A stretch of 64,000 nt of DNA. Source: Micromonospora sp. NBC_01699. Its GTDB lineage: Bacteria; Actinomycetota; Actinomycetes; Mycobacteriales; Micromonosporaceae. Below the pieces are notes generated by a model. That model had not been told where the DNA came from and searched no databases. It saw only the letters and a list, made by a program, of their open reading frames with translations. Positions within the stretch are counted from its first letter, which is position 1. Each line of letters begins with the position of its first letter. Positions 1-64,000 of this stretch are shown here, piece after piece. The DNA is taken from positions 4,402,001 through 4,466,000 of the forward strand of contig NZ_CP109199.1 in NCBI RefSeq assembly GCF_036250065.1. The letters are read 5' to 3'. The translations under genes and the position numbers were made by a program.

Positions 1-137
1 TGGGCGAACAGGAGGTTCGTTCCCTCGCGCAGGGTCACCCATGCGGCGAACACCCACAGGGCGGTCAGCGACACCAGGAGTGCGACCACTTTGGTACGTA
101 GGTTCGCGCTGCTGCCGCGAGGAATGCGGGAAGCCAT
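1..137 (-). CDS. Sensor histidine kinase, N-terminal fragment (runs off window start)
   Basis: Only the first 45 codons are present; the gene continues beyond the left edge. The ATG at 137 opens a short basic cytosolic segment (MASRIPRGSSANLRTK) followed by one strongly hydrophobic helix at about residues 18-35, then a polar stretch. This opening resembles the large actinobacterial sensor kinases with an extracellular nitrate/nitrite-sensing domain that sit at the head of conservon-type operons. That assignment rests on the N-terminus alone; any membrane protein with the same topology could look like this. The 146-bp gap to the terpene operon holds its promoter. Confidence 0.5.
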   Translation of the reverse strand, partial: MASRIPRGSSANLRTKVVALLVSLTALWVFAAWVTLREGTNLLFA

Positions 138-283
138 TACACCGTCCCAGGCCGGATTGGGGGTGTCGTCATATGTCGGTGATGCGACGTACCGAATACG
201 TTGACCGGGTCATTCGGGAAGTGCGGTCACGCTAGCAGTATCGGACAAGTCATCTCAAGTCCACACAATGGGATGATGCGGCT

Positions 284-1903
284 TCATTGCGGTGCCGGGG
301 CTGCTACCGCCAGGTCCGCCCTGCTGGCTACAAGATGGACAGCCGCCAGGGTGGCGGATCGCACAATCGCCGTCGGTGCGTACAGGTCTTTGCCGTGCCA
401 CAGCGCCGGGTGCTTCTTTCGCCCGAGCGTGTGCCGAAGATAGGAGTATCCACTAAGGACAGATGCGCGCAGCGCACCGGGCAGGGGCGCGCGCGTCCCC
501 AGCAGAACGTGCAGCGCGTACGCCGTCTCCTCCGCCGTACCCGACCACCGACCCCACGAGCCGTCCGGTCGCTGACCGGCGACCACCCAGGCGACCGCCC
601 GACCGACCGCCTCGGTGACCCCGCGCCCCCGACCGTGCTCGCGCAGTGCGAGCACCGCGCAGGCGGTCGCGTAGTAGGGGGAGGCGTGCCAACGGTCGTA
701 CCACGCCCCGTCGGGCCGCTGCTGCTCCCGGAGCCAGGCCGACAGTCGGCGTACCACGGCCGGGTACCGCGGGTCCGGGTCCGCTCGGGTCGCCAGCTGC
801 AACCCGAACGCGTCGAGGACGTGGGCGTTGGTCGAGACGGACGCGCCGTCCTCGCCGGGCCAGGTGGAGAAGTGGGCGCCGGTGTCGTAGCCCCACAGGC
901 TGTCCGGCTCGGTCGGCACGCCGAGGTGTCCGAGCGCGTAGAGGGTGACGGCGGTGGTGTCGGCGTCGGCCGGCAGCCCCGGTCCGGTCGCGGTTCCCGT
1001 CGGACCGAGCGCGCGGACCAGACTGTCGACCAGTTCCCGGGGTGCGGTGAAATCGACCCCGGCGCGGGCGAGTCCACTCAGGATCCAGGCGCGCTCGAAG
1101 ACGGTGATCGGGGTCGGGCAGGGCACCGGGCCGTCCTGAACCGGTGCCAGGGCTTCGAGGTGGGTCCGGGCGGCGTCGGTGCCGTCCGCCCGTCCCGCGG
1201 CGGCGATCCAGGCGGCGGTGGCCGCCGGTGACGCCCCGACCGTGCCGTAGCGGCCGGGCAGGATGCCGGACGGCAACCCGGCGGCGGCTCCGACCACCTC
1301 GAACGAGTGCGCCAGCTTGGCGGGCACCTCGGCACCGGCGGCGACCAGCCGACGGACCGCGACCAGCCGGGCGCCGCTCATGCCCGCCGGCAGGCCGAGG
1401 CTCGGGCCCGGCCGCCACCCGGACGGCCGGGCGGGCGGATCGTCGAGGTGCCGGTTGATCGCCTCGACCAGGGCCGGCACGATCAGATCGATCGCCGGCG
1501 TGTCGGGCAGGCGCAGCGTCTCGTCGCCGAGCCAGCCGGCGAGCGCCGCGAGCCCCCGGTCCACCGCACCCACCAGCGCCGGCCCGGCCACCGTGAACCG
1601 GCCACCCGCCGCGTCCCGACGCAGTACGGCCAGCAGCGCTTCCACCGCGCTCAGCGTCGGTACGAGGGCGTAGCCGCCCGGTGGGCCCCAGCCGCCGTCG
1701 CCGCGTTGCGCTGCCAGCACGAACCGCATCCGCTCGGCGTGCCCGGTCAGCCAGGGCGCCAGTGTGATCAGCCGGGCGGTCTCGTAGACCGACGGGGCGA
1801 CCCGGCCCCACGGTTGCTCGACCAGCCCGGCGAGCAGCCGGTCGACCTCGCCGGCGAGATCACCCGGGTCGGTCACGGAATCGGGGACGACGGACGTGGT
1901 CAC
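284..1903 (-). CDS. Class II (type B) diterpene cyclase, ent-copalyl/halimadienyl diphosphate synthase-like
   Basis: 539 residues from a GTG at 1903 that overlaps the upstream stop (GTGA); the open frame runs further upstream but only through the preceding gene. The protein has the alpha-barrel repeats of class II cyclases, with QRGDGGWG near residue 65 and an RPDGAWYDRW block in the C-terminal half. The protonation motif reads D313-A-D315-T-T rather than the common DxDD; D315 is the expected catalytic acid. Family members cyclise geranylgeranyl diphosphate by protonation, keeping the diphosphate. It is the last gene of a three-gene operon and probably feeds the class I synthase encoded just upstream. 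The product skeleton cannot be read from the sequence. No GGPP synthase is present, so the precursor must come from elsewhere. Confidence 0.85.
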   Translation of the reverse strand: MTTSVVPDSVTDPGDLAGEVDRLLAGLVEQPWGRVAPSVYETARLITLAPWLTGHAERMRFVLAAQRGDGGWGPPGGYALVPTLSAVEALLAVLRRDAAGGRFTVAGPALVGAVDRGLAALAGWLGDETLRLPDTPAIDLIVPALVEAINRHLDDPPARPSGWRPGPSLGLPAGMSGARLVAVRRLVAAGAEVPAKLAHSFEVVGAAAGLPSGILPGRYGTVGASPAATAAWIAAAGRADGTDAARTHLEALAPVQDGPVPCPTPITVFERAWILSGLARAGVDFTAPRELVDSLVRALGPTGTATGPGLPADADTTAVTLYALGHLGVPTEPDSLWGYDTGAHFSTWPGEDGASVSTNAHVLDAFGLQLATRADPDPRYPAVVRRLSAWLREQQRPDGAWYDRWHASPYYATACAVLALREHGRGRGVTEAVGRAVAWVVAGQRPDGSWGRWSGTAEETAYALHVLLGTRAPLPGALRASVLSGYSYLRHTLGRKKHPALWHGKDLYAPTAIVRSATLAAVHLVASRADLAVAAPAPQ

Positions 1904-2823
1904 AGCCGACCCCAGAAGTCGGCGCCGCCGCCGTAGAACCGGGTGACGAAGCCCAGCTGCCGTGCCAGGTAGGACGCCTGGCGCGGGCAGCCCGGGTGCA
2001 GCGGCGTGAGCAGGTCGAGGCACTGGTCGACCAGCTCACCGATTCGGCCCGTCACCCAGTTCCGGTCGACCCCGAGCATCAGCACGTTCAGGTCGCCCCC
2101 GCCCCAGGCCACGTCACGGTCGTAGGTGGCAAGGTCGTTCACCAGCCGCAACACCTGCTGCACCTGCCGGCCGGCGCCCCGCAACCCGTCGAGGGCGTCC
2201 AGGCAGTCCCGCTCGCCCGTACGCAGCCAGTGCGAGAGGTTCACCCAGGCGAGGCCGGTGTTGTCGGCCGCGTCCAGGTAGGTGTCGACGTCCGGCAGGC
2301 CCGACTCGTCGCCGGCCGCGCGGGCCGACTTCCAGCGCCATTCGCGGGCCATCGCGGCCAGGGTCCGGCCCAGCTCCGCCCGCCACAGCGACGCGTGCTC
2401 CGGGTACGCCGGCGCGGCGACCAGTTCGTCGCGGATGTCGGCCAGGAAGCCGGCGAGGGGTGCACCCGGATCGGGTACGGCCCCGTCGGCGACCGCGAGG
2501 CAGCCGGCCACGAGTTCGTCGACCTGCTCGACGGCAACGGCCAGGGTGTCGACCTGCCAGTCGAGTGCGAAGATCCACAGCGCTGCCCGGTTCGCCACCC
2601 GCAGGTCGGCCGGGGTGGCCCAGGTCGCGTTGCAGGCGGTCGCGTACGCCACCGCGCCGACCAGTGCGGCGTCGAACGGCTCCCCCGCGAACAGTTCCGG
2701 GTAGGCGCGGACCCGGTCGGTCAGGTCACGCTGGGCGGCGATCGTCAGCGCGCCGATGGCGGCCAACCCGGTGCCGGACGAGAAGTCCCGCCGGACGTCG
2801 ACGCGCGGCTCGACCGTCCTCAC
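1900..2823 (-). CDS. Class I (type A) terpene synthase, probable diterpene synthase
   Basis: 307 residues, GTG start overlapping the P450 stop by 4 bp. The metal-binding sites of class I terpene synthases are recognisable but atypical. The aspartate-rich motif reads D88-W-Q-V-D92 (DxxxD instead of DDxxD). The NSE motif reads N229-D-L-x-T233-x-x-x-D237, with Asp where Glu is usual. The length is that of a single alpha-domain bacterial enzyme. Paired directly with a class II cyclase, it should ionise the bicyclic diphosphate made by its partner and complete the skeleton, as in the terpentetriene and tuberculosinol systems. The pairing is inferred from operon context. Sesquiterpene synthase activity is less likely given the neighbour. 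Confidence 0.8.
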   Translation of the reverse strand: MRTVEPRVDVRRDFSSGTGLAAIGALTIAAQRDLTDRVRAYPELFAGEPFDAALVGAVAYATACNATWATPADLRVANRAALWIFALDWQVDTLAVAVEQVDELVAGCLAVADGAVPDPGAPLAGFLADIRDELVAAPAYPEHASLWRAELGRTLAAMAREWRWKSARAAGDESGLPDVDTYLDAADNTGLAWVNLSHWLRTGERDCLDALDGLRGAGRQVQQVLRLVNDLATYDRDVAWGGGDLNVLMLGVDRNWVTGRIGELVDQCLDLLTPLHPGCPRQASYLARQLGFVTRFYGGGADFWGRL

Positions 2824-4181
2824 GCCACCACTGCCCGGACCGGACGCAGCACCAGCCTGGCCTCGGTGGCGGGTCGTAGCGAGGCACCCAGCCGAGGGGT
2901 GAAGTCGGCCGGGCCGACCAGCTCGGGCCGGAAACGACTCAGCAGCGTGGCGATGATCAGTGGCGCCTCGACCGCGAACAGGTACTGGCCCAGGCAGCGG
3001 TGCTGACCCCCGCCGAACGGGAAGTAGCTGTAGTACGGCTCGGGTTTCGGCCCGTCCGGATCGAACCGCTCGGGATCGAAGTCGTCCGGGTCCGACCAGA
3101 ACGCCGCCATCCGGTGGGTCACGTACGGGCTGACGAGGATGGTCGCGCCGGCCTCGATCCGGGTGCCGCCGAGCACCTCGTCGCCGACCGCCATCCGGGG
3201 GATGAACCAGCCGGCCGGCCAGAGCCGGAGCAACTCGTCCAGCACCATCCGGGTGTAGCGCAGTTGCGGCACGTGGCTTCGGCGTACCTCGGAATTGCCG
3301 ACCACCCGGTCGACCTCGGCGTGAAGTCTGGCGGCGACCTCGGGATGCGCCGCCAGTACGGGCCAGAGCCAGGACAGCACCGCGATGGTGGTCTCGGTGG
3401 AGGTCGACACCATCGCGACCACGTCGTCGCGGATCTGCTGCTCGGTCACCTCCTCGCCGTCGACGCCGCGCGCCGCGCAGAGCGTGGAGATGACGTCCTC
3501 GCCACCGTCGGGGTTCCGCCGGACCTCCCTGATGATCGGCAGCACGATGTCGTCGAGCGTCGCGACCGCGGCGGCGAAGGCCCGGTCACCGGGCAGCGGC
3601 AGCCAGTTCGGCGCCCACGGCAGCACGATCCGGGGAATCATCTCGGTGGCGATCACGCCGAACGCGTCGACCATCCGTACGGCGTCGGGCACGCTGATCC
3701 GGTCACCGAACAGCACCCGCATAGTGGCCCGGCAGACGATCCGGGCCAACTCGCTCGCGGCGTCGACGGTTCCGCCCGTCCGGGCCGTTCCCTCCAGGTC
3801 GGTCACCGCGTCCCGGATCGCCTCGGCCATCCGGTCGGTCATCGTGTTGACCCGACCGGGGGTGAACAGCGGGCGCAGCACGTCCCGACTCGACTTCCAG
3901 ACCGGGCCCTCGGTGACCAGGATCGCCTCGCCGACGGCCCGGCGTACGCCATCCCAGAGCAACCCCTCCCGCACGTACCGGTCCGGGTTGTGCAGCACCG
4001 TTTCCAGGTGATCCGGCGACGTCACCAGGTACGGCCCGACCGAGCCGACGCCCAGCCGGACGATTTCGCCGTTCGCCGCGTTGCCGGCCTCCACCAACGC
4101 GTCCAGTGGATGCCGGACCAGACCCGGCAGCTTGCGCAGGGCAAGTCGTCGGGCTCGGGTCCCGGACGCCGTCTCAGCCAT
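2820..4181 (-). CDS. Cytochrome P450
   Basis: 453 residues, full length for a bacterial P450. The ATG at 4181 is preceded by GGAGGG at a normal spacing. The visible signatures are an I-helix STSTETT at 259-265 (with the E-T-T triad), the K-helix E316-L-L-R319, and the haem loop FGGGQHRCLG with proximal ligand C396. It is the first gene of the operon and overlaps the terpene synthase by 4 bp, so it most likely oxidises the diterpene made by the two cyclases. No ferredoxin or reductase lies nearby; it presumably uses general redox partners. The second residue of the I-helix signature is serine where A/G is common, a variation seen in some P450s. Confidence 0.93.
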   Translation of the reverse strand: MAETASGTRARRLALRKLPGLVRHPLDALVEAGNAANGEIVRLGVGSVGPYLVTSPDHLETVLHNPDRYVREGLLWDGVRRAVGEAILVTEGPVWKSSRDVLRPLFTPGRVNTMTDRMAEAIRDAVTDLEGTARTGGTVDAASELARIVCRATMRVLFGDRISVPDAVRMVDAFGVIATEMIPRIVLPWAPNWLPLPGDRAFAAAVATLDDIVLPIIREVRRNPDGGEDVISTLCAARGVDGEEVTEQQIRDDVVAMVSTSTETTIAVLSWLWPVLAAHPEVAARLHAEVDRVVGNSEVRRSHVPQLRYTRMVLDELLRLWPAGWFIPRMAVGDEVLGGTRIEAGATILVSPYVTHRMAAFWSDPDDFDPERFDPDGPKPEPYYSYFPFGGGQHRCLGQYLFAVEAPLIIATLLSRFRPELVGPADFTPRLGASLRPATEARLVLRPVRAVVA

Positions 4182-4869
4182 CGGATCCCTCCAGGACGTC
4201 GCCGCGGTTCGGCCTCGCCCGTCAACCGGCGGCTGCGGTGACCGGTTCGTGACCGGGTCCGCGGGGTGGCAGCTTGATCGAGCTGATCCGGGCCACTGTA
4301 GATCTCTCGGTTCGCCCGGTCCATCGATGCAACGATGGTCTGTCCGGGAGGGACCGCCGCACGGCGGGTGCCTCCACCACCCCGCACAGCACCTCGATGG
4401 TGACCCTCAGCAACCGACCGTCACAGAAGGCCGGCGCTGCGAGATGTTGGCTATGATCACCAATCTTCGGATTCGCTACTTTCTGTCCGCGCCGGCGGCC
4501 GACGAAGTTGGCGAAGTCACGCGAGCGACCAGGTCAGGGATGCCCGCGCTCCTTCCCATCCGCCAGCCATGCCACGGATCGCGGCAACCCTGGGTAGCCA
4601 TGGGTCTTTCGCTGGTTTTGCGCGGGTCATTACCTCCGGTAATGAGGGAAATTCCGCTCCCGTCGGAAACGCACCCACCACACGGGCCCGAAAGTAGTTA
4701 GTGACGCGGGTCACAACAGGCAACCTAAAGGGCTTGGCTACACGGCGGACACATCGCCGTAACCCCGTTCACCCCGAGGGACACGTTCCCGCGCCGGCCC
4801 GTCGGTCGCCTGCCACAATCGGGGCTGCGTTGATGTTCGGCAGATCCTGCCGTGGACGATGGAGGACCC
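4182..4869. other. Intergenic region between divergent P450 operon and flavin monooxygenase
   Basis: About 690 bases with no convincing gene on either strand; the short open frames here lack family resemblance and ribosome sites. It must hold the promoters of the leftward diterpene operon and the rightward monooxygenase. The one clear structural element is the interrupted palindrome at 4627-4645. Confidence 0.6.
4627..4645. promoter_or_regulatory. Interrupted palindrome, candidate operator
   Basis: TCATTACC-TCC-GGTAATGA is a perfect 8-bp inverted repeat around a 3-bp spacer. It lies about 225 bp upstream of the flavin monooxygenase and 446 bp upstream of the P450 start. Size and symmetry suit a dimeric repressor such as a TetR or MarR type, but no cognate regulator is adjacent. 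Confidence 0.4.
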
Positions 4870-5901
4870 GTGCCGCTGCCCTCGGAGCCCCTGCGGAAAC
4901 TCGGTTTCCTGACCATCGGGCTGTTCGAGGAGGCCGACCCCCGCCGGGGTCACGAGTCGACGCTCAAGGTCATCGAGCTGGGCGAGCGGCTGGGCTTCGA
5001 CAGCGCCTGGCTGCGGCACCGTCACCTCCAGTACGGCATCTCCTCCCCCGTTGCCGTACTCGCCGCCGCCACCCAGCGCACCAGCCGGATCGAACTCGGC
5101 ACCGCGGTCATTCCACTGGGCTGGGAGAACCCGCTGCGGCTGGCCGAGGACCTGGCAACGGTCGACATCCTGTCCGGGGGACGGCTCAATCCCGGCGTCA
5201 GCGTCGGCCCGCCGATGCACTACGACCGGGTCAGGCAGGCGCTGTACCCGGACACCGCCGATACCGAGGACTTCAGCTACGAACGCGTACGGCGGCTGCT
5301 GCACTTCGTACGCGGCGAGCCGGCCACCGACTTCAGCGGTGTCCAGGGTTTCGAGGTGTTCTCCGACCGGGTGCAGCCGCACGCACCGGGGCTGGGCGAC
5401 CGGATGTGGTACGGCGGGGCGAGTCTGCGCTCCGCCCGATGGGCCGGCGAGAACGGGATGAACTTCCTGACCAGCAGCGTGGTGAAGGCGGAGGAGTCCG
5501 AGGACTTCGCCGAGATCCAGCTCGCCCACGTCCGGGCCTTCCGCGCGCACCACCCCGACGGCGAGCGCGCCCGCGTCTCCCAGGGCCTGGTGGTCATCCC
5601 CACCGACAGCGCCACGCCCCGGCAGCGCGCGAAGTACCTGGCGTACGCGGAGCAGCGGATGCCGCGTACCGCCACGCCGCAGGGGCCGGCGCGGTTGATG
5701 TTCGCCCCCGACCTGGTCGGCAGCTCAGCCGAGATCGCCGAACGGCTCTACGCCCAGGCCGCGTTCCGCGAGATCAACGAGGTCGCCTTCGCACTCCCCT
5801 TCACCTTCGACCACGACGACTACATCCAGATCCTCACCGACATGGCCACCCACCTGGGCCCCGCCCTGGCCTGGCACCCACCCCACCCCACAACCCCCTA
5901 A
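4870..5901 (+). CDS. Luciferase-like flavin-dependent monooxygenase (LLM class)
   Basis: 343 residues with the TIM-barrel pattern of F420/FMN-dependent luciferase-family oxidoreductases: an early strand (LGFLTIGLFE), a substrate-loop helix (ERLGFDSAWLRHRH), RIELGTAVIPLGWENPLRLAEDLATVDILSGGR-type core segments and a C-terminal substrate-loading region. I place the start at GTG 4870 because GGAGGA lies immediately upstream; an in-frame GTG at 4852 is the alternative. It is monocistronic and ends just before the inverted repeat. The substrate is unknown. It may be unrelated to the diterpene operon, from which it is divergently transcribed, although a tailoring role cannot be excluded. Confidence 0.85.
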   Translation: MPLPSEPLRKLGFLTIGLFEEADPRRGHESTLKVIELGERLGFDSAWLRHRHLQYGISSPVAVLAAATQRTSRIELGTAVIPLGWENPLRLAEDLATVDILSGGRLNPGVSVGPPMHYDRVRQALYPDTADTEDFSYERVRRLLHFVRGEPATDFSGVQGFEVFSDRVQPHAPGLGDRMWYGGASLRSARWAGENGMNFLTSSVVKAEESEDFAEIQLAHVRAFRAHHPDGERARVSQGLVVIPTDSATPRQRAKYLAYAEQRMPRTATPQGPARLMFAPDLVGSSAEIAERLYAQAAFREINEVAFALPFTFDHDDYIQILTDMATHLGPALAWHPPHPTTP

Positions 5902-5909
5902 ACCCCCTC

Positions 5910-6010
5910 CCCCGATTCCGTCGGCGATCTTGCAGTTGTGGTGACCGAGTTAGGGCACTCATCCCGATTTGTGGACGACCACAAGTGCAAGATCGTCGAC
6001 GGAATCGGGG
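5910..6010. repeat. Long imperfect inverted repeat (33-bp arms), REP-like element or terminator
   Basis: Left arm 5910-5941 (with the preceding base) and right arm 5978-6010 are inverted copies, starting CCCCGATTCCGTC and ending in the complement, with only two mismatches over about 33 bp. The 36-bp centre also carries GTGG/CCAC complementarity. The element fills the gap between the converging monooxygenase (+) and deacetylase (-) genes, so it can act as a bidirectional terminator. Its length and sequence are more like a dispersed palindromic intergenic repeat than a simple terminator; I saw no second copy in this window. Confidence 0.75.
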
Positions 6011-6039
6011 GTGGGGAGGGGTGGGAGGGAGGGGGTGGT

Positions 6040-7104
6040 TTATGGGTTGTTTTGCGGTGGGCCGGTGGGGAGTGGTACCAGGTTGAGACGGCGCAGCAGG
6101 TTGGGAAGGATCGTTCGTAGGGCGGTTATCGTCTGCTGGCGGTTCCCGCCGGCGTCGTGCATCAGCACGATCGAACCGGGGACGACGCCGGCCGTGACGT
6201 TCGACGCGATGTTGCCGGCGCCCGGCCGGCTGTAGTCCTCCGCGTCCACGTCCCAGTGCACCGAGGTCATGCCGAGTTCGCGGGCCGTGGCGACCGCACC
6301 GGCCGTCCAGCCGCCGTAGGGCTGCCGGTAGTAGAGGATCAGGGCATCCGGTACGGCGGCCCGGATCGCCGCGTTCGTACGGGTCAGGTCGGTCCGGATC
6401 GCCGCCTTCGACCGGCTGCCCAGGTCCGGATCGTGGGACCAGGAGTGGTTGCACAGGGTGTGTCCGGCGGCGGCTATCGCCCGGACCAGTTCCGGGTACG
6501 CCGCAGCGAGCTCGCCGACCAGGCAGAAGGTCGCCCTGACCCGAAAACGGGCGAGTTCGGCGAGCACCTGCGGGGTGTACACGGGATTCGGCCCGTCGTC
6601 GAAGGTGAGCGCCACGCCGCGCGAGCCGGTGCTGATCCGGCTGCTGTACGGGCCGCCGGTCCCCATTGGCAGCCGGGGGCGGTCATCGGCGAGGGGCGCC
6701 TCCGGAACAGGCTCGGCGGATCGGGCCGGGCTGGCTGGGGCCGGGGCGACGGGGACCGAGTGGGTCGGGGCGGAGCGGATCGGGGCCGGGCGGGTCGGGG
6801 CGGAGCGGATCGGGGCCGGTCGGGTCGGGGCAGTGGTGGCCGACGGGGAGGCACTGTGCGGCGGGTCGGGGGTCGGTGAGCCGGTGGCGGGCCGGGACGG
6901 GCTCGGTGGCCCCGGCTCGCCGAGCGGGTCACGCGACGGTCCGGACCCGACGAACGTGTGCCCGAGGAGGTAGCCGCCGCCCAGCATCGAGCCGACCACC
7001 AACCCGAGGATCATGATCAGACGCAGCTGGCGCCGGCCGGTCAGCCCGCTCCGGCGGGGCCCGTACCGGCCGGTCGAGGCCCGGCCACCACGCGTCGAGC
7101 CCAT
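6040..7104 (-). CDS. Membrane-anchored polysaccharide deacetylase (NodB/CE4)
   Basis: 354 residues. A basic N-terminus is followed by one transmembrane helix (about 28-48), then a Pro/Ser/Thr-rich extracellular linker (about 50-150) and a NodB domain (about 160-345). The catalytic motifs are present: TFDDGP with D169/D170, the metal-binding NHSWSHD, YRQPYGGW, WDVDAEDY and the closing LMHD. Such enzymes remove acetyl groups from chitin oligomers or peptidoglycan outside the membrane. The linker contains a duplicated 10-residue unit (APTRPAPIRS twice, then a third partial copy), encoded by near-identical 30-bp DNA repeats around 6765-6835. Confidence 0.9.
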   Translation of the reverse strand: MGSTRGGRASTGRYGPRRSGLTGRRQLRLIMILGLVVGSMLGGGYLLGHTFVGSGPSRDPLGEPGPPSPSRPATGSPTPDPPHSASPSATTAPTRPAPIRSAPTRPAPIRSAPTHSVPVAPAPASPARSAEPVPEAPLADDRPRLPMGTGGPYSSRISTGSRGVALTFDDGPNPVYTPQVLAELARFRVRATFCLVGELAAAYPELVRAIAAAGHTLCNHSWSHDPDLGSRSKAAIRTDLTRTNAAIRAAVPDALILYYRQPYGGWTAGAVATARELGMTSVHWDVDAEDYSRPGAGNIASNVTAGVVPGSIVLMHDAGGNRQQTITALRTILPNLLRRLNLVPLPTGPPQNNP

Positions 7105-7181
7105 GCCCGCCTCCTCGCCCGCACCGCCCCCGACCCCTCAGGTTACGTACGTTCTGCACGGCAAAGTGCGGTTATTTCGTA

Positions 7182-8216
7182 CTAGTCGAGAGCCGCCTCG
7201 ATGACCCGCAGCACCGCGACGCTGTCGCGCGGGTCGACCGGTGGCCGCGAGCCGGTACGCAGCGCAACGGCGAGTTCCCGGTAGTAGGACTCGTACGAGC
7301 CGCGCCGGGTCGGCACCTCCCGCAGGTCGGCACCCGCCCCGATCCGTCCCCACCGCTCGCGGGGCGTCACCCCGAAGTCCTCGTCGCCGGGCCGGCTGCC
7401 CGCTTCGAGCTGGGACTCCTGCGGATCGAGCCCGAAGCTCACGTACGCGCCACGGGTGCCGCGCAGGACGAAGCGGGGGCGTACCTGGGCGGCCACGCTG
7501 CTCATCCACAGCCGGCTGCGGACCCCGCTGACGTGCTCCAGACTGACGAGTACGTCGTCGTCGTTCACCGCGCCCGGCCGCCGCGCGTCCACCTCGGCGT
7601 GCACCGCGCGGACCGGCCCGAACAGCAGGATCGCCTGGTCGACCAGGTGCGGCGCGAGGTCGTAGAGGATCCCCCCACCGTCGGCCAGGAGGGCGCGATC
7701 CTTGCGGCCGTCGGTGACCTCGGGCTTCCACCACTCGAAGGCCGACTCGAAGCCGAACACGTCGCCCAGTTCGCCGGAGGCGAGCACGTCGCGCACGGTC
7801 AGGAAGTCACCGTCCCAGCGCCGGTTCTGGAAGACGGTGAGGGTGCGGCCCGCCGCGTCCGCCGCCTCGACCAGGCCCTCCGCCTCCGTCGCGGTGAGGG
7901 CCAGCGGCTTGTCGACCACCACGTGCAGCCCCGCGTCGAGGGACCGCCGGGCCAGCTCGACGTGGGTGTCGTTCGGGGTGCAGACGACCGCGAGGTCGCA
8001 GTCGCCGGCGACCGCGAAGGCCGCGTCGGCGTCGGCCACGACCCGGGCACCGGGATGGTCGGCGCGTGCCGCCGCGGCCCGGTCGGGGTCGGACGTCACG
8101 ATGACGTCGATGGTGTAGTCGCCGGTGGCGGCGAGCAGCGGGCCGTGGAACACCCGGCCCGCCAGGCCGTAACCGAAGAGCAGGACGCGCAGCGGCTGCG
8201 CGCAGGGATCGGACAC
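7182..8216 (-). CDS. Gfo/Idh/MocA family NAD(P)-dependent oxidoreductase
   Basis: 344 residues from GTG 8216, chosen because GAGGAA sits just upstream; an in-frame ATG at 8243 lacks a ribosome site. The N-terminal Rossmann fold starts VLLFGYGLAGRVFH, and the family E/DKP motif is present with catalytic K103 (DKPLAL). The C-terminal alpha/beta domain carries the GGG-LYDLAPHLVDQ signature. Family members oxidise or reduce sugars, inositols or sugar acids. It is the last gene of the ABC-sugar operon that begins at 13565, separated from the aldo/keto reductase by a repeat-rich 148-bp gap, so it probably acts on the imported sugar. Confidence 0.88.
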   Translation of the reverse strand: MSDPCAQPLRVLLFGYGLAGRVFHGPLLAATGDYTIDVIVTSDPDRAAAARADHPGARVVADADAAFAVAGDCDLAVVCTPNDTHVELARRSLDAGLHVVVDKPLALTATEAEGLVEAADAAGRTLTVFQNRRWDGDFLTVRDVLASGELGDVFGFESAFEWWKPEVTDGRKDRALLADGGGILYDLAPHLVDQAILLFGPVRAVHAEVDARRPGAVNDDDVLVSLEHVSGVRSRLWMSSVAAQVRPRFVLRGTRGAYVSFGLDPQESQLEAGSRPGDEDFGVTPRERWGRIGAGADLREVPTRRGSYESYYRELAVALRTGSRPPVDPRDSVAVLRVIEAALD

Positions 8217-8286
8217 TGGAGTTTCCTCGTCTGTCGGACTCATCGTCGGGGATCGTCGGGCGAAGTGATCGTCGGGGATCGTCAGG

Positions 8287-8374
8287 CGGACTGGCCGTCG
8301 GGATCGTCGTGCGGACTGGTCGTCAGGGGCGGCGGACTGGTCGTCAGGGGCGGCGGACTGGTCGTCAGGCGGGC
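8287..8374. repeat. 21-bp tandem repeats
   Basis: Two identical 21-bp copies (CGGACTGGTCGTCAGGGGCGG at 8312-8332 and 8333-8353, each given here as one unit of 21) are followed by a diverged third copy (8354-8374) that contains the aldo/keto reductase stop codon. An older partial copy begins at 8287. GATCGTCGGG-type shorter repeats continue to about 8241. The array sits between two genes of one operon. Confidence 0.8.
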
Positions 8375-9330
8375 AGGGTGGCTGGGTCGACGCGGGTCGC
8401 GATGGCATCCAGTTCGGCCCAGAGCGGGTCCGGCACCGGGGTCGAGGCGAGCGCGACGGCCTGGTCGACCCGTTCCGGACGGGACGCGCCGATGATGGTG
8501 CTGGCGATCCTCGGGTCGCGGGTGGAGAACTGGATCGCGGCGGCGGCCAGCGGCACCCCGTGCGCGCGGCAGGCCGCCTCCATCTCGCCGATCGCCGTGA
8601 GCAGTCCGGCCGGCGCCTCCCGGTACGCGTACCGGTGCGAGCCGCCGGTGCCCGAGGCGAGGATCCCACCGCCGAACACGGCGGCGTTGACGACGCCGAG
8701 CCCCATCGACGCGGCGAGGTCGATGAGCGGTCGGGCGGACCGGTTCACCAGCGTCCACCGGTTGTGCGTGAGCACGACGTCGAAGTAGCCGGTCCGGACG
8801 TACCGCTCGATCGTCGCCAGGTCACCACCGGCGACGCCGATCGATTGGGCCACGCCGCGCTCGCGCAGCTCCCGCAGTATGTCGACGGGTCCACCAGCTG
8901 CCATGAGCTGGTCGAAGTCGTTCTTCTCCGGGTCGTGCAGGTAGAGCAGCGGAACCCGGTCGAGCCCGAGGCGGTGCAGGCTCTCCGCGATCGACCGCCG
9001 GGCCTGTACCGCGTCGAACACCCCGGAGGCGAGGTCGCGGGCGATCTTCGTCGACAGGACGTACCCGTCGGGTAGCCCGCCGGCGCGGCGGATCGCCGCG
9101 CCGATCCGGCGTTCGGACTCACCCGCGCTGTACGCGGCCGAGGTGTCCAGTGCGCGCACCGGCCCCCGGATCGCGGCCAGCGCCGTGGCGGTTCCCGTCT
9201 CCGGCGGTACCTCGCGGCCGAAGTTGCCCGGCATCGAACCGAGCGGTGCGCCGCCGATCGTCAGTACGGTGATGTCCAGGCCGGTCGCACCCAGCGGCCG
9301 GGTCGGGAGCCGTTGGTCGGGATCGTTCAT
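8365..9330 (-). CDS. Aldo/keto reductase, sugar dehydrogenase type
   Basis: 321 residues from ATG 9330. The AKR catalytic tetrad is recognisable: D62 and Y67 in DTSAAY, K95 in STKIARD and H132 in YLHDPE, with IIGASRPERV near the C-terminus for cofactor binding. The overall sequence recalls the L-fucose/D-threo-aldose 1-dehydrogenase branch. It lies 5 bp downstream of the enolase-superfamily dehydratase. A dehydrogenase followed by an acid dehydratase is the usual order of chemistry in non-phosphorylative sugar oxidation, so the two probably work on one imported sugar. Confidence 0.88.
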   Translation of the reverse strand: MNDPDQRLPTRPLGATGLDITVLTIGGAPLGSMPGNFGREVPPETGTATALAAIRGPVRALDTSAAYSAGESERRIGAAIRRAGGLPDGYVLSTKIARDLASGVFDAVQARRSIAESLHRLGLDRVPLLYLHDPEKNDFDQLMAAGGPVDILRELRERGVAQSIGVAGGDLATIERYVRTGYFDVVLTHNRWTLVNRSARPLIDLAASMGLGVVNAAVFGGGILASGTGGSHRYAYREAPAGLLTAIGEMEAACRAHGVPLAAAAIQFSTRDPRIASTIIGASRPERVDQAVALASTPVPDPLWAELDAIATRVDPATLPA

Positions 9331-9335
9331 GGGTC

Positions 9336-10541
9336 TCAGCTCCGGGGAATCCAGTCGAAGAAGTGGTGGTCGGCCGGGTCCATGTGGGCCAGCGTCGCCT
9401 CGCGGTCGAGCTCGATGCCCAGGCCCGGCGCGGAGCCGACGGTGACGAACCCGTCGACCACTATCGGGTCCGGCAGGCCCTGCACGATCGAGTACCACCA
9501 GTCGTGGGTCGGCACCGGGTACTCGAACGCGATGAAGTTGTCCGGCAGCGTCGCGCACACCTGGGTAAGGGCGGCCAGCCCGAACAGACCGCTGCTGACC
9601 CCGTGCGGCGCGATCTGGATGCCGTGCAGATCGGCGTACTCCGCGATCCACTTCAGCTCCGCGATGCCGCCGACATCGCCGGGGTCGGGCCCGATTACGC
9701 GTACGGCCTGCGTCGAGATCAGTTCCTTGTAGTTGTTGCGCAGATAGATCTGCTCGCCGGTGTGGGTACGGATGCTGGTGGCCCGGGTGACCTCGCGGTA
9801 CTGCCCGGCGTCGACCCACGGCACGCCGTCGCCGCTGAGCAGGTCCTCCGCCCAGACGATGTGCAGCGGTTCGAGTTCGCGCAGGACCGTGATGGCGTCC
9901 GGGACGGTGAACCCCGGTCCCATGTCGAGGGCCAGGCCACGCCCCTCGCCGAGCACGTCGGTCATCGCGCGTACGCAGGCGATGATGTGGTCGATGCCCG
10001 TGCGGGTCAGCATGCCCCGGTTCGGGTGCTTGGGGCCCTCGCGCAGGTCGCCGTAGAAGAACCCGGACACGTTCGGCGCCATGAACCCGTGAAAGCCGAC
10101 GCCCTCCTTGAACAGGGTGAAGCCCTCCGGGGCGGCGGCCATCGCGGCCATCGACTCGGCGTAGTCCTCCGGCTGGTGGCCGCGCAGCACGGGTCGTACG
10201 CCGCCGTTGTAGACCCGGACCCGGTCGCGGACCTTGCCGCCGAGCAGCTTGTGGACCGGCAGGCCGGCGGCCTTGCCGGCGACGTCCCACAGGGCCATCT
10301 CGATCGCCGAGACGAGCGCGCCCCAGGGCTTGAAGCCGCCGAACCGGCGGATCCGCAGCATGCACCGCTCGACGTCGGTGGGGTCCTGGCCGACGAGCAG
10401 GTCCGAGTAGAGCCCGACCAGGTTGTGGATCGCCGGCTTGGAGTATTCGATCTCGCCGAACCCGTCGATGCCCTCGTCGGTGACCACCCGGACGATCGGA
10501 CTGGCCCCGATGACGGCACACCGGACATCAAGGATCTTCAT
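9336..10541 (-). CDS. Mandelate racemase/muconate lactonizing-type sugar acid dehydratase (enolase superfamily)
   Basis: 401 residues, ATG 10541. Enolase-superfamily active-site residues can be placed: K145 (FKEGV) as base, metal ligands D206 (LALDMG), E232 (WAEDLL) and E263 (HTGEQIY), and H313 (IAPHG) as the partner base. This K/H arrangement is that of the mandelate racemase group, whose bacterial members mostly dehydrate aldonic or uronic acids. The substrate cannot be fixed from sequence; neighbours suggest an aldonate derived from a deoxy or uncommon sugar. It follows the permease gene after 35 bp and has a GAAAGAGAG-type ribosome site. Confidence 0.87.
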   Translation of the reverse strand: MKILDVRCAVIGASPIVRVVTDEGIDGFGEIEYSKPAIHNLVGLYSDLLVGQDPTDVERCMLRIRRFGGFKPWGALVSAIEMALWDVAGKAAGLPVHKLLGGKVRDRVRVYNGGVRPVLRGHQPEDYAESMAAMAAAPEGFTLFKEGVGFHGFMAPNVSGFFYGDLREGPKHPNRGMLTRTGIDHIIACVRAMTDVLGEGRGLALDMGPGFTVPDAITVLRELEPLHIVWAEDLLSGDGVPWVDAGQYREVTRATSIRTHTGEQIYLRNNYKELISTQAVRVIGPDPGDVGGIAELKWIAEYADLHGIQIAPHGVSSGLFGLAALTQVCATLPDNFIAFEYPVPTHDWWYSIVQGLPDPIVVDGFVTVGSAPGLGIELDREATLAHMDPADHHFFDWIPRS

Positions 10542-10576
10542 AGTGTCAGTGCTCTCTTTCGAAGCGCGGTGGGCGT

Positions 10577-11419
10577 TCAGCCCTTGACCGCACCGCTGGT
10601 CAGTCCGCCGATGAGATACCGCTGCAACGCGATGAACACGATCACCACGGGTACGGTCAGCACGACCGAGGCCGCCATCGTCGAGCCCCAGTCGACGTGG
10701 TACTCCGTCGCGAACTCCGTCAGGGCCACCGGCGCGGTACGCGCGGACTCGGAGGTGGCGAACACCGACGCGAACAGGAACTCGTGCCAGGACTGGAGGA
10801 AGGCGAACATACCGGCGGCGGCGAGCCCCGGCGCGGCGATCGGGAGGGTCACGTAGCTGACGGCGTCGAACCGGGAGCCACCGTCGATCTCGGCGGCCTC
10901 CTCCAGCGAGATCGGGATCGCCGCGATCTGGTTGCGGATCATCCAGGTGACCAGCGGAACCGTGATCGTGAGGTGCACGAACGCGAGCCCGATGGTGGTG
11001 TCCAGCAGTTGCAGCTTGTTGACCATCTGGTACAGCGGCAGCAGCAGCACGGTCAGCGGCACCAGTTGCCCGACCAGGATGAACAGCGCGACCGACCGGG
11101 CGCCCTTGAACTTGAACCGGGCGAGGGCGTACCCGGCGCTGAAGCAGAAGATCAGGGTGGCGGCCGCGACCAGCAGGCCGACGACTATCGAGTTCACCAG
11201 CGCGTGCGGCATCGACGACTCGGTGAAGACGCTGGTGTAGTTGTCCAGCGTCCAGTGCTTGGGGGTGAGCGTCGGCGGGATCGCGAAGATCTCGTTGCCG
11301 GGCTTGAACGACGTGAAGATCATCAGGACGATCGGCCAGAGCGTCCAGACGAGTACGACGGCGAGCGCGACCCAGGTGAGCACCGCGAACAGCGGGCGCC
11401 GGAACATGGACCGGGTCAT
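10577..11419 (-). CDS. Sugar ABC transporter permease, MalG type
   Basis: 280 residues with about six transmembrane helices. The EAA loop is EEAAEIDGGSRFDAVSYVTLPIAAPGL, which contacts the ATPase. The C-terminus QRYLIGGLTSGAVKG is typical of MalG-like CUT1 permeases. Its ATG overlaps the stop of the partner permease (ATGA). No ATP-binding subunit is encoded in the operon; as in many actinomycetes, a shared MsiK-like ATPase elsewhere probably energises the importer. Confidence 0.93.
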   Translation of the reverse strand: MTRSMFRRPLFAVLTWVALAVVLVWTLWPIVLMIFTSFKPGNEIFAIPPTLTPKHWTLDNYTSVFTESSMPHALVNSIVVGLLVAAATLIFCFSAGYALARFKFKGARSVALFILVGQLVPLTVLLLPLYQMVNKLQLLDTTIGLAFVHLTITVPLVTWMIRNQIAAIPISLEEAAEIDGGSRFDAVSYVTLPIAAPGLAAAGMFAFLQSWHEFLFASVFATSESARTAPVALTEFATEYHVDWGSTMAASVVLTVPVVIVFIALQRYLIGGLTSGAVKG

Positions 11420-12321
11420 GACAACTCCTCCAGGTCGGATCGCATCGCTCGGGCGTAGATCGCGACGAAGACGGCGCAGATCGCCAGTTGCAGCACCGCG
11501 ATCGCGGAGACCATCGACTGGTCGCCGCGCTGGAACGCCTGGTAGAGCTGGATCGGCAGGATGGTCGAGGCACCGGCCGGACCGCCGCTGGTCATCACCC
11601 AGATGATCGTGAACGAGTTGAGCGCCCAGGTGACCAGCGTCAGCACGGCGATCCAGGTGGTCGAACGGATGGCCGGCAGCACGATGTAGGCGAAGGTCTG
11701 CCAGCCGGACGCGCCGTCCAGCCGGGCGGCCTCGTACCGCTCGGCCGGGATGCCGGTCAGCGCCGCGGAGACCATGAGCATGACGAACGGTGCCGTGGTC
11801 CAGATCTGGATCAGCGCGACCGCGTACAGCACGACGTCCGGATTGGACAGCCAGGCGATCGGCTGCTCGATCAGACCGGACTGGACGAGCCAGTGGTTGA
11901 CCAGCCCGTAGTCGCTGGACAGGCTCCACCGCCAGACGGTCGCGCCGACCACGCCCGGAATGATCCACGGAATCATGAACAGGCCGCGCCACACCCCGGT
12001 GAGGCGCAGGAACGGGGAACGCAGCAGCAGCGCGGCCGCGTACCCGATCAGGAGCGCGCCCGCGACGGACACCAGCGTCCAGACGAGCGTGTTGAGCATG
12101 ACGCGCCCGAAGTTGGGCGCGTCGAACAGCCGCCCGAACGCCTCGGTGTCGGACAGGGCGCGGTCGAGGACCGCGATGACCGGGACGACCGTCAGGACCG
12201 CCATCAGGATGGCGGCCGGCAGCATGAGGGCGATCCCACGGCGGGTCGCCCCGGTGCCGGGCCGGCCGGCCGGGCGTGAACCCGGTCGGTCGGCCCGACG
12301 CACCGTTTGGGCCGTGCTCAC
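11416..12321 (-). CDS. Sugar ABC transporter permease, MalF type
   Basis: 301 residues, GTG start overlapping the binding-protein stop (GTGA). Six helices, with an EAA-type loop AERYEAARLDGASGWQTFAYIVLPAIR in the C-terminal half. It forms a heterodimeric membrane channel with the MalG-type subunit encoded next. The Arg- and Pro-rich N-terminal 30 residues are presumably cytosolic. Confidence 0.93.
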   Translation of the reverse strand: MSTAQTVRRADRPGSRPAGRPGTGATRRGIALMLPAAILMAVLTVVPVIAVLDRALSDTEAFGRLFDAPNFGRVMLNTLVWTLVSVAGALLIGYAAALLLRSPFLRLTGVWRGLFMIPWIIPGVVGATVWRWSLSSDYGLVNHWLVQSGLIEQPIAWLSNPDVVLYAVALIQIWTTAPFVMLMVSAALTGIPAERYEAARLDGASGWQTFAYIVLPAIRSTTWIAVLTLVTWALNSFTIIWVMTSGGPAGASTILPIQLYQAFQRGDQSMVSAIAVLQLAICAVFVAIYARAMRSDLEELS

Positions 12322-13565
12322 TTGGCGCCGCCGAGGTTCTTCTCGGCCTGGGCCATGATCGCGCTAGCCCCCTCCTGCGGGCTCTTGGATCCGAGCGCGA
12401 TCTCCTGGATCGTGTCGTGGACGAACGGGATCATCGCGGTCCAGCGCGGGTCGTTCGGGGCGGGAATCGAGTGCTTGGCGAGCTGCTCGCCGTATGCCTT
12501 GCGGACGTCGGTCTGGAACTTGGCGTCCTGGGTCGCGCTCACCCGCGCCGGGAAGGTCAGGGTGAGGCTCGCCATGTTCTCGGGGCGACCGAGGAACGAC
12601 GCCAACTTCTTCGCGCCGTCGAGGTTCTCGGCCTTGGCCGGCACGATGTACGTCCAGCCGACGCCCTCCTGGACGCCAGGGCCGCTCGGGCCGGGGGCGA
12701 TGGCGGTGCCGACCGGGAAGTTCTGCTTCGCCGCCGTGTCGGCGTCGAACACGCCACCCAGGTACATCCCGACCCGACCCTGGAGGAAGAGGTCGCGGAT
12801 CCCGGTGTTGTCCAGCTCGAACGAGCTCTTGGTGGCGTACCCCTCGGTGACCGAGGTGCCCATGAGCTGCAATGCCTGCTGGACGGAGTCGGCCGTGAAC
12901 TTCGGCGTGCCGTTCTCGATCGTCGTACCGTTTTGCAGCGCGAAGTCGAGGAACCGCAGCGTGAGGTCGCTGGGGTCACCCTGCATCGGCCAGGCCGTCC
13001 CGGCGACGGTCGAGGTGGTGAGCTTTTTGGCGTCGGCAATGAACTCCGCCCAGGTGGTGGGCGGGGTCGTGATGCCGGCCTTGGCGAACAGCTCGGTGTT
13101 GTAGATCAGGGCGTTGGTGGCCCACCGGTACGGCACCGCGTACGTCTTGCCGTCGACGGACAGGGTGTCCGTCAGCCCCGGCGCGAAGTCCGACGCCGGC
13201 ATCTTGTCGTCGTAGAGGCTGGTCAGGTCCGCCAGCTGTCCCTTGCCGATGTACGTCTTGGTGCGGGCGATCGACTCGGTGACCAGGTCGGGGGCGTTGC
13301 CCGCGTCGAGCGCGACGGACACCTTGTTCGCGACCGTGGCGCCGGTGGTCTTCACCATCTCGACGTGCAGCGAGGGGTTCTCGCTCTCGAACTGCTGCAC
13401 GAGGGTCGTGGCGACGTCCCAGTCCCAGTCCGGGACCCACCAGGTGACGGTGTTGGACGAGTCGGTGGAACTCCGGGTGGTGTTGAAAACGATGACACCC
13501 ACAACCCCGAGCACCACCACGGCTACCGCCGCGAGCAGTGCGGTTGTGCGTGGACGAATGGTCAT
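12318..13565 (-). CDS. Extracellular sugar-binding protein of ABC importer
   Basis: 415 residues from ATG 13565 with GGAGCAAAGAG just upstream. The N-terminus has a basic start and one hydrophobic helix (about 9-27), then a mature domain typical of family 1 solute-binding proteins (TVTWWVPDWDWDVATTLVQQFE, NAPDLV, YRWATNALIYNTELFAKAGI, FLGRPENM). There is no lipobox cysteine after the hydrophobic segment, so it is either anchored by that helix or cleaved and released, unlike the lipoprotein of the importer at 29565-33177. It is the first gene of the operon ending at 7182. A perfect palindrome 73 bp upstream of the start is the likely GntR operator. Confidence 0.92.
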   Translation of the reverse strand: MTIRPRTTALLAAVAVVVLGVVGVIVFNTTRSSTDSSNTVTWWVPDWDWDVATTLVQQFESENPSLHVEMVKTTGATVANKVSVALDAGNAPDLVTESIARTKTYIGKGQLADLTSLYDDKMPASDFAPGLTDTLSVDGKTYAVPYRWATNALIYNTELFAKAGITTPPTTWAEFIADAKKLTTSTVAGTAWPMQGDPSDLTLRFLDFALQNGTTIENGTPKFTADSVQQALQLMGTSVTEGYATKSSFELDNTGIRDLFLQGRVGMYLGGVFDADTAAKQNFPVGTAIAPGPSGPGVQEGVGWTYIVPAKAENLDGAKKLASFLGRPENMASLTLTFPARVSATQDAKFQTDVRKAYGEQLAKHSIPAPNDPRWTAMIPFVHDTIQEIALGSKSPQEGASAIMAQAEKNLGGAK

Positions 13566-13891
13566 CTCTTTGCTCCGTTGCTCAAGAGGCGAAGTCTCGG
13601 CAGGCGGGGCGAAGCGCCGGCCGTGTCGAGCAGTGTCATCCTGTACGTACAGGATGTCAACCCTCGAAATTGGCCGAGCTGTCGACGCGCTCACGGCAGC
13701 GCAATCAGACTGATTTACGGGTTAATTGCCGGATTTACGGCTTTTGGATCGACGGGAGCCCTGTCGAATTGCAGCCATTATTTCCTATCTGATGCTGTTC
13801 GTGGTATTCGTCGCCTCTAGGGCGGTTCGATCGTGGAGGGTGACGCAGAAATTCGCAACACGTGGCTGCGCCAACGCGACGGTGAGCGGCT
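13566..13891. other. Divergent promoter region between sugar operon and GntR gene
   Basis: About 325 bases without a gene. It is less GC-rich than its surroundings in the right half (about 13690-13860) and should hold back-to-back promoters for the leftward ABC operon and the rightward regulator. The 18-bp palindrome at 13638-13655 is the only strong motif I see. Confidence 0.6.
13638..13655. promoter_or_regulatory. Perfect 18-bp palindrome, candidate GntR operator
   Basis: ATCCTGTACGTACAGGAT reads identically on both strands. It lies between the sugar operon (start 13565) and the divergent GntR/HutC regulator (start 13892), 73 bp from the former. HutC-type regulators bind palindromes of this size, usually inside the promoter they repress. 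Confidence 0.7.
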
Positions 13892-14665
13892 ATGGTCGTC
13901 ACCGTGCACCCTGTTCCCGCCATCGACCGCGGCTCCGCGCTGCCGTTCTATCACCAGCTCAAGCTGCTGATAGTCCAGGACATCGCGGCCCGTGGGCTCG
14001 AACCCGGCGACCGGCTACCCGGCGACTTCGAGCTGTGCGAGCGCTACCGCGTGTCGCGGACCGTCGTACGTCAGGCGCTCCAGGAACTCGAACTCGAAGG
14101 GGTCATCTCCCGGGTCAAGGGCCGGGGCACGTTCGTCGCCGACCGCAAGACCTCCGAGGGCTTCGGGCACGCGATGATCGGGCTGTTCGAAGAGGACGTC
14201 CGCGGCCGCAGTGGCGAGCAGACGATCGCCGTACGACGGTTGGAGACCGTGGCGGCCACCGCCGCCGTCGCCACCGAACTCGGGGTGGCACCGGGCAGCA
14301 CCGTGGTCGAGATCGAACGGCTGCGGATGGTCAACGAGGAGCCCTGGGCCCTGACCATCACGCAACTACCGCTGTCCATCGGCAGGTTCGTCCTTGACGA
14401 GGACCTGTCGAACGTCTCCCTCTACGGCCTGCTGGAGCGCAAGTACGGCGTCCAGTTCGCCACCGGACGACGGTCGATCGAGGCGGGACTCGCCAGCGAG
14501 ACAATGGCCGAGGCGTTGCGGGTCCTACCCGGCGCTCCCCTGCTCATCCTGCGGAGCCTGGCGTTCGACGACTCGGGCGTACCGCTCGAACGGTTCGCCG
14601 GATTCCATCGGGGCGACCTCAGCCGGTTCCTGGTCGACGTCCACCGCAAGCAGCCCACCGAGTAG
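13892..14665 (+). CDS. GntR family (HutC subfamily) transcriptional regulator
   Basis: 257 residues. The winged helix-turn-helix spans about residues 20-85 (YHQLKLLIVQDI, GDRLPGDFELCERYRVSRTVVRQALQELELEGVISRVKGRGTFV). The UTRA ligand-binding domain covers about 95-250, with the conserved VVEIERLRMVNEEPWALTITQLP segment. HutC-type UTRA domains bind sugars, amino sugars or similar small effectors. Divergent placement beside the ABC-sugar operon points to local control through the palindrome at 13638-13655. Repression relieved by the imported sugar or an intermediate is the simplest model. Confidence 0.92.
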   Translation: MVVTVHPVPAIDRGSALPFYHQLKLLIVQDIAARGLEPGDRLPGDFELCERYRVSRTVVRQALQELELEGVISRVKGRGTFVADRKTSEGFGHAMIGLFEEDVRGRSGEQTIAVRRLETVAATAAVATELGVAPGSTVVEIERLRMVNEEPWALTITQLPLSIGRFVLDEDLSNVSLYGLLERKYGVQFATGRRSIEAGLASETMAEALRVLPGAPLLILRSLAFDDSGVPLERFAGFHRGDLSRFLVDVHRKQPTE

Positions 14666-14835
14666 ACAACCCACCGCGCGGGTACCCGTGACGGCTCGGT
14701 ATACGCCGGTTGATCGCCACTGTCCCGTACCGGAGGTGTTCTCGCGAGGTGCGCGGTCGTTTGGGTAGGCCGCGGCGGGGAAGCCCTTGATGCCGGCCGG
14801 GCGTACCGCCGCCAGCGCACAGAGGAGGCTCCGAC

Positions 14836-15237
14836 GTGACGTACGACGACTTCATCGCCACCGTCGCCCGACGGACCGGGCTGACGAACGAGCAGGCCAC
14901 CGACCTCACCTTCGCCACCCTGCAAACCCTGGCCGACCGGATCAGCGCGGGCGAGGCACAGGACCTGGCCGACAAGGTCCCCACCCGGCTCGCCGACCCG
15001 CTGCGCAAGCCGCCGAGCAGCGAGTTCGCCGACCCGTTCGACCTCGCCGAATTCCTGAACCGGGTACGCGACCGCGCCGGGTTGGACGACCCTCAGTCAG
15101 CACCCGGGGTGGCGGCGGTGTTCAGCACCCTGCGCGAGGCGGTGCCCGACTACGAGTTCGACGACATGCGGTCGCAGCTGCCGACCGGCATACGCCAGAT
15201 GACCGAGCCGGTGAACGCACCCGGACCGCGCGGATAG
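14836..15237 (+). CDS. DUF2267 domain protein
   Basis: 133 residues from GTG 14836, preceded by AGAGGAGG. The sequence follows the DUF2267 pattern: YDDFIATVARRTGL, AATLQTLADRIS-type helices, an EA-x-DLADKVPTRL segment, then a second half FDLAEFLNRVRDRAGL...VLREAV-like with DDMRSQLPTGIRQM. The two halves look like an internal duplication of a helical unit. The function is unknown; family members are common in actinobacteria and cyanobacteria. It stands alone between the GntR gene and a converging membrane protein. Confidence 0.85.
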   Translation: MTYDDFIATVARRTGLTNEQATDLTFATLQTLADRISAGEAQDLADKVPTRLADPLRKPPSSEFADPFDLAEFLNRVRDRAGLDDPQSAPGVAAVFSTLREAVPDYEFDDMRSQLPTGIRQMTEPVNAPGPRG

Positions 15238-15283
15238 ACGACCACCGTGCGTGTTCTGACGAGGTGAACGGCCACGCACCGGG

Positions 15284-15985
15284 TCAGGTGCCGACCGGCT
15301 TCCAGATCGTCGCCCGGATCCGCAGGGTCGGGTTGTCGTAGAGCCGGGGCTCAGTGAACTCCACCACCCGGACCCACGCCACCGTGCCCTGGGCGGAGAC
15401 CACGCAGAGGTTGGCACCCACCTCGGGCTCCTCGTGCTGCCCGAGTGCCTGCAACTCCACCTTGGCCAGGCACTGGTCGACCGTCACATCCCCGGCGGGC
15501 ACGTACCCCACCCGCGCGAACCCGCTGGTGAAGAGGGTGGAGAACTCGCCCTCGGAGGTGTACTCAAGGTCCGCCTGGGTCCGCGCGTCTACCTCGTCCG
15601 AGTAACTGGGCACATGGAACACCCGTGGTTGGTCGATGTCGAGCCAACTGCTCCTGCCAACCGACGGCGCGGGCATTCTGAGCTCCTCCGTCACCGGATC
15701 CCCGTACGCCGGTCCGGAAGACGGGGTGGCGGAGCCGGTGCCCGTTTCGACGGGCTGCGAGCGGCTGGGCGGGCCGGGAGTTGACGAGCCGGCCACCTCC
15801 CTCGACGGCTGCCCCGACCCGGTCGGGCCGTCGTCCGGCTGGTACAGGAGAGCGACGAGCGCGACGACCACTCCCACGATGGTGAACAGGCCGGACACCC
15901 CGACCCACCAGGGCGCGGAGTGCCAACGGGCGCGCGCCGACGGAGCCGGGTGATGCTCTCGCGGGTGATTGCCGGTATCGGCCAC
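15284..15985 (-). CDS. Hypothetical single-span membrane protein
   Basis: 233 residues if translation starts at GTG 15985, which has GGGAGA upstream; the frame is open to 16129 but that part looks non-coding. One transmembrane helix (about 27-50, WWVGVSGLFTIVGVVVALVALLY) follows a His/Arg-rich cytosolic start. After it comes a Ser/Pro/Thr-rich linker and an extracellular domain of about 130 residues ending KPVGT. I do not recognise the outer domain. It contains two cysteines that could pair. Confidence 0.7.
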   Translation of the reverse strand: MADTGNHPREHHPAPSARARWHSAPWWVGVSGLFTIVGVVVALVALLYQPDDGPTGSGQPSREVAGSSTPGPPSRSQPVETGTGSATPSSGPAYGDPVTEELRMPAPSVGRSSWLDIDQPRVFHVPSYSDEVDARTQADLEYTSEGEFSTLFTSGFARVGYVPAGDVTVDQCLAKVELQALGQHEEPEVGANLCVVSAQGTVAWVRVVEFTEPRLYDNPTLRIRATIWKPVGT

Positions 15986-16213
15986 AGTCTGTCTCCCGTC
16001 GACAGCAATCACTCTAGGAGAAGTGGGCGACCAATGTCGTCCACATCCGACCTCACCCGATGGGCGGGCAGGTGACCTGCCGCGCCCACGGTGACACGGC
16101 GGGGTCGACACCCGTGCCGACCGGTCCAAGATGGGCTGGTCGGCACCGGTGTTCGTCTGCTCGATAGTGGTCAGGTCAACACTGGTGTGCCAGCACCCGA
16201 GGCGTCCGCCCGG

Positions 16214-17860
16214 TCAGAGCATGACGTCGCTGGTGACGATGCCCTTCGCACCGCCGAGCACCGGTCCGGCCTCCCAGACCCGGCAGGCGCTCTGGCTCGG
16301 ATCGTCGGAGCGGCAGAGGAAACCGTCGACGATCACCAGGACGACGGTCACCACCCGCCCGTCCGGCAGGTTCACGCTGGCCGACGGCTGGGAGTACGGA
16401 ATCCCGCAGAGGCTGTCCACCCAGCTACTCGGTGCGGAGGCGGCCCGGGTCCAGGAACCGTTGCCGTGGTCGAACAGCCAGACGGTGCCGGCCTGACCGC
16501 TGTCCTCGCAGTTCCAGAGGTTCGCCGTACGGACCGAGGTCGACGTCGGCGGCGGGGTGGGCTTGGTCGACGTCGTCGCACAGACCTCCGTGGTCGGGTC
16601 GTAACCGTGCCCCGGCTTGATCGGACCCACCTGGAAGCAGTACTTCCGACCGGGGTCGAGGTTGTTGAAGGTGAAGCTCGCCCGTGACCCGGTTCCGGCC
16701 ACGCTCGGCCGGTAGTGGTTGCTCACCCCGACGATGTCCATCCGGTACTGGGCCTCGTCCACCGCGTTATCGGTCCAGTTCAGGGTAGCGGAGTTCGCCG
16801 TCACCCCGGTCACCGTGACGTTGGTCGCCCTCGGCAGGGCGGGCAGGGTCAGGTCCCGGCAGACGACCGGGGAGATCCCCACCCCGTACGGGTTGACCGC
16901 CTGGACCCGGTAGCAGTAGCCGGTGCCCTGTACCACGGTGGTGTCTTCCCAGGTGAAGCTGGCGCTGCCGGTGAGGCCGTTGCTGTGCACCTGCGTCCAC
17001 GGGCCGGCGCTGCCGGTGGTCGACCGGTCGATGACGAAGCCGGTCGCGTCGGCGCTGGCCGGGGTGACGTACACCCAGATCTTCGGCAGCGTCGGGGAGG
17101 CGTTGACCTGGATGCTCGGTGCGCCCGGCGGCCCGCCCTGGGTGACCGTGCCGCAGCCGAGCTGGCTGTTCACCGTGCCGGTGCCGACGTTGATGCCGTA
17201 CACGCAGACGGTGTGCTGGCCGCGTCCGGCGGGCAGGGTCAGGTCGTAGCCGTGCGCCGCGCCGTACGCGGGGTACACCCCGGCGACGTCCGGCCGGCTG
17301 CCGGAGGCGTTGACCGAACGTGCGAACACCCCGTCGACGTAGATGTGCGTGTCGATCGGGTTGGCCGTGTCCGGGTCGATCGCCCAGCCCCGTACCCGAA
17401 GCCCCGCCGGCCCCGGCGAGACCTCGTCGACCGATCCGAACGGGTCGACCTGTACGGCGAAGGTCCGGCAGACCGACCGGTCCTGCCCCTCGTTCTGGTT
17501 CTTGGCCACGGCGCAGACCGTGCTGCCGGCCCGCGCCGCAACGGTGCCGGAGTACGCGCCGCTGGTGCGGTTGGCGGTCAGGGTGGCGACGACAACGCCC
17601 TGGATCTTTATCTGTACCTGGACACCGGTGGATCCGTCCGGATCCTTCGCGGTGCCGCTCACCACCAGTCCGCTCGGTTGGCGGACCGGGGTGGCGAGGG
17701 TGACGGTCGGGGATCCGGCCCCGTCTCCGGGTTCACAGACCGGTGGCGGGTTGGGCACCTCGCACACGGGTGACGCGGCGGCCGGGCCGGTGACGACGCC
17801 GACGACAGCGGCGGCGGTCAGCACCGCCAGCACGCCGGCGCGGATGATTCGGTTACGCAT
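16214..17860 (-). CDS. Secreted protein with two fibronectin type III domains
   Basis: 548 residues from ATG 17860. The first 29 residues form a signal peptide ending AAAS. An Ig-like region with paired cysteines follows (about 45-125), then a domain beginning VDPFGSVDEVSPGPAGLRVRGWAIDPDT that is frequent in actinobacterial exported proteins. Two Fn3 repeats span about 245-435, with TANSATLNWTDNAVDE and GRKYCFQV signatures. The last about 100 residues form a Cys-containing tail of unknown type. No catalytic domain is visible, so it is probably a cell-surface or matrix-binding protein. Confidence 0.8.
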   Translation of the reverse strand: MRNRIIRAGVLAVLTAAAVVGVVTGPAAASPVCEVPNPPPVCEPGDGAGSPTVTLATPVRQPSGLVVSGTAKDPDGSTGVQVQIKIQGVVVATLTANRTSGAYSGTVAARAGSTVCAVAKNQNEGQDRSVCRTFAVQVDPFGSVDEVSPGPAGLRVRGWAIDPDTANPIDTHIYVDGVFARSVNASGSRPDVAGVYPAYGAAHGYDLTLPAGRGQHTVCVYGINVGTGTVNSQLGCGTVTQGGPPGAPSIQVNASPTLPKIWVYVTPASADATGFVIDRSTTGSAGPWTQVHSNGLTGSASFTWEDTTVVQGTGYCYRVQAVNPYGVGISPVVCRDLTLPALPRATNVTVTGVTANSATLNWTDNAVDEAQYRMDIVGVSNHYRPSVAGTGSRASFTFNNLDPGRKYCFQVGPIKPGHGYDPTTEVCATTSTKPTPPPTSTSVRTANLWNCEDSGQAGTVWLFDHGNGSWTRAASAPSSWVDSLCGIPYSQPSASVNLPDGRVVTVVLVIVDGFLCRSDDPSQSACRVWEAGPVLGGAKGIVTSDVML

Positions 17861-17992
17861 GGCGTCCAGGATGGTCGGACCGTGGCTGTCCGGCGATCTT
17901 CCCGGCGCGACCTGGACACCGGCGCGACCTGGACACCGGGCGGGGCGCTTACGATTGGGCGCGGCCCCACGCGCCACACCCGACCGGGCGTG

Positions 17993-19279
17993 TCAGATCG
18001 GGTACGGCAGGGTCGGTTGCCAGCCGTACAGCAGGGCGTTGAGATCGGCGGGGACCGTCCAGTGCTGGTACGGCAGCACCGCGCTGCTGCCGGTGTGGAT
18101 CAGGCACAGCAGCGGTGCGTCGCCGTCGTGGTCGAGTGCGACCTTCGGCTTCCTCACCGCGCCGACCCCACCGAGCCCGAACAGCACGACCGGGTCCCGA
18201 ACCGGCAGGCCCATGCCCTGTCGCCCCGCAGCCCAACCCCGGTACGCCTCGGCCAGCCGCCAGGGCGCGAGGTCGGCGAGTCCCCGGTACAGGTTCGCCA
18301 CCCAGGTCGGGGTGAGTTCCGCGTCGGCGAGTTGGTACGGCACCCCGTTAAGCAGCGCCCCGAGCTGCGGGTCGGTCCGTACGCCGGCGGTGTTCAGTGC
18401 GTCGGGCAACGCGCCCCGGCGAACCGCCTCGACCGCCGGGGCGGCCTGCTCGGGCCGGTCGACCTGCCAGCGGAGGATCGCCGGTGTGTCCGCGTGCCGG
18501 CGGTCCCACAGCCAGCGGGCGGTTTCCCAGCGGTGCCGCTGGTTGGCCGGGATCAGCTCCTCGACGCCGACGACCAACCCGTCGCCGTCGACCCTGGCGG
18601 TGAGCCAGCGGCCGCGCAGGTGCGGCCGGTGCTCGTCGTAGCCGGCGAGCGCGACCACCGCGGAGCGCTGGTAGGCACCGGTGTGGCCGCGCGGAAAGTG
18701 CCAGCTCAACGCCGAGTGGTCGATCGCGTCGAGGTCGGCGGCGGCCTCGTCCGCCACGGTGCCGATCCGGACGTTCGGTGACGCCGCCGCCGACTGCCGG
18801 TGGTCGAACTGCCGCCGCTCCCGGCGCTGACGCAACTCGACCCGCTCGACCGGCGGGCTGACCGAGTAGGTCGCCTTCTTCCCGGCCCACCGCAGCACCT
18901 CCGCCCCGGCGCTGCCCGGGTCGCCGAAGAGGCGGAAGGCCCGCAGCTCGTGCTCGTCGAAGCCGTCGTCCTCGGTGACCTGCACCTCGTACACCAGGTC
19001 ACCCGGCGAGTCCAGGTCGTAGCCGGTGTGCGGGTCGCGGCCGAACTCGTTGCCGACCAGCGAGTCCTCCGCCCGCACCCGGTGGCCGCGGACCACCGTG
19101 ACCAGGGCCGCCCAGGAGTTGTCCGCGTCGGTGCAGCGCAACGTGCGGACGGGCGTGTCGCGCCACCTCGACGGGAGGTCTTCGAAGTGGACGGTCAGGG
19201 CGGCCCCGCCGCACTGCCGCGCGACCGGGGTGAGCAGTTCCGTGCGCCACGTCTCGTGACGGTCCTTCGCCAGGGGCAT
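17993..19279 (-). CDS. Hypothetical protein, conserved-looking, function unknown
   Basis: 428 residues from ATG 19279 (MPLAKDRHETW); the frame extends to 19744 but overlaps the start of the divergent propeller gene, so the longer form is unlikely. There is no signal peptide or membrane helix. The composition is soluble and rich in Arg/Trp, with motifs such as DNSWAALVTVVRGH, GYDLDSPGDLVYEVQVTEDDGFDE and ALSWHFPRGHTGAYQRSAVVALAGYDEHRPHLRGRW. I do not recognise the family. Codon use matches its neighbours and there is no sign of damage. Confidence 0.7.
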   Translation of the reverse strand: MPLAKDRHETWRTELLTPVARQCGGAALTVHFEDLPSRWRDTPVRTLRCTDADNSWAALVTVVRGHRVRAEDSLVGNEFGRDPHTGYDLDSPGDLVYEVQVTEDDGFDEHELRAFRLFGDPGSAGAEVLRWAGKKATYSVSPPVERVELRQRRERRQFDHRQSAAASPNVRIGTVADEAAADLDAIDHSALSWHFPRGHTGAYQRSAVVALAGYDEHRPHLRGRWLTARVDGDGLVVGVEELIPANQRHRWETARWLWDRRHADTPAILRWQVDRPEQAAPAVEAVRRGALPDALNTAGVRTDPQLGALLNGVPYQLADAELTPTWVANLYRGLADLAPWRLAEAYRGWAAGRQGMGLPVRDPVVLFGLGGVGAVRKPKVALDHDGDAPLLCLIHTGSSAVLPYQHWTVPADLNALLYGWQPTLPYPI

Positions 19280-19447
19280 GTACGCATTCTGTCGGTAGCC
19301 ACCGACACCCGAGCCGGTCGGCGGCGGTCCCCCCGCGTCGCCGTGCTCCCGGTGGAGCAATCCGTCGCTGCTATCGGAACCTTTCCGGAAGCTCAGTCCG
19401 GTACAGTGGAATTCATCCATGTCAATGTTCTCTGGTAGGGAGGCGCC

Positions 19448-21439
19448 ATGACCTCTGTCATCCGACGAATGGCGGCCGCATCCACGGTCATCGTGGCCTG
19501 TGCGGCGACCACGTTCGCGGCGATAGTTTCGGCACCCGCGAGCGCCGCCGACGATCCGCAATGGACGATGGGTGGCCAGAACATCAGCAACACCCGGTCC
19601 AACCCGGCCGAGACCCAGCTCAGTCCGTCGACCGTCGGCGGGCTGACGACCAACTGGACGTACACCACCCGGGGTGACGTCTCGGCGACCCCCGCCGTGG
19701 TGGCCGGCGCCGTCTACTTCCCGGACTGGGGTGGGTACCTCCACCGGGTCGACGCGAACACCGGCGCGGTGCTCTGGTCCCGCTCGGTCGCCTCGTACGT
19801 GGGCGCGAGCGGCACCGTGGTCGCCCGTACCAGCCCGGTGGTGGTCGGCGACACCGTGTACATCGGCACCCAGGCCGGTGCCCGGCTACTGGCGATCGAC
19901 ACCGCGAACGGCAACCTGCGGTGGAACGTCGCCACCGACCCGCACCCGCGCGCCGTGCTCACCGGTGGGGCCGTCTACTACGACGGGGTGCTCTACCAGG
20001 GCGTCTCCTCGGACGAATTCTCCCTGGCCACGGACCCGTCGTACGACTGCTGCACCTTCCGGGGCAGTCTGGTGGCGATCGACGCGGCCACCGGCGCGCA
20101 ACGGTGGAAGTCGTACACCCTGCCGGACCAGGGGCCGGGCGGCGACATCTTCAGCGGCGGTTCGGTGTGGGGCACCACGCCCAGCATCGACCCCGGCAGC
20201 AACACGATCTTCATCGGTACGGGGCAGAACTACTCGATTCCCCGCAGTGCGAGCGAGTGCCAGGCGAACGGCGGTACGCCGCAACAGTGCCTGCCGGCGT
20301 GGAACGCCAAGGACTCGATCATCGCGCTGGACCTCGGCACCGGCGCGATCAAGTGGAACACCGGTCCGCCCCGCTTCGACGAGTGGAACTTCGGCTGCCT
20401 GCCGGGCGTACCGCCGAACAACTGCCCGAACCCCGGCCCGGACCACGACACCGGCGACGGGACCCACCTGTACGACATCCCCGGCCCGAACGGTACGACC
20501 CGTCGCGCGGTGGGCGCCGGGCAGAAGAGCGGCGAGTTCTGGATGCTCGACGCGGCCACCGGGGCGGTCATCTGGAGCGCGGCCGTCGGGCCGGGCTCGA
20601 CACAGGGTGGCATCCAGTGGGGCACCGCCACCGACGGGCAGCGGGTCTTCTTCACCTCAAGCAACGCCGGCAACATCGAGCACCAGCTCCCCAACGGCCA
20701 GCGGATCAACTACAGCTCGTTCGGAGCGTTGGACGTCGCGACCGGGCGGGTGCTGTGGCAGGTACCCGAGGCACGCGGCGGCCGGTCGATCGGCCCGGTC
20801 ACCCACGCCAACGGCGTGGTCTACGTCGGCTCGATGAACAACTTCATGTACGCGCTGGACGCCAACAACGGCCGGGTGCTGTGGGAGTACCAGGGCGCCG
20901 GCTCGTCCAACGCCGGCCCGGCGATCGTCGGAGGCAGGCTGTACTGGGGTAACGGCTACTCCCGTGGCGGCACCGCGAGCACCCGGTTCTACTCCTTCCG
21001 GCTTCCCGGCGGCCCGACCACCCCACCGACGACCCCGCCCACGACACCACCGACCACACCGCCCACCACACCACCGACGACCCCGCCCACCACGTCGCCG
21101 CCGACCACACCGCCGCCGACCACACCGCCCGGTGGGGCGTGCAGCTCCACCTATCGCATCGTCGGCCAGTGGCCGGGCGGCTTCCAGGCCGAGGTGACGG
21201 TACGGGCGGGCAGCTCGGCGATCAACGGCTGGACCGTACGGTGGGCCTTCGCCAACGGCCAGCGGATCACCCAGACCTGGAGCGGCACCACGACCACGAG
21301 CGGCTCGAACGTGACGGTAGGCAACGTCTCCTACAACGGGTCCCTGCCCGCGAACGGCACCACCACGTTCGGCTTCCTCGCCAGCTGGACCGGCGGTGCC
21401 AACGCGGTGCCGAGCCCGGTGAGCTGTACCAGCCCGTAG
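19448..21439 (+). CDS. Secreted PQQ-type beta-propeller protein with C-terminal CBM2
   Basis: 663 residues with GGGAGG upstream of the ATG. The order is: signal peptide (1-33, ending ASA); a beta-propeller of the PQQ-dependent dehydrogenase fold (about 35-520) with repeated blades of the type AIDTANGNLRWN, AIDAATGAQRWKS, ALDLGTGAIKWN, DVATGRVLWQ and ALDANNGRVLWEY; a Thr/Pro linker (about 523-560); and a family 2 carbohydrate-binding module (about 562-663) with its bracketing cysteines and conserved tryptophans. It resembles secreted polyvinyl-alcohol or alcohol dehydrogenase-like propellers. The CBM2 directs it to cellulose, xylan or chitin, suggesting an oxidase partner in polysaccharide breakdown. 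Activity and cofactor are unproven. Confidence 0.87.
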   Translation: MTSVIRRMAAASTVIVACAATTFAAIVSAPASAADDPQWTMGGQNISNTRSNPAETQLSPSTVGGLTTNWTYTTRGDVSATPAVVAGAVYFPDWGGYLHRVDANTGAVLWSRSVASYVGASGTVVARTSPVVVGDTVYIGTQAGARLLAIDTANGNLRWNVATDPHPRAVLTGGAVYYDGVLYQGVSSDEFSLATDPSYDCCTFRGSLVAIDAATGAQRWKSYTLPDQGPGGDIFSGGSVWGTTPSIDPGSNTIFIGTGQNYSIPRSASECQANGGTPQQCLPAWNAKDSIIALDLGTGAIKWNTGPPRFDEWNFGCLPGVPPNNCPNPGPDHDTGDGTHLYDIPGPNGTTRRAVGAGQKSGEFWMLDAATGAVIWSAAVGPGSTQGGIQWGTATDGQRVFFTSSNAGNIEHQLPNGQRINYSSFGALDVATGRVLWQVPEARGGRSIGPVTHANGVVYVGSMNNFMYALDANNGRVLWEYQGAGSSNAGPAIVGGRLYWGNGYSRGGTASTRFYSFRLPGGPTTPPTTPPTTPPTTPPTTPPTTPPTTSPPTTPPPTTPPGGACSSTYRIVGQWPGGFQAEVTVRAGSSAINGWTVRWAFANGQRITQTWSGTTTTSGSNVTVGNVSYNGSLPANGTTTFGFLASWTGGANAVPSPVSCTSP

Positions 21440-22894
<1,455 letters not shown>

Positions 22895-22917
22895 GGCTCC
22901 GGGTCCGCGCGAAAGGT

Positions 22918-22950
22918 GCCGGCCCGGGACACGTGCGGTCCCGGGCCGGC
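22918..22950. terminator. GC-rich hairpin after dgdA
   Basis: A perfect 13-bp stem (GCCGGCCCGGGAC and its complement) with a 7-base loop, 24 bases past the dgdA stop and just before the convergent chitin-binding remnant. There is no T-run, as usual in actinomycetes. Confidence 0.8.
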
Positions 22951-22980
22951 GTACGGCTTTCGCCGGCGAACCAACCGCCG

Positions 22981-23370
22981 CTAGCCGATCGACTTCCACG
23001 GGCCGTTGGTGTCACCCGGCACCTGGTTGCGGGTGTACCACCGGCCTCGTACACATGGTCCTGGTACGCCACCCGGTTACCGGCGTTGTAGACCGTCGTG
23101 GGCGTCCAGGCCGCCGGGCTGTTGTCCGGCGGCGCCGGGGCGATCTCCTCCCACGGTCCGTTCGGGTCGCCGGGCTTCTGGTTCTGCGCGTACCAGGATG
23201 CCTGGTAGACCCGGCCCTGGTAGCCGACCCGGTCACCGTTGTTGTAGACCTTCGCGGCGGTCCAGGCCGGTGGCGGGTTCACCGTCACGGTGACGCTGCC
23301 CTGCGCCGCCCTCAGGTACTCGTTGCCGCCGTACGACGCGATGAGCGGGTGGTTGCCGGGACGCGACCAG
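22981..23370 (-). pseudogene. Remnant of secreted chitin-binding protein: Ig-like end plus two CBM5/12 modules, frameshifted
   Basis: Reading leftward from about 23370, the frame gives the end of a bacterial Ig-like repeat (YGGNEYLRAAQGSVTVTVN). A complete CBM5/12 module follows (AWTAAKVYNNGDRVGYQGRVYQASWYAQNQ, then KPGDPNGPWEEI; two adjacent pieces). A second module starts AAWTPTTVYNAGNRVAYQDH but breaks at VYEA. One base is missing near 23040-23043. Shifting frame there restores WYTRNQVPGDTNGPWKSIG followed by a TAG at 22981. The 5' side is also lost: no signal peptide or start is present, so this is the 3' scrap of a larger chitinase-like or chitin-binding gene. Confidence 0.85.
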
Positions 23371-23466
23371 GCTGAGACTCTGCCGAGCTTCCGATAACCC
23401 ACGGGCCTGGCCCAGTGATCTACAGGAGATGGCGACGTGATCAGTTAGTTGATCAGGCATGCGGCG

Positions 23467-23498
23467 GCGCGGCGGACGGGTCACCCCGTCCGCCGCGC
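23467..23498. terminator. GC-rich hairpin downstream of the DUF4331 gene
   Basis: A perfect 14-bp stem (GCGCGGCGGACGGG with its complement) and a TCAC tetraloop, 14 bases past the stop codon at 23512-23514. It is likely the terminator of the long leftward transcript that includes the glycosidase operon. Confidence 0.8.
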
Positions 23499-23511
23499 TC
23501 CGCGACCGCGG

Positions 23512-24603
23512 TCAGGCTGCCACGACGTACGGGAAGGCGGCGGAGCGGGTGTCCACGGTGGCCTCGGAGGTGAGTCCGGAGGTCATCCCCGTGTTCAGCA
23601 CCAGGGAGAGCATCACCTCGGGCGCGTTGTCGAGCATGGTGCGCCCGTTGCGAACCGCGAACCCGTAGTTGGCCGGGGAACCGACCCGGTACGACAGCAG
23701 GTCCGGGTAGACCTGCTCGGCCACGCTGCGGCCGTACGCCTGTGGGTCGGGGGCGGTGCCGTTCGCCGCGACCACACTGGCGACGGCGGTGGCGATCTCC
23801 GCGCCCCCGGCCCTCATGTCGTCGCACGGGTGCCGGAAGTTGGCCGGGTTGGAGAAGTCGGTGTCGGTGGGCCAGAAGATGGGCCACATCATCGGGTGCC
23901 CGGCCCGGTTCACCTGCCGCCAACCGCCCGCGTCGGTCGCCAGCACGGTCCTGCACCAGACGCCGATCTGGGCACCCTCGCGCACCGGACCGTCCCCGGT
24001 GACCTCCAGGACGATGGACTCGACGGTGTTGCCGGCGAAGGTGTTCTGCGCCTTGTCCGGCCGCCATGCCGACCGGTCCAGCTTGGCGCCGTTCTTGAAC
24101 GCGTCGTTGACGGTCGCGAGCTGGTCGAGGTCGATGAAGAACGGGTCGCGGATCCGTCCCGCCCACAGCCGCATGTTGCCGCCGCTCACGGTCTCGCCGG
24201 TCCGGCCTTCGAGCACCTGCGTGCCGGTCGCGGAGTCGTCCTGGGCCTGGTCGCCGGTGACGGCGTGCAACGTCACCGGCTGCCGTCCGTCGGAGTCCGG
24301 CTCGCCGAAGGCCACCCGGTAGGTCAACTCCTCCATCTCCCGGCCGTCGAAGTGAACCTTGATCTCGTAGCGCGCCTCGGTCTGGAAGCCCCGCTTGATG
24401 TCGGCCCCGGTGATCGAGCTGTTGACGTCCATCACGAAGACGGTGCCGCGCTCGCCGTCGAAGACGGTGCCGCGCTCGCCGTCGAAGACGGTGCCGCGCT
24501 CGCCGTCGAAGACGGTGCCGCGCTCGCCGTCGAAGACGTACAGATCGTTGATGTAGAGCTGGCCGGTCTGAGCGGCGAGCGGGGTGTCAAGGTGATGCCG
24601 AAA
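23512..24603 (-). CDS. DUF4331 family protein; start codon not identifiable, internal repeat expansion
   Basis: About 363 codons. The body is a DUF4331 protein: HHLDTPLAAQTGQLYINDLYVF, VFVMDVNSSITG, YEIKVHFDGREMEELTYRVAFGEP, RLWAGRIRDPFFIDL, ATDAGGWRQVNRAGHPMMWPIFWP and a C-terminal NGRTMLDNAPEVMLSLVLN. Family members are soluble and of unknown function. Two oddities stand out. An 8-residue unit FDGERGTV occurs four times in tandem where relatives should have one. Also, no ATG, GTG or TTG occurs in frame between the GH67 stop and the conserved HHLDTP start; the frame runs open into GH67. It may use a CTG, may be frameshifted at its 5' end from a GTG at 24647, or may be dead. Confidence 0.75.
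   Translation of the reverse strand, partial: FRHHLDTPLAAQTGQLYINDLYVFDGERGTVFDGERGTVFDGERGTVFDGERGTVFVMDVNSSITGADIKRGFQTEARYEIKVHFDGREMEELTYRVAFGEPDSDGRQPVTLHAVTGDQAQDDSATGTQVLEGRTGETVSGGNMRLWAGRIRDPFFIDLDQLATVNDAFKNGAKLDRSAWRPDKAQNTFAGNTVESIVLEVTGDGPVREGAQIGVWCRTVLATDAGGWRQVNRAGHPMMWPIFWPTDTDFSNPANFRHPCDDMRAGGAEIATAVASVVAANGTAPDPQAYGRSVAEQVYPDLLSYRVGSPANYGFAVRNGRTMLDNAPEVMLSLVLNTGMTSGLTSEATVDTRSAAFPYVVAA
24436..24537. repeat. 24-bp in-frame tandem repeat, four copies
   Basis: Four identical direct copies of a 24-bp unit starting GAAGACGGTGCC (24436-24459, 24460-24483, 24484-24507, 24508-24531) plus the first 6 bases of a fifth. The perfect identity implies a recent slippage expansion. The unit is a multiple of three and keeps the reading frame of the surrounding gene. 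Confidence 0.97.
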
Positions 24604-24647
24604 AGCCGCGAACCTCGGTGCCGGGTCGAATCCGGAGCAGCTGGCAC

Positions 24648-26783
24648 TCAGTGGATGCGGCGCCCGTGCGCATCCGGCACGCCGGACTTGCGGAAGAAGT
24701 ACGCGTTGATCTGGTCCCGCCACTGCACGGCGCAGCGCCACTGCTCGTCGAGCCGCTCGACCACCCGCTCGTACACCGCCGGGTCGATCACCCCGGCGAG
24801 CAGTTTCCACCGCCGGCGCATGGCGTCCACCCGCTCCACCCCGGCGAAGTGGGTGTCGTAGATGTGTTGGATGACCGTCGCCCCGCTGTGCAGCACGTGC
24901 CCGTACGGGACGTGGTGGAAGAAGAGCAGCAGTTCGTCGGGGCACCGCTCACGCGCCTCGTACACCTCCGACCACGGTGGCGGGTACTGCCCGGTGAAGC
25001 CGGTTCCGGTGGCCCGGGTACGGTCCACGCCCACCCCGTCCCGGTCGGCGAAGTGGTACGTGCCCCACCGCGTGTACTCGTACCCGTCGACGTCGGGGCC
25101 GTAGTGGTTTCCGGGGCGGACCATGAAGCCGACACCCAGCGGCGCGGTGTAACGCTCGTAGGTTTGCCACGAGTCGTCCATGACGTCGTGCAGCGTGTCT
25201 CGTACCAGGTCAGGATCGCCGGTGGCCGACACGGGGAAGGTGAGGTCGATCCACTCGTCGAGGACGGCCAGCGGATCGAGGCCGGGATCCCAGGCGAACC
25301 GACCGAAGGCGTACAGGTTGGCCTGCGCCAACGGGTGCCCGGTCCAGAACGGGTCGTCGCCCACGTTGGAGACCGCGACCAGGCCGCCGCCCGCGCCCGC
25401 CGGACCGGCGGCGACGTCGGCGACCGTCGCGCCGCCCGGACCCCAGGGCGCGAACCGCAACACCTCGCTCCACCAGGGACCGAGGTAGCAGACGTGTCGC
25501 TGCTGGCCGGTGTATTCCTGCGTGACCTGGAGTTCCACGGCCAGTCGGGTGGCCGGCATGGCCCCGATCACCGGGGAGACCGGCTCGCGGACCTGGAAGT
25601 CCATCGGGCCGAACTTCACCTGGAGGATCACGTTGTCCCGGAACCGCCCGTCGAGCGGGGCGAAGTGGTCGTGGGCCGCCCTGGCCCGGTCGATGGTCCG
25701 GTCCCGCCAGTCCTGGCGATGGTTGTAGACGAACGCCCGCCAGTGCACCACGCCGTCGGTGGGGGCGAGCGCCTCCGCGAGCAGGTTCGCCCCCTCGGCG
25801 TGGCTGCGCCCGTACGTGAACGGGCCGGGCTGCCCCTCGGAGTCGGCCTTCACCACGTAACCGCCGAAGTCGGGGATCCGCTCGTACACCCGCCGGGTGG
25901 TGGCGGCCCACCAGTCCCGTACGCCCTGGTCGAGCGGGTCGGCGGTGGACAGGCCACCGAGGACCACGGGGGCGGCGAAGGTGACGGACAGGTGCACCCG
26001 GATGCCGTAGCGGCGCAGCACCCGCGCGATCTCGGCCACGTCGCCGAGCCGGTCGGTCAGCAGCCGCGCCTCCGGGGCGTGGACGTTGACGTTGTTCACC
26101 GAGACGGCGTTGACGCCGCTGGCGGCCAACAGCCGGCCGTACGCCCGCAGCCGGGGCAGGTCGCGGCGGGCGGCGCCGTCGCGCCAGAAGATCGAACCGC
26201 CGGCGTAGCCCCGCTCGACCTGCCCCATCACGGGGTGCACGGCCACGTTGTCCCAGTGGTCGAGCATGCGTCTGCGCAACGCCGGCCGGTACGCCCGGGG
26301 CGGACGGGCGCCGTCGAAGGCCGCCGCACCGAGCCGGACCACGTGGAACAGCCCGTACAGCAGACCGGCCGGCGCGTCGGCCAGCACCACCGTCGCCCCC
26401 GCCCCGACGGCGAGCAGAAACCCCTCGTCGCCGAGCCCGTCACCGAGTTCCGCCGCCCCCGCCGCCTCGGCCCGGGACGCCGCTGCCGCTACCGTCGGTG
26501 CCGGCAGCGGCCCGGTGCCGCGCAGCGCGAACACCAGGTCGAAGACCGGGTCGACGGGGTCGTCGGCCGACCCGACGGCGACCCCGTCGACCGGTGCGTC
26601 GGCGGACGTCGGCGGCCGGGCGCCGGTCCGCCGAGCCCGCCCGCCGTGCTCGGCACAGGCCGCCGCGACCTCGTCGAACACGGTGTCGACGAGCGGGCCG
26701 TCACCGTGCACCAGCACGCGGCGGGAGCCGAGCGCCCGGAACGCCGCCGGGGGCAGCCAGGCGGCGTGCACGCCGGTACTCAT
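24648..26783 (-). CDS. aguA: Alpha-glucuronidase, glycoside hydrolase family 67
   Basis: 711 residues, the usual GH67 length, ATG overlapping the GH42 stop. The active site can be placed by eye: the acid E316 in KADSEGQPGP, and the paired bases D395 in KFGPMDFQVREP and E423 in LQVTQEYTGQ, with the same 28-residue spacing as in the characterised Cellvibrio enzyme. The N-terminal domain has the expected beta-rich fold, and the centre carries GVNAVSVNNVNVH. There is no signal peptide, so it acts inside the cell, removing (methyl)glucuronic acid from the end of imported short xylo-oligosaccharides. It is the distal intact gene of the importer operon starting at 33177. Confidence 0.93.
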   Translation of the reverse strand: MSTGVHAAWLPPAAFRALGSRRVLVHGDGPLVDTVFDEVAAACAEHGGRARRTGARPPTSADAPVDGVAVGSADDPVDPVFDLVFALRGTGPLPAPTVAAAASRAEAAGAAELGDGLGDEGFLLAVGAGATVVLADAPAGLLYGLFHVVRLGAAAFDGARPPRAYRPALRRRMLDHWDNVAVHPVMGQVERGYAGGSIFWRDGAARRDLPRLRAYGRLLAASGVNAVSVNNVNVHAPEARLLTDRLGDVAEIARVLRRYGIRVHLSVTFAAPVVLGGLSTADPLDQGVRDWWAATTRRVYERIPDFGGYVVKADSEGQPGPFTYGRSHAEGANLLAEALAPTDGVVHWRAFVYNHRQDWRDRTIDRARAAHDHFAPLDGRFRDNVILQVKFGPMDFQVREPVSPVIGAMPATRLAVELQVTQEYTGQQRHVCYLGPWWSEVLRFAPWGPGGATVADVAAGPAGAGGGLVAVSNVGDDPFWTGHPLAQANLYAFGRFAWDPGLDPLAVLDEWIDLTFPVSATGDPDLVRDTLHDVMDDSWQTYERYTAPLGVGFMVRPGNHYGPDVDGYEYTRWGTYHFADRDGVGVDRTRATGTGFTGQYPPPWSEVYEARERCPDELLLFFHHVPYGHVLHSGATVIQHIYDTHFAGVERVDAMRRRWKLLAGVIDPAVYERVVERLDEQWRCAVQWRDQINAYFFRKSGVPDAHGRRIH

Positions 26784-28813
26784 CGGTCCTCCCGCAGCAC
26801 CACGATCCCCAGCCCGGTCAGCCGCAGCGGCTCGCCGGGCGCGATCCGCTCCCCGGTGAGCAGTTCGACCCCACCGGTATGGGCGGTCAGCTCGACCGGT
26901 TCGGCCCGGTGGTTGAGCAGGAACAGCAGTCGGGACCCGTCCGGGGCGACCCGTACGGCGGACTCCAGCTCCGGCACCTCCGGGTACGGCCCGAGCAGGT
27001 CGTGGTTCGCCAACACCTGCCGGACCACCCAGGACACCCCGGTCGGGTCCAGCCCGGCGGCGACGTACCAGCCGTGGCCGGCGCCGAAGGAGTTGCGGGT
27101 GACCGCCGGGGTGCCGGCGTAGAAGTCGGCCAGGTAGCTGCCGACCACCTCGGCTCCCTCCGCGATGACCAGCTCGAACAGCAGTCTCGACTCGACGTCG
27201 AGCGGCCCGTCGCCGGCGTCGAGTCGGACCGGGTTGACGATCTCCGGTTCCCGCGCGTCCCACTCGTCGACGCGTACCCCCATCAGCCGGCCCAGTGGAC
27301 CGGGCACGTCCATCAGGAACGCGTTGTCGTCCTCGTCCACCCGCCCGGACAGGTAGGTGGTCAGCACCGACCCGCCGCGCGCGGCCACCGCCTCCAGGCG
27401 TTGCGGCAGGTCGCCCTTGAGCATGTGCAGGGCCGGCGCGACGACCACGTCGTAGCCGGACAGGTCCGCGGTGACCGCCAGCACGTCCAAGTCGACGCCC
27501 GCGTCCCACAGCGCCCGGTGGTACGCCAGCACCACCTGCTGGTAGCGGACCAGTCGGGACGGGCCGTCGGAGATCTCCAACGCCCACCAGCTGTCCCAGT
27601 CGAACAGCAGCGCGACCCGGGCCGGGGTCCGGGCGCCGAGCACCGCCGGCCCGAGCCGGTCGAGTTCGGCGCCGAGCTGCGCGACCTCCCGGAACACCCG
27701 GGTGTCCGACCGGCCGGCGTGACCGATGACCGCCCCGTGGTACTTCTCGCAGGCCCCGCGCGAGGCCCGCAGCTGGAAGAAGAGTACGGCCTGCGCCCCG
27801 TGCGCCACCGCCTGCCAGCTCCACAGTCGCATCAGCCCGGGTCGCTTGAGCGGGTTGACGTCCCGGGCGGCGGTGTGGCTCGGGGTCTGCTCCATCAGCC
27901 AGAACGGTTGGCCGTCCCCGACCCCGCGCATCAGGTCGTGGGTGAACGCCATCCTGGCCGCCGACCGGTCGTCGGGCGGGTAGTTGTCCCAGGAGACGAA
28001 GTCCAGGTGTGGTGCCCAGCGGTGGTAGTCGATGGGCCGGTACATGCCCATGAAGTTCGTGGTCACGGGTGTGTCGGGGCTGGACTCCCGGATGGCCGAC
28101 TTCTCGTCGCGGAAGTTGGCGAGCATGGCGTCGGACATGAACCGCAGGTAGTCCAGGGTGATGCCCTGGAAGGCGGTGTGGTCCGGGCCGCGCCAGTGCT
28201 CGGTGAGGGCGGACGGCGGCTCGATCTGGTCCCAGTCGGTGAAGGTGTGCGACCAGAAGGTCGTGTACCAGGCCGCGTTGAGGCAGTCGAGGCTGCCGTA
28301 CCGGCGTTGCAGCCAGTGCCGGAAGGCGGCGGCACAGTGGTCGCAGTAGCAGGCGCCGCCGTACTCGTTGCCGACGTGCCAGGCGACGACCGCCGGGTTC
28401 GCGGCGTACCGCCGGGCGACCCGGCGGGCCAGTTCGGCGGAGAGCCGGCGGAAGACCGGGGAGCTGGGGCAGGAGTTGTGTCGCTGCCCGTACCGGTGCC
28501 GGCGGCCCTCGAAGTCGGTCCGGGTCACCTCCGGGTACGCCCGCGCGAGCCACGCCGGATGGGCGCCGGTCCCGGTCGCCAGGCAGATCTGCCGGCCCCG
28601 CCCGGCGGCCCGCTCGACTATGCGGTCCAGCAGCGAGAAGTCGTAGACCCGTTCGGACGGCTGGGTGAGCGCCCAGTCGAAGACGCCCAGGGTCACGGTG
28701 TCGATCCGGGCCGCGTCGAAGAGCCGGTAGTCCTGCTGCCACACCTCCTCGGGCCACTGCTCGGGGTTGTAGTCCCCGCCGAACGGCACCTTCGCGGTGA
28801 CCGGCAGGCTCAT
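26780..28813 (-). CDS. Glycoside hydrolase family 42 (beta-galactosidase-like)
   Basis: 677 residues, ATG overlapping the upstream stop by 4 bp. The TIM barrel starts FGGDYNPEQWPEEVWQQD, a GH42 hallmark. The acid/base is E150 in WHVGNEYGG and the nucleophile E308 in FWLMEQTPS. Zinc-site cysteines are present nearby (CYCDHC). The trimerisation and C-terminal beta domains follow. There is no signal peptide. GH42 enzymes cleave terminal beta-galactosides, and some act on alpha-L-arabinosides. In this operon it would trim side chains from imported hemicellulose oligomers. Confidence 0.92.
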   Translation of the reverse strand: MSLPVTAKVPFGGDYNPEQWPEEVWQQDYRLFDAARIDTVTLGVFDWALTQPSERVYDFSLLDRIVERAAGRGRQICLATGTGAHPAWLARAYPEVTRTDFEGRRHRYGQRHNSCPSSPVFRRLSAELARRVARRYAANPAVVAWHVGNEYGGACYCDHCAAAFRHWLQRRYGSLDCLNAAWYTTFWSHTFTDWDQIEPPSALTEHWRGPDHTAFQGITLDYLRFMSDAMLANFRDEKSAIRESSPDTPVTTNFMGMYRPIDYHRWAPHLDFVSWDNYPPDDRSAARMAFTHDLMRGVGDGQPFWLMEQTPSHTAARDVNPLKRPGLMRLWSWQAVAHGAQAVLFFQLRASRGACEKYHGAVIGHAGRSDTRVFREVAQLGAELDRLGPAVLGARTPARVALLFDWDSWWALEISDGPSRLVRYQQVVLAYHRALWDAGVDLDVLAVTADLSGYDVVVAPALHMLKGDLPQRLEAVAARGGSVLTTYLSGRVDEDDNAFLMDVPGPLGRLMGVRVDEWDAREPEIVNPVRLDAGDGPLDVESRLLFELVIAEGAEVVGSYLADFYAGTPAVTRNSFGAGHGWYVAAGLDPTGVSWVVRQVLANHDLLGPYPEVPELESAVRVAPDGSRLLFLLNHRAEPVELTAHTGGVELLTGERIAPGEPLRLTGLGIVVLREDR

Positions 28814-29496
28814 CCGATGAACTCCTTCCGGATCTTGTCGATCATCGGGTCGCCGATCCGCAGGAACGCCCAGACGAGGACAACGGCCAGCAGCGCCACC
28901 ACCGCCTCGGAGAAGACGGCGGTGAGCGCGGCCGCCGCGGCGAGCAGAACGACGTTGCCGATCGGGACGCTGGGGGTGCGGACCAGGAAGTACAGCGCCA
29001 GCCGGGCCACGTCGCGGGTACGGAAGGTGAACAGCGAGGTGACCACCAGCGCGTTGGCCCCGCAGAGGGTCACGCCCACGCCGACGAGGACCAGCGGCAC
29101 CGCCCAGCCGGCCGGGACCGTGGCGGCGCCGAGGTTGGCCAGGTTCACCGCGATGACGGTCAGCCACAGCAGGGTCGGCACCCAGACCCGCAGCACACCG
29201 GGAAGGTTGGCCCGGTACGCCCGCCAGAACAGGCCGGCGGGGCGCAGATCGGTCGGGTCGGGCCGCTGGTGCCGCAGGGCGTACAGGGCGGCGGAGACGG
29301 CCGGGCCGACCGGGACCAGGCAGATCGCGACCAGTGGCAGGTTGCTGGCGTCGCCGCCGAGCAGGACGAGCGGGACCAGACCGGGCAGGGTGGTGAGCAG
29401 GAGCAGCAGCTCGACGACCAGCAGGGTGTAGACGAACGCGGCCGCCCGGGACAGCGGCCCGTCACCGACCTGTCCCCGCGTCCGGACGTCACTCAC
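28810..29496 (-). CDS. YesL-like membrane protein (DUF624)
   Basis: 228 residues from GTG 29496 with AAGGAG at proper spacing. Five or six hydrophobic helices follow the YesL pattern (FVYTLLVVELLLLLTTLPGLVPLVLLG, then GPAVSAALYALR and FWRAYRANLPGVLRVW). YesL proteins accompany LplA-type sugar importers and intracellular glycosidases in Firmicutes and actinobacteria, and their exact role is unknown. It is the first gene after the 17-bp hairpin that separates it from the binding protein gene and overlaps GH42 by 4 bp. Confidence 0.82.
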   Translation of the reverse strand: MSDVRTRGQVGDGPLSRAAAFVYTLLVVELLLLLTTLPGLVPLVLLGGDASNLPLVAICLVPVGPAVSAALYALRHQRPDPTDLRPAGLFWRAYRANLPGVLRVWVPTLLWLTVIAVNLANLGAATVPAGWAVPLVLVGVGVTLCGANALVVTSLFTFRTRDVARLALYFLVRTPSVPIGNVVLLAAAAALTAVFSEAVVALLAVVLVWAFLRIGDPMIDKIRKEFIG

Positions 29497-29520
29497 AGGC
29501 TGCTCCTTCGACGAAGCTGA

Positions 29521-29561
29521 CCGGTCCGGCCGGGCCCGGTGGGTGGGCCCGGCCGGACCGG
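29521..29561. terminator. Very strong intra-operon hairpin
   Basis: A perfect 17-bp GC stem (CCGGTCCGGCCGGGCCC and its complement) with a 7-base loop lies between the binding-protein stop at 29565 and the YesL start at 29496. In an operon this position fits partial termination or 3' stabilisation, giving more importer than enzyme mRNA. Confidence 0.8.
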
Positions 29562-29564
29562 CGG

Positions 29565-31199
29565 TCAACCGTTGTCCTTCTGGAAACGCTCGTACGCCTT
29601 GTTGACCAGCGTCAGGTACGACTCCGAGTTCTTGGCCTTCAGCTCGGCCACGTAGGCGTCCCACTCGGTGAAGGGGCGTTGGCCGAGGATGAACCGCAGC
29701 CCGTTCTGGGTGACGTAGTCCTTCAGCGGCGTCTCCCACAGCGACGCCTGCTCGCGCTCCTCGTCGGTGAACGGGTACGGCGGCGGCACCGCCAGCGACT
29801 TGCGGGCGCTCATCACCTTCTGGAACTCCTGCTCCTCCGGCGGGAAGAACGACTGCACCAGTTCGAGGTTGCCGCCGTAGACGAACACCCCGTTCTGGAA
29901 GCCGAACTCCTTTTGCAGGTGCTTGGTCCCCTTGGGGTTCAGCCCGAGGACGTCGACGTCGACGGTCAGGGTCCGCTTGCCGGAGCCGTCCCTGGTGTAC
30001 GTCGTGCCCTCGACGCCCCACTTGGCGAACTCCTGGCCCACGTCGGAGTACCACAGCCAGTCGATGAACTGCATCATGGCGACGAAGTTCTTGCTGTCCC
30101 GGGCCTTCGTGGAGATCATGATGCCGTTCTCCAGCCGGGAGGCGGGGTTGATCTCCCCGGCCGGGCCGACCAGCAGTGGGATCTTGACCAGCTTCGCGTT
30201 CGGCAGGGTCTTCGCCAGGTCCGGCCGGTTCTCGTTGACCAGGGTCTGCGCGTTGGCGCCGATGACGAACGACCTGCCGTTGGCCAGCTTCTGGCGCGCC
30301 TGGTCATCGGTCTGGGTGAAGCTCTCCGGATCGAGCAGCCCCTCCGTAACCAGCTTGTTGACGTACTGGAGCATCTGCTTGTACTGCTCGGTGGCACCGG
30401 TGTATAGGAACTTCTTGGCGTTCGGGTCCCAGGTGGCGTGCTGGTAGTTCCAGCCGGCCTGGGTGCCGTACGAGACGCCGAGGATGTTGAGCAGGCTGCC
30501 GCCGGGGGTCGGCTTGCCCCACCGCTCCGAGAACGGGTACGTGTCCGGGTACCTCGCCTTCATCGCCTTCAGCACCACGTACAGGTCGTCCCAGGTCTTC
30601 GGCATCTGGAGGCCGAGTTGGTCGAGGATGTCGGCCCGGACGGCCAGCGAGTAGTCGTGCGTCGGCTTCTCGTGTACGCCGGGGAGCAGGTAGAACTTGC
30701 CGTCCGACTGCCGCAGCGTGTCGATCTCCGGTTCGAGCTTCCACTTGGCGATCTTGTCCCTGAGGTTGGGCATCAGGTCGAGGTAGTCGCTCACCGGGAG
30801 GATCGCGCCGGAGGAGACAAAGGCGTTCTCCTGCGGATGGTAGGTCTTCGGGATGATCATCGGTGCGTCGCCGGCACCGATGAGCAGGCTGCGCTTCTGC
30901 TCGTAGTCGCTCAACGGCACCGCGACCGGTTCGAGCTTCACGTTGGTGCGCTTGGTCAGCTCCGACCAGAACAGCCAGTCGTTCTTCAGCGGGTAGAACG
31001 AGTGGTTGTTGTAGAGGGTGGAGAAGGACAGCGGCTCGGTGGCCTTGAACTGGTCCCCGACGGCGAAGTCGGCCATGGCGCCGGCCCGGTTGCCGGAGAG
31101 GTCCGTGGCCTGCGGGGATTCCTCCGAGCACGCGACGAGGCTGAGGGTGAGCAGACCGGCAGCCGCTATCGCTACCCGGCGCCACGTTCTGTGGAGCAT
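29565..31199 (-). CDS. Solute-binding lipoprotein of oligosaccharide importer, LplA type
   Basis: 544 residues, larger than ordinary sugar-binding proteins and typical of the LplA/YtcQ group. A signal peptide ends in a lipobox LSLVAC with lipidated C24. Family-typical segments include LLIGAGDAPMII, LRDKIAKWKLEPEIDTLRQ-like and MPKTWDDLYVVLKAMKARYPDTYPFSERWGK. AAAGGAC precedes the ATG. It captures oligosaccharides for the two permeases encoded upstream. With the GH67 gene in the same operon, aldouronates released from glucuronoxylan are the most likely ligand. Confidence 0.92.
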   Translation of the reverse strand: MLHRTWRRVAIAAAGLLTLSLVACSEESPQATDLSGNRAGAMADFAVGDQFKATEPLSFSTLYNNHSFYPLKNDWLFWSELTKRTNVKLEPVAVPLSDYEQKRSLLIGAGDAPMIIPKTYHPQENAFVSSGAILPVSDYLDLMPNLRDKIAKWKLEPEIDTLRQSDGKFYLLPGVHEKPTHDYSLAVRADILDQLGLQMPKTWDDLYVVLKAMKARYPDTYPFSERWGKPTPGGSLLNILGVSYGTQAGWNYQHATWDPNAKKFLYTGATEQYKQMLQYVNKLVTEGLLDPESFTQTDDQARQKLANGRSFVIGANAQTLVNENRPDLAKTLPNAKLVKIPLLVGPAGEINPASRLENGIMISTKARDSKNFVAMMQFIDWLWYSDVGQEFAKWGVEGTTYTRDGSGKRTLTVDVDVLGLNPKGTKHLQKEFGFQNGVFVYGGNLELVQSFFPPEEQEFQKVMSARKSLAVPPPYPFTDEEREQASLWETPLKDYVTQNGLRFILGQRPFTEWDAYVAELKAKNSESYLTLVNKAYERFQKDNG

Positions 31200-31270
31200 G
31201 GCCCGTCCTTTCGGTGCGGTGGTGGTTGGGGTGAGGTGGTGTGCGGTGCAACAGTGGTGGGCCGAGCGGA

Positions 31271-32194
31271 CTACCCCTTGACCGCGCCGAGCATCACGCC
31301 CGATACGAAGAACCGCTGGACGAACGGGTAGACCAGCAGGATCGGCAGGGTGGTGAGCACGATGGTCACGGACTGGAGGGTGGCCGCGGCCTGGACCGCG
31401 TCCGCGTCGGCGACGCCACCGGCCGACTGCGCGCCGGTGGCTCCCGAGATCAGGTTGCGCAGGTAGACCGTCACCGGGAGGAGTTCCTGCCGGTCCAGGT
31501 AGAGGAACGCGGTGAACCACGAGTTCCAGTAGGAGACGGCGTAGAACAGCACCATCGTGGCGATGATGGCCTTCGACAGCGGCAGCACGATCCGCAGCAG
31601 CGTGCCGTACGTGTTCAGGCCGTCGACGGCGGCGGCCTCCTCCAGTTCGACCGGCAGACTCTCGAAGAACGCCTTCATCACCAGCAGGTTGAACACGCTG
31701 ATCGCGTTCGGCACGACAACCGCCCAGATGCTGTTCTTCATGCCCAGGCTCGTGATCAGCACGTAGTTGGGGATCAGACCGCCGGAGAAGAACATCGTGA
31801 ACACCGCGACGCCGACCAACGCGCCGCGCCCCTTGAGCTGCGGCTTCGACAACACGTACGCGTAGCAGGTGGTCAGCACGATGGCGATGAACGTGGCGAC
31901 GACGGTGTACACCACCGTGTTGCGGTAGTTCGTCCAGAACATCGAGTCGGACAACACGAGCTTGTACGCGGTCAGGTCGAACCCGCGCGGCACGAGGTTG
32001 ACCTGCCCGGAGATCAGGTACGCCTCGTCGCTGAGCGAACGGGCCACGATGTTGACGAAGGGGTACAGCGTCACGATCACGACGCCGGTCAGGATGACGG
32101 CGTTGACCGCCTGGAACACCCGGCGACCCCGGCTCGGCCGTACCCCGCGCCGGCCGACGGCCGCCGACCGGGATCCGCCGGTCCCCACGGTCAC
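31271..32194 (-). CDS. Oligosaccharide ABC permease, YtcP/LplC type
   Basis: 307 residues, GTG start overlapping the partner permease stop (GTGA). Six transmembrane helices, with the EAA loop VELEEAAAVDGLNTYGTLLRIVLPLSKAI and a C-terminus ending FFVSGVMLGAVKG, both characteristic of the YtcP/LplC subfamily. It works with the LplB-type permease and the lipoprotein encoded after a 71-bp gap. As for the other importer, no ATPase gene is included. Confidence 0.93.
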   Translation of the reverse strand: MTVGTGGSRSAAVGRRGVRPSRGRRVFQAVNAVILTGVVIVTLYPFVNIVARSLSDEAYLISGQVNLVPRGFDLTAYKLVLSDSMFWTNYRNTVVYTVVATFIAIVLTTCYAYVLSKPQLKGRGALVGVAVFTMFFSGGLIPNYVLITSLGMKNSIWAVVVPNAISVFNLLVMKAFFESLPVELEEAAAVDGLNTYGTLLRIVLPLSKAIIATMVLFYAVSYWNSWFTAFLYLDRQELLPVTVYLRNLISGATGAQSAGGVADADAVQAAATLQSVTIVLTTLPILLVYPFVQRFFVSGVMLGAVKG

Positions 32195-33177
32195 CACAGG
32201 CTCGTTCCCACAGTGCGACGGGAGATCGTGTTCGCCGTCAGGACCAGGATCAGCCCGATCACGGCCTCGAACAGACCGATCGCGGCGGCGTAGCTGAAGT
32301 TGCTGGACTCGAAGCCCATCCGGAACAGGTAGGTGGAGATGACGTCCGCCGTCGGGTAGGTCAGTGCGTTGTAGAGCAGCAGGATCTTCTCGAACCCGAC
32401 CGCCATGAACGTGCCGATGTTGAGGATCAGCAGCGTCACCATCGTCGGCCGGATTCCGGGCAGCGTCACGTGCCAGGTTTGGCGCCACCGGTTGGCCCCG
32501 TCGATCCGGGCCGCCTCGTACAGGTTCTCGTCGATGGTGGTGAGCGCGGCGAGGTAGAGAATCGTGCCCCAGCCGACGGTCTGCCAGACCTCCGAGGATA
32601 CGTAGATGGTCCGGAACCACTCCGGCTGTTGTAGGAACGGCACCGCGTCGCCGCCGAGACCGCGGACGAGCTGGTTCACCGTCCCGTCCACCGACAGCAG
32701 CTGCATGACCATGGCCGCCACGATCACGATCGACAGGAAGTGCGGCAGGTAGGACACGGACTGGACGAAGCGCTTCAGCGTACGGGTGCGGACCTCGTTG
32801 AGCAGCAACGCCAGCACGATCGGGAGCGGGAAGCAGAACAGCAGGGTCAGCGTTCCCAGCACGAGCGTGTTGGTGAACACCTCCCAGAACGTCGGGTCGG
32901 TGAAGAACATCCGGAAGTACCGCAGGCCGACCCAGTACTCGCCGAACAGGTTCCCGCCGGGTTCGAACCGGCGGAACGCGATCACGTTGCCGAGCATCGG
33001 CAGGTACCGGAAGACCAGGAAGAACAGCAGCGGCAGGACGGCCAGCGAGTAGAGCTGCCAGTCCCGACGCAGCGCCTGCCGCCAGCCGCGCCGACGACGC
33101 GTACGCCGATCGGGTCCGGTCCGCGGCAAAGCGGGAGGTCGGGTTCCTTCCGGCCGCCGCAGTGTCTCGGATGCCAT
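32191..33177 (-). CDS. Oligosaccharide ABC permease, LplB type
   Basis: 328 residues from ATG 33177, preceded by AGGAGG; a longer frame to 33294 lacks a ribosome site. After an Arg-rich cytosolic head come six helices, beginning with YSLAVLPLLFFLVFRYLPMLGNVIAFRRF, a hallmark of LplB. The EAA-like loop is ENLYEAARIDGANRWRQTWHVTLPGI. It is the first gene of the aldouronate-type operon (33177 down to 24648). The palindrome at 33246-33258 lies 69 bp upstream of its start. Confidence 0.93.
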   Translation of the reverse strand: MASETLRRPEGTRPPALPRTGPDRRTRRRRGWRQALRRDWQLYSLAVLPLLFFLVFRYLPMLGNVIAFRRFEPGGNLFGEYWVGLRYFRMFFTDPTFWEVFTNTLVLGTLTLLFCFPLPIVLALLLNEVRTRTLKRFVQSVSYLPHFLSIVIVAAMVMQLLSVDGTVNQLVRGLGGDAVPFLQQPEWFRTIYVSSEVWQTVGWGTILYLAALTTIDENLYEAARIDGANRWRQTWHVTLPGIRPTMVTLLILNIGTFMAVGFEKILLLYNALTYPTADVISTYLFRMGFESSNFSYAAAIGLFEAVIGLILVLTANTISRRTVGTSLW

Positions 33178-33245
33178 CTCCCGACCTCCTGTCCGCCCTA
33201 CGGGATCCGGCCTCCGGACGCATCGAGTCGCGACCGTATCCGGCT

Positions 33246-33258
33246 CCGAAAGTTTCGG
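33246..33258. promoter_or_regulatory. Palindromic operator candidate CCGAAAGTTTCGG
   Basis: A perfect 13-bp palindrome around a central G, 69 bp upstream of the LplB start. It matches the CGAA-N-TTCG class of operators described for xylobiose/xylan regulators of the LacI family in Streptomyces. No LacI gene lies in the window, so the regulator would be encoded elsewhere. Confidence 0.65.
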
Positions 33259-33430
33259 TAAACTCCGTAACCTTTTCGGCAACCTAGAGGCCACCGTCTA
33301 TGCGTGTCAAGGGTCACAAAGGGGCACCCACGTCCGATCACGGTACGGCGACGACCAGCACAAGCCTCCCGACCGGCGCAACCACCGTCACGAACGGCTC
33401 CCTGAGCCATCCGATCATGTTGGCATCTCG

Positions 33431-33444
33431 CCGAAACTTTCAGG
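33431..33444. promoter_or_regulatory. Second GAAA-N-TTTC site
   Basis: CCGAAACTTTCAGG shares the GAAA-N-TTTC core with the site at 33246-33258 but has one mismatch in its flanks. The two centres are about 186 bp apart, a spacing at which a tetrameric LacI-family repressor could loop DNA. Confidence 0.4.
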
Positions 33445-33518
33445 CGCTCTCGACAACTTTCTGGCCCGACGAGGCTTAGCCGACCGACCGGCGGGCGCGC
33501 GGTGGCGCGGTGGCGCGG

Positions 33519-34088
33519 TCAGGCCGGCGGCCAGTTGCGGAGAACCGTGTCGAGGGCGTCCAGGGCCCTGGACCACGAGGCGTCCGCCGCGCGCGGGTGG
33601 TGGCTGAATCCACCCACCCGCTCCAGGCTCACGTATCCGTGGAAAGTGCTGTGCAGGAGCCGGACCGCGTCCGTCTGGTCCGGCTCCGGCAGCCGGTAGC
33701 CGCGCAGGATCGCCCGGGTCATCTGCGCGTGCCGGCTTGCCGCGCTGGCCACCGCCGTCTCCGGGTCGAGTTCGACCTGCATCGCGGCGTACCGGCCCGG
33801 ATGCTGTCTGGCGTAGTCCCGGTAGGCGTTCGCGAAGGCGACCAGCGCGTCCTTGCCGGCCCGGCCGGCCAGGGCGGCCGCGACCCGGTCGGCGAGTTCC
33901 GCCAGGGCCAGCACCGCCACCCTCACCCTGAGGTCCCGGACGTTCCTGATGTGTGAGTAGAGGCTGGCGTCCCTGACACCGAACCCGCGCGCGAGCGCCG
34001 AGACGGTCAGGTTCTCGAAGCCGACCTCGTCGGCCAGGTCCGCCGCCGCCCGGGCCAGGCGTTCGGCGGTCACCCCCGCGCGTGCCAT
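33519..34088 (-). CDS. TetR family regulator with C-terminal WHG-type domain
   Basis: 189 residues, ATG 34088 with GGGAGGG upstream. The helix-turn-helix (about 8-52) reads AERLARAAADLADEVGFENLTVSALARGFGVRDASLYSHIRNVRDL. The C-terminal part resembles the TetR_C_33/WHG ligand domain (YRDYARQHPGRYAAMQ, LLHSTFHGYVSLE). A 15-bp perfect inverted repeat lies 16 bp upstream of the start, probably its own operator. It may also govern the divergent FBP-domain gene at 34170. Confidence 0.9.
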   Translation of the reverse strand: MARAGVTAERLARAAADLADEVGFENLTVSALARGFGVRDASLYSHIRNVRDLRVRVAVLALAELADRVAAALAGRAGKDALVAFANAYRDYARQHPGRYAAMQVELDPETAVASAASRHAQMTRAILRGYRLPEPDQTDAVRLLHSTFHGYVSLERVGGFSHHPRAADASWSRALDALDTVLRNWPPA

Positions 34089-34103
34089 GGGTCCCTCCCA
34101 AAA

Positions 34104-34118
34104 CCTAGAGGCTCTAGG
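34104..34118. promoter_or_regulatory. TetR operator candidate CCTAGAG-G-CTCTAGG
   Basis: A perfect 7-bp inverted repeat with a 1-base centre in the 81-bp gap between the leftward TetR gene (start 34088) and the rightward FBP-domain gene (start 34170). It is placed to block transcription in both directions. Confidence 0.7.
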
Positions 34119-34169
34119 CTAGTACATAATCATTCGCCGTACTGGGCTGGCCGGTGTAGCTTTTTGCCC

Positions 34170-34664
34170 GTGCTACAGCCAACCGAGCATGAGATCCGCG
34201 CGTCGTTCGTCAACTGCACCAAGGGTGAGACGAAGCGCCTGGCCCTGCCCCGTGACCTGGCCACCCGGCCGTGGCACGACCTGGACTTCCTCGGATGGCG
34301 CGACGACGCCGCGCCGCAGCGGGCGTACCTGGTCACCGAGACCGGCGACGGCCTCATGGGCGTGGCGCTACGACTGGCGTCGCCCCACACCGGTCAGGCA
34401 CGGCGCAGCATGTGCTCGCTGTGCCTGACCACGCACACCGGCAACGGCGTATCGCTGATGACCGCGCGCAAGGCGGGACCCAGTGGACAGCAGGGCAACT
34501 CGGTCGGCGCCTACATCTGCGCGGATCTGGCCTGCTCGCTGTACCTGCGCGGAAAGAAGCAGGCCGCGCCCGGCGGGCGGCTGCACGAGTCACTCACGCT
34601 GGCCGAACAGATCGAACGGACCACGGCCAACCTGACCGGATTCCTGAGCCGGGTGGTCGACTGA
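34170..34664 (+). CDS. FBP-domain (FusB-like) zinc-finger protein
   Basis: 164 residues from GTG 34170; a TTG at 34164 is possible but the conserved family start (LQPTEHEIRASFVNCTKGE) follows the GTG directly. The C-terminal half has a treble-clef arrangement, with CSLC at the turn after RRSMC and a later CADLACSLY helix. These are the features of the FBP/FusB-like proteins that bind elongation factor G or 70S ribosomes. In actinobacteria these are often annotated as fibronectin-binding proteins. There is no clear ribosome site, and an AT-rich TACATAAT about 45 bp upstream could be a -10 element. Confidence 0.78.
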   Translation: MLQPTEHEIRASFVNCTKGETKRLALPRDLATRPWHDLDFLGWRDDAAPQRAYLVTETGDGLMGVALRLASPHTGQARRSMCSLCLTTHTGNGVSLMTARKAGPSGQQGNSVGAYICADLACSLYLRGKKQAAPGGRLHESLTLAEQIERTTANLTGFLSRVVD

Positions 34665-34772
34665 CCACGTGTGGCACGGCACGACAGACACAGCGGTCCC
34701 CCGAGGGCTGCTGATCAAGGCGTACGGGGCGAGCGGCCGAGAACAGCCAGCCTGCGGGGACGCTGACGCGGA

Positions 34773-34853
34773 TGACGAAAAACGTCATTCTCTGTTTCTC
34801 TCTCAAGAGTTCGCTTCTCCTGAGGAGGATTAAGGGAATGACGTTTTTCGTCA
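34773..34853. repeat. Nested inverted repeat, 18-bp perfect arms each itself palindromic
   Basis: TGACGAAAAACGTCATTC (34773-34790) and its exact complement (34836-34853) flank a 45-bp, less GC-rich centre. Each arm also contains its own hairpin TGACG-AAAAA-CGTCA. The centre holds a further small palindrome, CTCCTGAGGAG. The element sits between the converging FBP gene and the DUF397 gene, where a bidirectional terminator is expected, but its structure is more elaborate than the other terminators here. Confidence 0.85.
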
Positions 34854-34895
34854 CAGTCGTCAGCAGACAGGGCACCCCGTGCCCGCTACGGGCGG

Positions 34896-35087
34896 TTACT
34901 GCTGCTTTGCCAGCCCGACGAACGCGCTCCACGCCTCCGGCCCGAAGGTCAGCGTGCCACCGTCACGGTCCTTGGTGTCCCGGACATGTACGCGACCAGG
35001 CAGGTTGTCGGCGACCTCTACACACTGCCCGCCCGCGCCGTTGCTGCGGCTCGACTTCCGCCACACGGCACCGGTTAGGTTGCTCAT
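34896..35087 (-). CDS. DUF397 protein
   Basis: 63 residues with the classic DUF397 pattern WRKSSRSNGAGGQCVEVAD...VHVRDTKDRDGGTLTFGPEAWSAFV. Its ATG overlaps the stop of the XRE-type gene (ATGA). In actinomycetes these small proteins are nearly always encoded next to an XRE/DUF5753 regulator, and several pairs affect development or behave as toxin-antitoxin-like modules. Confidence 0.93.
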   Translation of the reverse strand: MSNLTGAVWRKSSRSNGAGGQCVEVADNLPGRVHVRDTKDRDGGTLTFGPEAWSAFVGLAKQQ

Positions 35088-36043
35088 TGCTGCATCTCCT
35101 TGGCTATCACGGCTAGTAGGTCGGCCGACCGGTCCGCGTCGAGCGCCAGACCCTCAAGCGCCTTCCAAGTCACAGAGTTCAACGCAACTTCCGTCGGCCT
35201 GTCGAGGTAGAGGGCACCCGTCAACGACTCGCGGTAGACAGTAGTGGGCTCGGGGGTGCGGATTCCGAACGTGGGGAACTCCAAGATGACGAAGCCGTCG
35301 CCGGTCAGGGCGTAGTTGGGTGGAGTGGTCCGAGGCACGACGCGGATCGATGCCACCTCGGCGGCCACCTGGTTGTGAAGGTGAACTAGCTGGTTTGCCA
35401 TGCCGGGGGTCGGCCGGCGCAGCACGTTCTCATCCACAATGACCTCTAGGCGCGGGGGTTCCGGCTGCTTCCGCTTCAAGATCTTCTGACGTTCCATGCG
35501 GACCTCGACCAGACGGTCGGCCTCACGTGTGGGAAGACCCGGATGCGATCGCAGTAGGCGCTCGGCGTACTCCCTGGTTTGCAGCAGTCCAGGCAGCGAG
35601 TTCGGCTCCCAGTGACGCAGCCGGGAGGCCGCCGCTTCCATCCCGACATACAGCTCGAACCAGGCCGGCAAGGTGTCGCCGTAGGCGTGCCACCAGCCGT
35701 TCGCCTTCGTTTCTGCGGCCAATTTGATGAGGGCCTGGGTCATCTCGGCATACGTGCCGTACAGCGAGCACATGGCTGCGACGTCACGAGCCTTAACCGA
35801 CGAGCCCCCACCCTCGATCCGGTACATGGTGGACCGCGACCACTCCAGCGCCTCACCGGCGGCCTCTAGGGACAGTCCAGCCTCCTCCGCCCACCACGCC
35901 GAGTCCACCGGTGAGGAACCCTCGATCGCGGCTTGCAGCATCGCCGGGGTGCAGGCCGGCTGGCCGGGCAGCCGGTCGGCGTTGACCAGCGCGACCAGTT
36001 CCGGGGTGGCGGTGGTGACCGGGGTCAGCAGGGACGTGGCCAT
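35084..36043 (-). CDS. XRE family regulator with DUF5753 domain and unusual N-terminus
   Basis: 319 residues. A helix-turn-helix lies at about 54-92 (GLSLEAAGEALEWSRSTMYRIEGGGSSVKARDV). The DUF5753 ligand-like domain follows from about 115, with ANGWWHAYGDTLPAWFELYVGMEAAASRLRHWEPNSLPGLLQT and the EVIVDENVLRRP motif. The first about 48 residues (ATPELVALVNADRLPGQPACTPAMLQAAIEG..) are not the usual XRE start and look borrowed from another protein, possibly an acetyltransferase N-terminus. The partner DUF397 gene overlaps its stop. Confidence 0.88.
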   Translation of the reverse strand: MATSLLTPVTTATPELVALVNADRLPGQPACTPAMLQAAIEGSSPVDSAWWAEEAGLSLEAAGEALEWSRSTMYRIEGGGSSVKARDVAAMCSLYGTYAEMTQALIKLAAETKANGWWHAYGDTLPAWFELYVGMEAAASRLRHWEPNSLPGLLQTREYAERLLRSHPGLPTREADRLVEVRMERQKILKRKQPEPPRLEVIVDENVLRRPTPGMANQLVHLHNQVAAEVASIRVVPRTTPPNYALTGDGFVILEFPTFGIRTPEPTTVYRESLTGALYLDRPTEVALNSVTWKALEGLALDADRSADLLAVIAKEMQQ

Positions 36044-36228
36044 GACTGGTCAGCCTCCTCCCCTGAGCGGAGACGCCCGCCGCAGGCCGGGCTGACCACG
36101 ATCAGACCCATGTACCGGATAGTGGGCTGTTATCGGGTGCCCGGGCGAGTCAGCGGCCGTTCTCCTTCTTCCAGCGTTCGGCGGCCTCGTAGCCGTCGCG
36201 TCGTCATCGACGACGACCCGACCGCGGC

Positions 36229-38166
36229 TCACGGTGCGACCCCGGGTAGGTACCCGGCCGCCTGTAGGTCGAACAGTTCGCGATAGAGCCCGTCCTGGGC
36301 CATCAGCTCGTCGTGGTCGCCCTGCTGGACGAGTCGCCCGTCGCGCATGACGAAGATCCGGTCGGCGTGCCGGACGTTGGCGAGCCGGTGGGTGATCAGG
36401 ACGACCAGACGGTCGGGATGACGGCGCAGGTGCTGGAACATGGCGTGTTCGGCCCGCGCGTCGAGGGCGGCCGAGGGTTCGTCGCAGACCAGCAGGCGGG
36501 CGTTGCGGTAGAGGCTGCGGGCGGCGACCAGCCGTTGCCACTGGCCACCGGACAGGTCGTGGCCGTTCTTGAACTCGCGGTCGAGCAGGGTGTCGTAGCC
36601 GTACGGCAGGTCGAGGATCATGTCGTGGGCGGCGGCGGCCCGGGCGGCGTCCTCCATGCTCGGACCCGGCCGGTGTACCGGACGGTCGTGTCGTCCGATG
36701 AGGATGTTCTGCCGGGCGGTGAAGGGGAACCGCCACCAGTCCTGGCTCATCACCGCGACGTGCGAGGCAAGGCTGTACGGGTCGAGTTCGGCGGTGTCGG
36801 TGCCGTCCCAGCGGATGGCACCGGAGCTGGGCCGGTACAGCCCGGCGATGAGCTTGGCCAGTGTTGTCTTGCCCGAGCCGTTCTCCCCGACCAGGGCGAT
36901 CACCTCACCCCGCCGTACGGTGAGGCTGACCTCGTCCACCGCCGGGGTGTCGGTGTCCGGGTAGCTCAAACTGACCCGGTCGAGTTCGATCGCGTCGAAC
37001 CCGGTGGTGGCCCGACCGTCGGCCGGCCGGGTACGACCGTGGGCGCGGTCGAGGAAGTCGCGGTAGTCCTGGTAGTAGAGGGCGTCCTCGTACAGCGAGT
37101 TGGTGGCGAACACGGCGATCCCGAGGCTGGAGTGCGCGGACTGCAACGCCAGCAGCGCGGTCGCGGCGGCGGCGAGGGCGACCCACCCGACGAGGAGCAG
37201 ACCGCCGAGGACCCCGTACACCGCGAAGCTGGCCAGCCCGGCGACGGACGCCCCGAACACGCGGGTCTTGGTCTGCGAGCGGACCAGGTCGAGATCGGCG
37301 CGGGTCTCGGCGGTCATCATCCGCCGGTACTCGCCGAGCAGGAACTCCCGCATCTGGTAGGAGCGGATCTCCGCCGCCGTGTGCCGGTTGGCCATCAGGG
37401 TGGCGAGCATCCACATCCGGCGGCGTCGGGTGATCCGGGCCAGCAGGTTCAGGTACTGGCGGCGGGCGATCCGTACCGCGGTGATCGCCTCGGGTACGGC
37501 GGCGAGCAGCAGGCAGGGCAGCAGGATGGGTTGGATGACGGCGACCGCGACGGCGGTGGCGAGCACGCCGACCACGCCGGTGATGAGGTTGACGGTGTTG
37601 TCGACGATCGAGGCCGCCTCCCGCATGCCCCGGTCCCGGGCCCGGTCCATCTCCTCGGCGAACCCGGCGTCGTCGAACGCGGCCAGGTCCACCGCCGTGG
37701 TCGCCTCGAACATCCGCAGTTCCACCCGATAGTTGATCTGCGGCATCAACCGGGCCTGGGCCCAACCGGCGGCGATCGTCAGGCCACCCTTGGCCATCAC
37801 CGCCGCCGCTGCCACCGCGAGCGCCGGCAGCGCGGCGCGTACCCGGTCCGGGGTCGGACCGGCGGCGAACAACTCGGTCAGCACGGTGGTCGTGGCCAGC
37901 AGTCCGAAGGTGGTCATGAACCCGGCGGCGATGTTGAGGCCGATCGAGGCGATCGTGTCCCGGCGGCTTGTCGCCCACGCCACCCCGATCGCTTCCCGCA
38001 CCAGGTGGGGCAGGCGCCGGGCCACCGCCCAGAAGCTCGTCTGCGCGACCTCGCGGGCGTGGTGCATCCAGTCGGGATCCTCCATCTCCGGCAGCACCGA
38101 CTCGTCGGCGTTGTTCGTCGTCTCGTCCTGGTCCGCGGGCTGACGGGGGCTGATCACGGTCTCCAC
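36229..38166 (-). CDS. ABC exporter, fused permease-ATPase (half transporter)
   Basis: 645 residues from GTG 38166 with GAGGAGG upstream. A polar N-terminal region (about 1-60) precedes a six-helix exporter domain (about 75-360) and an ATPase domain (about 385-640). ATPase motifs are Walker A GENGSGKTT with K433, LSGGQWQRL signature, Walker B LLVCDEPSAALD and switch LITHRLANVRHAD. The Q-loop reads MSQDWWRFPFTARQNI, a sequence common in actinobacterial exporters encoded near lanthipeptide or other peptide clusters. No precursor peptide gene is adjacent, so the substrate is open. It is transcribed alone. Confidence 0.9.
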   Translation of the reverse strand: METVISPRQPADQDETTNNADESVLPEMEDPDWMHHAREVAQTSFWAVARRLPHLVREAIGVAWATSRRDTIASIGLNIAAGFMTTFGLLATTTVLTELFAAGPTPDRVRAALPALAVAAAAVMAKGGLTIAAGWAQARLMPQINYRVELRMFEATTAVDLAAFDDAGFAEEMDRARDRGMREAASIVDNTVNLITGVVGVLATAVAVAVIQPILLPCLLLAAVPEAITAVRIARRQYLNLLARITRRRRMWMLATLMANRHTAAEIRSYQMREFLLGEYRRMMTAETRADLDLVRSQTKTRVFGASVAGLASFAVYGVLGGLLLVGWVALAAAATALLALQSAHSSLGIAVFATNSLYEDALYYQDYRDFLDRAHGRTRPADGRATTGFDAIELDRVSLSYPDTDTPAVDEVSLTVRRGEVIALVGENGSGKTTLAKLIAGLYRPSSGAIRWDGTDTAELDPYSLASHVAVMSQDWWRFPFTARQNILIGRHDRPVHRPGPSMEDAARAAAAHDMILDLPYGYDTLLDREFKNGHDLSGGQWQRLVAARSLYRNARLLVCDEPSAALDARAEHAMFQHLRRHPDRLVVLITHRLANVRHADRIFVMRDGRLVQQGDHDELMAQDGLYRELFDLQAAGYLPGVAP

Positions 38167-38717
38167 ACGACCTCCTCAAGCAGCGGGTGGAACTTCGGCC
38201 GGCGCGGGGCGGCAACGGGTCTCGGGCAGGGTGCGTCACCGGGCTGCCACCGGAGTCTGGATTTGGCGGACGGGGCGTCTTCGCCGAGCGCGAGGACGAG
38301 GTACCACGCAGCGGCAGCTTACGTTCAGCAACCAGATCGAGTCACGCAGTTACCGGCGTGTCGAACACGTGTGTCAACGTCCGTACTCACGCCCTGATCG
38401 AGAGGGTCGGGGCCCCGTCGGACGCTCGTCCGGGTCACAGCCCCTAACCATCCTAGGAACCTGGACTGATAGCTCGCGGAGCGGATGGCCCGACCTGCCG
38501 GGAGTGACCTGAGGTAGCGCTTCCGGGACGGCCAGCCGACCCCGGCCCGGCGACGAGCCCCGGTGCTGACGAGTCCCAGTGTTCATGTAGCCGCCACCGG
38601 TTGGTAGGCGTCCGCCGATAGACACGCGTACGGACGTCGACACCGATGATGGTCCGGTGTGGACTGTGCCGGGCGGTCGCGGGATACCGCGGCCGGATGA
38701 CATGACGAGGAGGATGC
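38167..38717. other. Intergenic region between divergent exporter and EEP genes
   Basis: About 550 bases. I see no convincing gene. It must carry both promoters; the sequence up to about 38460 is less GC-rich than the genes on either side. No strong palindrome or riboswitch-like structure was recognised. Confidence 0.5.
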
Positions 38718-39983
38718 ATGTCCTTGAACCTGAGGCGTTTTCGAGAGGTCGTGGCCCGTAGCGCAATGCTCGCCGCCGCGGTGGCCCTCGCGCTGCCCAC
38801 CATCGCGGTACCGGCCGCAGCGCACGGCGGTGGCGGTGGCGAGCTGCGGTTCGCCACGTTCAACGCCTCCCTCAACCGGGGCACCGCCGGGGCGCTGCGG
38901 GCCGACCTGTCCACGCCGGGCAACGCACAGGCCCGGACGATCGCCGAGATCGTGCAGCGCTCCCGGCCGGACGTGTTGCTGATCAACGAGTTCGACTTCG
39001 ACCCGCAGGCGGCGCGGCTGTTCCGGGACAACTACCTGGCGGTCGGCCAGAACGGCGCGAGGCCGGTCTCCTACCCGTACTGGTTCATCGCGTCCAGCAA
39101 CACCGGCATCGTGTCGGGCTTCGACCTGAACAACGACGGCACGGTGGTCACCCAGCCGGGCGCGCCCGGGTACGGCGACGACGCGCTGGGCTTCGGCGCC
39201 TTCCCCGGCCAGTACGGCATGGTCGTCTACTCCCGCCACCCGATCGACACCGGGAACACCCGCACCTTCCAGAACTTCCGCTGGAAGGACATGCCGGGCG
39301 CGCTGCTGCCCGACGACCCGACCACCGCGGCACCCGGCGACTTCTACTCCCGGCAGGAGCTGGCGGCGGTCCGGCTGTCGTCGAAGAGCCACTGGGACCT
39401 GCCGATCCGGGTCGGGCACGAGACCGTGCACTTCCTGGTCAGCCACCCCACGCCGCCGGTCTTCGACGGGGCCGAGGACCGCAACGGGCGGCGCAACTTC
39501 GACGAGATCCGGTTCTGGGCCGACTACGTACGTCCCGGAGGCGGCCGCTACATCTACGACGACGAGGGGCACCGGGGCGGACTGCGACCCGGTTCCGAGT
39601 TCGTGATCGCCGGCGACCAGAACTCGGACCCGTTCGACGGCGACAGCATCCCGGGGGCGGCCCAGCAGCTCCTCGACCACCCTCGGGTCAACGCCCGGTT
39701 CACCCCGTCGAGCGCGGGCGCCGCCGAGGCCGGCGCGCTACAGGGCGGGGTCAACAGCGCCCACCGCACCAATCCCGCCCAGGACACGGCCGACTTCGCC
39801 GACGTCCCCGGACCGGGTAACCTGCGCGCCGACTACGTGCTGCCCTCGCGCGGGCTGAACGTACGCGGTGGTGGTGTGTTCTGGCCGGTGGCCGGTGACC
39901 CGCTGGCGCGGCTCACCGGCACGTTCCCGTTCCCCAGTTCCGACCACCGGCTGGTCTGGCTCGACCTCCGCGTCGGCCGATAG
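38718..39983 (+). CDS. Secreted endonuclease/exonuclease/phosphatase-family protein
   Basis: 421 residues, ATG with AGGAGGA upstream. A signal peptide covers about 1-35 (ending PAAAHG). The EEP fold is visible: LRFATFNASLNRG at the first strand, RPDVLLINEFDFD with the metal-binding Glu, YGMVVYSRHPID, VSHPTPPVFDG, FVIAGDQNSDPFDGDS with the Asp/Asn pair, and SSDHRLVWLDL at the end carrying the catalytic His. Such exported enzymes hydrolyse nucleic acids, phospholipids or phosphate esters. The sequence resembles the actinobacterial group often annotated simply as EEP family proteins. Confidence 0.88.
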   Translation: MSLNLRRFREVVARSAMLAAAVALALPTIAVPAAAHGGGGGELRFATFNASLNRGTAGALRADLSTPGNAQARTIAEIVQRSRPDVLLINEFDFDPQAARLFRDNYLAVGQNGARPVSYPYWFIASSNTGIVSGFDLNNDGTVVTQPGAPGYGDDALGFGAFPGQYGMVVYSRHPIDTGNTRTFQNFRWKDMPGALLPDDPTTAAPGDFYSRQELAAVRLSSKSHWDLPIRVGHETVHFLVSHPTPPVFDGAEDRNGRRNFDEIRFWADYVRPGGGRYIYDDEGHRGGLRPGSEFVIAGDQNSDPFDGDSIPGAAQQLLDHPRVNARFTPSSAGAAEAGALQGGVNSAHRTNPAQDTADFADVPGPGNLRADYVLPSRGLNVRGGGVFWPVAGDPLARLTGTFPFPSSDHRLVWLDLRVGR

Positions 39984-40015
39984 CCCGACCAGGTCGGCGG
40001 CCGCCGAAAGGCGAG

Positions 40016-40050
40016 CGGGTCCCTGGCGTACGCCGTGCGTCAGGGACCCG
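40016..40050. terminator. Bidirectional terminator hairpin
   Basis: A 10-bp perfect stem (CGGGTCCCTG with its complement) around a 15-base loop that can itself fold (GCGTACGC). It lies between the EEP gene stop at 39983 and the stop of the convergent M23 peptidase at 40085. Confidence 0.8.
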
Positions 40051-40084
40051 GATCCGCCCGGCGGCTCCCGGCGGCCGATAGTGG

Positions 40085-40729
40085 CTACGGCCGTTCGGGA
40101 ACGCAGTTCTCGCTCGTCCGCGTGACCGTGTACTCGGCCTCGTCGTGGGTGATTTCCGACGGTGCACCGTCGAAGTGGGTCTCGACCTTGTCCCAGCCCC
40201 GGCGCTGTTCATAGTGCAGGTGCGGGGCACCGGAGTTGCCGGTGCTGCCGACCCGGCCGATCTGCTCGCCCATCTCGACTCGCTGACCGACCCGGACCGA
40301 CGGTGGTTCCAGCAGGTGGAGGTACTGCGTCTCCCACCTGCCACCGTGGTCGATCTTCACCCAGTAACCGCCGCCGCGCCCGCGCGGGCCGTCCGGGTTG
40401 TCGGGGGTGCGGTCGCCCAGGGATCCGTTGATTCCCGCCTCGGTGACCGCGCCGGCGTAGGACGCGAGCACCGGGCGTCCCCAGGCCTCGCCCTCGGTGG
40501 GAAACAGGTCGACGTCGTAGTCGTCGTGGCCGGGGTAGGTGCCGAGCTGCCAGGTCTCGCCGCAGGGAACGGGGAGCTGGAAGAGCGGGCGCGGGCCCGG
40601 CGGCCGCAGCATCGTCACGACGACCACGACCACGGCGAGAACGGCCGCGACCGCACCGAGCGCGAACACGGCCCATACGGCGCGGACCCGGCAGCGGGTA
40701 CGGGGGCTGGTCGGGCGGCCGGTCGTCAT
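40085..40729 (-). CDS. M23 family metallopeptidase-like protein, membrane anchored
   Basis: 214 residues from ATG 40729. One N-terminal transmembrane helix (about 16-41) is followed by a LytM-type domain. The first zinc motif is represented by HDDYDVDLFP, and the second by APHLHYE with the HxH pair. The expected KIDHGGRWETQYLHL strand is present. Such domains bind or cut peptidoglycan peptides. The first motif is HxxxxxD rather than the standard HxGxD, so catalytic competence is less certain. Confidence 0.82.
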   Translation of the reverse strand: MTTGRPTSPRTRCRVRAVWAVFALGAVAAVLAVVVVVVTMLRPPGPRPLFQLPVPCGETWQLGTYPGHDDYDVDLFPTEGEAWGRPVLASYAGAVTEAGINGSLGDRTPDNPDGPRGRGGGYWVKIDHGGRWETQYLHLLEPPSVRVGQRVEMGEQIGRVGSTGNSGAPHLHYEQRRGWDKVETHFDGAPSEITHDEAEYTVTRTSENCVPERP

Positions 40730-40829
40730 CACCCCGAGCCTGCCAGACGCCGGCAAGGCGGGCGACCTTCAGGGGGCGCGGGAGCGGGCCGACGGATCGG
40801 ACCCAACCGGCTGGCCACGACGGTCCGGG

Positions 40830-41624
40830 CTATCGGAGGCGAGGTCCGAGGTGCAGGCCCCCGCTGGCATCGAGCACCTGGCCGGTGATCCACCTGGCGT
40901 TGTCGGAGGCCAGGAACGCGACGATGTCGGCGATGTCGGCGGCATCCCCCAGCCGGTTCAGGGCGGTGCGTTCGGCGACGAACTCCGCGAACCCGGGTGC
41001 CTCGAAGAACGATCCGTTCGTCGCTGTCCGGGTGGCGCCCGGCGCGACCGCGTTCACCGTGATCCCGCGCACGCCCAGTTCGTTGGCGAGCGTCCGGCTC
41101 ATCGTCTCGATCGCTCCCTTGGTCATGGCGAAGGAGGTCTGGGTGGTGTTGGCCATCCGGGTGGCGACCGACGAGATCGTGATGATCCGCCCGCCGTCCC
41201 TCAGCGCCGGCAGGAGCCTTCGGACCAGGAAGTACGGGGCCTTGACGTTGACCGCGAAGAGGTGGTCGAACTGCTCCGGGGTTGTGTCGTCAATGGATCC
41301 TGCCGGTGCCGCGGCCGCGTTGTTGACCAGGATGTCGAATTGCCCGCCGCTGAGACCGGCTTCGAAACCGCGGACGACGGTGTCGACGTCGCCCTCGACG
41401 CCGAGTTCGGCCCGGACCAGGAATCCGGTCCCGCCGACGGACTCGACCGCCGCCAGCGTCGACTTCGCGCCGGTCTCGTCGGAGCCGTAGTGCACGGCCA
41501 CGGCGGCGCCGGCGGTGGCGAGCCGGATGGCGATCGCCTGCCCGATTCCACGCGACGCGCCGGTCACCAGGGCGACGCGGCCGACGAGTTCTCGCCCACG
41601 GCCATCGCGGTTAGTCTCTGTCAT
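40830..41624 (-). CDS. Short-chain dehydrogenase/reductase with Phe in place of catalytic Tyr
   Basis: 264 residues, ATG 41624. Rossmann motif TGASRGIG and the NNAAAAP stretch are typical of classical SDRs, and the catalytic Ser lies in TISSVA. The active-site YxxxK is replaced by FAMTK: the lysine is kept but phenylalanine occupies the tyrosine position. The C-terminal region (AVAPGATRT, ITGQVLDASGGLHLG) is normal. It is divergently transcribed from a TetR gene only 18 bp away, with a palindrome in the gap, so that regulator almost certainly controls it. The substrate is unknown. Confidence 0.9.
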   Translation of the reverse strand: MTETNRDGRGRELVGRVALVTGASRGIGQAIAIRLATAGAAVAVHYGSDETGAKSTLAAVESVGGTGFLVRAELGVEGDVDTVVRGFEAGLSGGQFDILVNNAAAAPAGSIDDTTPEQFDHLFAVNVKAPYFLVRRLLPALRDGGRIITISSVATRMANTTQTSFAMTKGAIETMSRTLANELGVRGITVNAVAPGATRTATNGSFFEAPGFAEFVAERTALNRLGDAADIADIVAFLASDNARWITGQVLDASGGLHLGPRLR

Positions 41625-41626
41625 GA

Positions 41627-41641
41627 TGGTAGTGTCTACCA
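41627..41641. promoter_or_regulatory. TetR operator candidate TGGTAG-TGT-CTACCA
   Basis: A perfect 6-bp inverted repeat with a 3-base spacer fills nearly all of the 18-bp gap between the SDR start (41624) and the TetR start (41643). There is no room for two ribosome sites here, so both mRNAs are probably leaderless or nearly so and both promoters overlap this operator or the coding starts. Confidence 0.75.
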
Positions 41642-41642
41642 C

Positions 41643-42248
41643 ATGAGCGAAATCGGATCCACCCTCCGGGATCGCCGCCGAGCGGAGACCCAACGCACGA
41701 TCCAGATCCAGGCGGTACGACTGTTCATCGAGCACGGTTATCAATCGGTCACCGTGAACCAGGTCGCCGAGGCCGCGGGCGTCTCGCCGATGACGCTGTA
41801 CCGGCACTTCGCCACGAAGGAGGACCTGGTCCTCGTCGACCAGATCGACCGACTCATCGCCGAGCGGATCGCCGCTGGACCTCCTGACGGTTCCCCGGTC
41901 CAGCGGATCGGCCGGGCCCTGATCGAGACCGCGGCCGCGATCACCGGTTCCCCGGATGGCGCCAACGAGCTACTGCTCGACCGCCTCAAGTTGATGATCA
42001 GCACGCCAGCCCTCCGGGCAAGGCATCTGGACAGCCAATACGCCATGCAGCAGGCCATTGTCGACGCCCTGTGCGGTGAAAACGCCGACGCCGAGACCGA
42101 GTTCCGGGTCCGGGCCTCGTCCGGCGCCTGCCTCGCCGCACTGCACGTCGCGCTGACCCGCTGGGCCGGTGAGGACGGCCGGCCCGACCTCCCCGATCTG
42201 ATCGCCACAGCGCTTTCCGCCGCCCTCGACGGGCAGGCCGACCGGTAG
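41643..42248 (+). CDS. TetR family regulator
   Basis: 201 residues, ATG 41643. The helix-turn-helix region is AETQRTIQIQAVRLFIEHGYQSVTVNQVAEAAGVSPMTLYRHFATKEDLVL (about 14-63, read in short overlapping segments). The C-terminal ligand domain is all-helical. It faces the SDR gene and shares the operator at 41627-41641; autoregulation together with SDR repression is the likely mode. Confidence 0.92.
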   Translation: MSEIGSTLRDRRRAETQRTIQIQAVRLFIEHGYQSVTVNQVAEAAGVSPMTLYRHFATKEDLVLVDQIDRLIAERIAAGPPDGSPVQRIGRALIETAAAITGSPDGANELLLDRLKLMISTPALRARHLDSQYAMQQAIVDALCGENADAETEFRVRASSGACLAALHVALTRWAGEDGRPDLPDLIATALSAALDGQADR

Positions 42249-42289
42249 GAGACGGTCGACAAAGCCGCGCCCGCCGGCCCGACCGCGTA

Positions 42290-42510
42290 CTAGCGGTAGT
42301 AGCCGTCGACCGGGATGCGCGCCTCGTCGGGCAGGGACGGACCTTCGTGCGGCACGACCGGGAACCCGCCGGACGGCTTCAGGGCCAGGAGTTGCTCGGT
42401 GGACAGCGCGTACACGACACGGCCGAGCCCGGAGCGTTCGATGGCACCGGTGCACATGTTGCACGGCTGGCAGCTGGTGTACATGGTCGTGCCCGCCGCC
42501 GTGTCGGCCG
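42290..42510 (-). pseudogene. C-terminal remnant of a nucleoside deaminase
   Basis: The leftward frame from about 42510 to the TAG at 42290 gives the last about 70 residues of a cytidine/guanine deaminase-type enzyme: TTMYTSCQPCNMCTGAIERSG with the PCxxC zinc ligands, then GRVVYALSTEQLLALKPSGG and PDEARIPVDGYYR. The N-terminal half with the catalytic HAE motif is missing. Upstream of 42510 the DNA belongs to an unrelated rightward gene. It is therefore a truncated, dead gene. Confidence 0.8.
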
Positions 42511-43118
42511 CGAGTTCTCGGCCCGCCCACCTGGCCGCGACGGTGGCCGCGGGTGCGGCGCTGGGCGCGGTCCTGCTCGGCCAGGTGGCCCTCGTCGGCC
42601 CGGCGGCCGCAGTGCCCGGCCTGCTGCTCAGGACGACGTTCGGACCGAGCGACAGCGTCGCCAAGACGCAGAGGGCGATCTGCCCGTCGGGCACCAGGGT
42701 CATCGGCGGCGGCGGTGCGGTCACCGGATCGGGGCCCGGACAGGTCGGTCTGGACATCATGCTGCCGCTGGCCGACGCCAACCTCTACTCGGTGACCGGC
42801 CGCGAGGACGCCAACGGCGTCGCCGGCAACTGGGCGGTCACCGCCAGCGCGCTCTGTGCCCCACCGCCCGCCGGCCTTGAGGTGATCAACGGTCAGTCGG
42901 CGATCAACTCCGTCAACCCGAAGTTCCTGGAGCTGTCCTGCCCGGCGGGCAAGCGGGTGCACGGGGTGGGCGGTGAGATTGTCGGCGGCAACGGTCAGGT
43001 ACGCCTGACCGAGATGCGGGCCACCTCGTTGACGACGGTGACCGTCCGCGCCGCCGAGGACGAGGACGGCTTCGGCAGCGACTGGAAGGTCCGCGCGTAC
43101 GCCGTCTGCGCGGCCTGA
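42501..43118 (+). CDS. Hypothetical secreted or lumenal protein with repeat of Cys-Gly-rich units
   Basis: 205 residues if started at GTG 42501; ATG 42483 is an in-frame alternative but lies inside the deaminase remnant. An Ala-rich signal peptide (AATVAAGAALGAVLLGQVALVGPAAA) precedes a mature part built of two similar halves: AICPSGTRVIGGGGAVTGSGPGQV..WAVTASALCA and LSCPAGKRVHGVGGEIVGGNGQV..WKVRAYAVCA. Each half has a cysteine pair. The duplicated beta-rich unit is familiar from actinobacterial secreted proteins of unknown function. The 5' end seems to have been rebuilt when the gene was joined to the remnant. Confidence 0.72.
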   Translation: MSAASSRPAHLAATVAAGAALGAVLLGQVALVGPAAAVPGLLLRTTFGPSDSVAKTQRAICPSGTRVIGGGGAVTGSGPGQVGLDIMLPLADANLYSVTGREDANGVAGNWAVTASALCAPPPAGLEVINGQSAINSVNPKFLELSCPAGKRVHGVGGEIVGGNGQVRLTEMRATSLTTVTVRAAEDEDGFGSDWKVRAYAVCAA

Positions 43119-43132
43119 CCGACCAGCCGTAC

Positions 43133-43170
43133 CCGTGGTCCCGCGTCGATTCGTCGGCGCGGGACCACGG
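43133..43170. terminator. Bidirectional terminator hairpin
   Basis: A 13-bp perfect stem (CCGTGGTCCCGCG with its complement) and a 12-base loop, 14 bases past the secreted protein stop (43118) and before the stop of the convergent MerR gene at 43233. Confidence 0.85.
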
Positions 43171-43232
43171 CTGTTGCGCTCCACCCATCCGGCGCCCCTG
43201 GCGGCCTCGTCACGCCACCGGCCGCCACGACG

Positions 43233-43817
43233 TCAGCCCGTCGGTTGCTCCTGGAGCCACAGTCCGATGCGCACCGCCTCCACGGTCAGGTCCAGCAGTT
43301 CCTGCCGTTGCTCGCTGCCGCCGGGGACTCGGCGCAGCAGTTCGGCGCGTACCCGTGACAGCGCGCCCTCGGCGAGCGGCTGCACCGCCGTCACCGCGTC
43401 GGCGAGAACCCGCAACGCGTCGGTGAGCGGCGTCTCGGGCCGGCTCGCCGCCCTGGCCGCGAGCACCGCCCGTACGCCGAACACCGCGAACGCGCCGTCC
43501 GGCCGCCGGATCAGCACGCCGCTGTTGGTGAGCGCGTGCATCAGATCCGGATTGGTACGCAGCACGCTGCTGATCGTCGCCGCCGGCAGGATGAACTGCC
43601 CGAGTACCAGGTCGGGGTCGAGCAGGGCCCGGATCGCCTCCAGGGGAAGGCCCTGGCCCTGCAACTGGGCGACGTTGCGCATGCGGGTCAGATGCGACCG
43701 GTCGTAATACGGGGTACGGCCGATCCGGGCCGGCGGCTGTAACAGTCCTCTCGTGTGGTACGAGCGGATCGTGCGTGGAGTGAGACAGACCTCGGCCGCG
43801 AAACGATCAATAGTCAT
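43233..43817 (-). CDS. MerR family transcriptional regulator
   Basis: 194 residues from ATG 43817. The MerR-type winged helix is clear: TIDRFAAEVCLTPRTIRSYHTRGLLQPP, YYDRSHLTRMRNVAQLQGQGLPLEAIRALLD. The C-terminal effector part is about 110 residues of helices with no metal-binding cysteines, so the inducer is probably organic. It is monocistronic, and its targets are not evident; the long gap upstream holds its promoter. Confidence 0.9.
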   Translation of the reverse strand: MTIDRFAAEVCLTPRTIRSYHTRGLLQPPARIGRTPYYDRSHLTRMRNVAQLQGQGLPLEAIRALLDPDLVLGQFILPAATISSVLRTNPDLMHALTNSGVLIRRPDGAFAVFGVRAVLAARAASRPETPLTDALRVLADAVTAVQPLAEGALSRVRAELLRRVPGGSEQRQELLDLTVEAVRIGLWLQEQPTG

Positions 43818-44677
43818 CAACTCTGGTCACTACCTTCGATCATCGTCGCGGTGATTCCGGAGCCCCGGGCGGAAGCACCACAGACAGTTGTCACAGTCGC
43901 ACCACCCCCTCACGGCCAAGCCCGAGAGGGAAAGCAGAAGGATTCACGGAGGAGACGAACGCCGCTGCCACACTTCGGCGAGAGTGAGCTGTCAGCTGAT
44001 CTCACCCGTCCGAGCGCATCCGCCCGGAGCAGTTGCGGCGAGGCATTTCGTGGATATTTCTCCATCCTCCCTGAATCCAGATTGTGACAGTGTCGCGATA
44101 AGCAGAACATAAGGTGTCCATCAATGCGTTGGCCACCCGCGCACACCCGACGCCGCCGCCCTCCGGACGCCCGAGCGACCCTGCGCCGTTTTGCGACACA
44201 GCAGGCAGTTAGCGCGTTTTACCATGGTGTCCGCACTTTACGGGCGAGTGGCCGACACATTGGCGACGCCGATCGAGACGCTCGATCGCAGCGACCCGCC
44301 CGTAGTCAATTTGGTCCGACATCAATTTGTACCAAGTTGACCGTTCTTGCCGCCCGCGCTCCGCCCACTAATGGAAGCCGCCCACATCGATCACGATTAG
44401 GGCAAGCCAGGCCCCCTGTCACCGCCCACGAATCAGCCTCCCGTACACCGATGGGCGTCGGCCGTGCGACGCATATCCGACGGCAATCGGATTGACAAAA
44501 ACCGCACTGACCGTTCGTCGTATCCGCAAAGGACGATCAGGGGAGCCCGAAAAAGGATGAATATTCAGCACTATCCATGTCTCGTGGAAGGAAACGCTTC
44601 CGTTTATATGAGCGATCCCACGAACTGCCGATCCTTATTGGTGTCCGCGAAATCCAAGACTTCAGGGAGGTCCCAGG
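43818..44677. other. Long gene-poor region with relatively low GC
   Basis: About 860 bases. No frame on either strand shows a recognisable family, and the stretch from 44180 to 44640 is visibly richer in A/T than coding DNA around it. It carries the promoters of the leftward MerR gene and of the rightward secreted protein at 44678. A LacI-like imperfect palindrome is at 44590-44601. The region may be an old insertion or decayed gene. Confidence 0.5.
44590..44601. promoter_or_regulatory. LacI/CcpA-like palindrome GGAAACGCTTCC
   Basis: Symmetric around its centre except for one base pair (GGAAACGTTTCC would be perfect). It lies 77 bp upstream of the small secreted protein start. The central CG with flanking AA/TT is the usual LacI-family pattern. 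Confidence 0.35.
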
Positions 44678-45124
44678 ATGAACGTTTCCGCAACTTCCGG
44701 GCAAAAGGGGAGAGGCTTCCGCACTCTCCTGCTACAGGGGACGCTGGCCGTGGCCATGCTCTTCGCGGCCGCGATGATCGCCAGCCCCGCTCAGGCGGGG
44801 GTGGACGGCACCCACAAGGTCGCCCCGACGTCCGGCACCCAGGCCGGCGTCGCCGCGCCGGCAGCCACGCCGAACGGCGCCACGGTCCTCGGTAAGGACT
44901 CGGTCGTCAAGCCGAACTGGGCGTACAGCTACACCCTGTACTACACGCCGCCGAACTTCGTCGAGGCGTACATCACGGTCACCTCGGGTTACGTCCTCTT
45001 CGGCGTGTTCTGTGACGGCTACGGCTGGGTCTATGTCGGCTGGCTCCCCGTGGGCAGTTGGTACGCCTGGGTGAACTGTGGAAGCTACACGGCGACCCAG
45101 TACCAGTTCATCGGGTCCGACTGA
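44678..45124 (+). CDS. Small secreted protein, unknown function
   Basis: 148 residues with AGGGAGG upstream of the ATG. A signal peptide of about 40 residues ends SPAQA. A Thr/Ala/Pro-rich segment follows, then a compact C-terminal part of about 70 residues that is unusually rich in aromatics (WAYSYTLYYTPPNFVEAYI, YGWVYVGWLPVGSWYAWV) with two cysteines able to form one disulfide. I do not recognise the fold; its composition suggests a surface-active or carbohydrate-binding role, which is a guess. A strong terminator follows. Confidence 0.75.
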   Translation: MNVSATSGQKGRGFRTLLLQGTLAVAMLFAAAMIASPAQAGVDGTHKVAPTSGTQAGVAAPAATPNGATVLGKDSVVKPNWAYSYTLYYTPPNFVEAYITVTSGYVLFGVFCDGYGWVYVGWLPVGSWYAWVNCGSYTATQYQFIGSD

Positions 45125-45156
45125 ACCACGCGGACGGGTCACTGACCCGCAGACAG

Positions 45157-45189
45157 GGTGCGGCTCCCCGGATACCGGGGAGCCGCACC
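45157..45189. terminator. Strong terminator hairpin
   Basis: A 15-bp perfect stem (GGTGCGGCTCCCCGG with its complement) and a 3-base ATA loop between the small secreted gene (stop 45124) and the convergent FtsX-type permease (stop 45254). Confidence 0.9.
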
Positions 45190-45253
45190 TGCGCGGGTAC
45201 CCCGGGGACGGCCCGCCCGACGGGACCCGGACGACGGCGCGCCGCCCACCGGT

Positions 45254-46465
45254 TCAGCTCGTGGCCAGCGCCTCGGTCGGCGCCAGCCAGGCGGCGCGCA
45301 CCGCCGGGTAGACCCCGGCGAGCACGCCGGTGACGATCGCTATCCCGATGCCACCGAGCAGTGCCTGCGGCGGCAGCACGGCGGGCCACCGTTCGTGCAC
45401 CGCGTACCCGGCCGTGACCGCCGTGCCGAACAGCAGGCCGAGCCCGCCACCGATGCCGGTGAGCAGCACCGACTCCGCCAGGAACTGCCCGGCGACATGC
45501 CGGCGACTGGCCCCGAGCGCCCGGCGCAGGCCGATCTCCCGACGGCGCTCCAACACCGAAATGATCATCGTGTTGGCCACCCCGATCCCGCCGACCAGCA
45601 ACGCGACCGCCCCGAGCCCGAGGAACAGCGAGGAGTACGCCCGTTCGACCAGCCGTTGCGCGGCCAGCGCGTCGGACGGCCGGGAGACGAGTACCTCGTC
45701 CGGGCGCTGCGGGTTGGCGGTACGCCCCAGCACCGCCCGCACGTCGTCGACGGCCGCGTCGTCGGTCCGTACGAAGATCTTCTCGGGCAGGCCGTCGAAG
45801 CCGAGATAGCTCTGCGCCGCCGGCCAGCCGACGAGGACCGAGTTGTCGATCTCCGGGGCCAGTGGCAGGGAGGCGAGCACCCCGATCGTGGTGAACCAGC
45901 GGTCACCGATCCAGACCGGCGGCGCGGGCTGGCCCGGACGTGGCTCGATACCGAGCAGTTCGCTGGCCCGGGAGCCGAGCACCACGACCGGATACCGCTC
46001 GGTCGCGGCGTCCAGGAACACACCGGCGCGCGTCGTCGTCTCCAGCACGGACAGCAGATCCAGCCGGGCGGCGGCGACCGCCAGTCCGTTGGTTTCCCGT
46101 TCCGGCACCCGATCGGAGCGCCGTACGGTCGCCGAGGTGTAACCGACCGCGCTGGCGCCGCGTACCGGGGCGATGTGGCTGATCATCAGGACGGACTCCG
46201 GCGGCAGCGTGGCCGGCTGTCTGGTGACCACGTCCTGCCCCGGCGTGACGGTGAGCAGGTTCGGCCCGAGCGCCGCCAACCCGGCCCGCACCGCCGCCTG
46301 GTTCGACGCCGGGATGCCGATCACCGCGATCAGGGCGGCGATGCCGATGGCGATGCCCAGCGCCGCCAGCACGGTCCGGGCCGGACGGGCCCGGATCCCG
46401 ACCGTGCCGAGCCGGAGCAGGTCGGCCAGGGGCAGCCGGGTACCCGGTGGAAGTTCGACGCTCAT
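45254..46465 (-). CDS. MacB/FtsX-like ABC transporter permease
   Basis: 403 residues with the four-helix MacB topology. One helix lies near residues 33-55. A large extracellular domain follows (about 60-270). Three helices close the protein, starting [50 protein letters not shown], which is the classic FtsX signature. The ATG overlaps the ATPase stop. With the ATPase and the adaptor it forms a mechanotransmission-type exporter that acts on substrates in or outside the membrane. Confidence 0.92.
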
Positions 46466-47154
46466 CCGGACTCCTCGCGATAGACCACCCGATCGGCGCG
46501 GATCTCGCCGTCCAACATTTCCACCCGACGGGGCAACCGCCCGGCGATGGCCGGGTCGTGCGTGATCACCACGATCGTGGTGCCCTCGCCGTTGAGTTCC
46601 CGCAGCAGCCCGAGCACCTCGCCGCCGACGGCGGAGTCCAGGTTTCCGGTCGGCTCGTCGGCCAGCACGATGCTGGGACGGTTGACCACGGCCCGGGCGA
46701 TGGCGACCCGCTGCCGCTCCCCGCCGGAGAGTTCGGTCGGCAGATGGTCGGCCCGGTGCGACAGCCCGACCCGGTCCAGGGCCTCGTCCGCCCGTGCCCG
46801 CCGGTGCCGGGCCGGCACCCCCCGGTACACCTGCGCGGCCATCAGGTTCTCCCGCGCGGTCAGCCCGTCGGTCAGGTGGAATGCCTGGAAGACGAACCCG
46901 ATCCAGGAGGCCCGCACCGCCGAGAGCCGACGGTCGCCCAGCCGGTCGGTCTCGTGGCCGTTGATCCGTACGGTGCCGGAGGTGGCCCGGTCGAGCGTGC
47001 CCATCAGGTGCAGCATGGTCGACTTGCCGGAACCGGACGGACCGACGACGGCGAGCATCTCGCCCGGATACACGCGCAGGTTCGCGTGCCGCAACGCGTG
47101 GATGCCGCCCGGGTAGGTCTTCGAGACGTCCGCCAGTTCCATCACCGGCGTCAT
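46462..47154 (-). CDS. MacB/LolD-type ABC transporter ATP-binding protein
   Basis: 230 residues. Walker [10 protein letters not shown] (about 38-46), Q-loop FVFQAFHL, signature [14 protein letters not shown], Walker [15 protein letters not shown] and switch VITHD are all intact. The ERQR/TGNLDS combination is that of the LolD/MacB family. It overlaps both neighbours by 4 bp and is the engine of the exporter encoded by the operon. Confidence 0.95.
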
Positions 47155-48272
47155 CCGGCACTCACCACCCGTACGCCCTCGGTCAGCCCGGCGCCGGACA
47201 CCTCGACCAGGCCGTCGGCGAACAGGCCGAGTTCCACCGCGAGGTACCGCTGGTCACCGTCGGCGGCCTCGATCCCGTACCCGCCCTCGCGCAGCGCGAG
47301 CAGGGCCTGGACCGGTACGGCCAGCACGTCGTCGCGGCGGGCGCCGGTGAACCGTACGGTCACCGGGCCGGCGTCGATGCCGCCGGCCACCGCCGCGTCG
47401 TCGAAGGTGGCCGTCACCGCCAGCTTCGGCTGCTTGTCGTCCTCGCCGTTGGCGGTGCCGACCGAGGCGACGGTAACCGTGGCGGACCGCCCGCCGGGCA
47501 GGTCGACGGCGGCCTTCGCCCCGGGTCGGGCGAACCCGCGCTGGGATTCGTCCAGCTCGACCCGGACCAGCCGCCCGACGCCGGTGACCGCGAGCACCGG
47601 CCCCTGGGCGGAGCCGCCGAGTTGCCCGGTGACCTCGTCGACCCGTACGTCGGCGGGCAGGACCACGACGTCGCCGACGTCGATCCGGCCGGTCTCCGGC
47701 AGCTTCGACGCCCGCTGCCAGCGCTTGATCGCCCGGCCGGTGCTGGCCCGGAAGGTGCTGTCCAGCTTGCCCACGTCGTAGCCGAGGGCGTGCAGGTTCC
47801 GCTTGAGGATGAGCACGTCCGGCCCGGCGGTCACGCCGGGACCGAGGGAGCGGTACATCGGGGTGTCGCCGATGATCATCGCAACCATCCTGGCGTCCAC
47901 CGAGTAGAGCCGGCCGCCCCGCTCGACCACCGTCCCCGGCCGGGGCAGCCAGGTGAGGGTGCCGGCCCTGCGGCCGGCCACCGGGCTGGGCTCGCCGTAG
48001 CCGACGGTACCGCTCGCCGCTATGCGTTCGACCAGGTCCGTCCGGGCGACGATGGCGGTCGTCCGGGGCGCGCTGTCGCGCACCGGGTCGACCGGCACCC
48101 GTTGCAGCCGACTGAACGCCACCACACCCCCGGTGCTGAGGACGACCACGGTGACGACACCACCGAGCAGCCACCGTTGCCGTCGGCGCCGCACCCGTGC
48201 CGGCCCCGTGGGGTACGCCGGCCCCGCCGCACCGGACGGCCCGGCCGCAGCCGTGGTGGACGGCTCGCTCAC
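47151..48272 (-). CDS. Membrane-fusion/adaptor-like protein with peptidoglycan-binding domain
   Basis: 373 residues from GTG 48272. A short cytosolic head with an RRRRQR cluster precedes one transmembrane helix (about 34-55). The outer part starts like an HlyD/RND adaptor ([40 protein letters not shown]). It then inserts a peptidoglycan-binding type 1 unit ([31 protein letters not shown] split over about 152-182) and resumes beta-barrel segments. This composite is standard for Gram-positive MacAB-like systems, linking the exporter to the wall. Confidence 0.87.
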
Positions 48273-48829
48273 GACCCGGTGCCCGGGGTGTTCCCGCCGT
48301 AACCGGCCTCCCGCTGACACTCGCGCAGCTTGGCCAGTACGGTCGGATCGTTGAGGTTGAGCCCCGGCGGGATCGCCCGCGCCCCGTTGCCGGCGCCGCT
48401 GTGCGGGTCGGGGTCGGGGTAGTCGACGCCGGCCGCGCGCATGCACTTCGCGAGGATTCGTTCCTGCTCCAGCACCTCGGGGCGCAGCGGTTGCGGGTCG
48501 CCGCCGTTGGGCAGGTGCTGGCGGCACTGCTCCAGCGCGGCCAGTCGGCGCTGTCGCTGGTCCGGCGACTCGGTTTCGTCGACCTCGTTGGACAGCGGAC
48601 CGGTGTTGCCGTCCAGGGAACGGGGTTCCGATTCCGCACCGAGATCGACCCCGTTGTCCTTCATGCACTCGGTGAAGTCGTCCCGCTCGGCGGCCGGGGC
48701 CAATGTCGGTGTGGCCGAACCGGATACCGAGGCCACCTCACGATCGGACCGGTCGGAACCCTCGCGGGAACAACCGCCGGTCAACAGGACCACCGTCAGC
48801 AGGACGGGTAACATCCATTGTCGTCGCAT
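48269..48829 (-). CDS. Hypothetical lipoprotein of the ABC exporter operon
   Basis: 186 residues, ATG 48829 with AGGAGA upstream. The signal peptide ends in lipobox LLTGGC with C20. The mature part contains two related segments, DDFTECMKDNGVDL and ILAKCMRAAGVDYPDP, each with a conserved Cys, plus REC near the end. Similar C-M-R/K-x-x-G-V-D lipoproteins occur beside MacB-like transporters and two-component systems in actinobacteria; the function is unknown. It is the first gene of the leftward operon. Confidence 0.85.
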   Translation of the reverse strand: MRRQWMLPVLLTVVLLTGGCSREGSDRSDREVASVSGSATPTLAPAAERDDFTECMKDNGVDLGAESEPRSLDGNTGPLSNEVDETESPDQRQRRLAALEQCRQHLPNGGDPQPLRPEVLEQERILAKCMRAAGVDYPDPDPHSGAGNGARAIPPGLNLNDPTVLAKLRECQREAGYGGNTPGTGS

Positions 48830-48971
48830 GATTTCTCCTAGTCAGGAGGATGTCGATTGTCACCGACAGGTCTACTCGCCGACTGATATGGGTGGCGTAA
48901 GCGATATTGCTTATCTCCTACTTACGACTGTTTCATGCACAATGGAGAGCGCAAACGGAGATAGGAGTTGA
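48830..48971. promoter_or_regulatory. Divergent promoter region of the exporter and two-component operons
   Basis: 142 bases between the lipoprotein gene (-) and the response regulator gene (+). TAAGC-GATATT-GCTTA (48898-48913) is a 5-bp inverted repeat with a 6-base centre, followed by further TTA/CTTA-rich sequence. It is a plausible site for the adjacent OmpR-type regulator, although those usually bind direct repeats. Confidence 0.45.
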
Positions 48972-49631
48972 ATGCGCGTACTGATCGTGGAGGACGAGAC
49001 GGTGCTCGCCGAGGCGACCGCGGAAGGGCTGCGCCAACAGGCGATGGCGGTGGACACCTGCGGGGACGGCGCGGTCGCCCTGGAGCTGATCAGCGTCAAC
49101 CGGTACGACGTGGTCGTCCTCGACCGGGACCTGCCCGTCGTCCACGGGGACGACGTCTGCCAGGCGATCGTCGCCGCCGGCGGCGAAACCAGGGTGATCA
49201 TGCTGACCGCCTCGGTCGAGCTGGACGACCGGGTGTACGGACTCAACATCGGCGCGGACGACTACCTGACCAAGCCATTCGCACTCGCCGAACTCATCGC
49301 CCGGGTCCAGGCACTCGGTAGACGCGCACGACCCGCACTCCCCCCGGTGCTCCGCCGGGCCGGTATCGAACTCGACGTACCCCGGCACCAGGTGTTCCGG
49401 GACGGCCGGTTCGTCGCGCTATCCCGGAAGGAGTTCGCCGTCCTGGAAGTGCTGATGCGGGCCGAGGGAGCCGCGGTCAGCGCCGAGGAACTATTGGAGA
49501 AGGCATGGGACGAGCACATCGATCCGTTCACCAACGCGGTCCGGGTGACGATAATGACGCTGCGCAAGAAACTCGGCTCCCCGTCGGTGATCGAGACACT
49601 GGCCGGCGTCGGCTACCGGCTGGGCGGCTAG
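48972..49631 (+). CDS. OmpR family response regulator
   Basis: 219 residues, ATG with AGGAG upstream. The receiver domain (1-115) has the acidic pair E7/D8, phosphoacceptor D51 (VVVLDRDLPV), the switch Thr in MLTAS and the Lys of YLTKPF. A winged-helix DNA-binding domain (about 125-219) ends FTNAVRVTIMTLRKKLGSPSVIETLAGVGYRL. It is followed at once by its kinase and lies opposite the MacB-like exporter, which is the likely target. Envelope stress or antimicrobial sensing is the usual role of this arrangement. Confidence 0.95.
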   Translation: MRVLIVEDETVLAEATAEGLRQQAMAVDTCGDGAVALELISVNRYDVVVLDRDLPVVHGDDVCQAIVAAGGETRVIMLTASVELDDRVYGLNIGADDYLTKPFALAELIARVQALGRRARPALPPVLRRAGIELDVPRHQVFRDGRFVALSRKEFAVLEVLMRAEGAAVSAEELLEKAWDEHIDPFTNAVRVTIMTLRKKLGSPSVIETLAGVGYRLGG

Positions 49632-50824
49632 CCCTGCCGCTGTCGCTGTCCCGTCGGCTCACCTTCAAGGGACACCTGGCCCTGCTCTGCGGCGGGATGT
49701 TCGTCCTCAGCGCGACCGTCCTGCTCGCGATCAACTACCTCCTGGTCCGCGCCGCCCTCCCACCGGCCGTGGCCGAGGGCGCCGAAACCGGCCACAGCGG
49801 TCCGACCTCGATCGTCCGGCCGATCGAGGCCGACACCGTCGCCGAGTACCGGATCGACGTACTGAACACGCTGCTCGCCCAGTCCAGCGTCACGCTGTCC
49901 ATCACGCTCCTGCTGGCGCTGCTGGTGGGCTGGATCGTGGCCAGCCGGATGCTCCGGCCGGTACGGGCGATGGCCGCCACCGCGCGGCGGCTCAGCGCCG
50001 ACAACCTCGACCAGCGGATCCGGATGCAGGGTCCCCGGGACGAGCTGACCGACCTCGCCGACACCTTCGACAAGATGCTCGACCGGCTCTCGGCCTCGTT
50101 CGACAGCCAGCGCCGCTTCGTCGCCAACGCCTCGCACGAACTGCGTACGCCGCTGGCGGCGCAACGCACGCTGGTCGAGGTCGCCCTGGGCCGGGACACC
50201 AGCGATCCGTCGGTACGCGACCTGTGCGGGCGCCTGCTCGCCATGAACGTACGGATCGAGTCGATGATCGAGGGGCTGCTCGTACTCGCCCGCAGTGACC
50301 GGGGCCTGGACGTCCAGGAGCCGGTCCGCCTCGACCAGGTGGCGGCCTCGGTGATCGACGCGCAACGCGGTCCGGCCGCCCGCGCCGGGCTGCGCATCCA
50401 CAGCGAGTTGACACCGCAACTGGTCGACGGGGAACGGGTGCTGCTGGAGCGGCTGGTGAACAACCTGGTCGACAACGCGATCAAGTACAACCACCCGGGC
50501 GGCCAGGTCTGGCTGCGGGTGGGCGGCGGTACGGCACTGCGGGTCGGCAACACCGGCCCGACGGTGCCGGTCACCTCCACCTCCGAGCTGTTCGAACCGT
50601 TCCGGCAGCTCCGCCGCGGCCGGGACGGCTCCGGGCACGGGGTCGGTCTGGGGCTGTCGATCGTCGCCTCGATCGCCTCGGCGCACCGGGGCTCGGTACA
50701 CGCCGACCCACGCGACGGCGGCGGCCTCGACGTCGTCGTCCGGCTGCCGCGCTCCGCGTCGGCGTCCTTCCTGCACCCTGAGGACGGACGAAGGACGTCG
50801 TCGGGCACACGGGCCCAACCCTGA
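49505..50824 (+). CDS. Sensor histidine kinase (partner of the OmpR regulator)
   Basis: The kinase has two transmembrane helices (near 49670-49740 and 49885-49940) around a short outer loop of about 50 residues. A HAMP domain (RPVRAMAATARRLSADNLDQRI), a HisKA helix with the phosphorylated His in NASHELRTPLAA (CAC at 50135-50137) and an ATPase domain (LVNNLVDNAIKYN, GVGLGLSIV) follow. The start is uncertain. The only canonical start before the first helix is ATG 49505, which overlaps the regulator gene by 127 bp. ATG 49699 falls inside the helix. A CTG around 49634, directly after the regulator stop, may be the real start. Confidence 0.85.
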   Translation: MGRAHRSVHQRGPGDDNDAAQETRLPVGDRDTGRRRLPAGRLALPLSLSRRLTFKGHLALLCGGMFVLSATVLLAINYLLVRAALPPAVAEGAETGHSGPTSIVRPIEADTVAEYRIDVLNTLLAQSSVTLSITLLLALLVGWIVASRMLRPVRAMAATARRLSADNLDQRIRMQGPRDELTDLADTFDKMLDRLSASFDSQRRFVANASHELRTPLAAQRTLVEVALGRDTSDPSVRDLCGRLLAMNVRIESMIEGLLVLARSDRGLDVQEPVRLDQVAASVIDAQRGPAARAGLRIHSELTPQLVDGERVLLERLVNNLVDNAIKYNHPGGQVWLRVGGGTALRVGNTGPTVPVTSTSELFEPFRQLRRGRDGSGHGVGLGLSIVASIASAHRGSVHADPRDGGGLDVVVRLPRSASASFLHPEDGRRTSSGTRAQP

Positions 50825-50851
50825 CCCCGGCCGGGTGGCCGCCGCGAGTGC

Positions 50852-52339
50852 TCAGGCGCCGGGCAGCGGGCGGTCCGGGTGCTCGCAGGCGTCGGCGAGC
50901 AGGTCGACGTAGCTGGCCACCCAGGCGCGAGCGGTTCCGTCGGTGAGCCGGTCCAACGGGTACTCCAGATAGCCGTCGAGTCGGTCCGGGCCGGGTACCA
51001 GACCGAACATCAGCGCACCCCGCTCGGCGTCGGTCGGCACGTCGTGCACCCGTACGGCCAGGTCGGGCAGGTCGAGCCGCATGTCCAGGGTGTTCTGGAA
51101 CGCGAAGCTCACCATCACCCCGGCCGGCATCGCGCCGCCCGCCGGCCCGAGGAACTGCCGGTAGATCCAGGCGGTGGGCAGCAGGTTGTCGATCCCGGCG
51201 AAGAGGCCGGCGGCGGTCTGGTCGACGAGGTCGGCGAACGTCGCGGCGGCGGCCGTACGGATCCGCAGCGGCAGCGCCGTGGTCATCACGGCGACCGCCT
51301 CCTCGTACGCCCGGGGTGAGCGGTTCGCGTGTGGCACCGACAGCGTCACGTCGGGCTGTCCGCTGAGCCGGGCCAGCAGGACCGCCATCGCGGCGGCGGT
51401 CACCGCGTTCACGGTGGCGCCGCGCGCCCGGGCGAGCGCTTCGGCGGCCAGCCGGGCCCGGTCCGGGATCTCGAACCGGTGGGTGGCGGCGCGTCCGCTG
51501 GCCCGGTCCGGGGCGGGGCCGTCGAACGGCAGGTCCAGGGTGAGCGGCCCGTCGCCGAGGTGCTCGGCCCAGTGGGCGAGCCGGCGGCGTCGGGTCGGCT
51601 CGTCCCACTGCTCCCGCTGCCAGCGGGCGTATCCGGTGCACTGCGCGGCGGGCGGGCCGAGGTCGGCCACACCCCCGGTGAGCGCGCTGCGGTAGCCGGC
51701 GGCCAGGTCGCGCAGCAGGACCGAGATGGCCCAGCCGTCGCAGGCGACGTGGTGCACGACCAGGACCAGCCAGGACTCACCCGGATCGAGGCGGATCAGG
51801 GCGTACCGCAGTGGCGCCTCGGCGGCCAGCGTGAACGCCGGCTCCACCACCGCCCGGCAGGCGGCCTCGGCCCGTACCCGCGCCTGGTCGGGCGGGAGTG
51901 CGGTCAGGTCGACAACCGGCAGCGGGACCGGCCGATGGGCGATGATCCGCTGGATCCGGGTGTCGCCGTCGCGCCCGAGCCGGGCCCGGAGCGCGTGGTG
52001 CCGGGCGACCAGCCCGTCGACGGCGGCGTCGAGCGCGGCGACGTCGAGTACGCCGACCAGTTCCAGCCGCAGCCCGACGTTCCAGCCGCTGGAGTTCCCG
52101 GTCCGCTCGACGTTCTCGATCATCCGGTCCTGCTGGGCCGAGAGCGGCGCCCGCGTCACCTCACGCTCGTCGGCCGGTCCGGCCAGCCAGCGCAGAAGCT
52201 CACCCTTGTACGACCGCAGCGCCGCCACCAGCTCCGGCGTCATCACCGCCGCCGGGGCGTCGTAGCGCAGTGTGCCGTCGACGCCGGTGAGTCGTACGTC
52301 GCGGACGGCGAGGTACTCCAGGACCTCCTCGAAGGTCAC
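50852..52339 (-). CDS. Stand-alone NRPS condensation protein with TubC-type docking domain
   Basis: 495 residues, GTG overlapping the synthetase stop (GTGA). Residues 1-52 (TFEEVLEYLAVRDVRLTGVDGTLRYDAPAAVMTPELVAALRSYKGELLRWL, in pieces) match the TubC N-terminal docking domain. From about 65 a full condensation domain follows, beginning APLSAQQDRM, with the active motif HHVACDGW near 196-203 and a late-core segment NRSPRAYEEAVAVMTTALPLRI. There is no carrier, adenylation or thioesterase domain after it. It should dock on the C-terminus of the large synthetase and either join the chain to a free amine, releasing it, or pass it to a carrier protein encoded elsewhere. Confidence 0.88.
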   Translation of the reverse strand: MTFEEVLEYLAVRDVRLTGVDGTLRYDAPAAVMTPELVAALRSYKGELLRWLAGPADEREVTRAPLSAQQDRMIENVERTGNSSGWNVGLRLELVGVLDVAALDAAVDGLVARHHALRARLGRDGDTRIQRIIAHRPVPLPVVDLTALPPDQARVRAEAACRAVVEPAFTLAAEAPLRYALIRLDPGESWLVLVVHHVACDGWAISVLLRDLAAGYRSALTGGVADLGPPAAQCTGYARWQREQWDEPTRRRRLAHWAEHLGDGPLTLDLPFDGPAPDRASGRAATHRFEIPDRARLAAEALARARGATVNAVTAAAMAVLLARLSGQPDVTLSVPHANRSPRAYEEAVAVMTTALPLRIRTAAAATFADLVDQTAAGLFAGIDNLLPTAWIYRQFLGPAGGAMPAGVMVSFAFQNTLDMRLDLPDLAVRVHDVPTDAERGALMFGLVPGPDRLDGYLEYPLDRLTDGTARAWVASYVDLLADACEHPDRPLPGA

Positions 52340-55300
52340 AGCGTGCCCCGTATCCGTCCGGCGTGACCGTTGATCGCGGGTGTGGCGTGCTCGCGCAGCC
52401 GGCCGACCATGGCGGAGACGGTAGGGGCGCGGAAGAAGTCGAGCGCCGGGTACTCGACGCCGGTCGCCTCGCGTACCCGGTTGAGCAGGCGCAGGGCGTT
52501 GATCGAGTGCCCGCCGAGGGTGAAGAAGGAGGACGCGTCCCCGATCTGCTCCGGTGCCCGGTCGAGTTCGGCGGCCCAGAGCGCCCGTACCGTTTCCCCG
52601 ATGTCGTCGGTGACCTCGGCGACCGGCGGCGGCGGAGGCGGCACGGGCGCGGGCAGCGGCGGCGCCGGGCGCGGCGGCGGCACCGGCAGGGTGGGGGTGG
52701 GCAGGCCGGTACGGATCGTCGGCTCCGGCAGGCCGGCCCGGTCGAACTTGTTGTTGCCGGTCTGCGGCAGCACCGGCAGCAGCGCCCACACCCGGGGGAT
52801 GAGCACGTCGGGCAGCTCGCGGGCCATCGCCGTCACCAGCCGGTCGGCGATCCCGTCGTGCGGTACGCCCGGCGCGGGCACCACGTACCCGGCCAGGTAC
52901 ACGTCCCCGTTGTGGTCCCGACGGGCCACCACTATGCCGTCGGCGACCAGGTCCAGTCCGCGCAGTACGGCCGACGCCTCCCCCGGCTCGACCCGGTTGC
53001 CCCGGATCTTGACCTGGTCGTCGGCCCGCCCGAGGAACACGAGCACCCCGTCGGTGGTCCACCGGACCAGGTCGCCGCTGCGGTAGAAGCGGGCACCGGG
53101 TCCGCCGCCCGGATCGTCCACGAACCGTTGCGCGGTCAGCTCGGGCCGGTTCAGGTACCCGCGCCCCACCCCGGCCCCGCCGATGAACAGCTCCCCCACC
53201 GCACCGAGCGGAGCCAGGTTGCCCCGCTGGTCGCGTACCTCGACGTGGATGTTGTCCAGCGGGCGGCCGATCGGGATCGGGCCGGCGGATGCCTTCGACG
53301 CGTCGGCCACCACGTCCACCACCACGACGACCGTGGTCTCGGTCGGCCCGTAGATGTTGTGCAGCACGTACGGCAGGTCGGGGTGCGGGCGTACCCGGAG
53401 CTGCTGGCCGCCGACGGCCAGGTGGCGCAGGCGTGGCTGGGCCACGACGGGCAGCGAGAGCAGCCCCTCGCCGATCGGCGTGGGCAGCATCGCGATGGTC
53501 ACCCCGGCGGTACGCATCCAGCGGGCGAGCGCCATCGAGTCCAGGCGCACGGCGTCGTCGGCGATCGTCAGGCTGGCGCCGGCCATGAGGATCGGCCAGA
53601 TCTCCAGCATGGAGGCGTCGAAACTCTGCCCGCAGACGGCGGCGCCGCGATCGGCGGCGGTCAGCTCCAGCTTGTCGTGGTACCACCGGCACAGGTTCAG
53701 CACGCTGCGGTGGGTGATGACCGTCCCCTTCGGCCGGCCCGTCGAACCGGACGTGTAGATCACGTAACACGGCGCGTCCGGGTCGTCCGCCACCCGCGTC
53801 AGGGCGCCGCGCACGGTGGCCTCGTCCACCTCCACGTCGAGGTAGACCGGGCGGACGCCGTCGGGCAGGTCCGGCGGCTCGTTGCCCTCGGTGGTCAGCA
53901 CCACCCGGGCACCGCTGTCCGAGATCATGAAGTGCACCTGCCGGTCGTTGAGCAACGGATCCAGCGGCAGGTAGGCCGCGCCCGTACGCAGCACCGCCAG
54001 CGTGGCCACGACGAACTCCGGCGACCGGGGCAGCCACAGCGCCACGATCTCACCGGCCCCGACGCCCAGCGTGGCCAACCGGTCGGCGAGCACCGAGGCC
54101 CGCTCGTCGAGCTGCCGGTAGGTCAGCACGCTGCCGCCGCCGATCAGCGCCACGCTCTGCGATGTCCGGTGCGCCCACTGCCGTACCGCGTCGTGCAGGC
54201 AGCCCGACGGCAGCTCGCGGCGCCGGCCGGTGCCCCAGCGGGCCAGCTTCTCCCGGTCCGCGTCGAGAACGCCGACCAGCGCCGAGATCGGCGTACGGGG
54301 GTCGCGGGCCGCCGCCTCCAGGATCGCGACCAGGTACGACAGCAGCCGCTCGACGCTGCTCGAATCGAACAGGTCGGTGTCGTACTCCAACCGGCAGCCG
54401 ATCCCGTCGGCGTGGTTGGTCACGTAGAGGCTCAGGTCGACCACCGCGCGCTCGGCCCGGTGTTCCAGCGTACGGGCGCCGACGCCGGGCAGGTCAAACC
54501 GGAACGCGTCGTCGTTTTCGAACTCGACAATGGTCTGGAAGATCGGGTTCCGGCCGGGGTCCCGGACCGGCCGCACCGCGCGTACCACCGAGTCGAGCGG
54601 GACGTGCGCGTGGTCGTACCCGTCGAGTGCGGTGCCGCGTACCCGCCCGAGCAGGTCGGCGAAGGTCGGATCGCCGGACAGGTCCAGCCGCAGCGCGATC
54701 GTGTTGAGGAAGAACCCGACCACCTGTTCGGCGCCGGCCGGCCGGTCCGACACCGGTGTGCCCACTATCAGGTCGTCGGTCCGGGTGAACCGGCGCAGCG
54801 TGGCCGCGTACCCGGCCAGCATGGTCATGAACAGCGTGCTCCGGTGCTCGCCGCCGAGCCGGCGCAGTCGCATCGACAGCTCCGGGTCGAGCGTACGGCG
54901 CACCGACGCGCCGTTGCCGGCCTGCACGGTCGGGCGCGGGCGGTCCGTCGGCAGGTCCAGCACCGGCAGGTCCCCGGCCAGCCGCTCCCGCCAGTAGTCC
55001 AGCTCCGCGCCGGTGCCGGGGGCATCGCCGTTGGCGCCGCTGTCGCGGGTGCCGCTGCCGTGGGTGCCGCTGCCGTAGGCGCCGCTGGCGTGGGTGCCGC
55101 TGGCGTGGGTGCCGTTGGTGCTGGCGGCCTCCCGGTGGGCCAGGTCCAGACAGTCCAGGGGCAGATCCGGCAGGTCGGCCGGGTGCCCGGTCAGCTCCGC
55201 CCGGTACAGCGCGGACAGGTCCCGGGCCAGCACCGTCGCGGAGGTCGCGTCGAGGACTATGTGGTGGAACGAGAGCACCAGCACGTGCCGCTCGTCGGAC

Positions 55301-58300
55301 CAGCGCAGCAGCCGGCTCACGAACAGCGGGCCGGTGGCCAGGTCGAACGCGCGTCGACTCTCGGCGGCCAGGGCCGACCGTACGACGTCGTCCTCGTCCC
55401 GGCCGGTGTGCTGCTCGACGGCGAAGTCCAGGGTGCCCCGGCCGAGCACGATCTGCACCGGTTCGCCGTCCCGCTCGCGGAACACGGTACGCAGCGCGCC
55501 GTGCCGGGCCACCAGCCGTCCGAGCGCGGTGTGCAGCGCCGGCACGTCCAGCCGCCCGTCGAGTCGTACGGCGGTCGGCTCGTTGTAGGCGCCCCGGCCC
55601 GGGTTCAACCGTTCGAGGAACCACATCCGCGACTGCCCGCGCGACAACGGCCCCGACCGGTCCGGACCGACCCGCGGGCCCGCGCCCAACGCGGCCGTGT
55701 CGACGTCGACCGGCACGAGCGGTGTGGAAGCGGGCGCCGTGACAGCAGGCGGCGCGACAGCAGGCGGTCCGGCCGGCGCGGTTCGCGCCTCGTGGTAGCG
55801 GGCGCGCAGGCGGTCGAGGTGCGGCAGCCCCGCCCGCAGCTGCTCCGGCCGCACCCCGAAGTCCACCAGCGCGGCCACCTCGTCCACGCCCGCCGCCGTG
55901 AGCGCGTCGATCAGCGCGGCGCCCTGCTCGGGCGAACCGATCAGCGCGCGGGACTCGCAGTACCGGTCGTAGGCGCGCCGGAACACGTAGTCCAGGTCCT
56001 CCTCGCGGGCGTCCTGGAGGTCGACCCGGAAGCCGAGACTGTTGGTCAGCTGCCCGAACAGCGACAGCGAGGACCGCATGTACGCCCGCAGCGGCGCGAA
56101 CGCCTCGGACCGGGCCCGCCCCGAGTCCTCGCCGAGGTAGGTGTGCACGAGCACGACGACCCGGCCGCCCCGTGGGTCGAGCCCGTGCGCGGCACGGGTC
56201 TTGCGATAGCGCGCGATGTTGTCGGCCAACTGCTCCACCGACTGGCTCATCAGGTTGGTGACGATGCCGAGGTCGTGCTCGGCCGCCCGCTGGTACGACT
56301 CCGGGTTGCCGACGACCGCGACGAACATCGGTGGCACCGCCTGTACGGGGCGCGGCAGGGTGCGTACCTCGATGGTCTCGCCGGTGCCGGAGCGGCGTTG
56401 CACCGCCTCCCCTCGCCAGAGGCGTCGTACCTGGTCGAGGTGGCCGTACATGACGTCGCGGGCGGGTGCGAAATTGTCCGGGGCGAGCACGAAGTCGCCC
56501 GCGTGCCAGCCCGGCGCGCAGCCGATCCCGACCCGTCCGCCGGACAATCGGTCCACCATGGACCATTCCTCGGCGACCCGGATCGGGTCGTGCAGCGGCA
56601 GCACCACCGAGCCGGCGTGCAGCCGGATCCGGCTCGTCTCGCGGGCCAGCGCGGCGGCCAGCACCACCGGGTTGGGGAACACGCCGCCGAAGGAGTGGAA
56701 GTGCCGCTCCGGAATCCACACCGCGTGGAACCCGTGCTCGTCGGCGAACCGGGCGGTCTCGACAATCGACTCGTACGGGTCGACCGGATCCCCGTCGTCC
56801 GCCGTCGCGTCCTGCGGGTAGTCCCCGAAGAAGTACACACTGAAATCCGGCGCCGCCCGCACCACCCCCGGCTCTACCGGCTCGGTCGCCGGGAGCACCG
56901 GCACGGGTGCCGGCACGGGTGCCACGGCCGGCAGCGGTGCGGACGCGGGTACGGCGGTTACCTGCGGGCGGGTCAGGAAGCCGGCCGCGCGCATCTCCCG
57001 CAGCGAGCGTTCCACCGCGTCGATGACGGCGTCGACGTCGTCGTCGGTGTGTTCGGTGGAGAGGAAGAAGTTGCGCCACTCCCAGACGTACACGCCCTTG
57101 AGCAGCAGGTGGTGGTAGAGCAGTTCGAGGTCGGCCCGGTGCTCGAAGCGGAACTGGGAGCCGAAGTGGCCGAGCCGGACCGGATACTCGTCCTCCTCGA
57201 AGAATGCGTTCAGCGTGCCGACCAGCCGGTCGGTCCGGGTGTTGAGCGCCTGTTGCAGGTCCGGGCTCTGCTGCTTCAGCCGGGTCAGTACGGCACGGGC
57301 GGCCACCATCGACACCGGATGCTGGATGTAGGTGCCGCCGAAGAAGGTCGTCTCGCGCTCGGGGCGGCTGTCGTCGCCGTACCGCCAGAAGCCGCCGTCG
57401 ACGCCGTCCATGATGTCGGCGCGGCCGGCGATCGCCCCGATCGGGAAGCCGCCACCGAGCAGTTTGCCGTACGTGGCGAGGTCCGGGGTCACGCCGAACA
57501 GGCCCTGCGCGCCGCGCGGGTGCGGCCGGAACCCGGTCAGCATCTCGTCGAACATCAGCACGATGCCGTACCGGTGGGTGATCTCGCGCAGCCGGTGCAG
57601 GAACGCGGTCGGCTGGAGCGTGGGGTGGCGGCTCTGCACCGGCTCGACGATGACGGCGGCGAGCCGTTCGCCGAGCGCCTCGATCGTCTCCAGGGCATCC
57701 GGCGTGCCATAGTCGAGCACCACCAGGTCGGCGACGGCGCTGGCCGGGATGCCGGTGGAGACCGCGACGGTGGTCCGGTCCGCGCCGGTGCCGACCGAGC
57801 GGCCGAGCACGTTGTCGGCGTGCCCGTGGTACGACCCGTGGAACATGACTATCGTGTCGCGTCCGGTGGCGGCGCGGGCGAGCCGGATCGCGGCGGAGTT
57901 CGCCTCGGTGCCCGAGTTCGCGAACGCCACCCGTTGCATCCCGGTCAGCTCACTGAGCAGGGTGGCGGCCTCCCCGGTGTCGACGCTGCGCGGGCCGAGT
58001 TGGACGCCCCGGGACAGGTGCTCGCGTACCGCGTCCGCGACGAAGTCGGGCTCGTGGCCGAAGAGCAGCACGCCGAAGCCCATGGTGATGTCGAGGTACC
58101 GGTTGCCGTCCACGTCCTCCAGCCAGGCGCCCTTCGCGCGCTGGCCGGCGATCGGGTACAGCATCTCCTTGGTGGCGCCGCGGAACCCGACCACGGCCCG
58201 GCTGTCGGCCAGCACGCCCCGGTAGCGCTGGGCGATCTCCTTCGAACGCCGGGTCTTCGCCACGAACTGACGTTGCAGGTCCTCCACGTGGGCCCGCTGG

Positions 58301-61300
58301 CCGTCGGTGGCGACCGCGCCGGCCTGCCCCGCGCCGGGCGCCACGACCACCCTCGGCCCGTGCACCTCGGCCACCGCCGCCGGCTGCGGCGCCGGAGCCG
58401 GTTCCGCTACCTCGGGTACGACCACAGCGGCCGGCGCCTCCACCACGCGCGGCTCCACCACCGGCGCGGTCACCGGGGCGACCACCGGCACCCGGCGGGA
58501 CAGGATCAGACGGGACAGCCGGTGCGGGGTGTCCGCCTCCTCGAACAGCTCCCGCATGGCCAGCCGTACGCCGAACTCGCCCTCGAACTCCCGCAGCGCG
58601 TTGATCATCGCGAGGGAGTCGGCGCCCATCTGGAAGAACGGGCGGTGGATGTCGATGTCGGCCGGGGCGCAGCCGAGGTGCCGGGCGCTGATCTCGCGTA
58701 CCCGTTCGACCACCGGCCCGAGGTGGGGCTCGGTGGTGTCGGCGACCGCGCCGGTGCGGGTGTCGCGGCCGGTGTCAACGTCAACCATCACGCCTCCAGG
58801 GTCGGTGCGGGCCAGCGGCGGTCCGGTCCAGTGGACCCGTCGTTGGAACGGATAGGCGGGCAGCGGCACCCGGTGCCCGGCACCGGGGCCGAGCACGGCG
58901 GCCCAGTCCAGGTCGACCCCGTGTACGTGCAGCCGGGCGACCGCCTCGAAGTGCTGGTCGAGCCCGACGCCCCGGCGCTGGGCGGCGAGCACCGGCGAGC
59001 CGGGCAGCGCCGGCCGGAGCAGCCCGACCAGGCTCGGGTGCGGGCCGAGTTCCAGCACCGGGCTGCCGGCCACGCCGTCCCCGGCCGCCGCGAGCGCGGC
59101 CGTGACCAGGTCGAACCGGACCGCCGCCCGGGTCTGCCGGACCGGGTACGCCGGATCCAACCGGTGCCCGACCGGCAGTACGGTCCCGTCCATGCCGCTG
59201 ACCAGCGGGATGTCCAGCGGGGCGAGCGGGATCGCGGCGAGCACCTCGCCCAGCGGGGCGATGATCGGGTCGAGCAGGGCGGTGTGGAAGGCGCGGTTGA
59301 CGGCGAGCCGGTGCCAGCGCAGCCCACGCTCGTCCAGCCGACGGCAGGCGGCATCGATCGCCTCGACCGGCCCGGCGACGACGTGGTTCTCGGCCGCGTT
59401 GATCGCGGCCAGGTCGAGCCGCCGGTCGTCGGCGAGCAGGTCGTCGACCGCCGGTCGGGCGGCGAACACCGCGACCATCCCGCCGGGTGCGGTGTACTCG
59501 CGCATCAGCCGTCCGCGCAGTCCGGTGAGCCGCAGCCCGTCCTCGATCGACAGTGCGCCGGCCGCCGCCAGGGCCGCGTACTCGCCGACGCTGTGGCCGG
59601 CGACGAGGTGTGGCGTCACCCCGAACGACCGCCACAGTCGGGTCAGCGCGACCTGGTACGCGAACAGCGCCGGCTGGGCCACGTCGGTCTCCCAGACCGG
59701 ACCGGTACCGGCCGAGCCGTCCGCCGCCGCCGGGTCGCCCCCGGCGTCACCGAGCAGGGGCGTGAGCAGCGAGGGTCCACCGGTCCGGCGCTGGTACGCC
59801 TCGCACTCGTCCAACACCTCACGAAACCGTGGATAGCGCCGGTAGAGCGGTGCGGCCAGCCCGGCGTACGGGGTGCCCTGCCCGCCGTACACAAAAATGG
59901 GTGTGATTCCCCCGGCCGGCACCGGGCCGGCGGTCGCGACCCGGTTCGCGACCTGCCGCTGCGGCGCGGCGAGGTAGGTGTCCAACGCGTCCGCGAGCGC
60001 CGTCGGCGTCGCACCCGTCACGACCAGCCGGTGCCGCAGGTGCGGGCGGCCGAGCGCGGCGGTGCCGACCAGGTCGTCCAGGTCCGGTCCGGGGTCGGCG
60101 CGAAGGTGGTCGCGGAACCGGCCGGCGAGCGTACGCAGGCTGTCCGGGTGGTCCGCGGACAGCGGCAGCGGCACCGGATCCGGCGGGGTTCGCCGGCCCG
60201 GTGCGACCTGCCGTGGCTGTCGGGTCGACGGTGGTGGCTCTTCGAGGATCAGGTGCACGTTCGTCCCGCCGACCGCGAGCGAGGTCACCCCGGCCCGGCG
60301 CGGGCCGGGCAGGTCCGGCCAGGGCCGCGCCTCGGTCGGGATGAAGAACGGGCTGCCGGCCAGGTCCAGCGCCGGATTGGGCCGCTCGAACCCGACCAGC
60401 GGCGGAATCTCCCCGTGTTTGAGCACCAGCACCGTCTTGAGCAGGCCGGCCATTCCGGCGCAGGCGTCCAGATGGCCGATGGCGGGTTTGGCCGAGCCGA
60501 TCGCGCAGTACCCGGTCCGGTCGGTGCGTTCCCGGTACGCGGAGGTCATGCCGTCGAACTCGATCGGGTCGCCCTTGTACGTGCCGGTGCCGTGGGTCTC
60601 CAGGTAGCCGATGGTGTCGGGCGACACCCCGGCCACGTCGAGTGCGCGCAGGATGGCGCCCCGCTGCCCGGTCGCGCTCGGCGCGAGGTAGCTCAGCTTC
60701 GAGGCGCCGTCGTTGTTGACGCCGCTGCCCAGGATCACCCCGTGGATGGTGTCGCCGTCGGCGACCGCGCGGTCGTACCGTTTGAGCAGCACGGCGGCGA
60801 CCCCGTTGCCGCCGACGGTCCCGTCGGACGACGCGTCGAACGCGCGGCACCGGCCGGACCGGGACAGGATGGTGCCCTTGACGTGCCGGTAGCCGAGGAT
60901 CTGCGGGGTGTGCACCGCCGCCGCGCCGGCCAGGGCCAGGTCGGCGTCACCGGCGAGCAGCGCCTGCCCGGCCAGGTGCACCGCCACCAGCGAGGTCGAA
61001 CAGCCGGTCTGCACCGTGATCGCCGGCCCGGTGAGCCCGAGCCGGTAGGCGACCCGGGTCGCGGCGAAGTCGTTGAAGTTGCCCACGGCGACCTGGAACG
61101 CGGAGGCGAAGTCGCCCTCCCACCGGGCCTCGCCCAGGTTGTTGCGCAGGTACGTGTTGAGCGGGTACAGGTGGTAGCCGACGCCCGCGAAGATCCCCAC
61201 CCGTACGTCGGGCGGCGTCGCCGCGTACCCGCCGTTCTCCAGTGCGTGGTGACAGGTTTCCAGGAAGAGCCGGTGCTGCGGGTCGACGGTGCGCGCCTCC

Positions 61301-61566
61301 TGCGGGCTCATCCCGAAGAACTCCGCGTCGAACGAGTCGATGTCGTCGAGCACCCCGCTGACCGCCACGAAGTCGGGTGACTCGCGTACCGACGCAGGTA
61401 TCCCGGCACCGGCCAGCTCCGCCGGGCCGAACCTCCGTACGCTGGTCACGCCGCTACGGATGTTGTGCCAGTAGCCCTCGGGCGTGTCCGCGCCGGGCAG
61501 CCGGAACGCCATCCCGACGATCGCTATCCGCCGGTCGTCGGTGCTGCCGTACATCGTGTCCCTCAT
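52336..61566 (-). CDS. Hybrid PKS-NRPS: KS-AT-ACP-AMT-MOX-C-A-PCP
   Basis: 3076 residues. KS (about 12-455) has C189 in TGCSTSL, H325 in ETHGTGT and GHLDA. AT (about 545-880) has S659 in GHSVGE and NRAFHTALLD, suggesting malonyl-CoA. ACP has S984 in GADSL. A class III aminotransferase (about 1115-1530) has PLP lysine K1368 in GKLLGGG. A luciferase-like monooxygenase (about 1572-1925) reads FSVYFFGDYPQD, IPERHFHSFGG and IGCAPGWHAGDF. C domain (about 1972-2445) has HHIVLDA at 2101-2107. A domain (about 2455-2940) has YTSGSTGRPKG and YGPTETT. A proline-rich linker precedes PCP with S3021 in GGHSI. KS-AT-ACP-AMT-monooxygenase is the microginin-type order that makes a 3-amino-2-hydroxy acyl chain, which C then attaches to the amino acid activated by A. 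No loading or release domain is present. Confidence 0.95.
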   Translation of the reverse strand: MRDTMYGSTDDRRIAIVGMAFRLPGADTPEGYWHNIRSGVTSVRRFGPAELAGAGIPASVRESPDFVAVSGVLDDIDSFDAEFFGMSPQEARTVDPQHRLFLETCHHALENGGYAATPPDVRVGIFAGVGYHLYPLNTYLRNNLGEARWEGDFASAFQVAVGNFNDFAATRVAYRLGLTGPAITVQTGCSTSLVAVHLAGQALLAGDADLALAGAAAVHTPQILGYRHVKGTILSRSGRCRAFDASSDGTVGGNGVAAVLLKRYDRAVADGDTIHGVILGSGVNNDGASKLSYLAPSATGQRGAILRALDVAGVSPDTIGYLETHGTGTYKGDPIEFDGMTSAYRERTDRTGYCAIGSAKPAIGHLDACAGMAGLLKTVLVLKHGEIPPLVGFERPNPALDLAGSPFFIPTEARPWPDLPGPRRAGVTSLAVGGTNVHLILEEPPPSTRQPRQVAPGRRTPPDPVPLPLSADHPDSLRTLAGRFRDHLRADPGPDLDDLVGTAALGRPHLRHRLVVTGATPTALADALDTYLAAPQRQVANRVATAGPVPAGGITPIFVYGGQGTPYAGLAAPLYRRYPRFREVLDECEAYQRRTGGPSLLTPLLGDAGGDPAAADGSAGTGPVWETDVAQPALFAYQVALTRLWRSFGVTPHLVAGHSVGEYAALAAAGALSIEDGLRLTGLRGRLMREYTAPGGMVAVFAARPAVDDLLADDRRLDLAAINAAENHVVAGPVEAIDAACRRLDERGLRWHRLAVNRAFHTALLDPIIAPLGEVLAAIPLAPLDIPLVSGMDGTVLPVGHRLDPAYPVRQTRAAVRFDLVTAALAAAGDGVAGSPVLELGPHPSLVGLLRPALPGSPVLAAQRRGVGLDQHFEAVARLHVHGVDLDWAAVLGPGAGHRVPLPAYPFQRRVHWTGPPLARTDPGGVMVDVDTGRDTRTGAVADTTEPHLGPVVERVREISARHLGCAPADIDIHRPFFQMGADSLAMINALREFEGEFGVRLAMRELFEEADTPHRLSRLILSRRVPVVAPVTAPVVEPRVVEAPAAVVVPEVAEPAPAPQPAAVAEVHGPRVVVAPGAGQAGAVATDGQRAHVEDLQRQFVAKTRRSKEIAQRYRGVLADSRAVVGFRGATKEMLYPIAGQRAKGAWLEDVDGNRYLDITMGFGVLLFGHEPDFVADAVREHLSRGVQLGPRSVDTGEAATLLSELTGMQRVAFANSGTEANSAAIRLARAATGRDTIVMFHGSYHGHADNVLGRSVGTGADRTTVAVSTGIPASAVADLVVLDYGTPDALETIEALGERLAAVIVEPVQSRHPTLQPTAFLHRLREITHRYGIVLMFDEMLTGFRPHPRGAQGLFGVTPDLATYGKLLGGGFPIGAIAGRADIMDGVDGGFWRYGDDSRPERETTFFGGTYIQHPVSMVAARAVLTRLKQQSPDLQQALNTRTDRLVGTLNAFFEEDEYPVRLGHFGSQFRFEHRADLELLYHHLLLKGVYVWEWRNFFLSTEHTDDDVDAVIDAVERSLREMRAAGFLTRPQVTAVPASAPLPAVAPVPAPVPVLPATEPVEPGVVRAAPDFSVYFFGDYPQDATADDGDPVDPYESIVETARFADEHGFHAVWIPERHFHSFGGVFPNPVVLAAALARETSRIRLHAGSVVLPLHDPIRVAEEWSMVDRLSGGRVGIGCAPGWHAGDFVLAPDNFAPARDVMYGHLDQVRRLWRGEAVQRRSGTGETIEVRTLPRPVQAVPPMFVAVVGNPESYQRAAEHDLGIVTNLMSQSVEQLADNIARYRKTRAAHGLDPRGGRVVVLVHTYLGEDSGRARSEAFAPLRAYMRSSLSLFGQLTNSLGFRVDLQDAREEDLDYVFRRAYDRYCESRALIGSPEQGAALIDALTAAGVDEVAALVDFGVRPEQLRAGLPHLDRLRARYHEARTAPAGPPAVAPPAVTAPASTPLVPVDVDTAALGAGPRVGPDRSGPLSRGQSRMWFLERLNPGRGAYNEPTAVRLDGRLDVPALHTALGRLVARHGALRTVFRERDGEPVQIVLGRGTLDFAVEQHTGRDEDDVVRSALAAESRRAFDLATGPLFVSRLLRWSDERHVLVLSFHHIVLDATSATVLARDLSALYRAELTGHPADLPDLPLDCLDLAHREAASTNGTHASGTHASGAYGSGTHGSGTRDSGANGDAPGTGAELDYWRERLAGDLPVLDLPTDRPRPTVQAGNGASVRRTLDPELSMRLRRLGGEHRSTLFMTMLAGYAATLRRFTRTDDLIVGTPVSDRPAGAEQVVGFFLNTIALRLDLSGDPTFADLLGRVRGTALDGYDHAHVPLDSVVRAVRPVRDPGRNPIFQTIVEFENDDAFRFDLPGVGARTLEHRAERAVVDLSLYVTNHADGIGCRLEYDTDLFDSSSVERLLSYLVAILEAAARDPRTPISALVGVLDADREKLARWGTGRRRELPSGCLHDAVRQWAHRTSQSVALIGGGSVLTYRQLDERASVLADRLATLGVGAGEIVALWLPRSPEFVVATLAVLRTGAAYLPLDPLLNDRQVHFMISDSGARVVLTTEGNEPPDLPDGVRPVYLDVEVDEATVRGALTRVADDPDAPCYVIYTSGSTGRPKGTVITHRSVLNLCRWYHDKLELTAADRGAAVCGQSFDASMLEIWPILMAGASLTIADDAVRLDSMALARWMRTAGVTIAMLPTPIGEGLLSLPVVAQPRLRHLAVGGQQLRVRPHPDLPYVLHNIYGPTETTVVVVVDVVADASKASAGPIPIGRPLDNIHVEVRDQRGNLAPLGAVGELFIGGAGVGRGYLNRPELTAQRFVDDPGGGPGARFYRSGDLVRWTTDGVLVFLGRADDQVKIRGNRVEPGEASAVLRGLDLVADGIVVARRDHNGDVYLAGYVVPAPGVPHDGIADRLVTAMARELPDVLIPRVWALLPVLPQTGNNKFDRAGLPEPTIRTGLPTPTLPVPPPRPAPPLPAPVPPPPPPVAEVTDDIGETVRALWAAELDRAPEQIGDASSFFTLGGHSINALRLLNRVREATGVEYPALDFFRAPTVSAMVGRLREHATPAINGHAGRIRGTL

Positions 61567-62816
61567 TTCGCCGGCCGCCGCCGGATCGACAGCGCGGCCA
61601 CCATGACCAGGGCAATCAGCACCGCGAGGCCGTGGAACGTGGTGACCACGGTCAGCGGGGTGAGGCGTTCCAGCAGGAACGAGCAGGCCACCATGCCGAT
61701 GCCGAAGCCGAGGTTCTCCGCCATCGCGGAGAAGCCGAAGACGTACCCGCGCTGCTCGTCGGGGGCGGCCTGCAACCGGCTGTTGTACGCGATCTCGGTG
61801 AAGCCGTCCGCCACACCGGCGATGGCGGCGACCAGAATCGCCAGCGGCAACGGCGGTGCGGTGAAGGTGAGGATGAACGCGGCCGACATGAGCGCGGCGC
61901 CGAGCGCGAACGCCCGCTCGTCGATGGTCCGACCGGTACGACCCGCCCAGGCGGCGACGGCCCGCTGGGCGACGATGTTGCCGATCGCCCAGGTGGCCCA
62001 GAACTGCGACACGAAGGCGGCCGGGTGCTCCGGGTCGAGCGCGGTGGAGAACACCGGCAGGCCGACGTTGTGCGACGCCGACCCGAACGCGTCGATGGCA
62101 CGCAGACTGATCAGGGCGAGCAGGATCGGGGTCAGCCGCAGGTAGCGCAGGGCGGTGAGCTGTGCCGCGAGCACCCCCGGTGCCTTTTGCGCCCCGCCCG
62201 ACCCGGCTTTCGCCTCGGTGCGGCGGGTGGTGATCGGCAGTCGGGCCAGGTTCGCGGCCGAGAAGAGGAACGCCCCGGCGTCGATGAGGAACGCGCCGGA
62301 GTAGCCGACCGTGGCGATGAGTAGACCGGCCGAGGCGAATCCCGCCACCATCGCGATCGAGCGGCCGGTGGCGAGCAGCGCGTTGGCGCGTACCCGCTGG
62401 TCCTGACCGACGATTTCGGGGATGCTGCTGCGCAGCGCGACGCTGGTGAGGGTGGCGCCGGTGCCGGTGACGACCGCGACGAGGTAGAGCAGCCCGGCCT
62501 GGGACGCGGCCGGCGCGAGCACCAGCCCGATCAGGGCGAGCGCCTGGGTGACATCGGAGATCACCATGATCCGCTTGCGGTCGAGCCGGGAGACGAGGCT
62601 GCCGGCGCCGAAGCCGGCGAGCACGCTCGTGGCGAGGCGCAGCGCCATGATCAGCCCGGTCTGCAACGCGCTGCCGGTCAGCGAGTACGCGAACAGGTTG
62701 AGCGCCACCATGTCCAGGTAGCTGCCGTACGCCGAGACGGCGTTGCCGACCACCAGGAACCGGAAGTGCCGCATCCCGTCCCGCGTACGCCCGGCGCCTC
62801 GATCCAGGATCGTCAC
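61563..62816 (-). CDS. MFS transporter, probable exporter of the synthetase product
   Basis: 417 residues with about twelve hydrophobic helices, starting FRFLVVGNAVSAYGSYLDMVALNLFAYSLTGSALQTGLIMALR, the pattern of the MFS_3/enterobactin-exporter-like group. The motif between helices 2 and 3 reads GSLVSRLDRKRIMVISD. The start is GTG 62816, with ATG 62774 as an in-frame alternative. It is the first gene of the biosynthetic operon and overlaps the synthetase start by 4 bp (ATGA), which argues for export of, and self-protection against, the peptide product. Confidence 0.9.
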   Translation of the reverse strand: MTILDRGAGRTRDGMRHFRFLVVGNAVSAYGSYLDMVALNLFAYSLTGSALQTGLIMALRLATSVLAGFGAGSLVSRLDRKRIMVISDVTQALALIGLVLAPAASQAGLLYLVAVVTGTGATLTSVALRSSIPEIVGQDQRVRANALLATGRSIAMVAGFASAGLLIATVGYSGAFLIDAGAFLFSAANLARLPITTRRTEAKAGSGGAQKAPGVLAAQLTALRYLRLTPILLALISLRAIDAFGSASHNVGLPVFSTALDPEHPAAFVSQFWATWAIGNIVAQRAVAAWAGRTGRTIDERAFALGAALMSAAFILTFTAPPLPLAILVAAIAGVADGFTEIAYNSRLQAAPDEQRGYVFGFSAMAENLGFGIGMVACSFLLERLTPLTVVTTFHGLAVLIALVMVAALSIRRRPAK

Positions 62817-63919
62817 GGGCAGAAAAAGGGCGCGTTAATTGTTGTCGACGTCAGGCGCCTGACGCGACCAGCAGGGGATGAATTGTGCGGCAAATTGTGC
62901 CCCCAGGACCGGCGGACGCCGTTGGCGCGCATTCGATAGGGCGACTTCCGCGAGTCAGAGTATGGGAATGCCTGGATGTTAGCAAGGTCCACTTCGGAAG
63001 GTCATCGAGTGACCCCTTGATCCGGAAGTTCGGTGATTTGTCCACATGGGACAGCCTGCCGGGTATGGCCCGATTCAGGGCAGTCGCCATACCCCGGAGC
63101 AGGGCAAACACCTCGGCAGCCACAGGACTGCCGTCGGGCCCGTGCGGGATCGAGGTGGGCGATCGGACGGGCGATGACCGCGACCGACACCACGGGTCGG
63201 AGCGTACGGATTGCCGGGCGCTCGTCGCGCCGATGGTGCGTCTGCCGGCGTACACGATGCCCGCCGGGCAGATCACCGGCGCCAGGCGACCAGTGGCTCG
63301 CCCGGCACCGACACTCCCGCTATCAAATATTACTCACGTCATCCGGCGAAGATCGTCTCCCAATGGACGTACTGGGTCGCCGCCCCGCAGGCAACCACGC
63401 CGGCCAGTACTAGCCCGCGGACTCTGTACACAAAATGCTCCCTCCGCCGAATCACTGGCGATAACTCCGATCGCGAGTGAGGCACAATAGCAACAGAGGC
63501 ACCCACATCGGCGGGCACCTCTCGGGGATTGGTTCGGCCAGGATACCCATGCCGAAACAGCCGGGATTTCAGCAGGCCGACATAACCGCAACGATCACGA
63601 AGGGTCACCTTCTCATGACCGGCACGTAACCTGTATTCCCTTGCCCGCGGTAGCGAGTGCGAGGACGCTATCACGAAGGTCCGGATCGACCCATTCACGG
63701 TCGCGACCTGCGAAAACGTGGACTCGTAACCGAGAGCACCGCAATGGCCACGCATCACTTGAACAGCCGTAATGCCATCGATCGAACCAGAGCGCGCTGC
63801 GGATTGCCGAGCCAGTGCCGTTCGACCAGGGGTTCTTCCGGCCCCGGCGTCGCGCCTCCCCGCCCACTAGTACATAATGGGGTAAAACTGGACAAATACG
63901 AGAGGCGTCGCCGCCCCGA
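62817..63919. other. Long region upstream of the biosynthetic operon, no convincing gene
   Basis: About 1.1 kb. Short open frames exist on both strands but none shows a family signature, a ribosome site or actinomycete codon bias, and several stretches (62840-63060, 63310-63620) are lower in GC than the genes. The operon promoter must be in its left part. A loading enzyme for the synthetase, which one might expect here, is absent. Confidence 0.5.
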
Positions 63920-64000
63920 TCACTCGGATTCCGTAATGTATTGATTTCCGCCGGCCTGATAAACGGTTCCGTTGGACCAGGCCGTCATGGCCACGGCGCC
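63920..64000 (-). CDS. Possible C-terminal fragment of an unknown gene (runs off window end)
   Basis: The leftward frame entering from the right edge gives 26 residues, ending TVYQAGGNQYITESE and a TGA at 63920-63922. The Val-Tyr-Gln-Ala-Gly-x-Asn-Gln tail resembles short segments seen at the ends of several actinobacterial proteins. Too little is present to assign a function, and it may be chance. Confidence 0.3.
   Translation of the reverse strand, partial: GAVAMTAWSNGTVYQAGGNQYITESE

Follow-up and report, generated by a model that had tools for sequence, protein, structure and literature searches.

A three-gene PKS-NRPS unit in Micromonospora, predicted to make a small 3-amino-2-hydroxyacyl peptide, and its actinomycete family

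The three-gene unit and its domains

Positions 50852-62816 of the window, by which we mean the whole 64,000-nucleotide stretch of DNA analysed, hold three genes on the minus strand, and each junction between them is a 4-nt overlap. The unit begins with an MFS exporter of 417 aa with a GTG start (61563..62816, minus strand; PF07690, E 1.8e-31), whose stop overlaps the synthetase start as ATGA. The hybrid synthetase itself, of 3076 aa, has the order KS-AT-ACP-AMT-LLM-C-A-PCP by Pfam and NCBIfam (52336..61566, minus strand), and its stop overlaps the start of the third gene as GTGA. This last gene, which also starts with GTG, encodes a stand-alone protein of 495 aa (50852..52339, minus strand) composed of a TubC_N docking domain (PF18563, E 5.8e-9) and a condensation domain (PF00668, E 2.9e-46). 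Behind the docking domain an HHVACDG motif is intact, and Pfam matches no A, PCP or thioesterase domain in the protein. A sequence-only reading of the same DNA, to which the domains of the third gene are an addition, had proposed these coordinates, this gene order and the synthetase domains, and the Pfam and NCBIfam matches agree with it at strong E-values; its description of three overlapping genes with their own exporter is likewise upheld by the two junctions and the PF07690 match. The frames cannot be chance, as two further genomes of the same family (G386 and G347) carry the three genes with per-domain identities of 68-90%, and there the matches of the genes around them are weak and partial. 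Against EntS, the enterobactin exporter, the MFS protein scores 72 bits, far below the cut-off of 324, and in PHROGs it matches only an unknown family. FecCD siderophore permeases are encoded ~11 kb from the three genes, outside the conserved part.

The domains of the synthetase, all on the minus strand, were located by Pfam and motif. The ketosynthase (60187..61536), with C189 in QTGCSTS, lies close to the N-terminus, and no loading domain precedes it. The ketosynthase is followed by the acyltransferase (59011..59898), which carries S659 and the GHSVG and RAFH motifs and which, by the motif rule, we take to be of the malonyl type, and by the acyl carrier protein (58462..58701), with S984 in GADSL. 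The class-III PLP aminotransferase (56977..58266; PF00202, E 6.8e-51) has K1368 in TYGKLLGG, and the luciferase-like monooxygenase (55792..56844; Pfam Bac_luciferase) scores 445 bits with TIGR04020, whose cut-off is 244. The NRPS module consists of a first condensation domain (C1) with HHIVLDA (54247..55596), an adenylation domain (52717..54201; Pfam AMP-binding) and, at the end of the synthetase, a peptidyl carrier protein with S3021 in GGHSI (52387..52611). All five residues that the earlier reading had singled out (C189, S659, S984, K1368 and S3021) are present in the expected motifs. The catalytic lysine of the aminotransferase is invariant in an alignment of four sequences, and TYGK occurs in all 83 of the 83 aminotransferase stretches collected. 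A script read the ten-residue code of the adenylation domain as D-A-L-M-A-G-I-V-V-K, from which a hydrophobic amino acid is predicted as the substrate. The codes of the family are related to each other and also look hydrophobic, as read by a motif script that left 9 of 82 rows without a code and 10 incomplete, and in which a few others look mis-registered.

The succession of KS-AT-ACP, a class-III aminotransferase, a TIGR04020-type monooxygenase and then C-A-PCP is that of lines of the puwainaphycin and microginin kind. Among solved structures, the aminotransferase is closest to that of mycosubtilin MycA (6kfm, E 6.4e-128) and the monooxygenase to PuwE (6ket, E 5.2e-111). Because the two enzymes find their nearest relatives in these proteins, the head-group prediction is well founded: beta-amination and alpha-hydroxylation of a ketide by the synthetase is a well-supported assignment, and the product likely carries a 3-amino-2-hydroxy acyl head group. 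A 3-amino-2-hydroxyacyl unit joined to one amino acid, as the first reading had it, is what both the domain order and the closest relatives predict.

Relatives in other actinomycetes

A scan of species genomes with the AMT-LLM alignment returned 98 relatives, and among the best 80 of these, 64 are titled Streptomyces. Where the contig is long enough, the usual layout among the best 80 is MFS, KS-AT-ACP, AMT-LLM-C-A-PCP-C. Fifty-one loci of this set have >9 kb of sequence before the monooxygenase starts and >7.5 kb after it ends, and can be tallied over their full span. KS, AT, AMT and C1 each match in 51/51, the A domain in 50/51, the terminal C domain (C2) in 49/51 and an MFS protein upstream of the synthetase in 49/51, the exceptions for the last being L081 and L107. 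L107 ends at C1, with neither an A nor a C2 match, and the last C domain of L090 matched the C1 query only, so no C2 match was counted. The tally was cut at E 1e-20, where counts of ACP and PCP are meaningless; these domains become visible at E 1e-5. Crude gene calls show no further gene group beside the unit in more than eight loci, nor any conserved neighbour that encodes an aminopeptidase or might otherwise confer self-resistance. The compactness that had been remarked on in the window is borne out, as a trait of the family: each domain tallied is found in 49-51 of the 51 loci, with little else conserved.

In the taxonomic order to which the window belongs, 39 of 397 genomes contain a TIGR04020 match at E <=1e-60. 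Among 30 TIGR04020 loci listed, an AMT-LLM pair near that of the window is found in the window itself and in L020, L021, L028 and L030, with aminotransferases 63-100% identical; the pair in L037 is more distant (AMT 45% identical). Within Streptomyces, the genus of S. olivoreticuli ATCC 31159, 39/199 genomes have a relative at E <=1e-180, a count of the AMT-LLM pair and not of the whole unit. For ten of the 39, the segment listed is confined to the aminotransferase, and eight of these ten have a monooxygenase listed adjacent to it. Milano et al. (2013; PMC3870968) list the S. griseus protein G0PR31 as PLP1-Luc-C-HxxPF-CP-C. The suggestion that the system may be undescribed therefore fails for the protein design, tabulated in 2013 and with AMT-LLM relatives in 39/199 genomes, and can hold only for the product. 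The kin loci, the 98 relatives and the 39/199 genomes rule out an isolated oddity; judged by these matches, the unit is a member of a large actinomycete family.

Start and release of the chain

Across 82 kb (the window and 18 kb beyond), tblastn with five AMP-binding queries finds no starter-loading ligase. The sole match is the NRPS adenylation domain, which rules out a hidden loading enzyme in the window, and the fatty acyl-AMP ligase (FAAL) start of microginin and puwainaphycin is absent from the window line within the same 82 kb. The spacing between MFS and KS genes is <=246 nt in 55 of the 60 loci in which both were located, including the window and two kin, and therefore leaves no room for a loader; in the other five (L079, L083, L086, L090 and L105) it is 3.7-4.9 kb. 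Pfam detects an AMP-binding domain ahead of the KS in seven loci (L079, L081, L083, L090, L107, L046 and L047) of the ten first listed, with L086, L105 and L051 left out. In L081, L083, L090 and L107 this loader has the form AMP-binding-KR-carrier, which has been linked to alpha-keto-acid starters in cyanobacterial relatives. A quick tree of 73 KS rows places the window in a clade of 57 (SH-aLRT 98), and all seven loader-bearing loci fall outside it. The clade includes L045, which has no AMT match, and L044, which has an MFS gene beside its KS and also no AMT match, lies outside. Because no loader is found nearby and the loader-bearing loci are outside the clade, the ketosynthases of the window's clade most likely take acyl-CoA or acyl-ACP starters directly.

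At the other end of the line, a single branch with a support of 100 separates 85 C1 from 77 C2 domains, which had been assigned in part from their position and from their similarity to C1 and C2 of the window. The C2 domain changes between a fused and a split state at least five times, and 19 of 76 rows are split (L121 left out). It follows from the branch and from these repeated switches that the lone C domain of the window is the same domain that is fused behind the PCP in most other loci. HHxxxD is kept in 74/77 C2 domains, and no such motif is found in the matched C2 stretch of Streptacidiphilus L065, L069 and L070. A decayed remnant of a longer NRPS can be set aside for the window gene, which keeps HHxxxDG, matches the last domain of other loci and falls in the one clade. 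Wherever C2 is matched (77 loci, of which L073 is cut by a contig end), the reading frame stops <=35 residues beyond it, so that no thioesterase is fused behind C2. Nor does Pfam match a thioesterase, the releasing domain of puwainaphycin, in the three window genes. The window protein has the features of the rhabdopeptide type, namely a stand-alone C domain, an N-terminal docking domain and an active-type HHxxxDG motif. In that system a free amine receives the T-bound chain from Kj12C, which is built in the same way (PMC6195595). By analogy, an amine or amino acid is the probable acceptor onto which the terminal C domain of the window line releases the product. This is the best-supported mode, over cyclisation and hydrolysis, because C2 mostly keeps HHxxxD, no thioesterase is fused and Kj12C provides a precedent.

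Together these elements suggest a compact PKS-NRPS line for a small peptide with an N-terminal 3-amino-2-hydroxyacyl group, a proposal to which, taken as a whole, we assign a probability of roughly 0.6. The ketosynthase would be primed with a preformed short acyl group delivered by acyl-CoA or acyl-ACP, the acyltransferase would supply malonate, and a single elongation would give a 3-oxoacyl-ACP. The aminotransferase would then convert the 3-oxo to a 3-amino group, the flavin monooxygenase would hydroxylate carbon 2, and C1 would couple the 3-amino-2-hydroxyacyl chain to a single PCP-bound hydrophobic amino acid. Judging by domain logic and by Kj12C, the TubC_N-C protein would dock on the PCP and release the chain by passing it to an unbound amine or amino acid, and the MFS protein would export the product.

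Candidate products and known systems

The likeliest role of such a product is that of a metallo-aminopeptidase inhibitor like bestatin, amastatin or phebestin. The label of aminopeptidase inhibitor is taken for the window from the predicted head group, and the product class is plausible but unproven. The amino-hydroxy unit might instead be correct and serve another job, such as metal chelation, signalling or antibiosis, and a unit that has relatives in about one-fifth of the genus could have a general role. The weak likeness of the exporter to EntS and the FecCD permeases ~11 kb away would suit chelation or a similar task, but the FecCD genes stand outside the conserved unit and the head group is the one that bestatin and amastatin have in common (PMC12285730); another job is possible, though we hold it to be rather unlikely.

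Bestatin is 3-amino-2-hydroxy-4-phenylbutanoyl-leucine, a free acid dipeptide, and amastatin is 3-amino-2-hydroxy-5-methylhexanoyl-Val-Val-Asp (PMC12285730). Inhibitors of this class are defined by an N-terminal (2S,3R)-3-amino-2-hydroxyacyl group. A phenylacetyl or an isovaleryl starter extended with malonate would give exactly their head groups. S. olivoreticuli ATCC 31159, which the title of a cited work names as a bestatin producer, has one family locus (L106), and exactly one TIGR04020 match in its genome exceeds the cut-off, that in L106; the second reaches 136 bits, below the cut-off. A leucine-like chain-extension route was considered as a counter-candidate in this strain, and no evident dedicated set was found among one 2-isopropylmalate synthase (LeuA), one citramalate synthase, one HMG-CoA lyase, one unassigned HMGL-like protein (L139), one LeuC and one aconitase; promiscuous primary enzymes may provide such an extension. 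Because the base rate of AMT-LLM relatives is ~20% (39/199 genomes), the link between the strain and bestatin through L106 is only suggestive. The free leucine end of bestatin suits hydrolytic release better than a terminal C domain, and amastatin has more residues than one NRPS module supplies. In the open-access literature, with most subscription journals outside this scope, we found no gene cluster for bestatin or amastatin and no product for any member of the actinomycete family.

More broadly, the loaderless three-gene unit with a terminal C domain might be the general actinomycete route to inhibitors of the bestatin, amastatin and phebestin type, including bestatin in ATCC 31159. The terminal C domain would then set the last residue from free amino acids, and a scaffold subject to fission and fusion would have given rise to a large unexplored inhibitor family. 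The odds are against so wide a claim, which we put forward tentatively.

Two other modes of release bear on these products. The line could yield a linear free acid like bestatin, with C2 acting as a hydrolase or with an unlinked thioesterase freeing the chain while C2 has another role. Bestatin is itself such a free acid (PMC12285730) and its producer has one family locus, but the retention of HHxxxD in 74/77 C2 domains and the lack of a thioesterase match, both within the three window genes and fused behind C2 in the 77 loci, make this quite unlikely. The terminal C domain might also close a ring, with the PCP thioester attacked by the chain's own 3-amino or 2-hydroxy group to give a seven-membered lactam or a morpholinedione. 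Ring closure would exploit the free amine and hydroxyl that the chain itself bears and would fit the crude gene calls, which show beside the unit no conserved gene group capable of producing an external amine, but it is improbable given that Kj12C, the nearest functional parallel for a stand-alone C domain that docks on its partner, uses an external amine (PMC6195595).

Bestatin is a clinically tested drug. If it is made by this family, a sizeable fraction of Streptomyces possesses a pathway for an aminopeptidase inhibitor that takes up only ~12 kb and could be cloned in one piece. If not, a PKS-NRPS unit that is very common, and that both starts and releases its chain in an unusual way, still awaits a product.

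To our knowledge, alpha-hydroxylation is absent from the MycA line of iturin and mycosubtilin. MycA combines a FAAL, PKS, aminotransferase and NRPS in one protein (PMC4219810), and begins with the FAAL that the window line lacks. PuwE of cyanobacteria, like the window synthetase, unites a PKS module, aminotransferase, monooxygenase and NRPS module in one protein, in the order PKS-AMT-Ox-NRPS, and its product carries a 3-amino-2-hydroxy acyl unit (PMC4219810). Unlike the window line, however, puwainaphycin synthesis is described as starting from a fatty acid loaded by a FAAL and an ACP and as ending in a cyclising thioesterase (PMC4219810). Microginins, a product class that inhibits aminopeptidases, share the KS-AT-ACP-aminotransferase order, which gives a beta-amino-alpha-hydroxydecanoyl group, as far as the published description allows comparison (PMC12250027). 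The mic cluster occupies ~30 kb with eight genes, a FAAL and ACP start and two to six NRPS modules (PMC12250027), whereas the window, again compared by description only, has one NRPS module, no FAAL and a terminal C domain. A Planktothrix plasmid locus (L134) was rejected as a microginin yardstick: it has a FAAL, an ACP and KS-AT-ACP-AMT-C-A-PCP but no matched monooxygenase.

For release, the window C protein resembles Kj12C of the rhabdopeptide system, which is likewise stand-alone, has an N-terminal docking domain and releases a T-bound chain; the upstream enzymes differ, and the acceptor of Kj12C is mostly phenylethylamine (PMC6195595). By its description, G0PR31 is consistent with the second protein of the unit as it occurs in Streptomyces (PMC3870968). 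There the stretch from AMT to C is one protein, whereas in the window one protein runs from KS to PCP and the last C domain is separate. The analogy with microginin and iturin lines drawn in the sequence-only reading consequently stands for the core order and breaks down at both ends, where the window has no fatty-acyl ligase start and has a terminal C domain in the place of the thioesterase of puwainaphycin.

Genes flanking the three-gene unit

On the exporter's strand and upstream of it lies a SARP-type regulator (BTAD) gene, which occupies positions 63920-64000 of the window and runs on to L038:2993 in the locus that carries the sequence past position 64000. Beyond this regulator, as seen from the exporter, an NB-ARC/TPR protein is encoded at L038:5172-7319. 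Distant matches to both proteins (26% and 30% identity) occur near the conserved copy of the unit in the related genome G386, and the two are possible regulators of the cluster. Further along L038, two FecCD-type iron-siderophore permease genes (12180-14304), about 11 kb from the exporter, are not part of the conserved unit.

At the opposite end, a response regulator and histidine kinase pair (48972-50824, plus strand) converges on the C gene; neither the retrieved flanks of G386 nor those of G347, the second genome with a conserved copy, gave a match to this pair. Antisense to the synthetase, an open frame of 3005 aa spans 52363-61380 on the plus strand, a probable side effect of codon bias at high G+C.

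Relatives with deviating domains

Six sister loci (L044, L045, L046, L047, L049, and L051) have matches to the KS, luciferase-like monooxygenase (LLM), C, and A domains and none to the aminotransferase, a composition that would predict an alpha-hydroxy-beta-keto unit as part of the product. L048 resembles them, but its contig end cuts it upstream of the LLM. In three Streptacidiphilus loci (L065, L069, and L070), more than 1 kb separates the PCP from the match to C2, the terminal C domain, and HHxxxD was not found within the matched C2 stretch.

Other architectures

In L009, L010, L014, and L034, two adenylation-domain pieces flank the TIGR04020 monooxygenase; this A-LLM-A arrangement is a different NRPS design from the same taxonomic order. 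The short contig L054, whose title reads Archangium sp. MAG, carries an aminotransferase matching at 73% identity; its presence there may reflect mis-binning or transfer. A Planktothrix agardhii plasmid (L134) carries FAAL, ACP, and KS-AT-ACP-aminotransferase-C-A-PCP, with the monooxygenase not among the matches; DISARM defence genes adjoin this locus. In the actinomycete relatives L081, L083, L090, and L107, the KS is preceded by an AMP-binding-KR-carrier loading part, a layout that, in cyanobacteria, is tied to Athmu-type residues.
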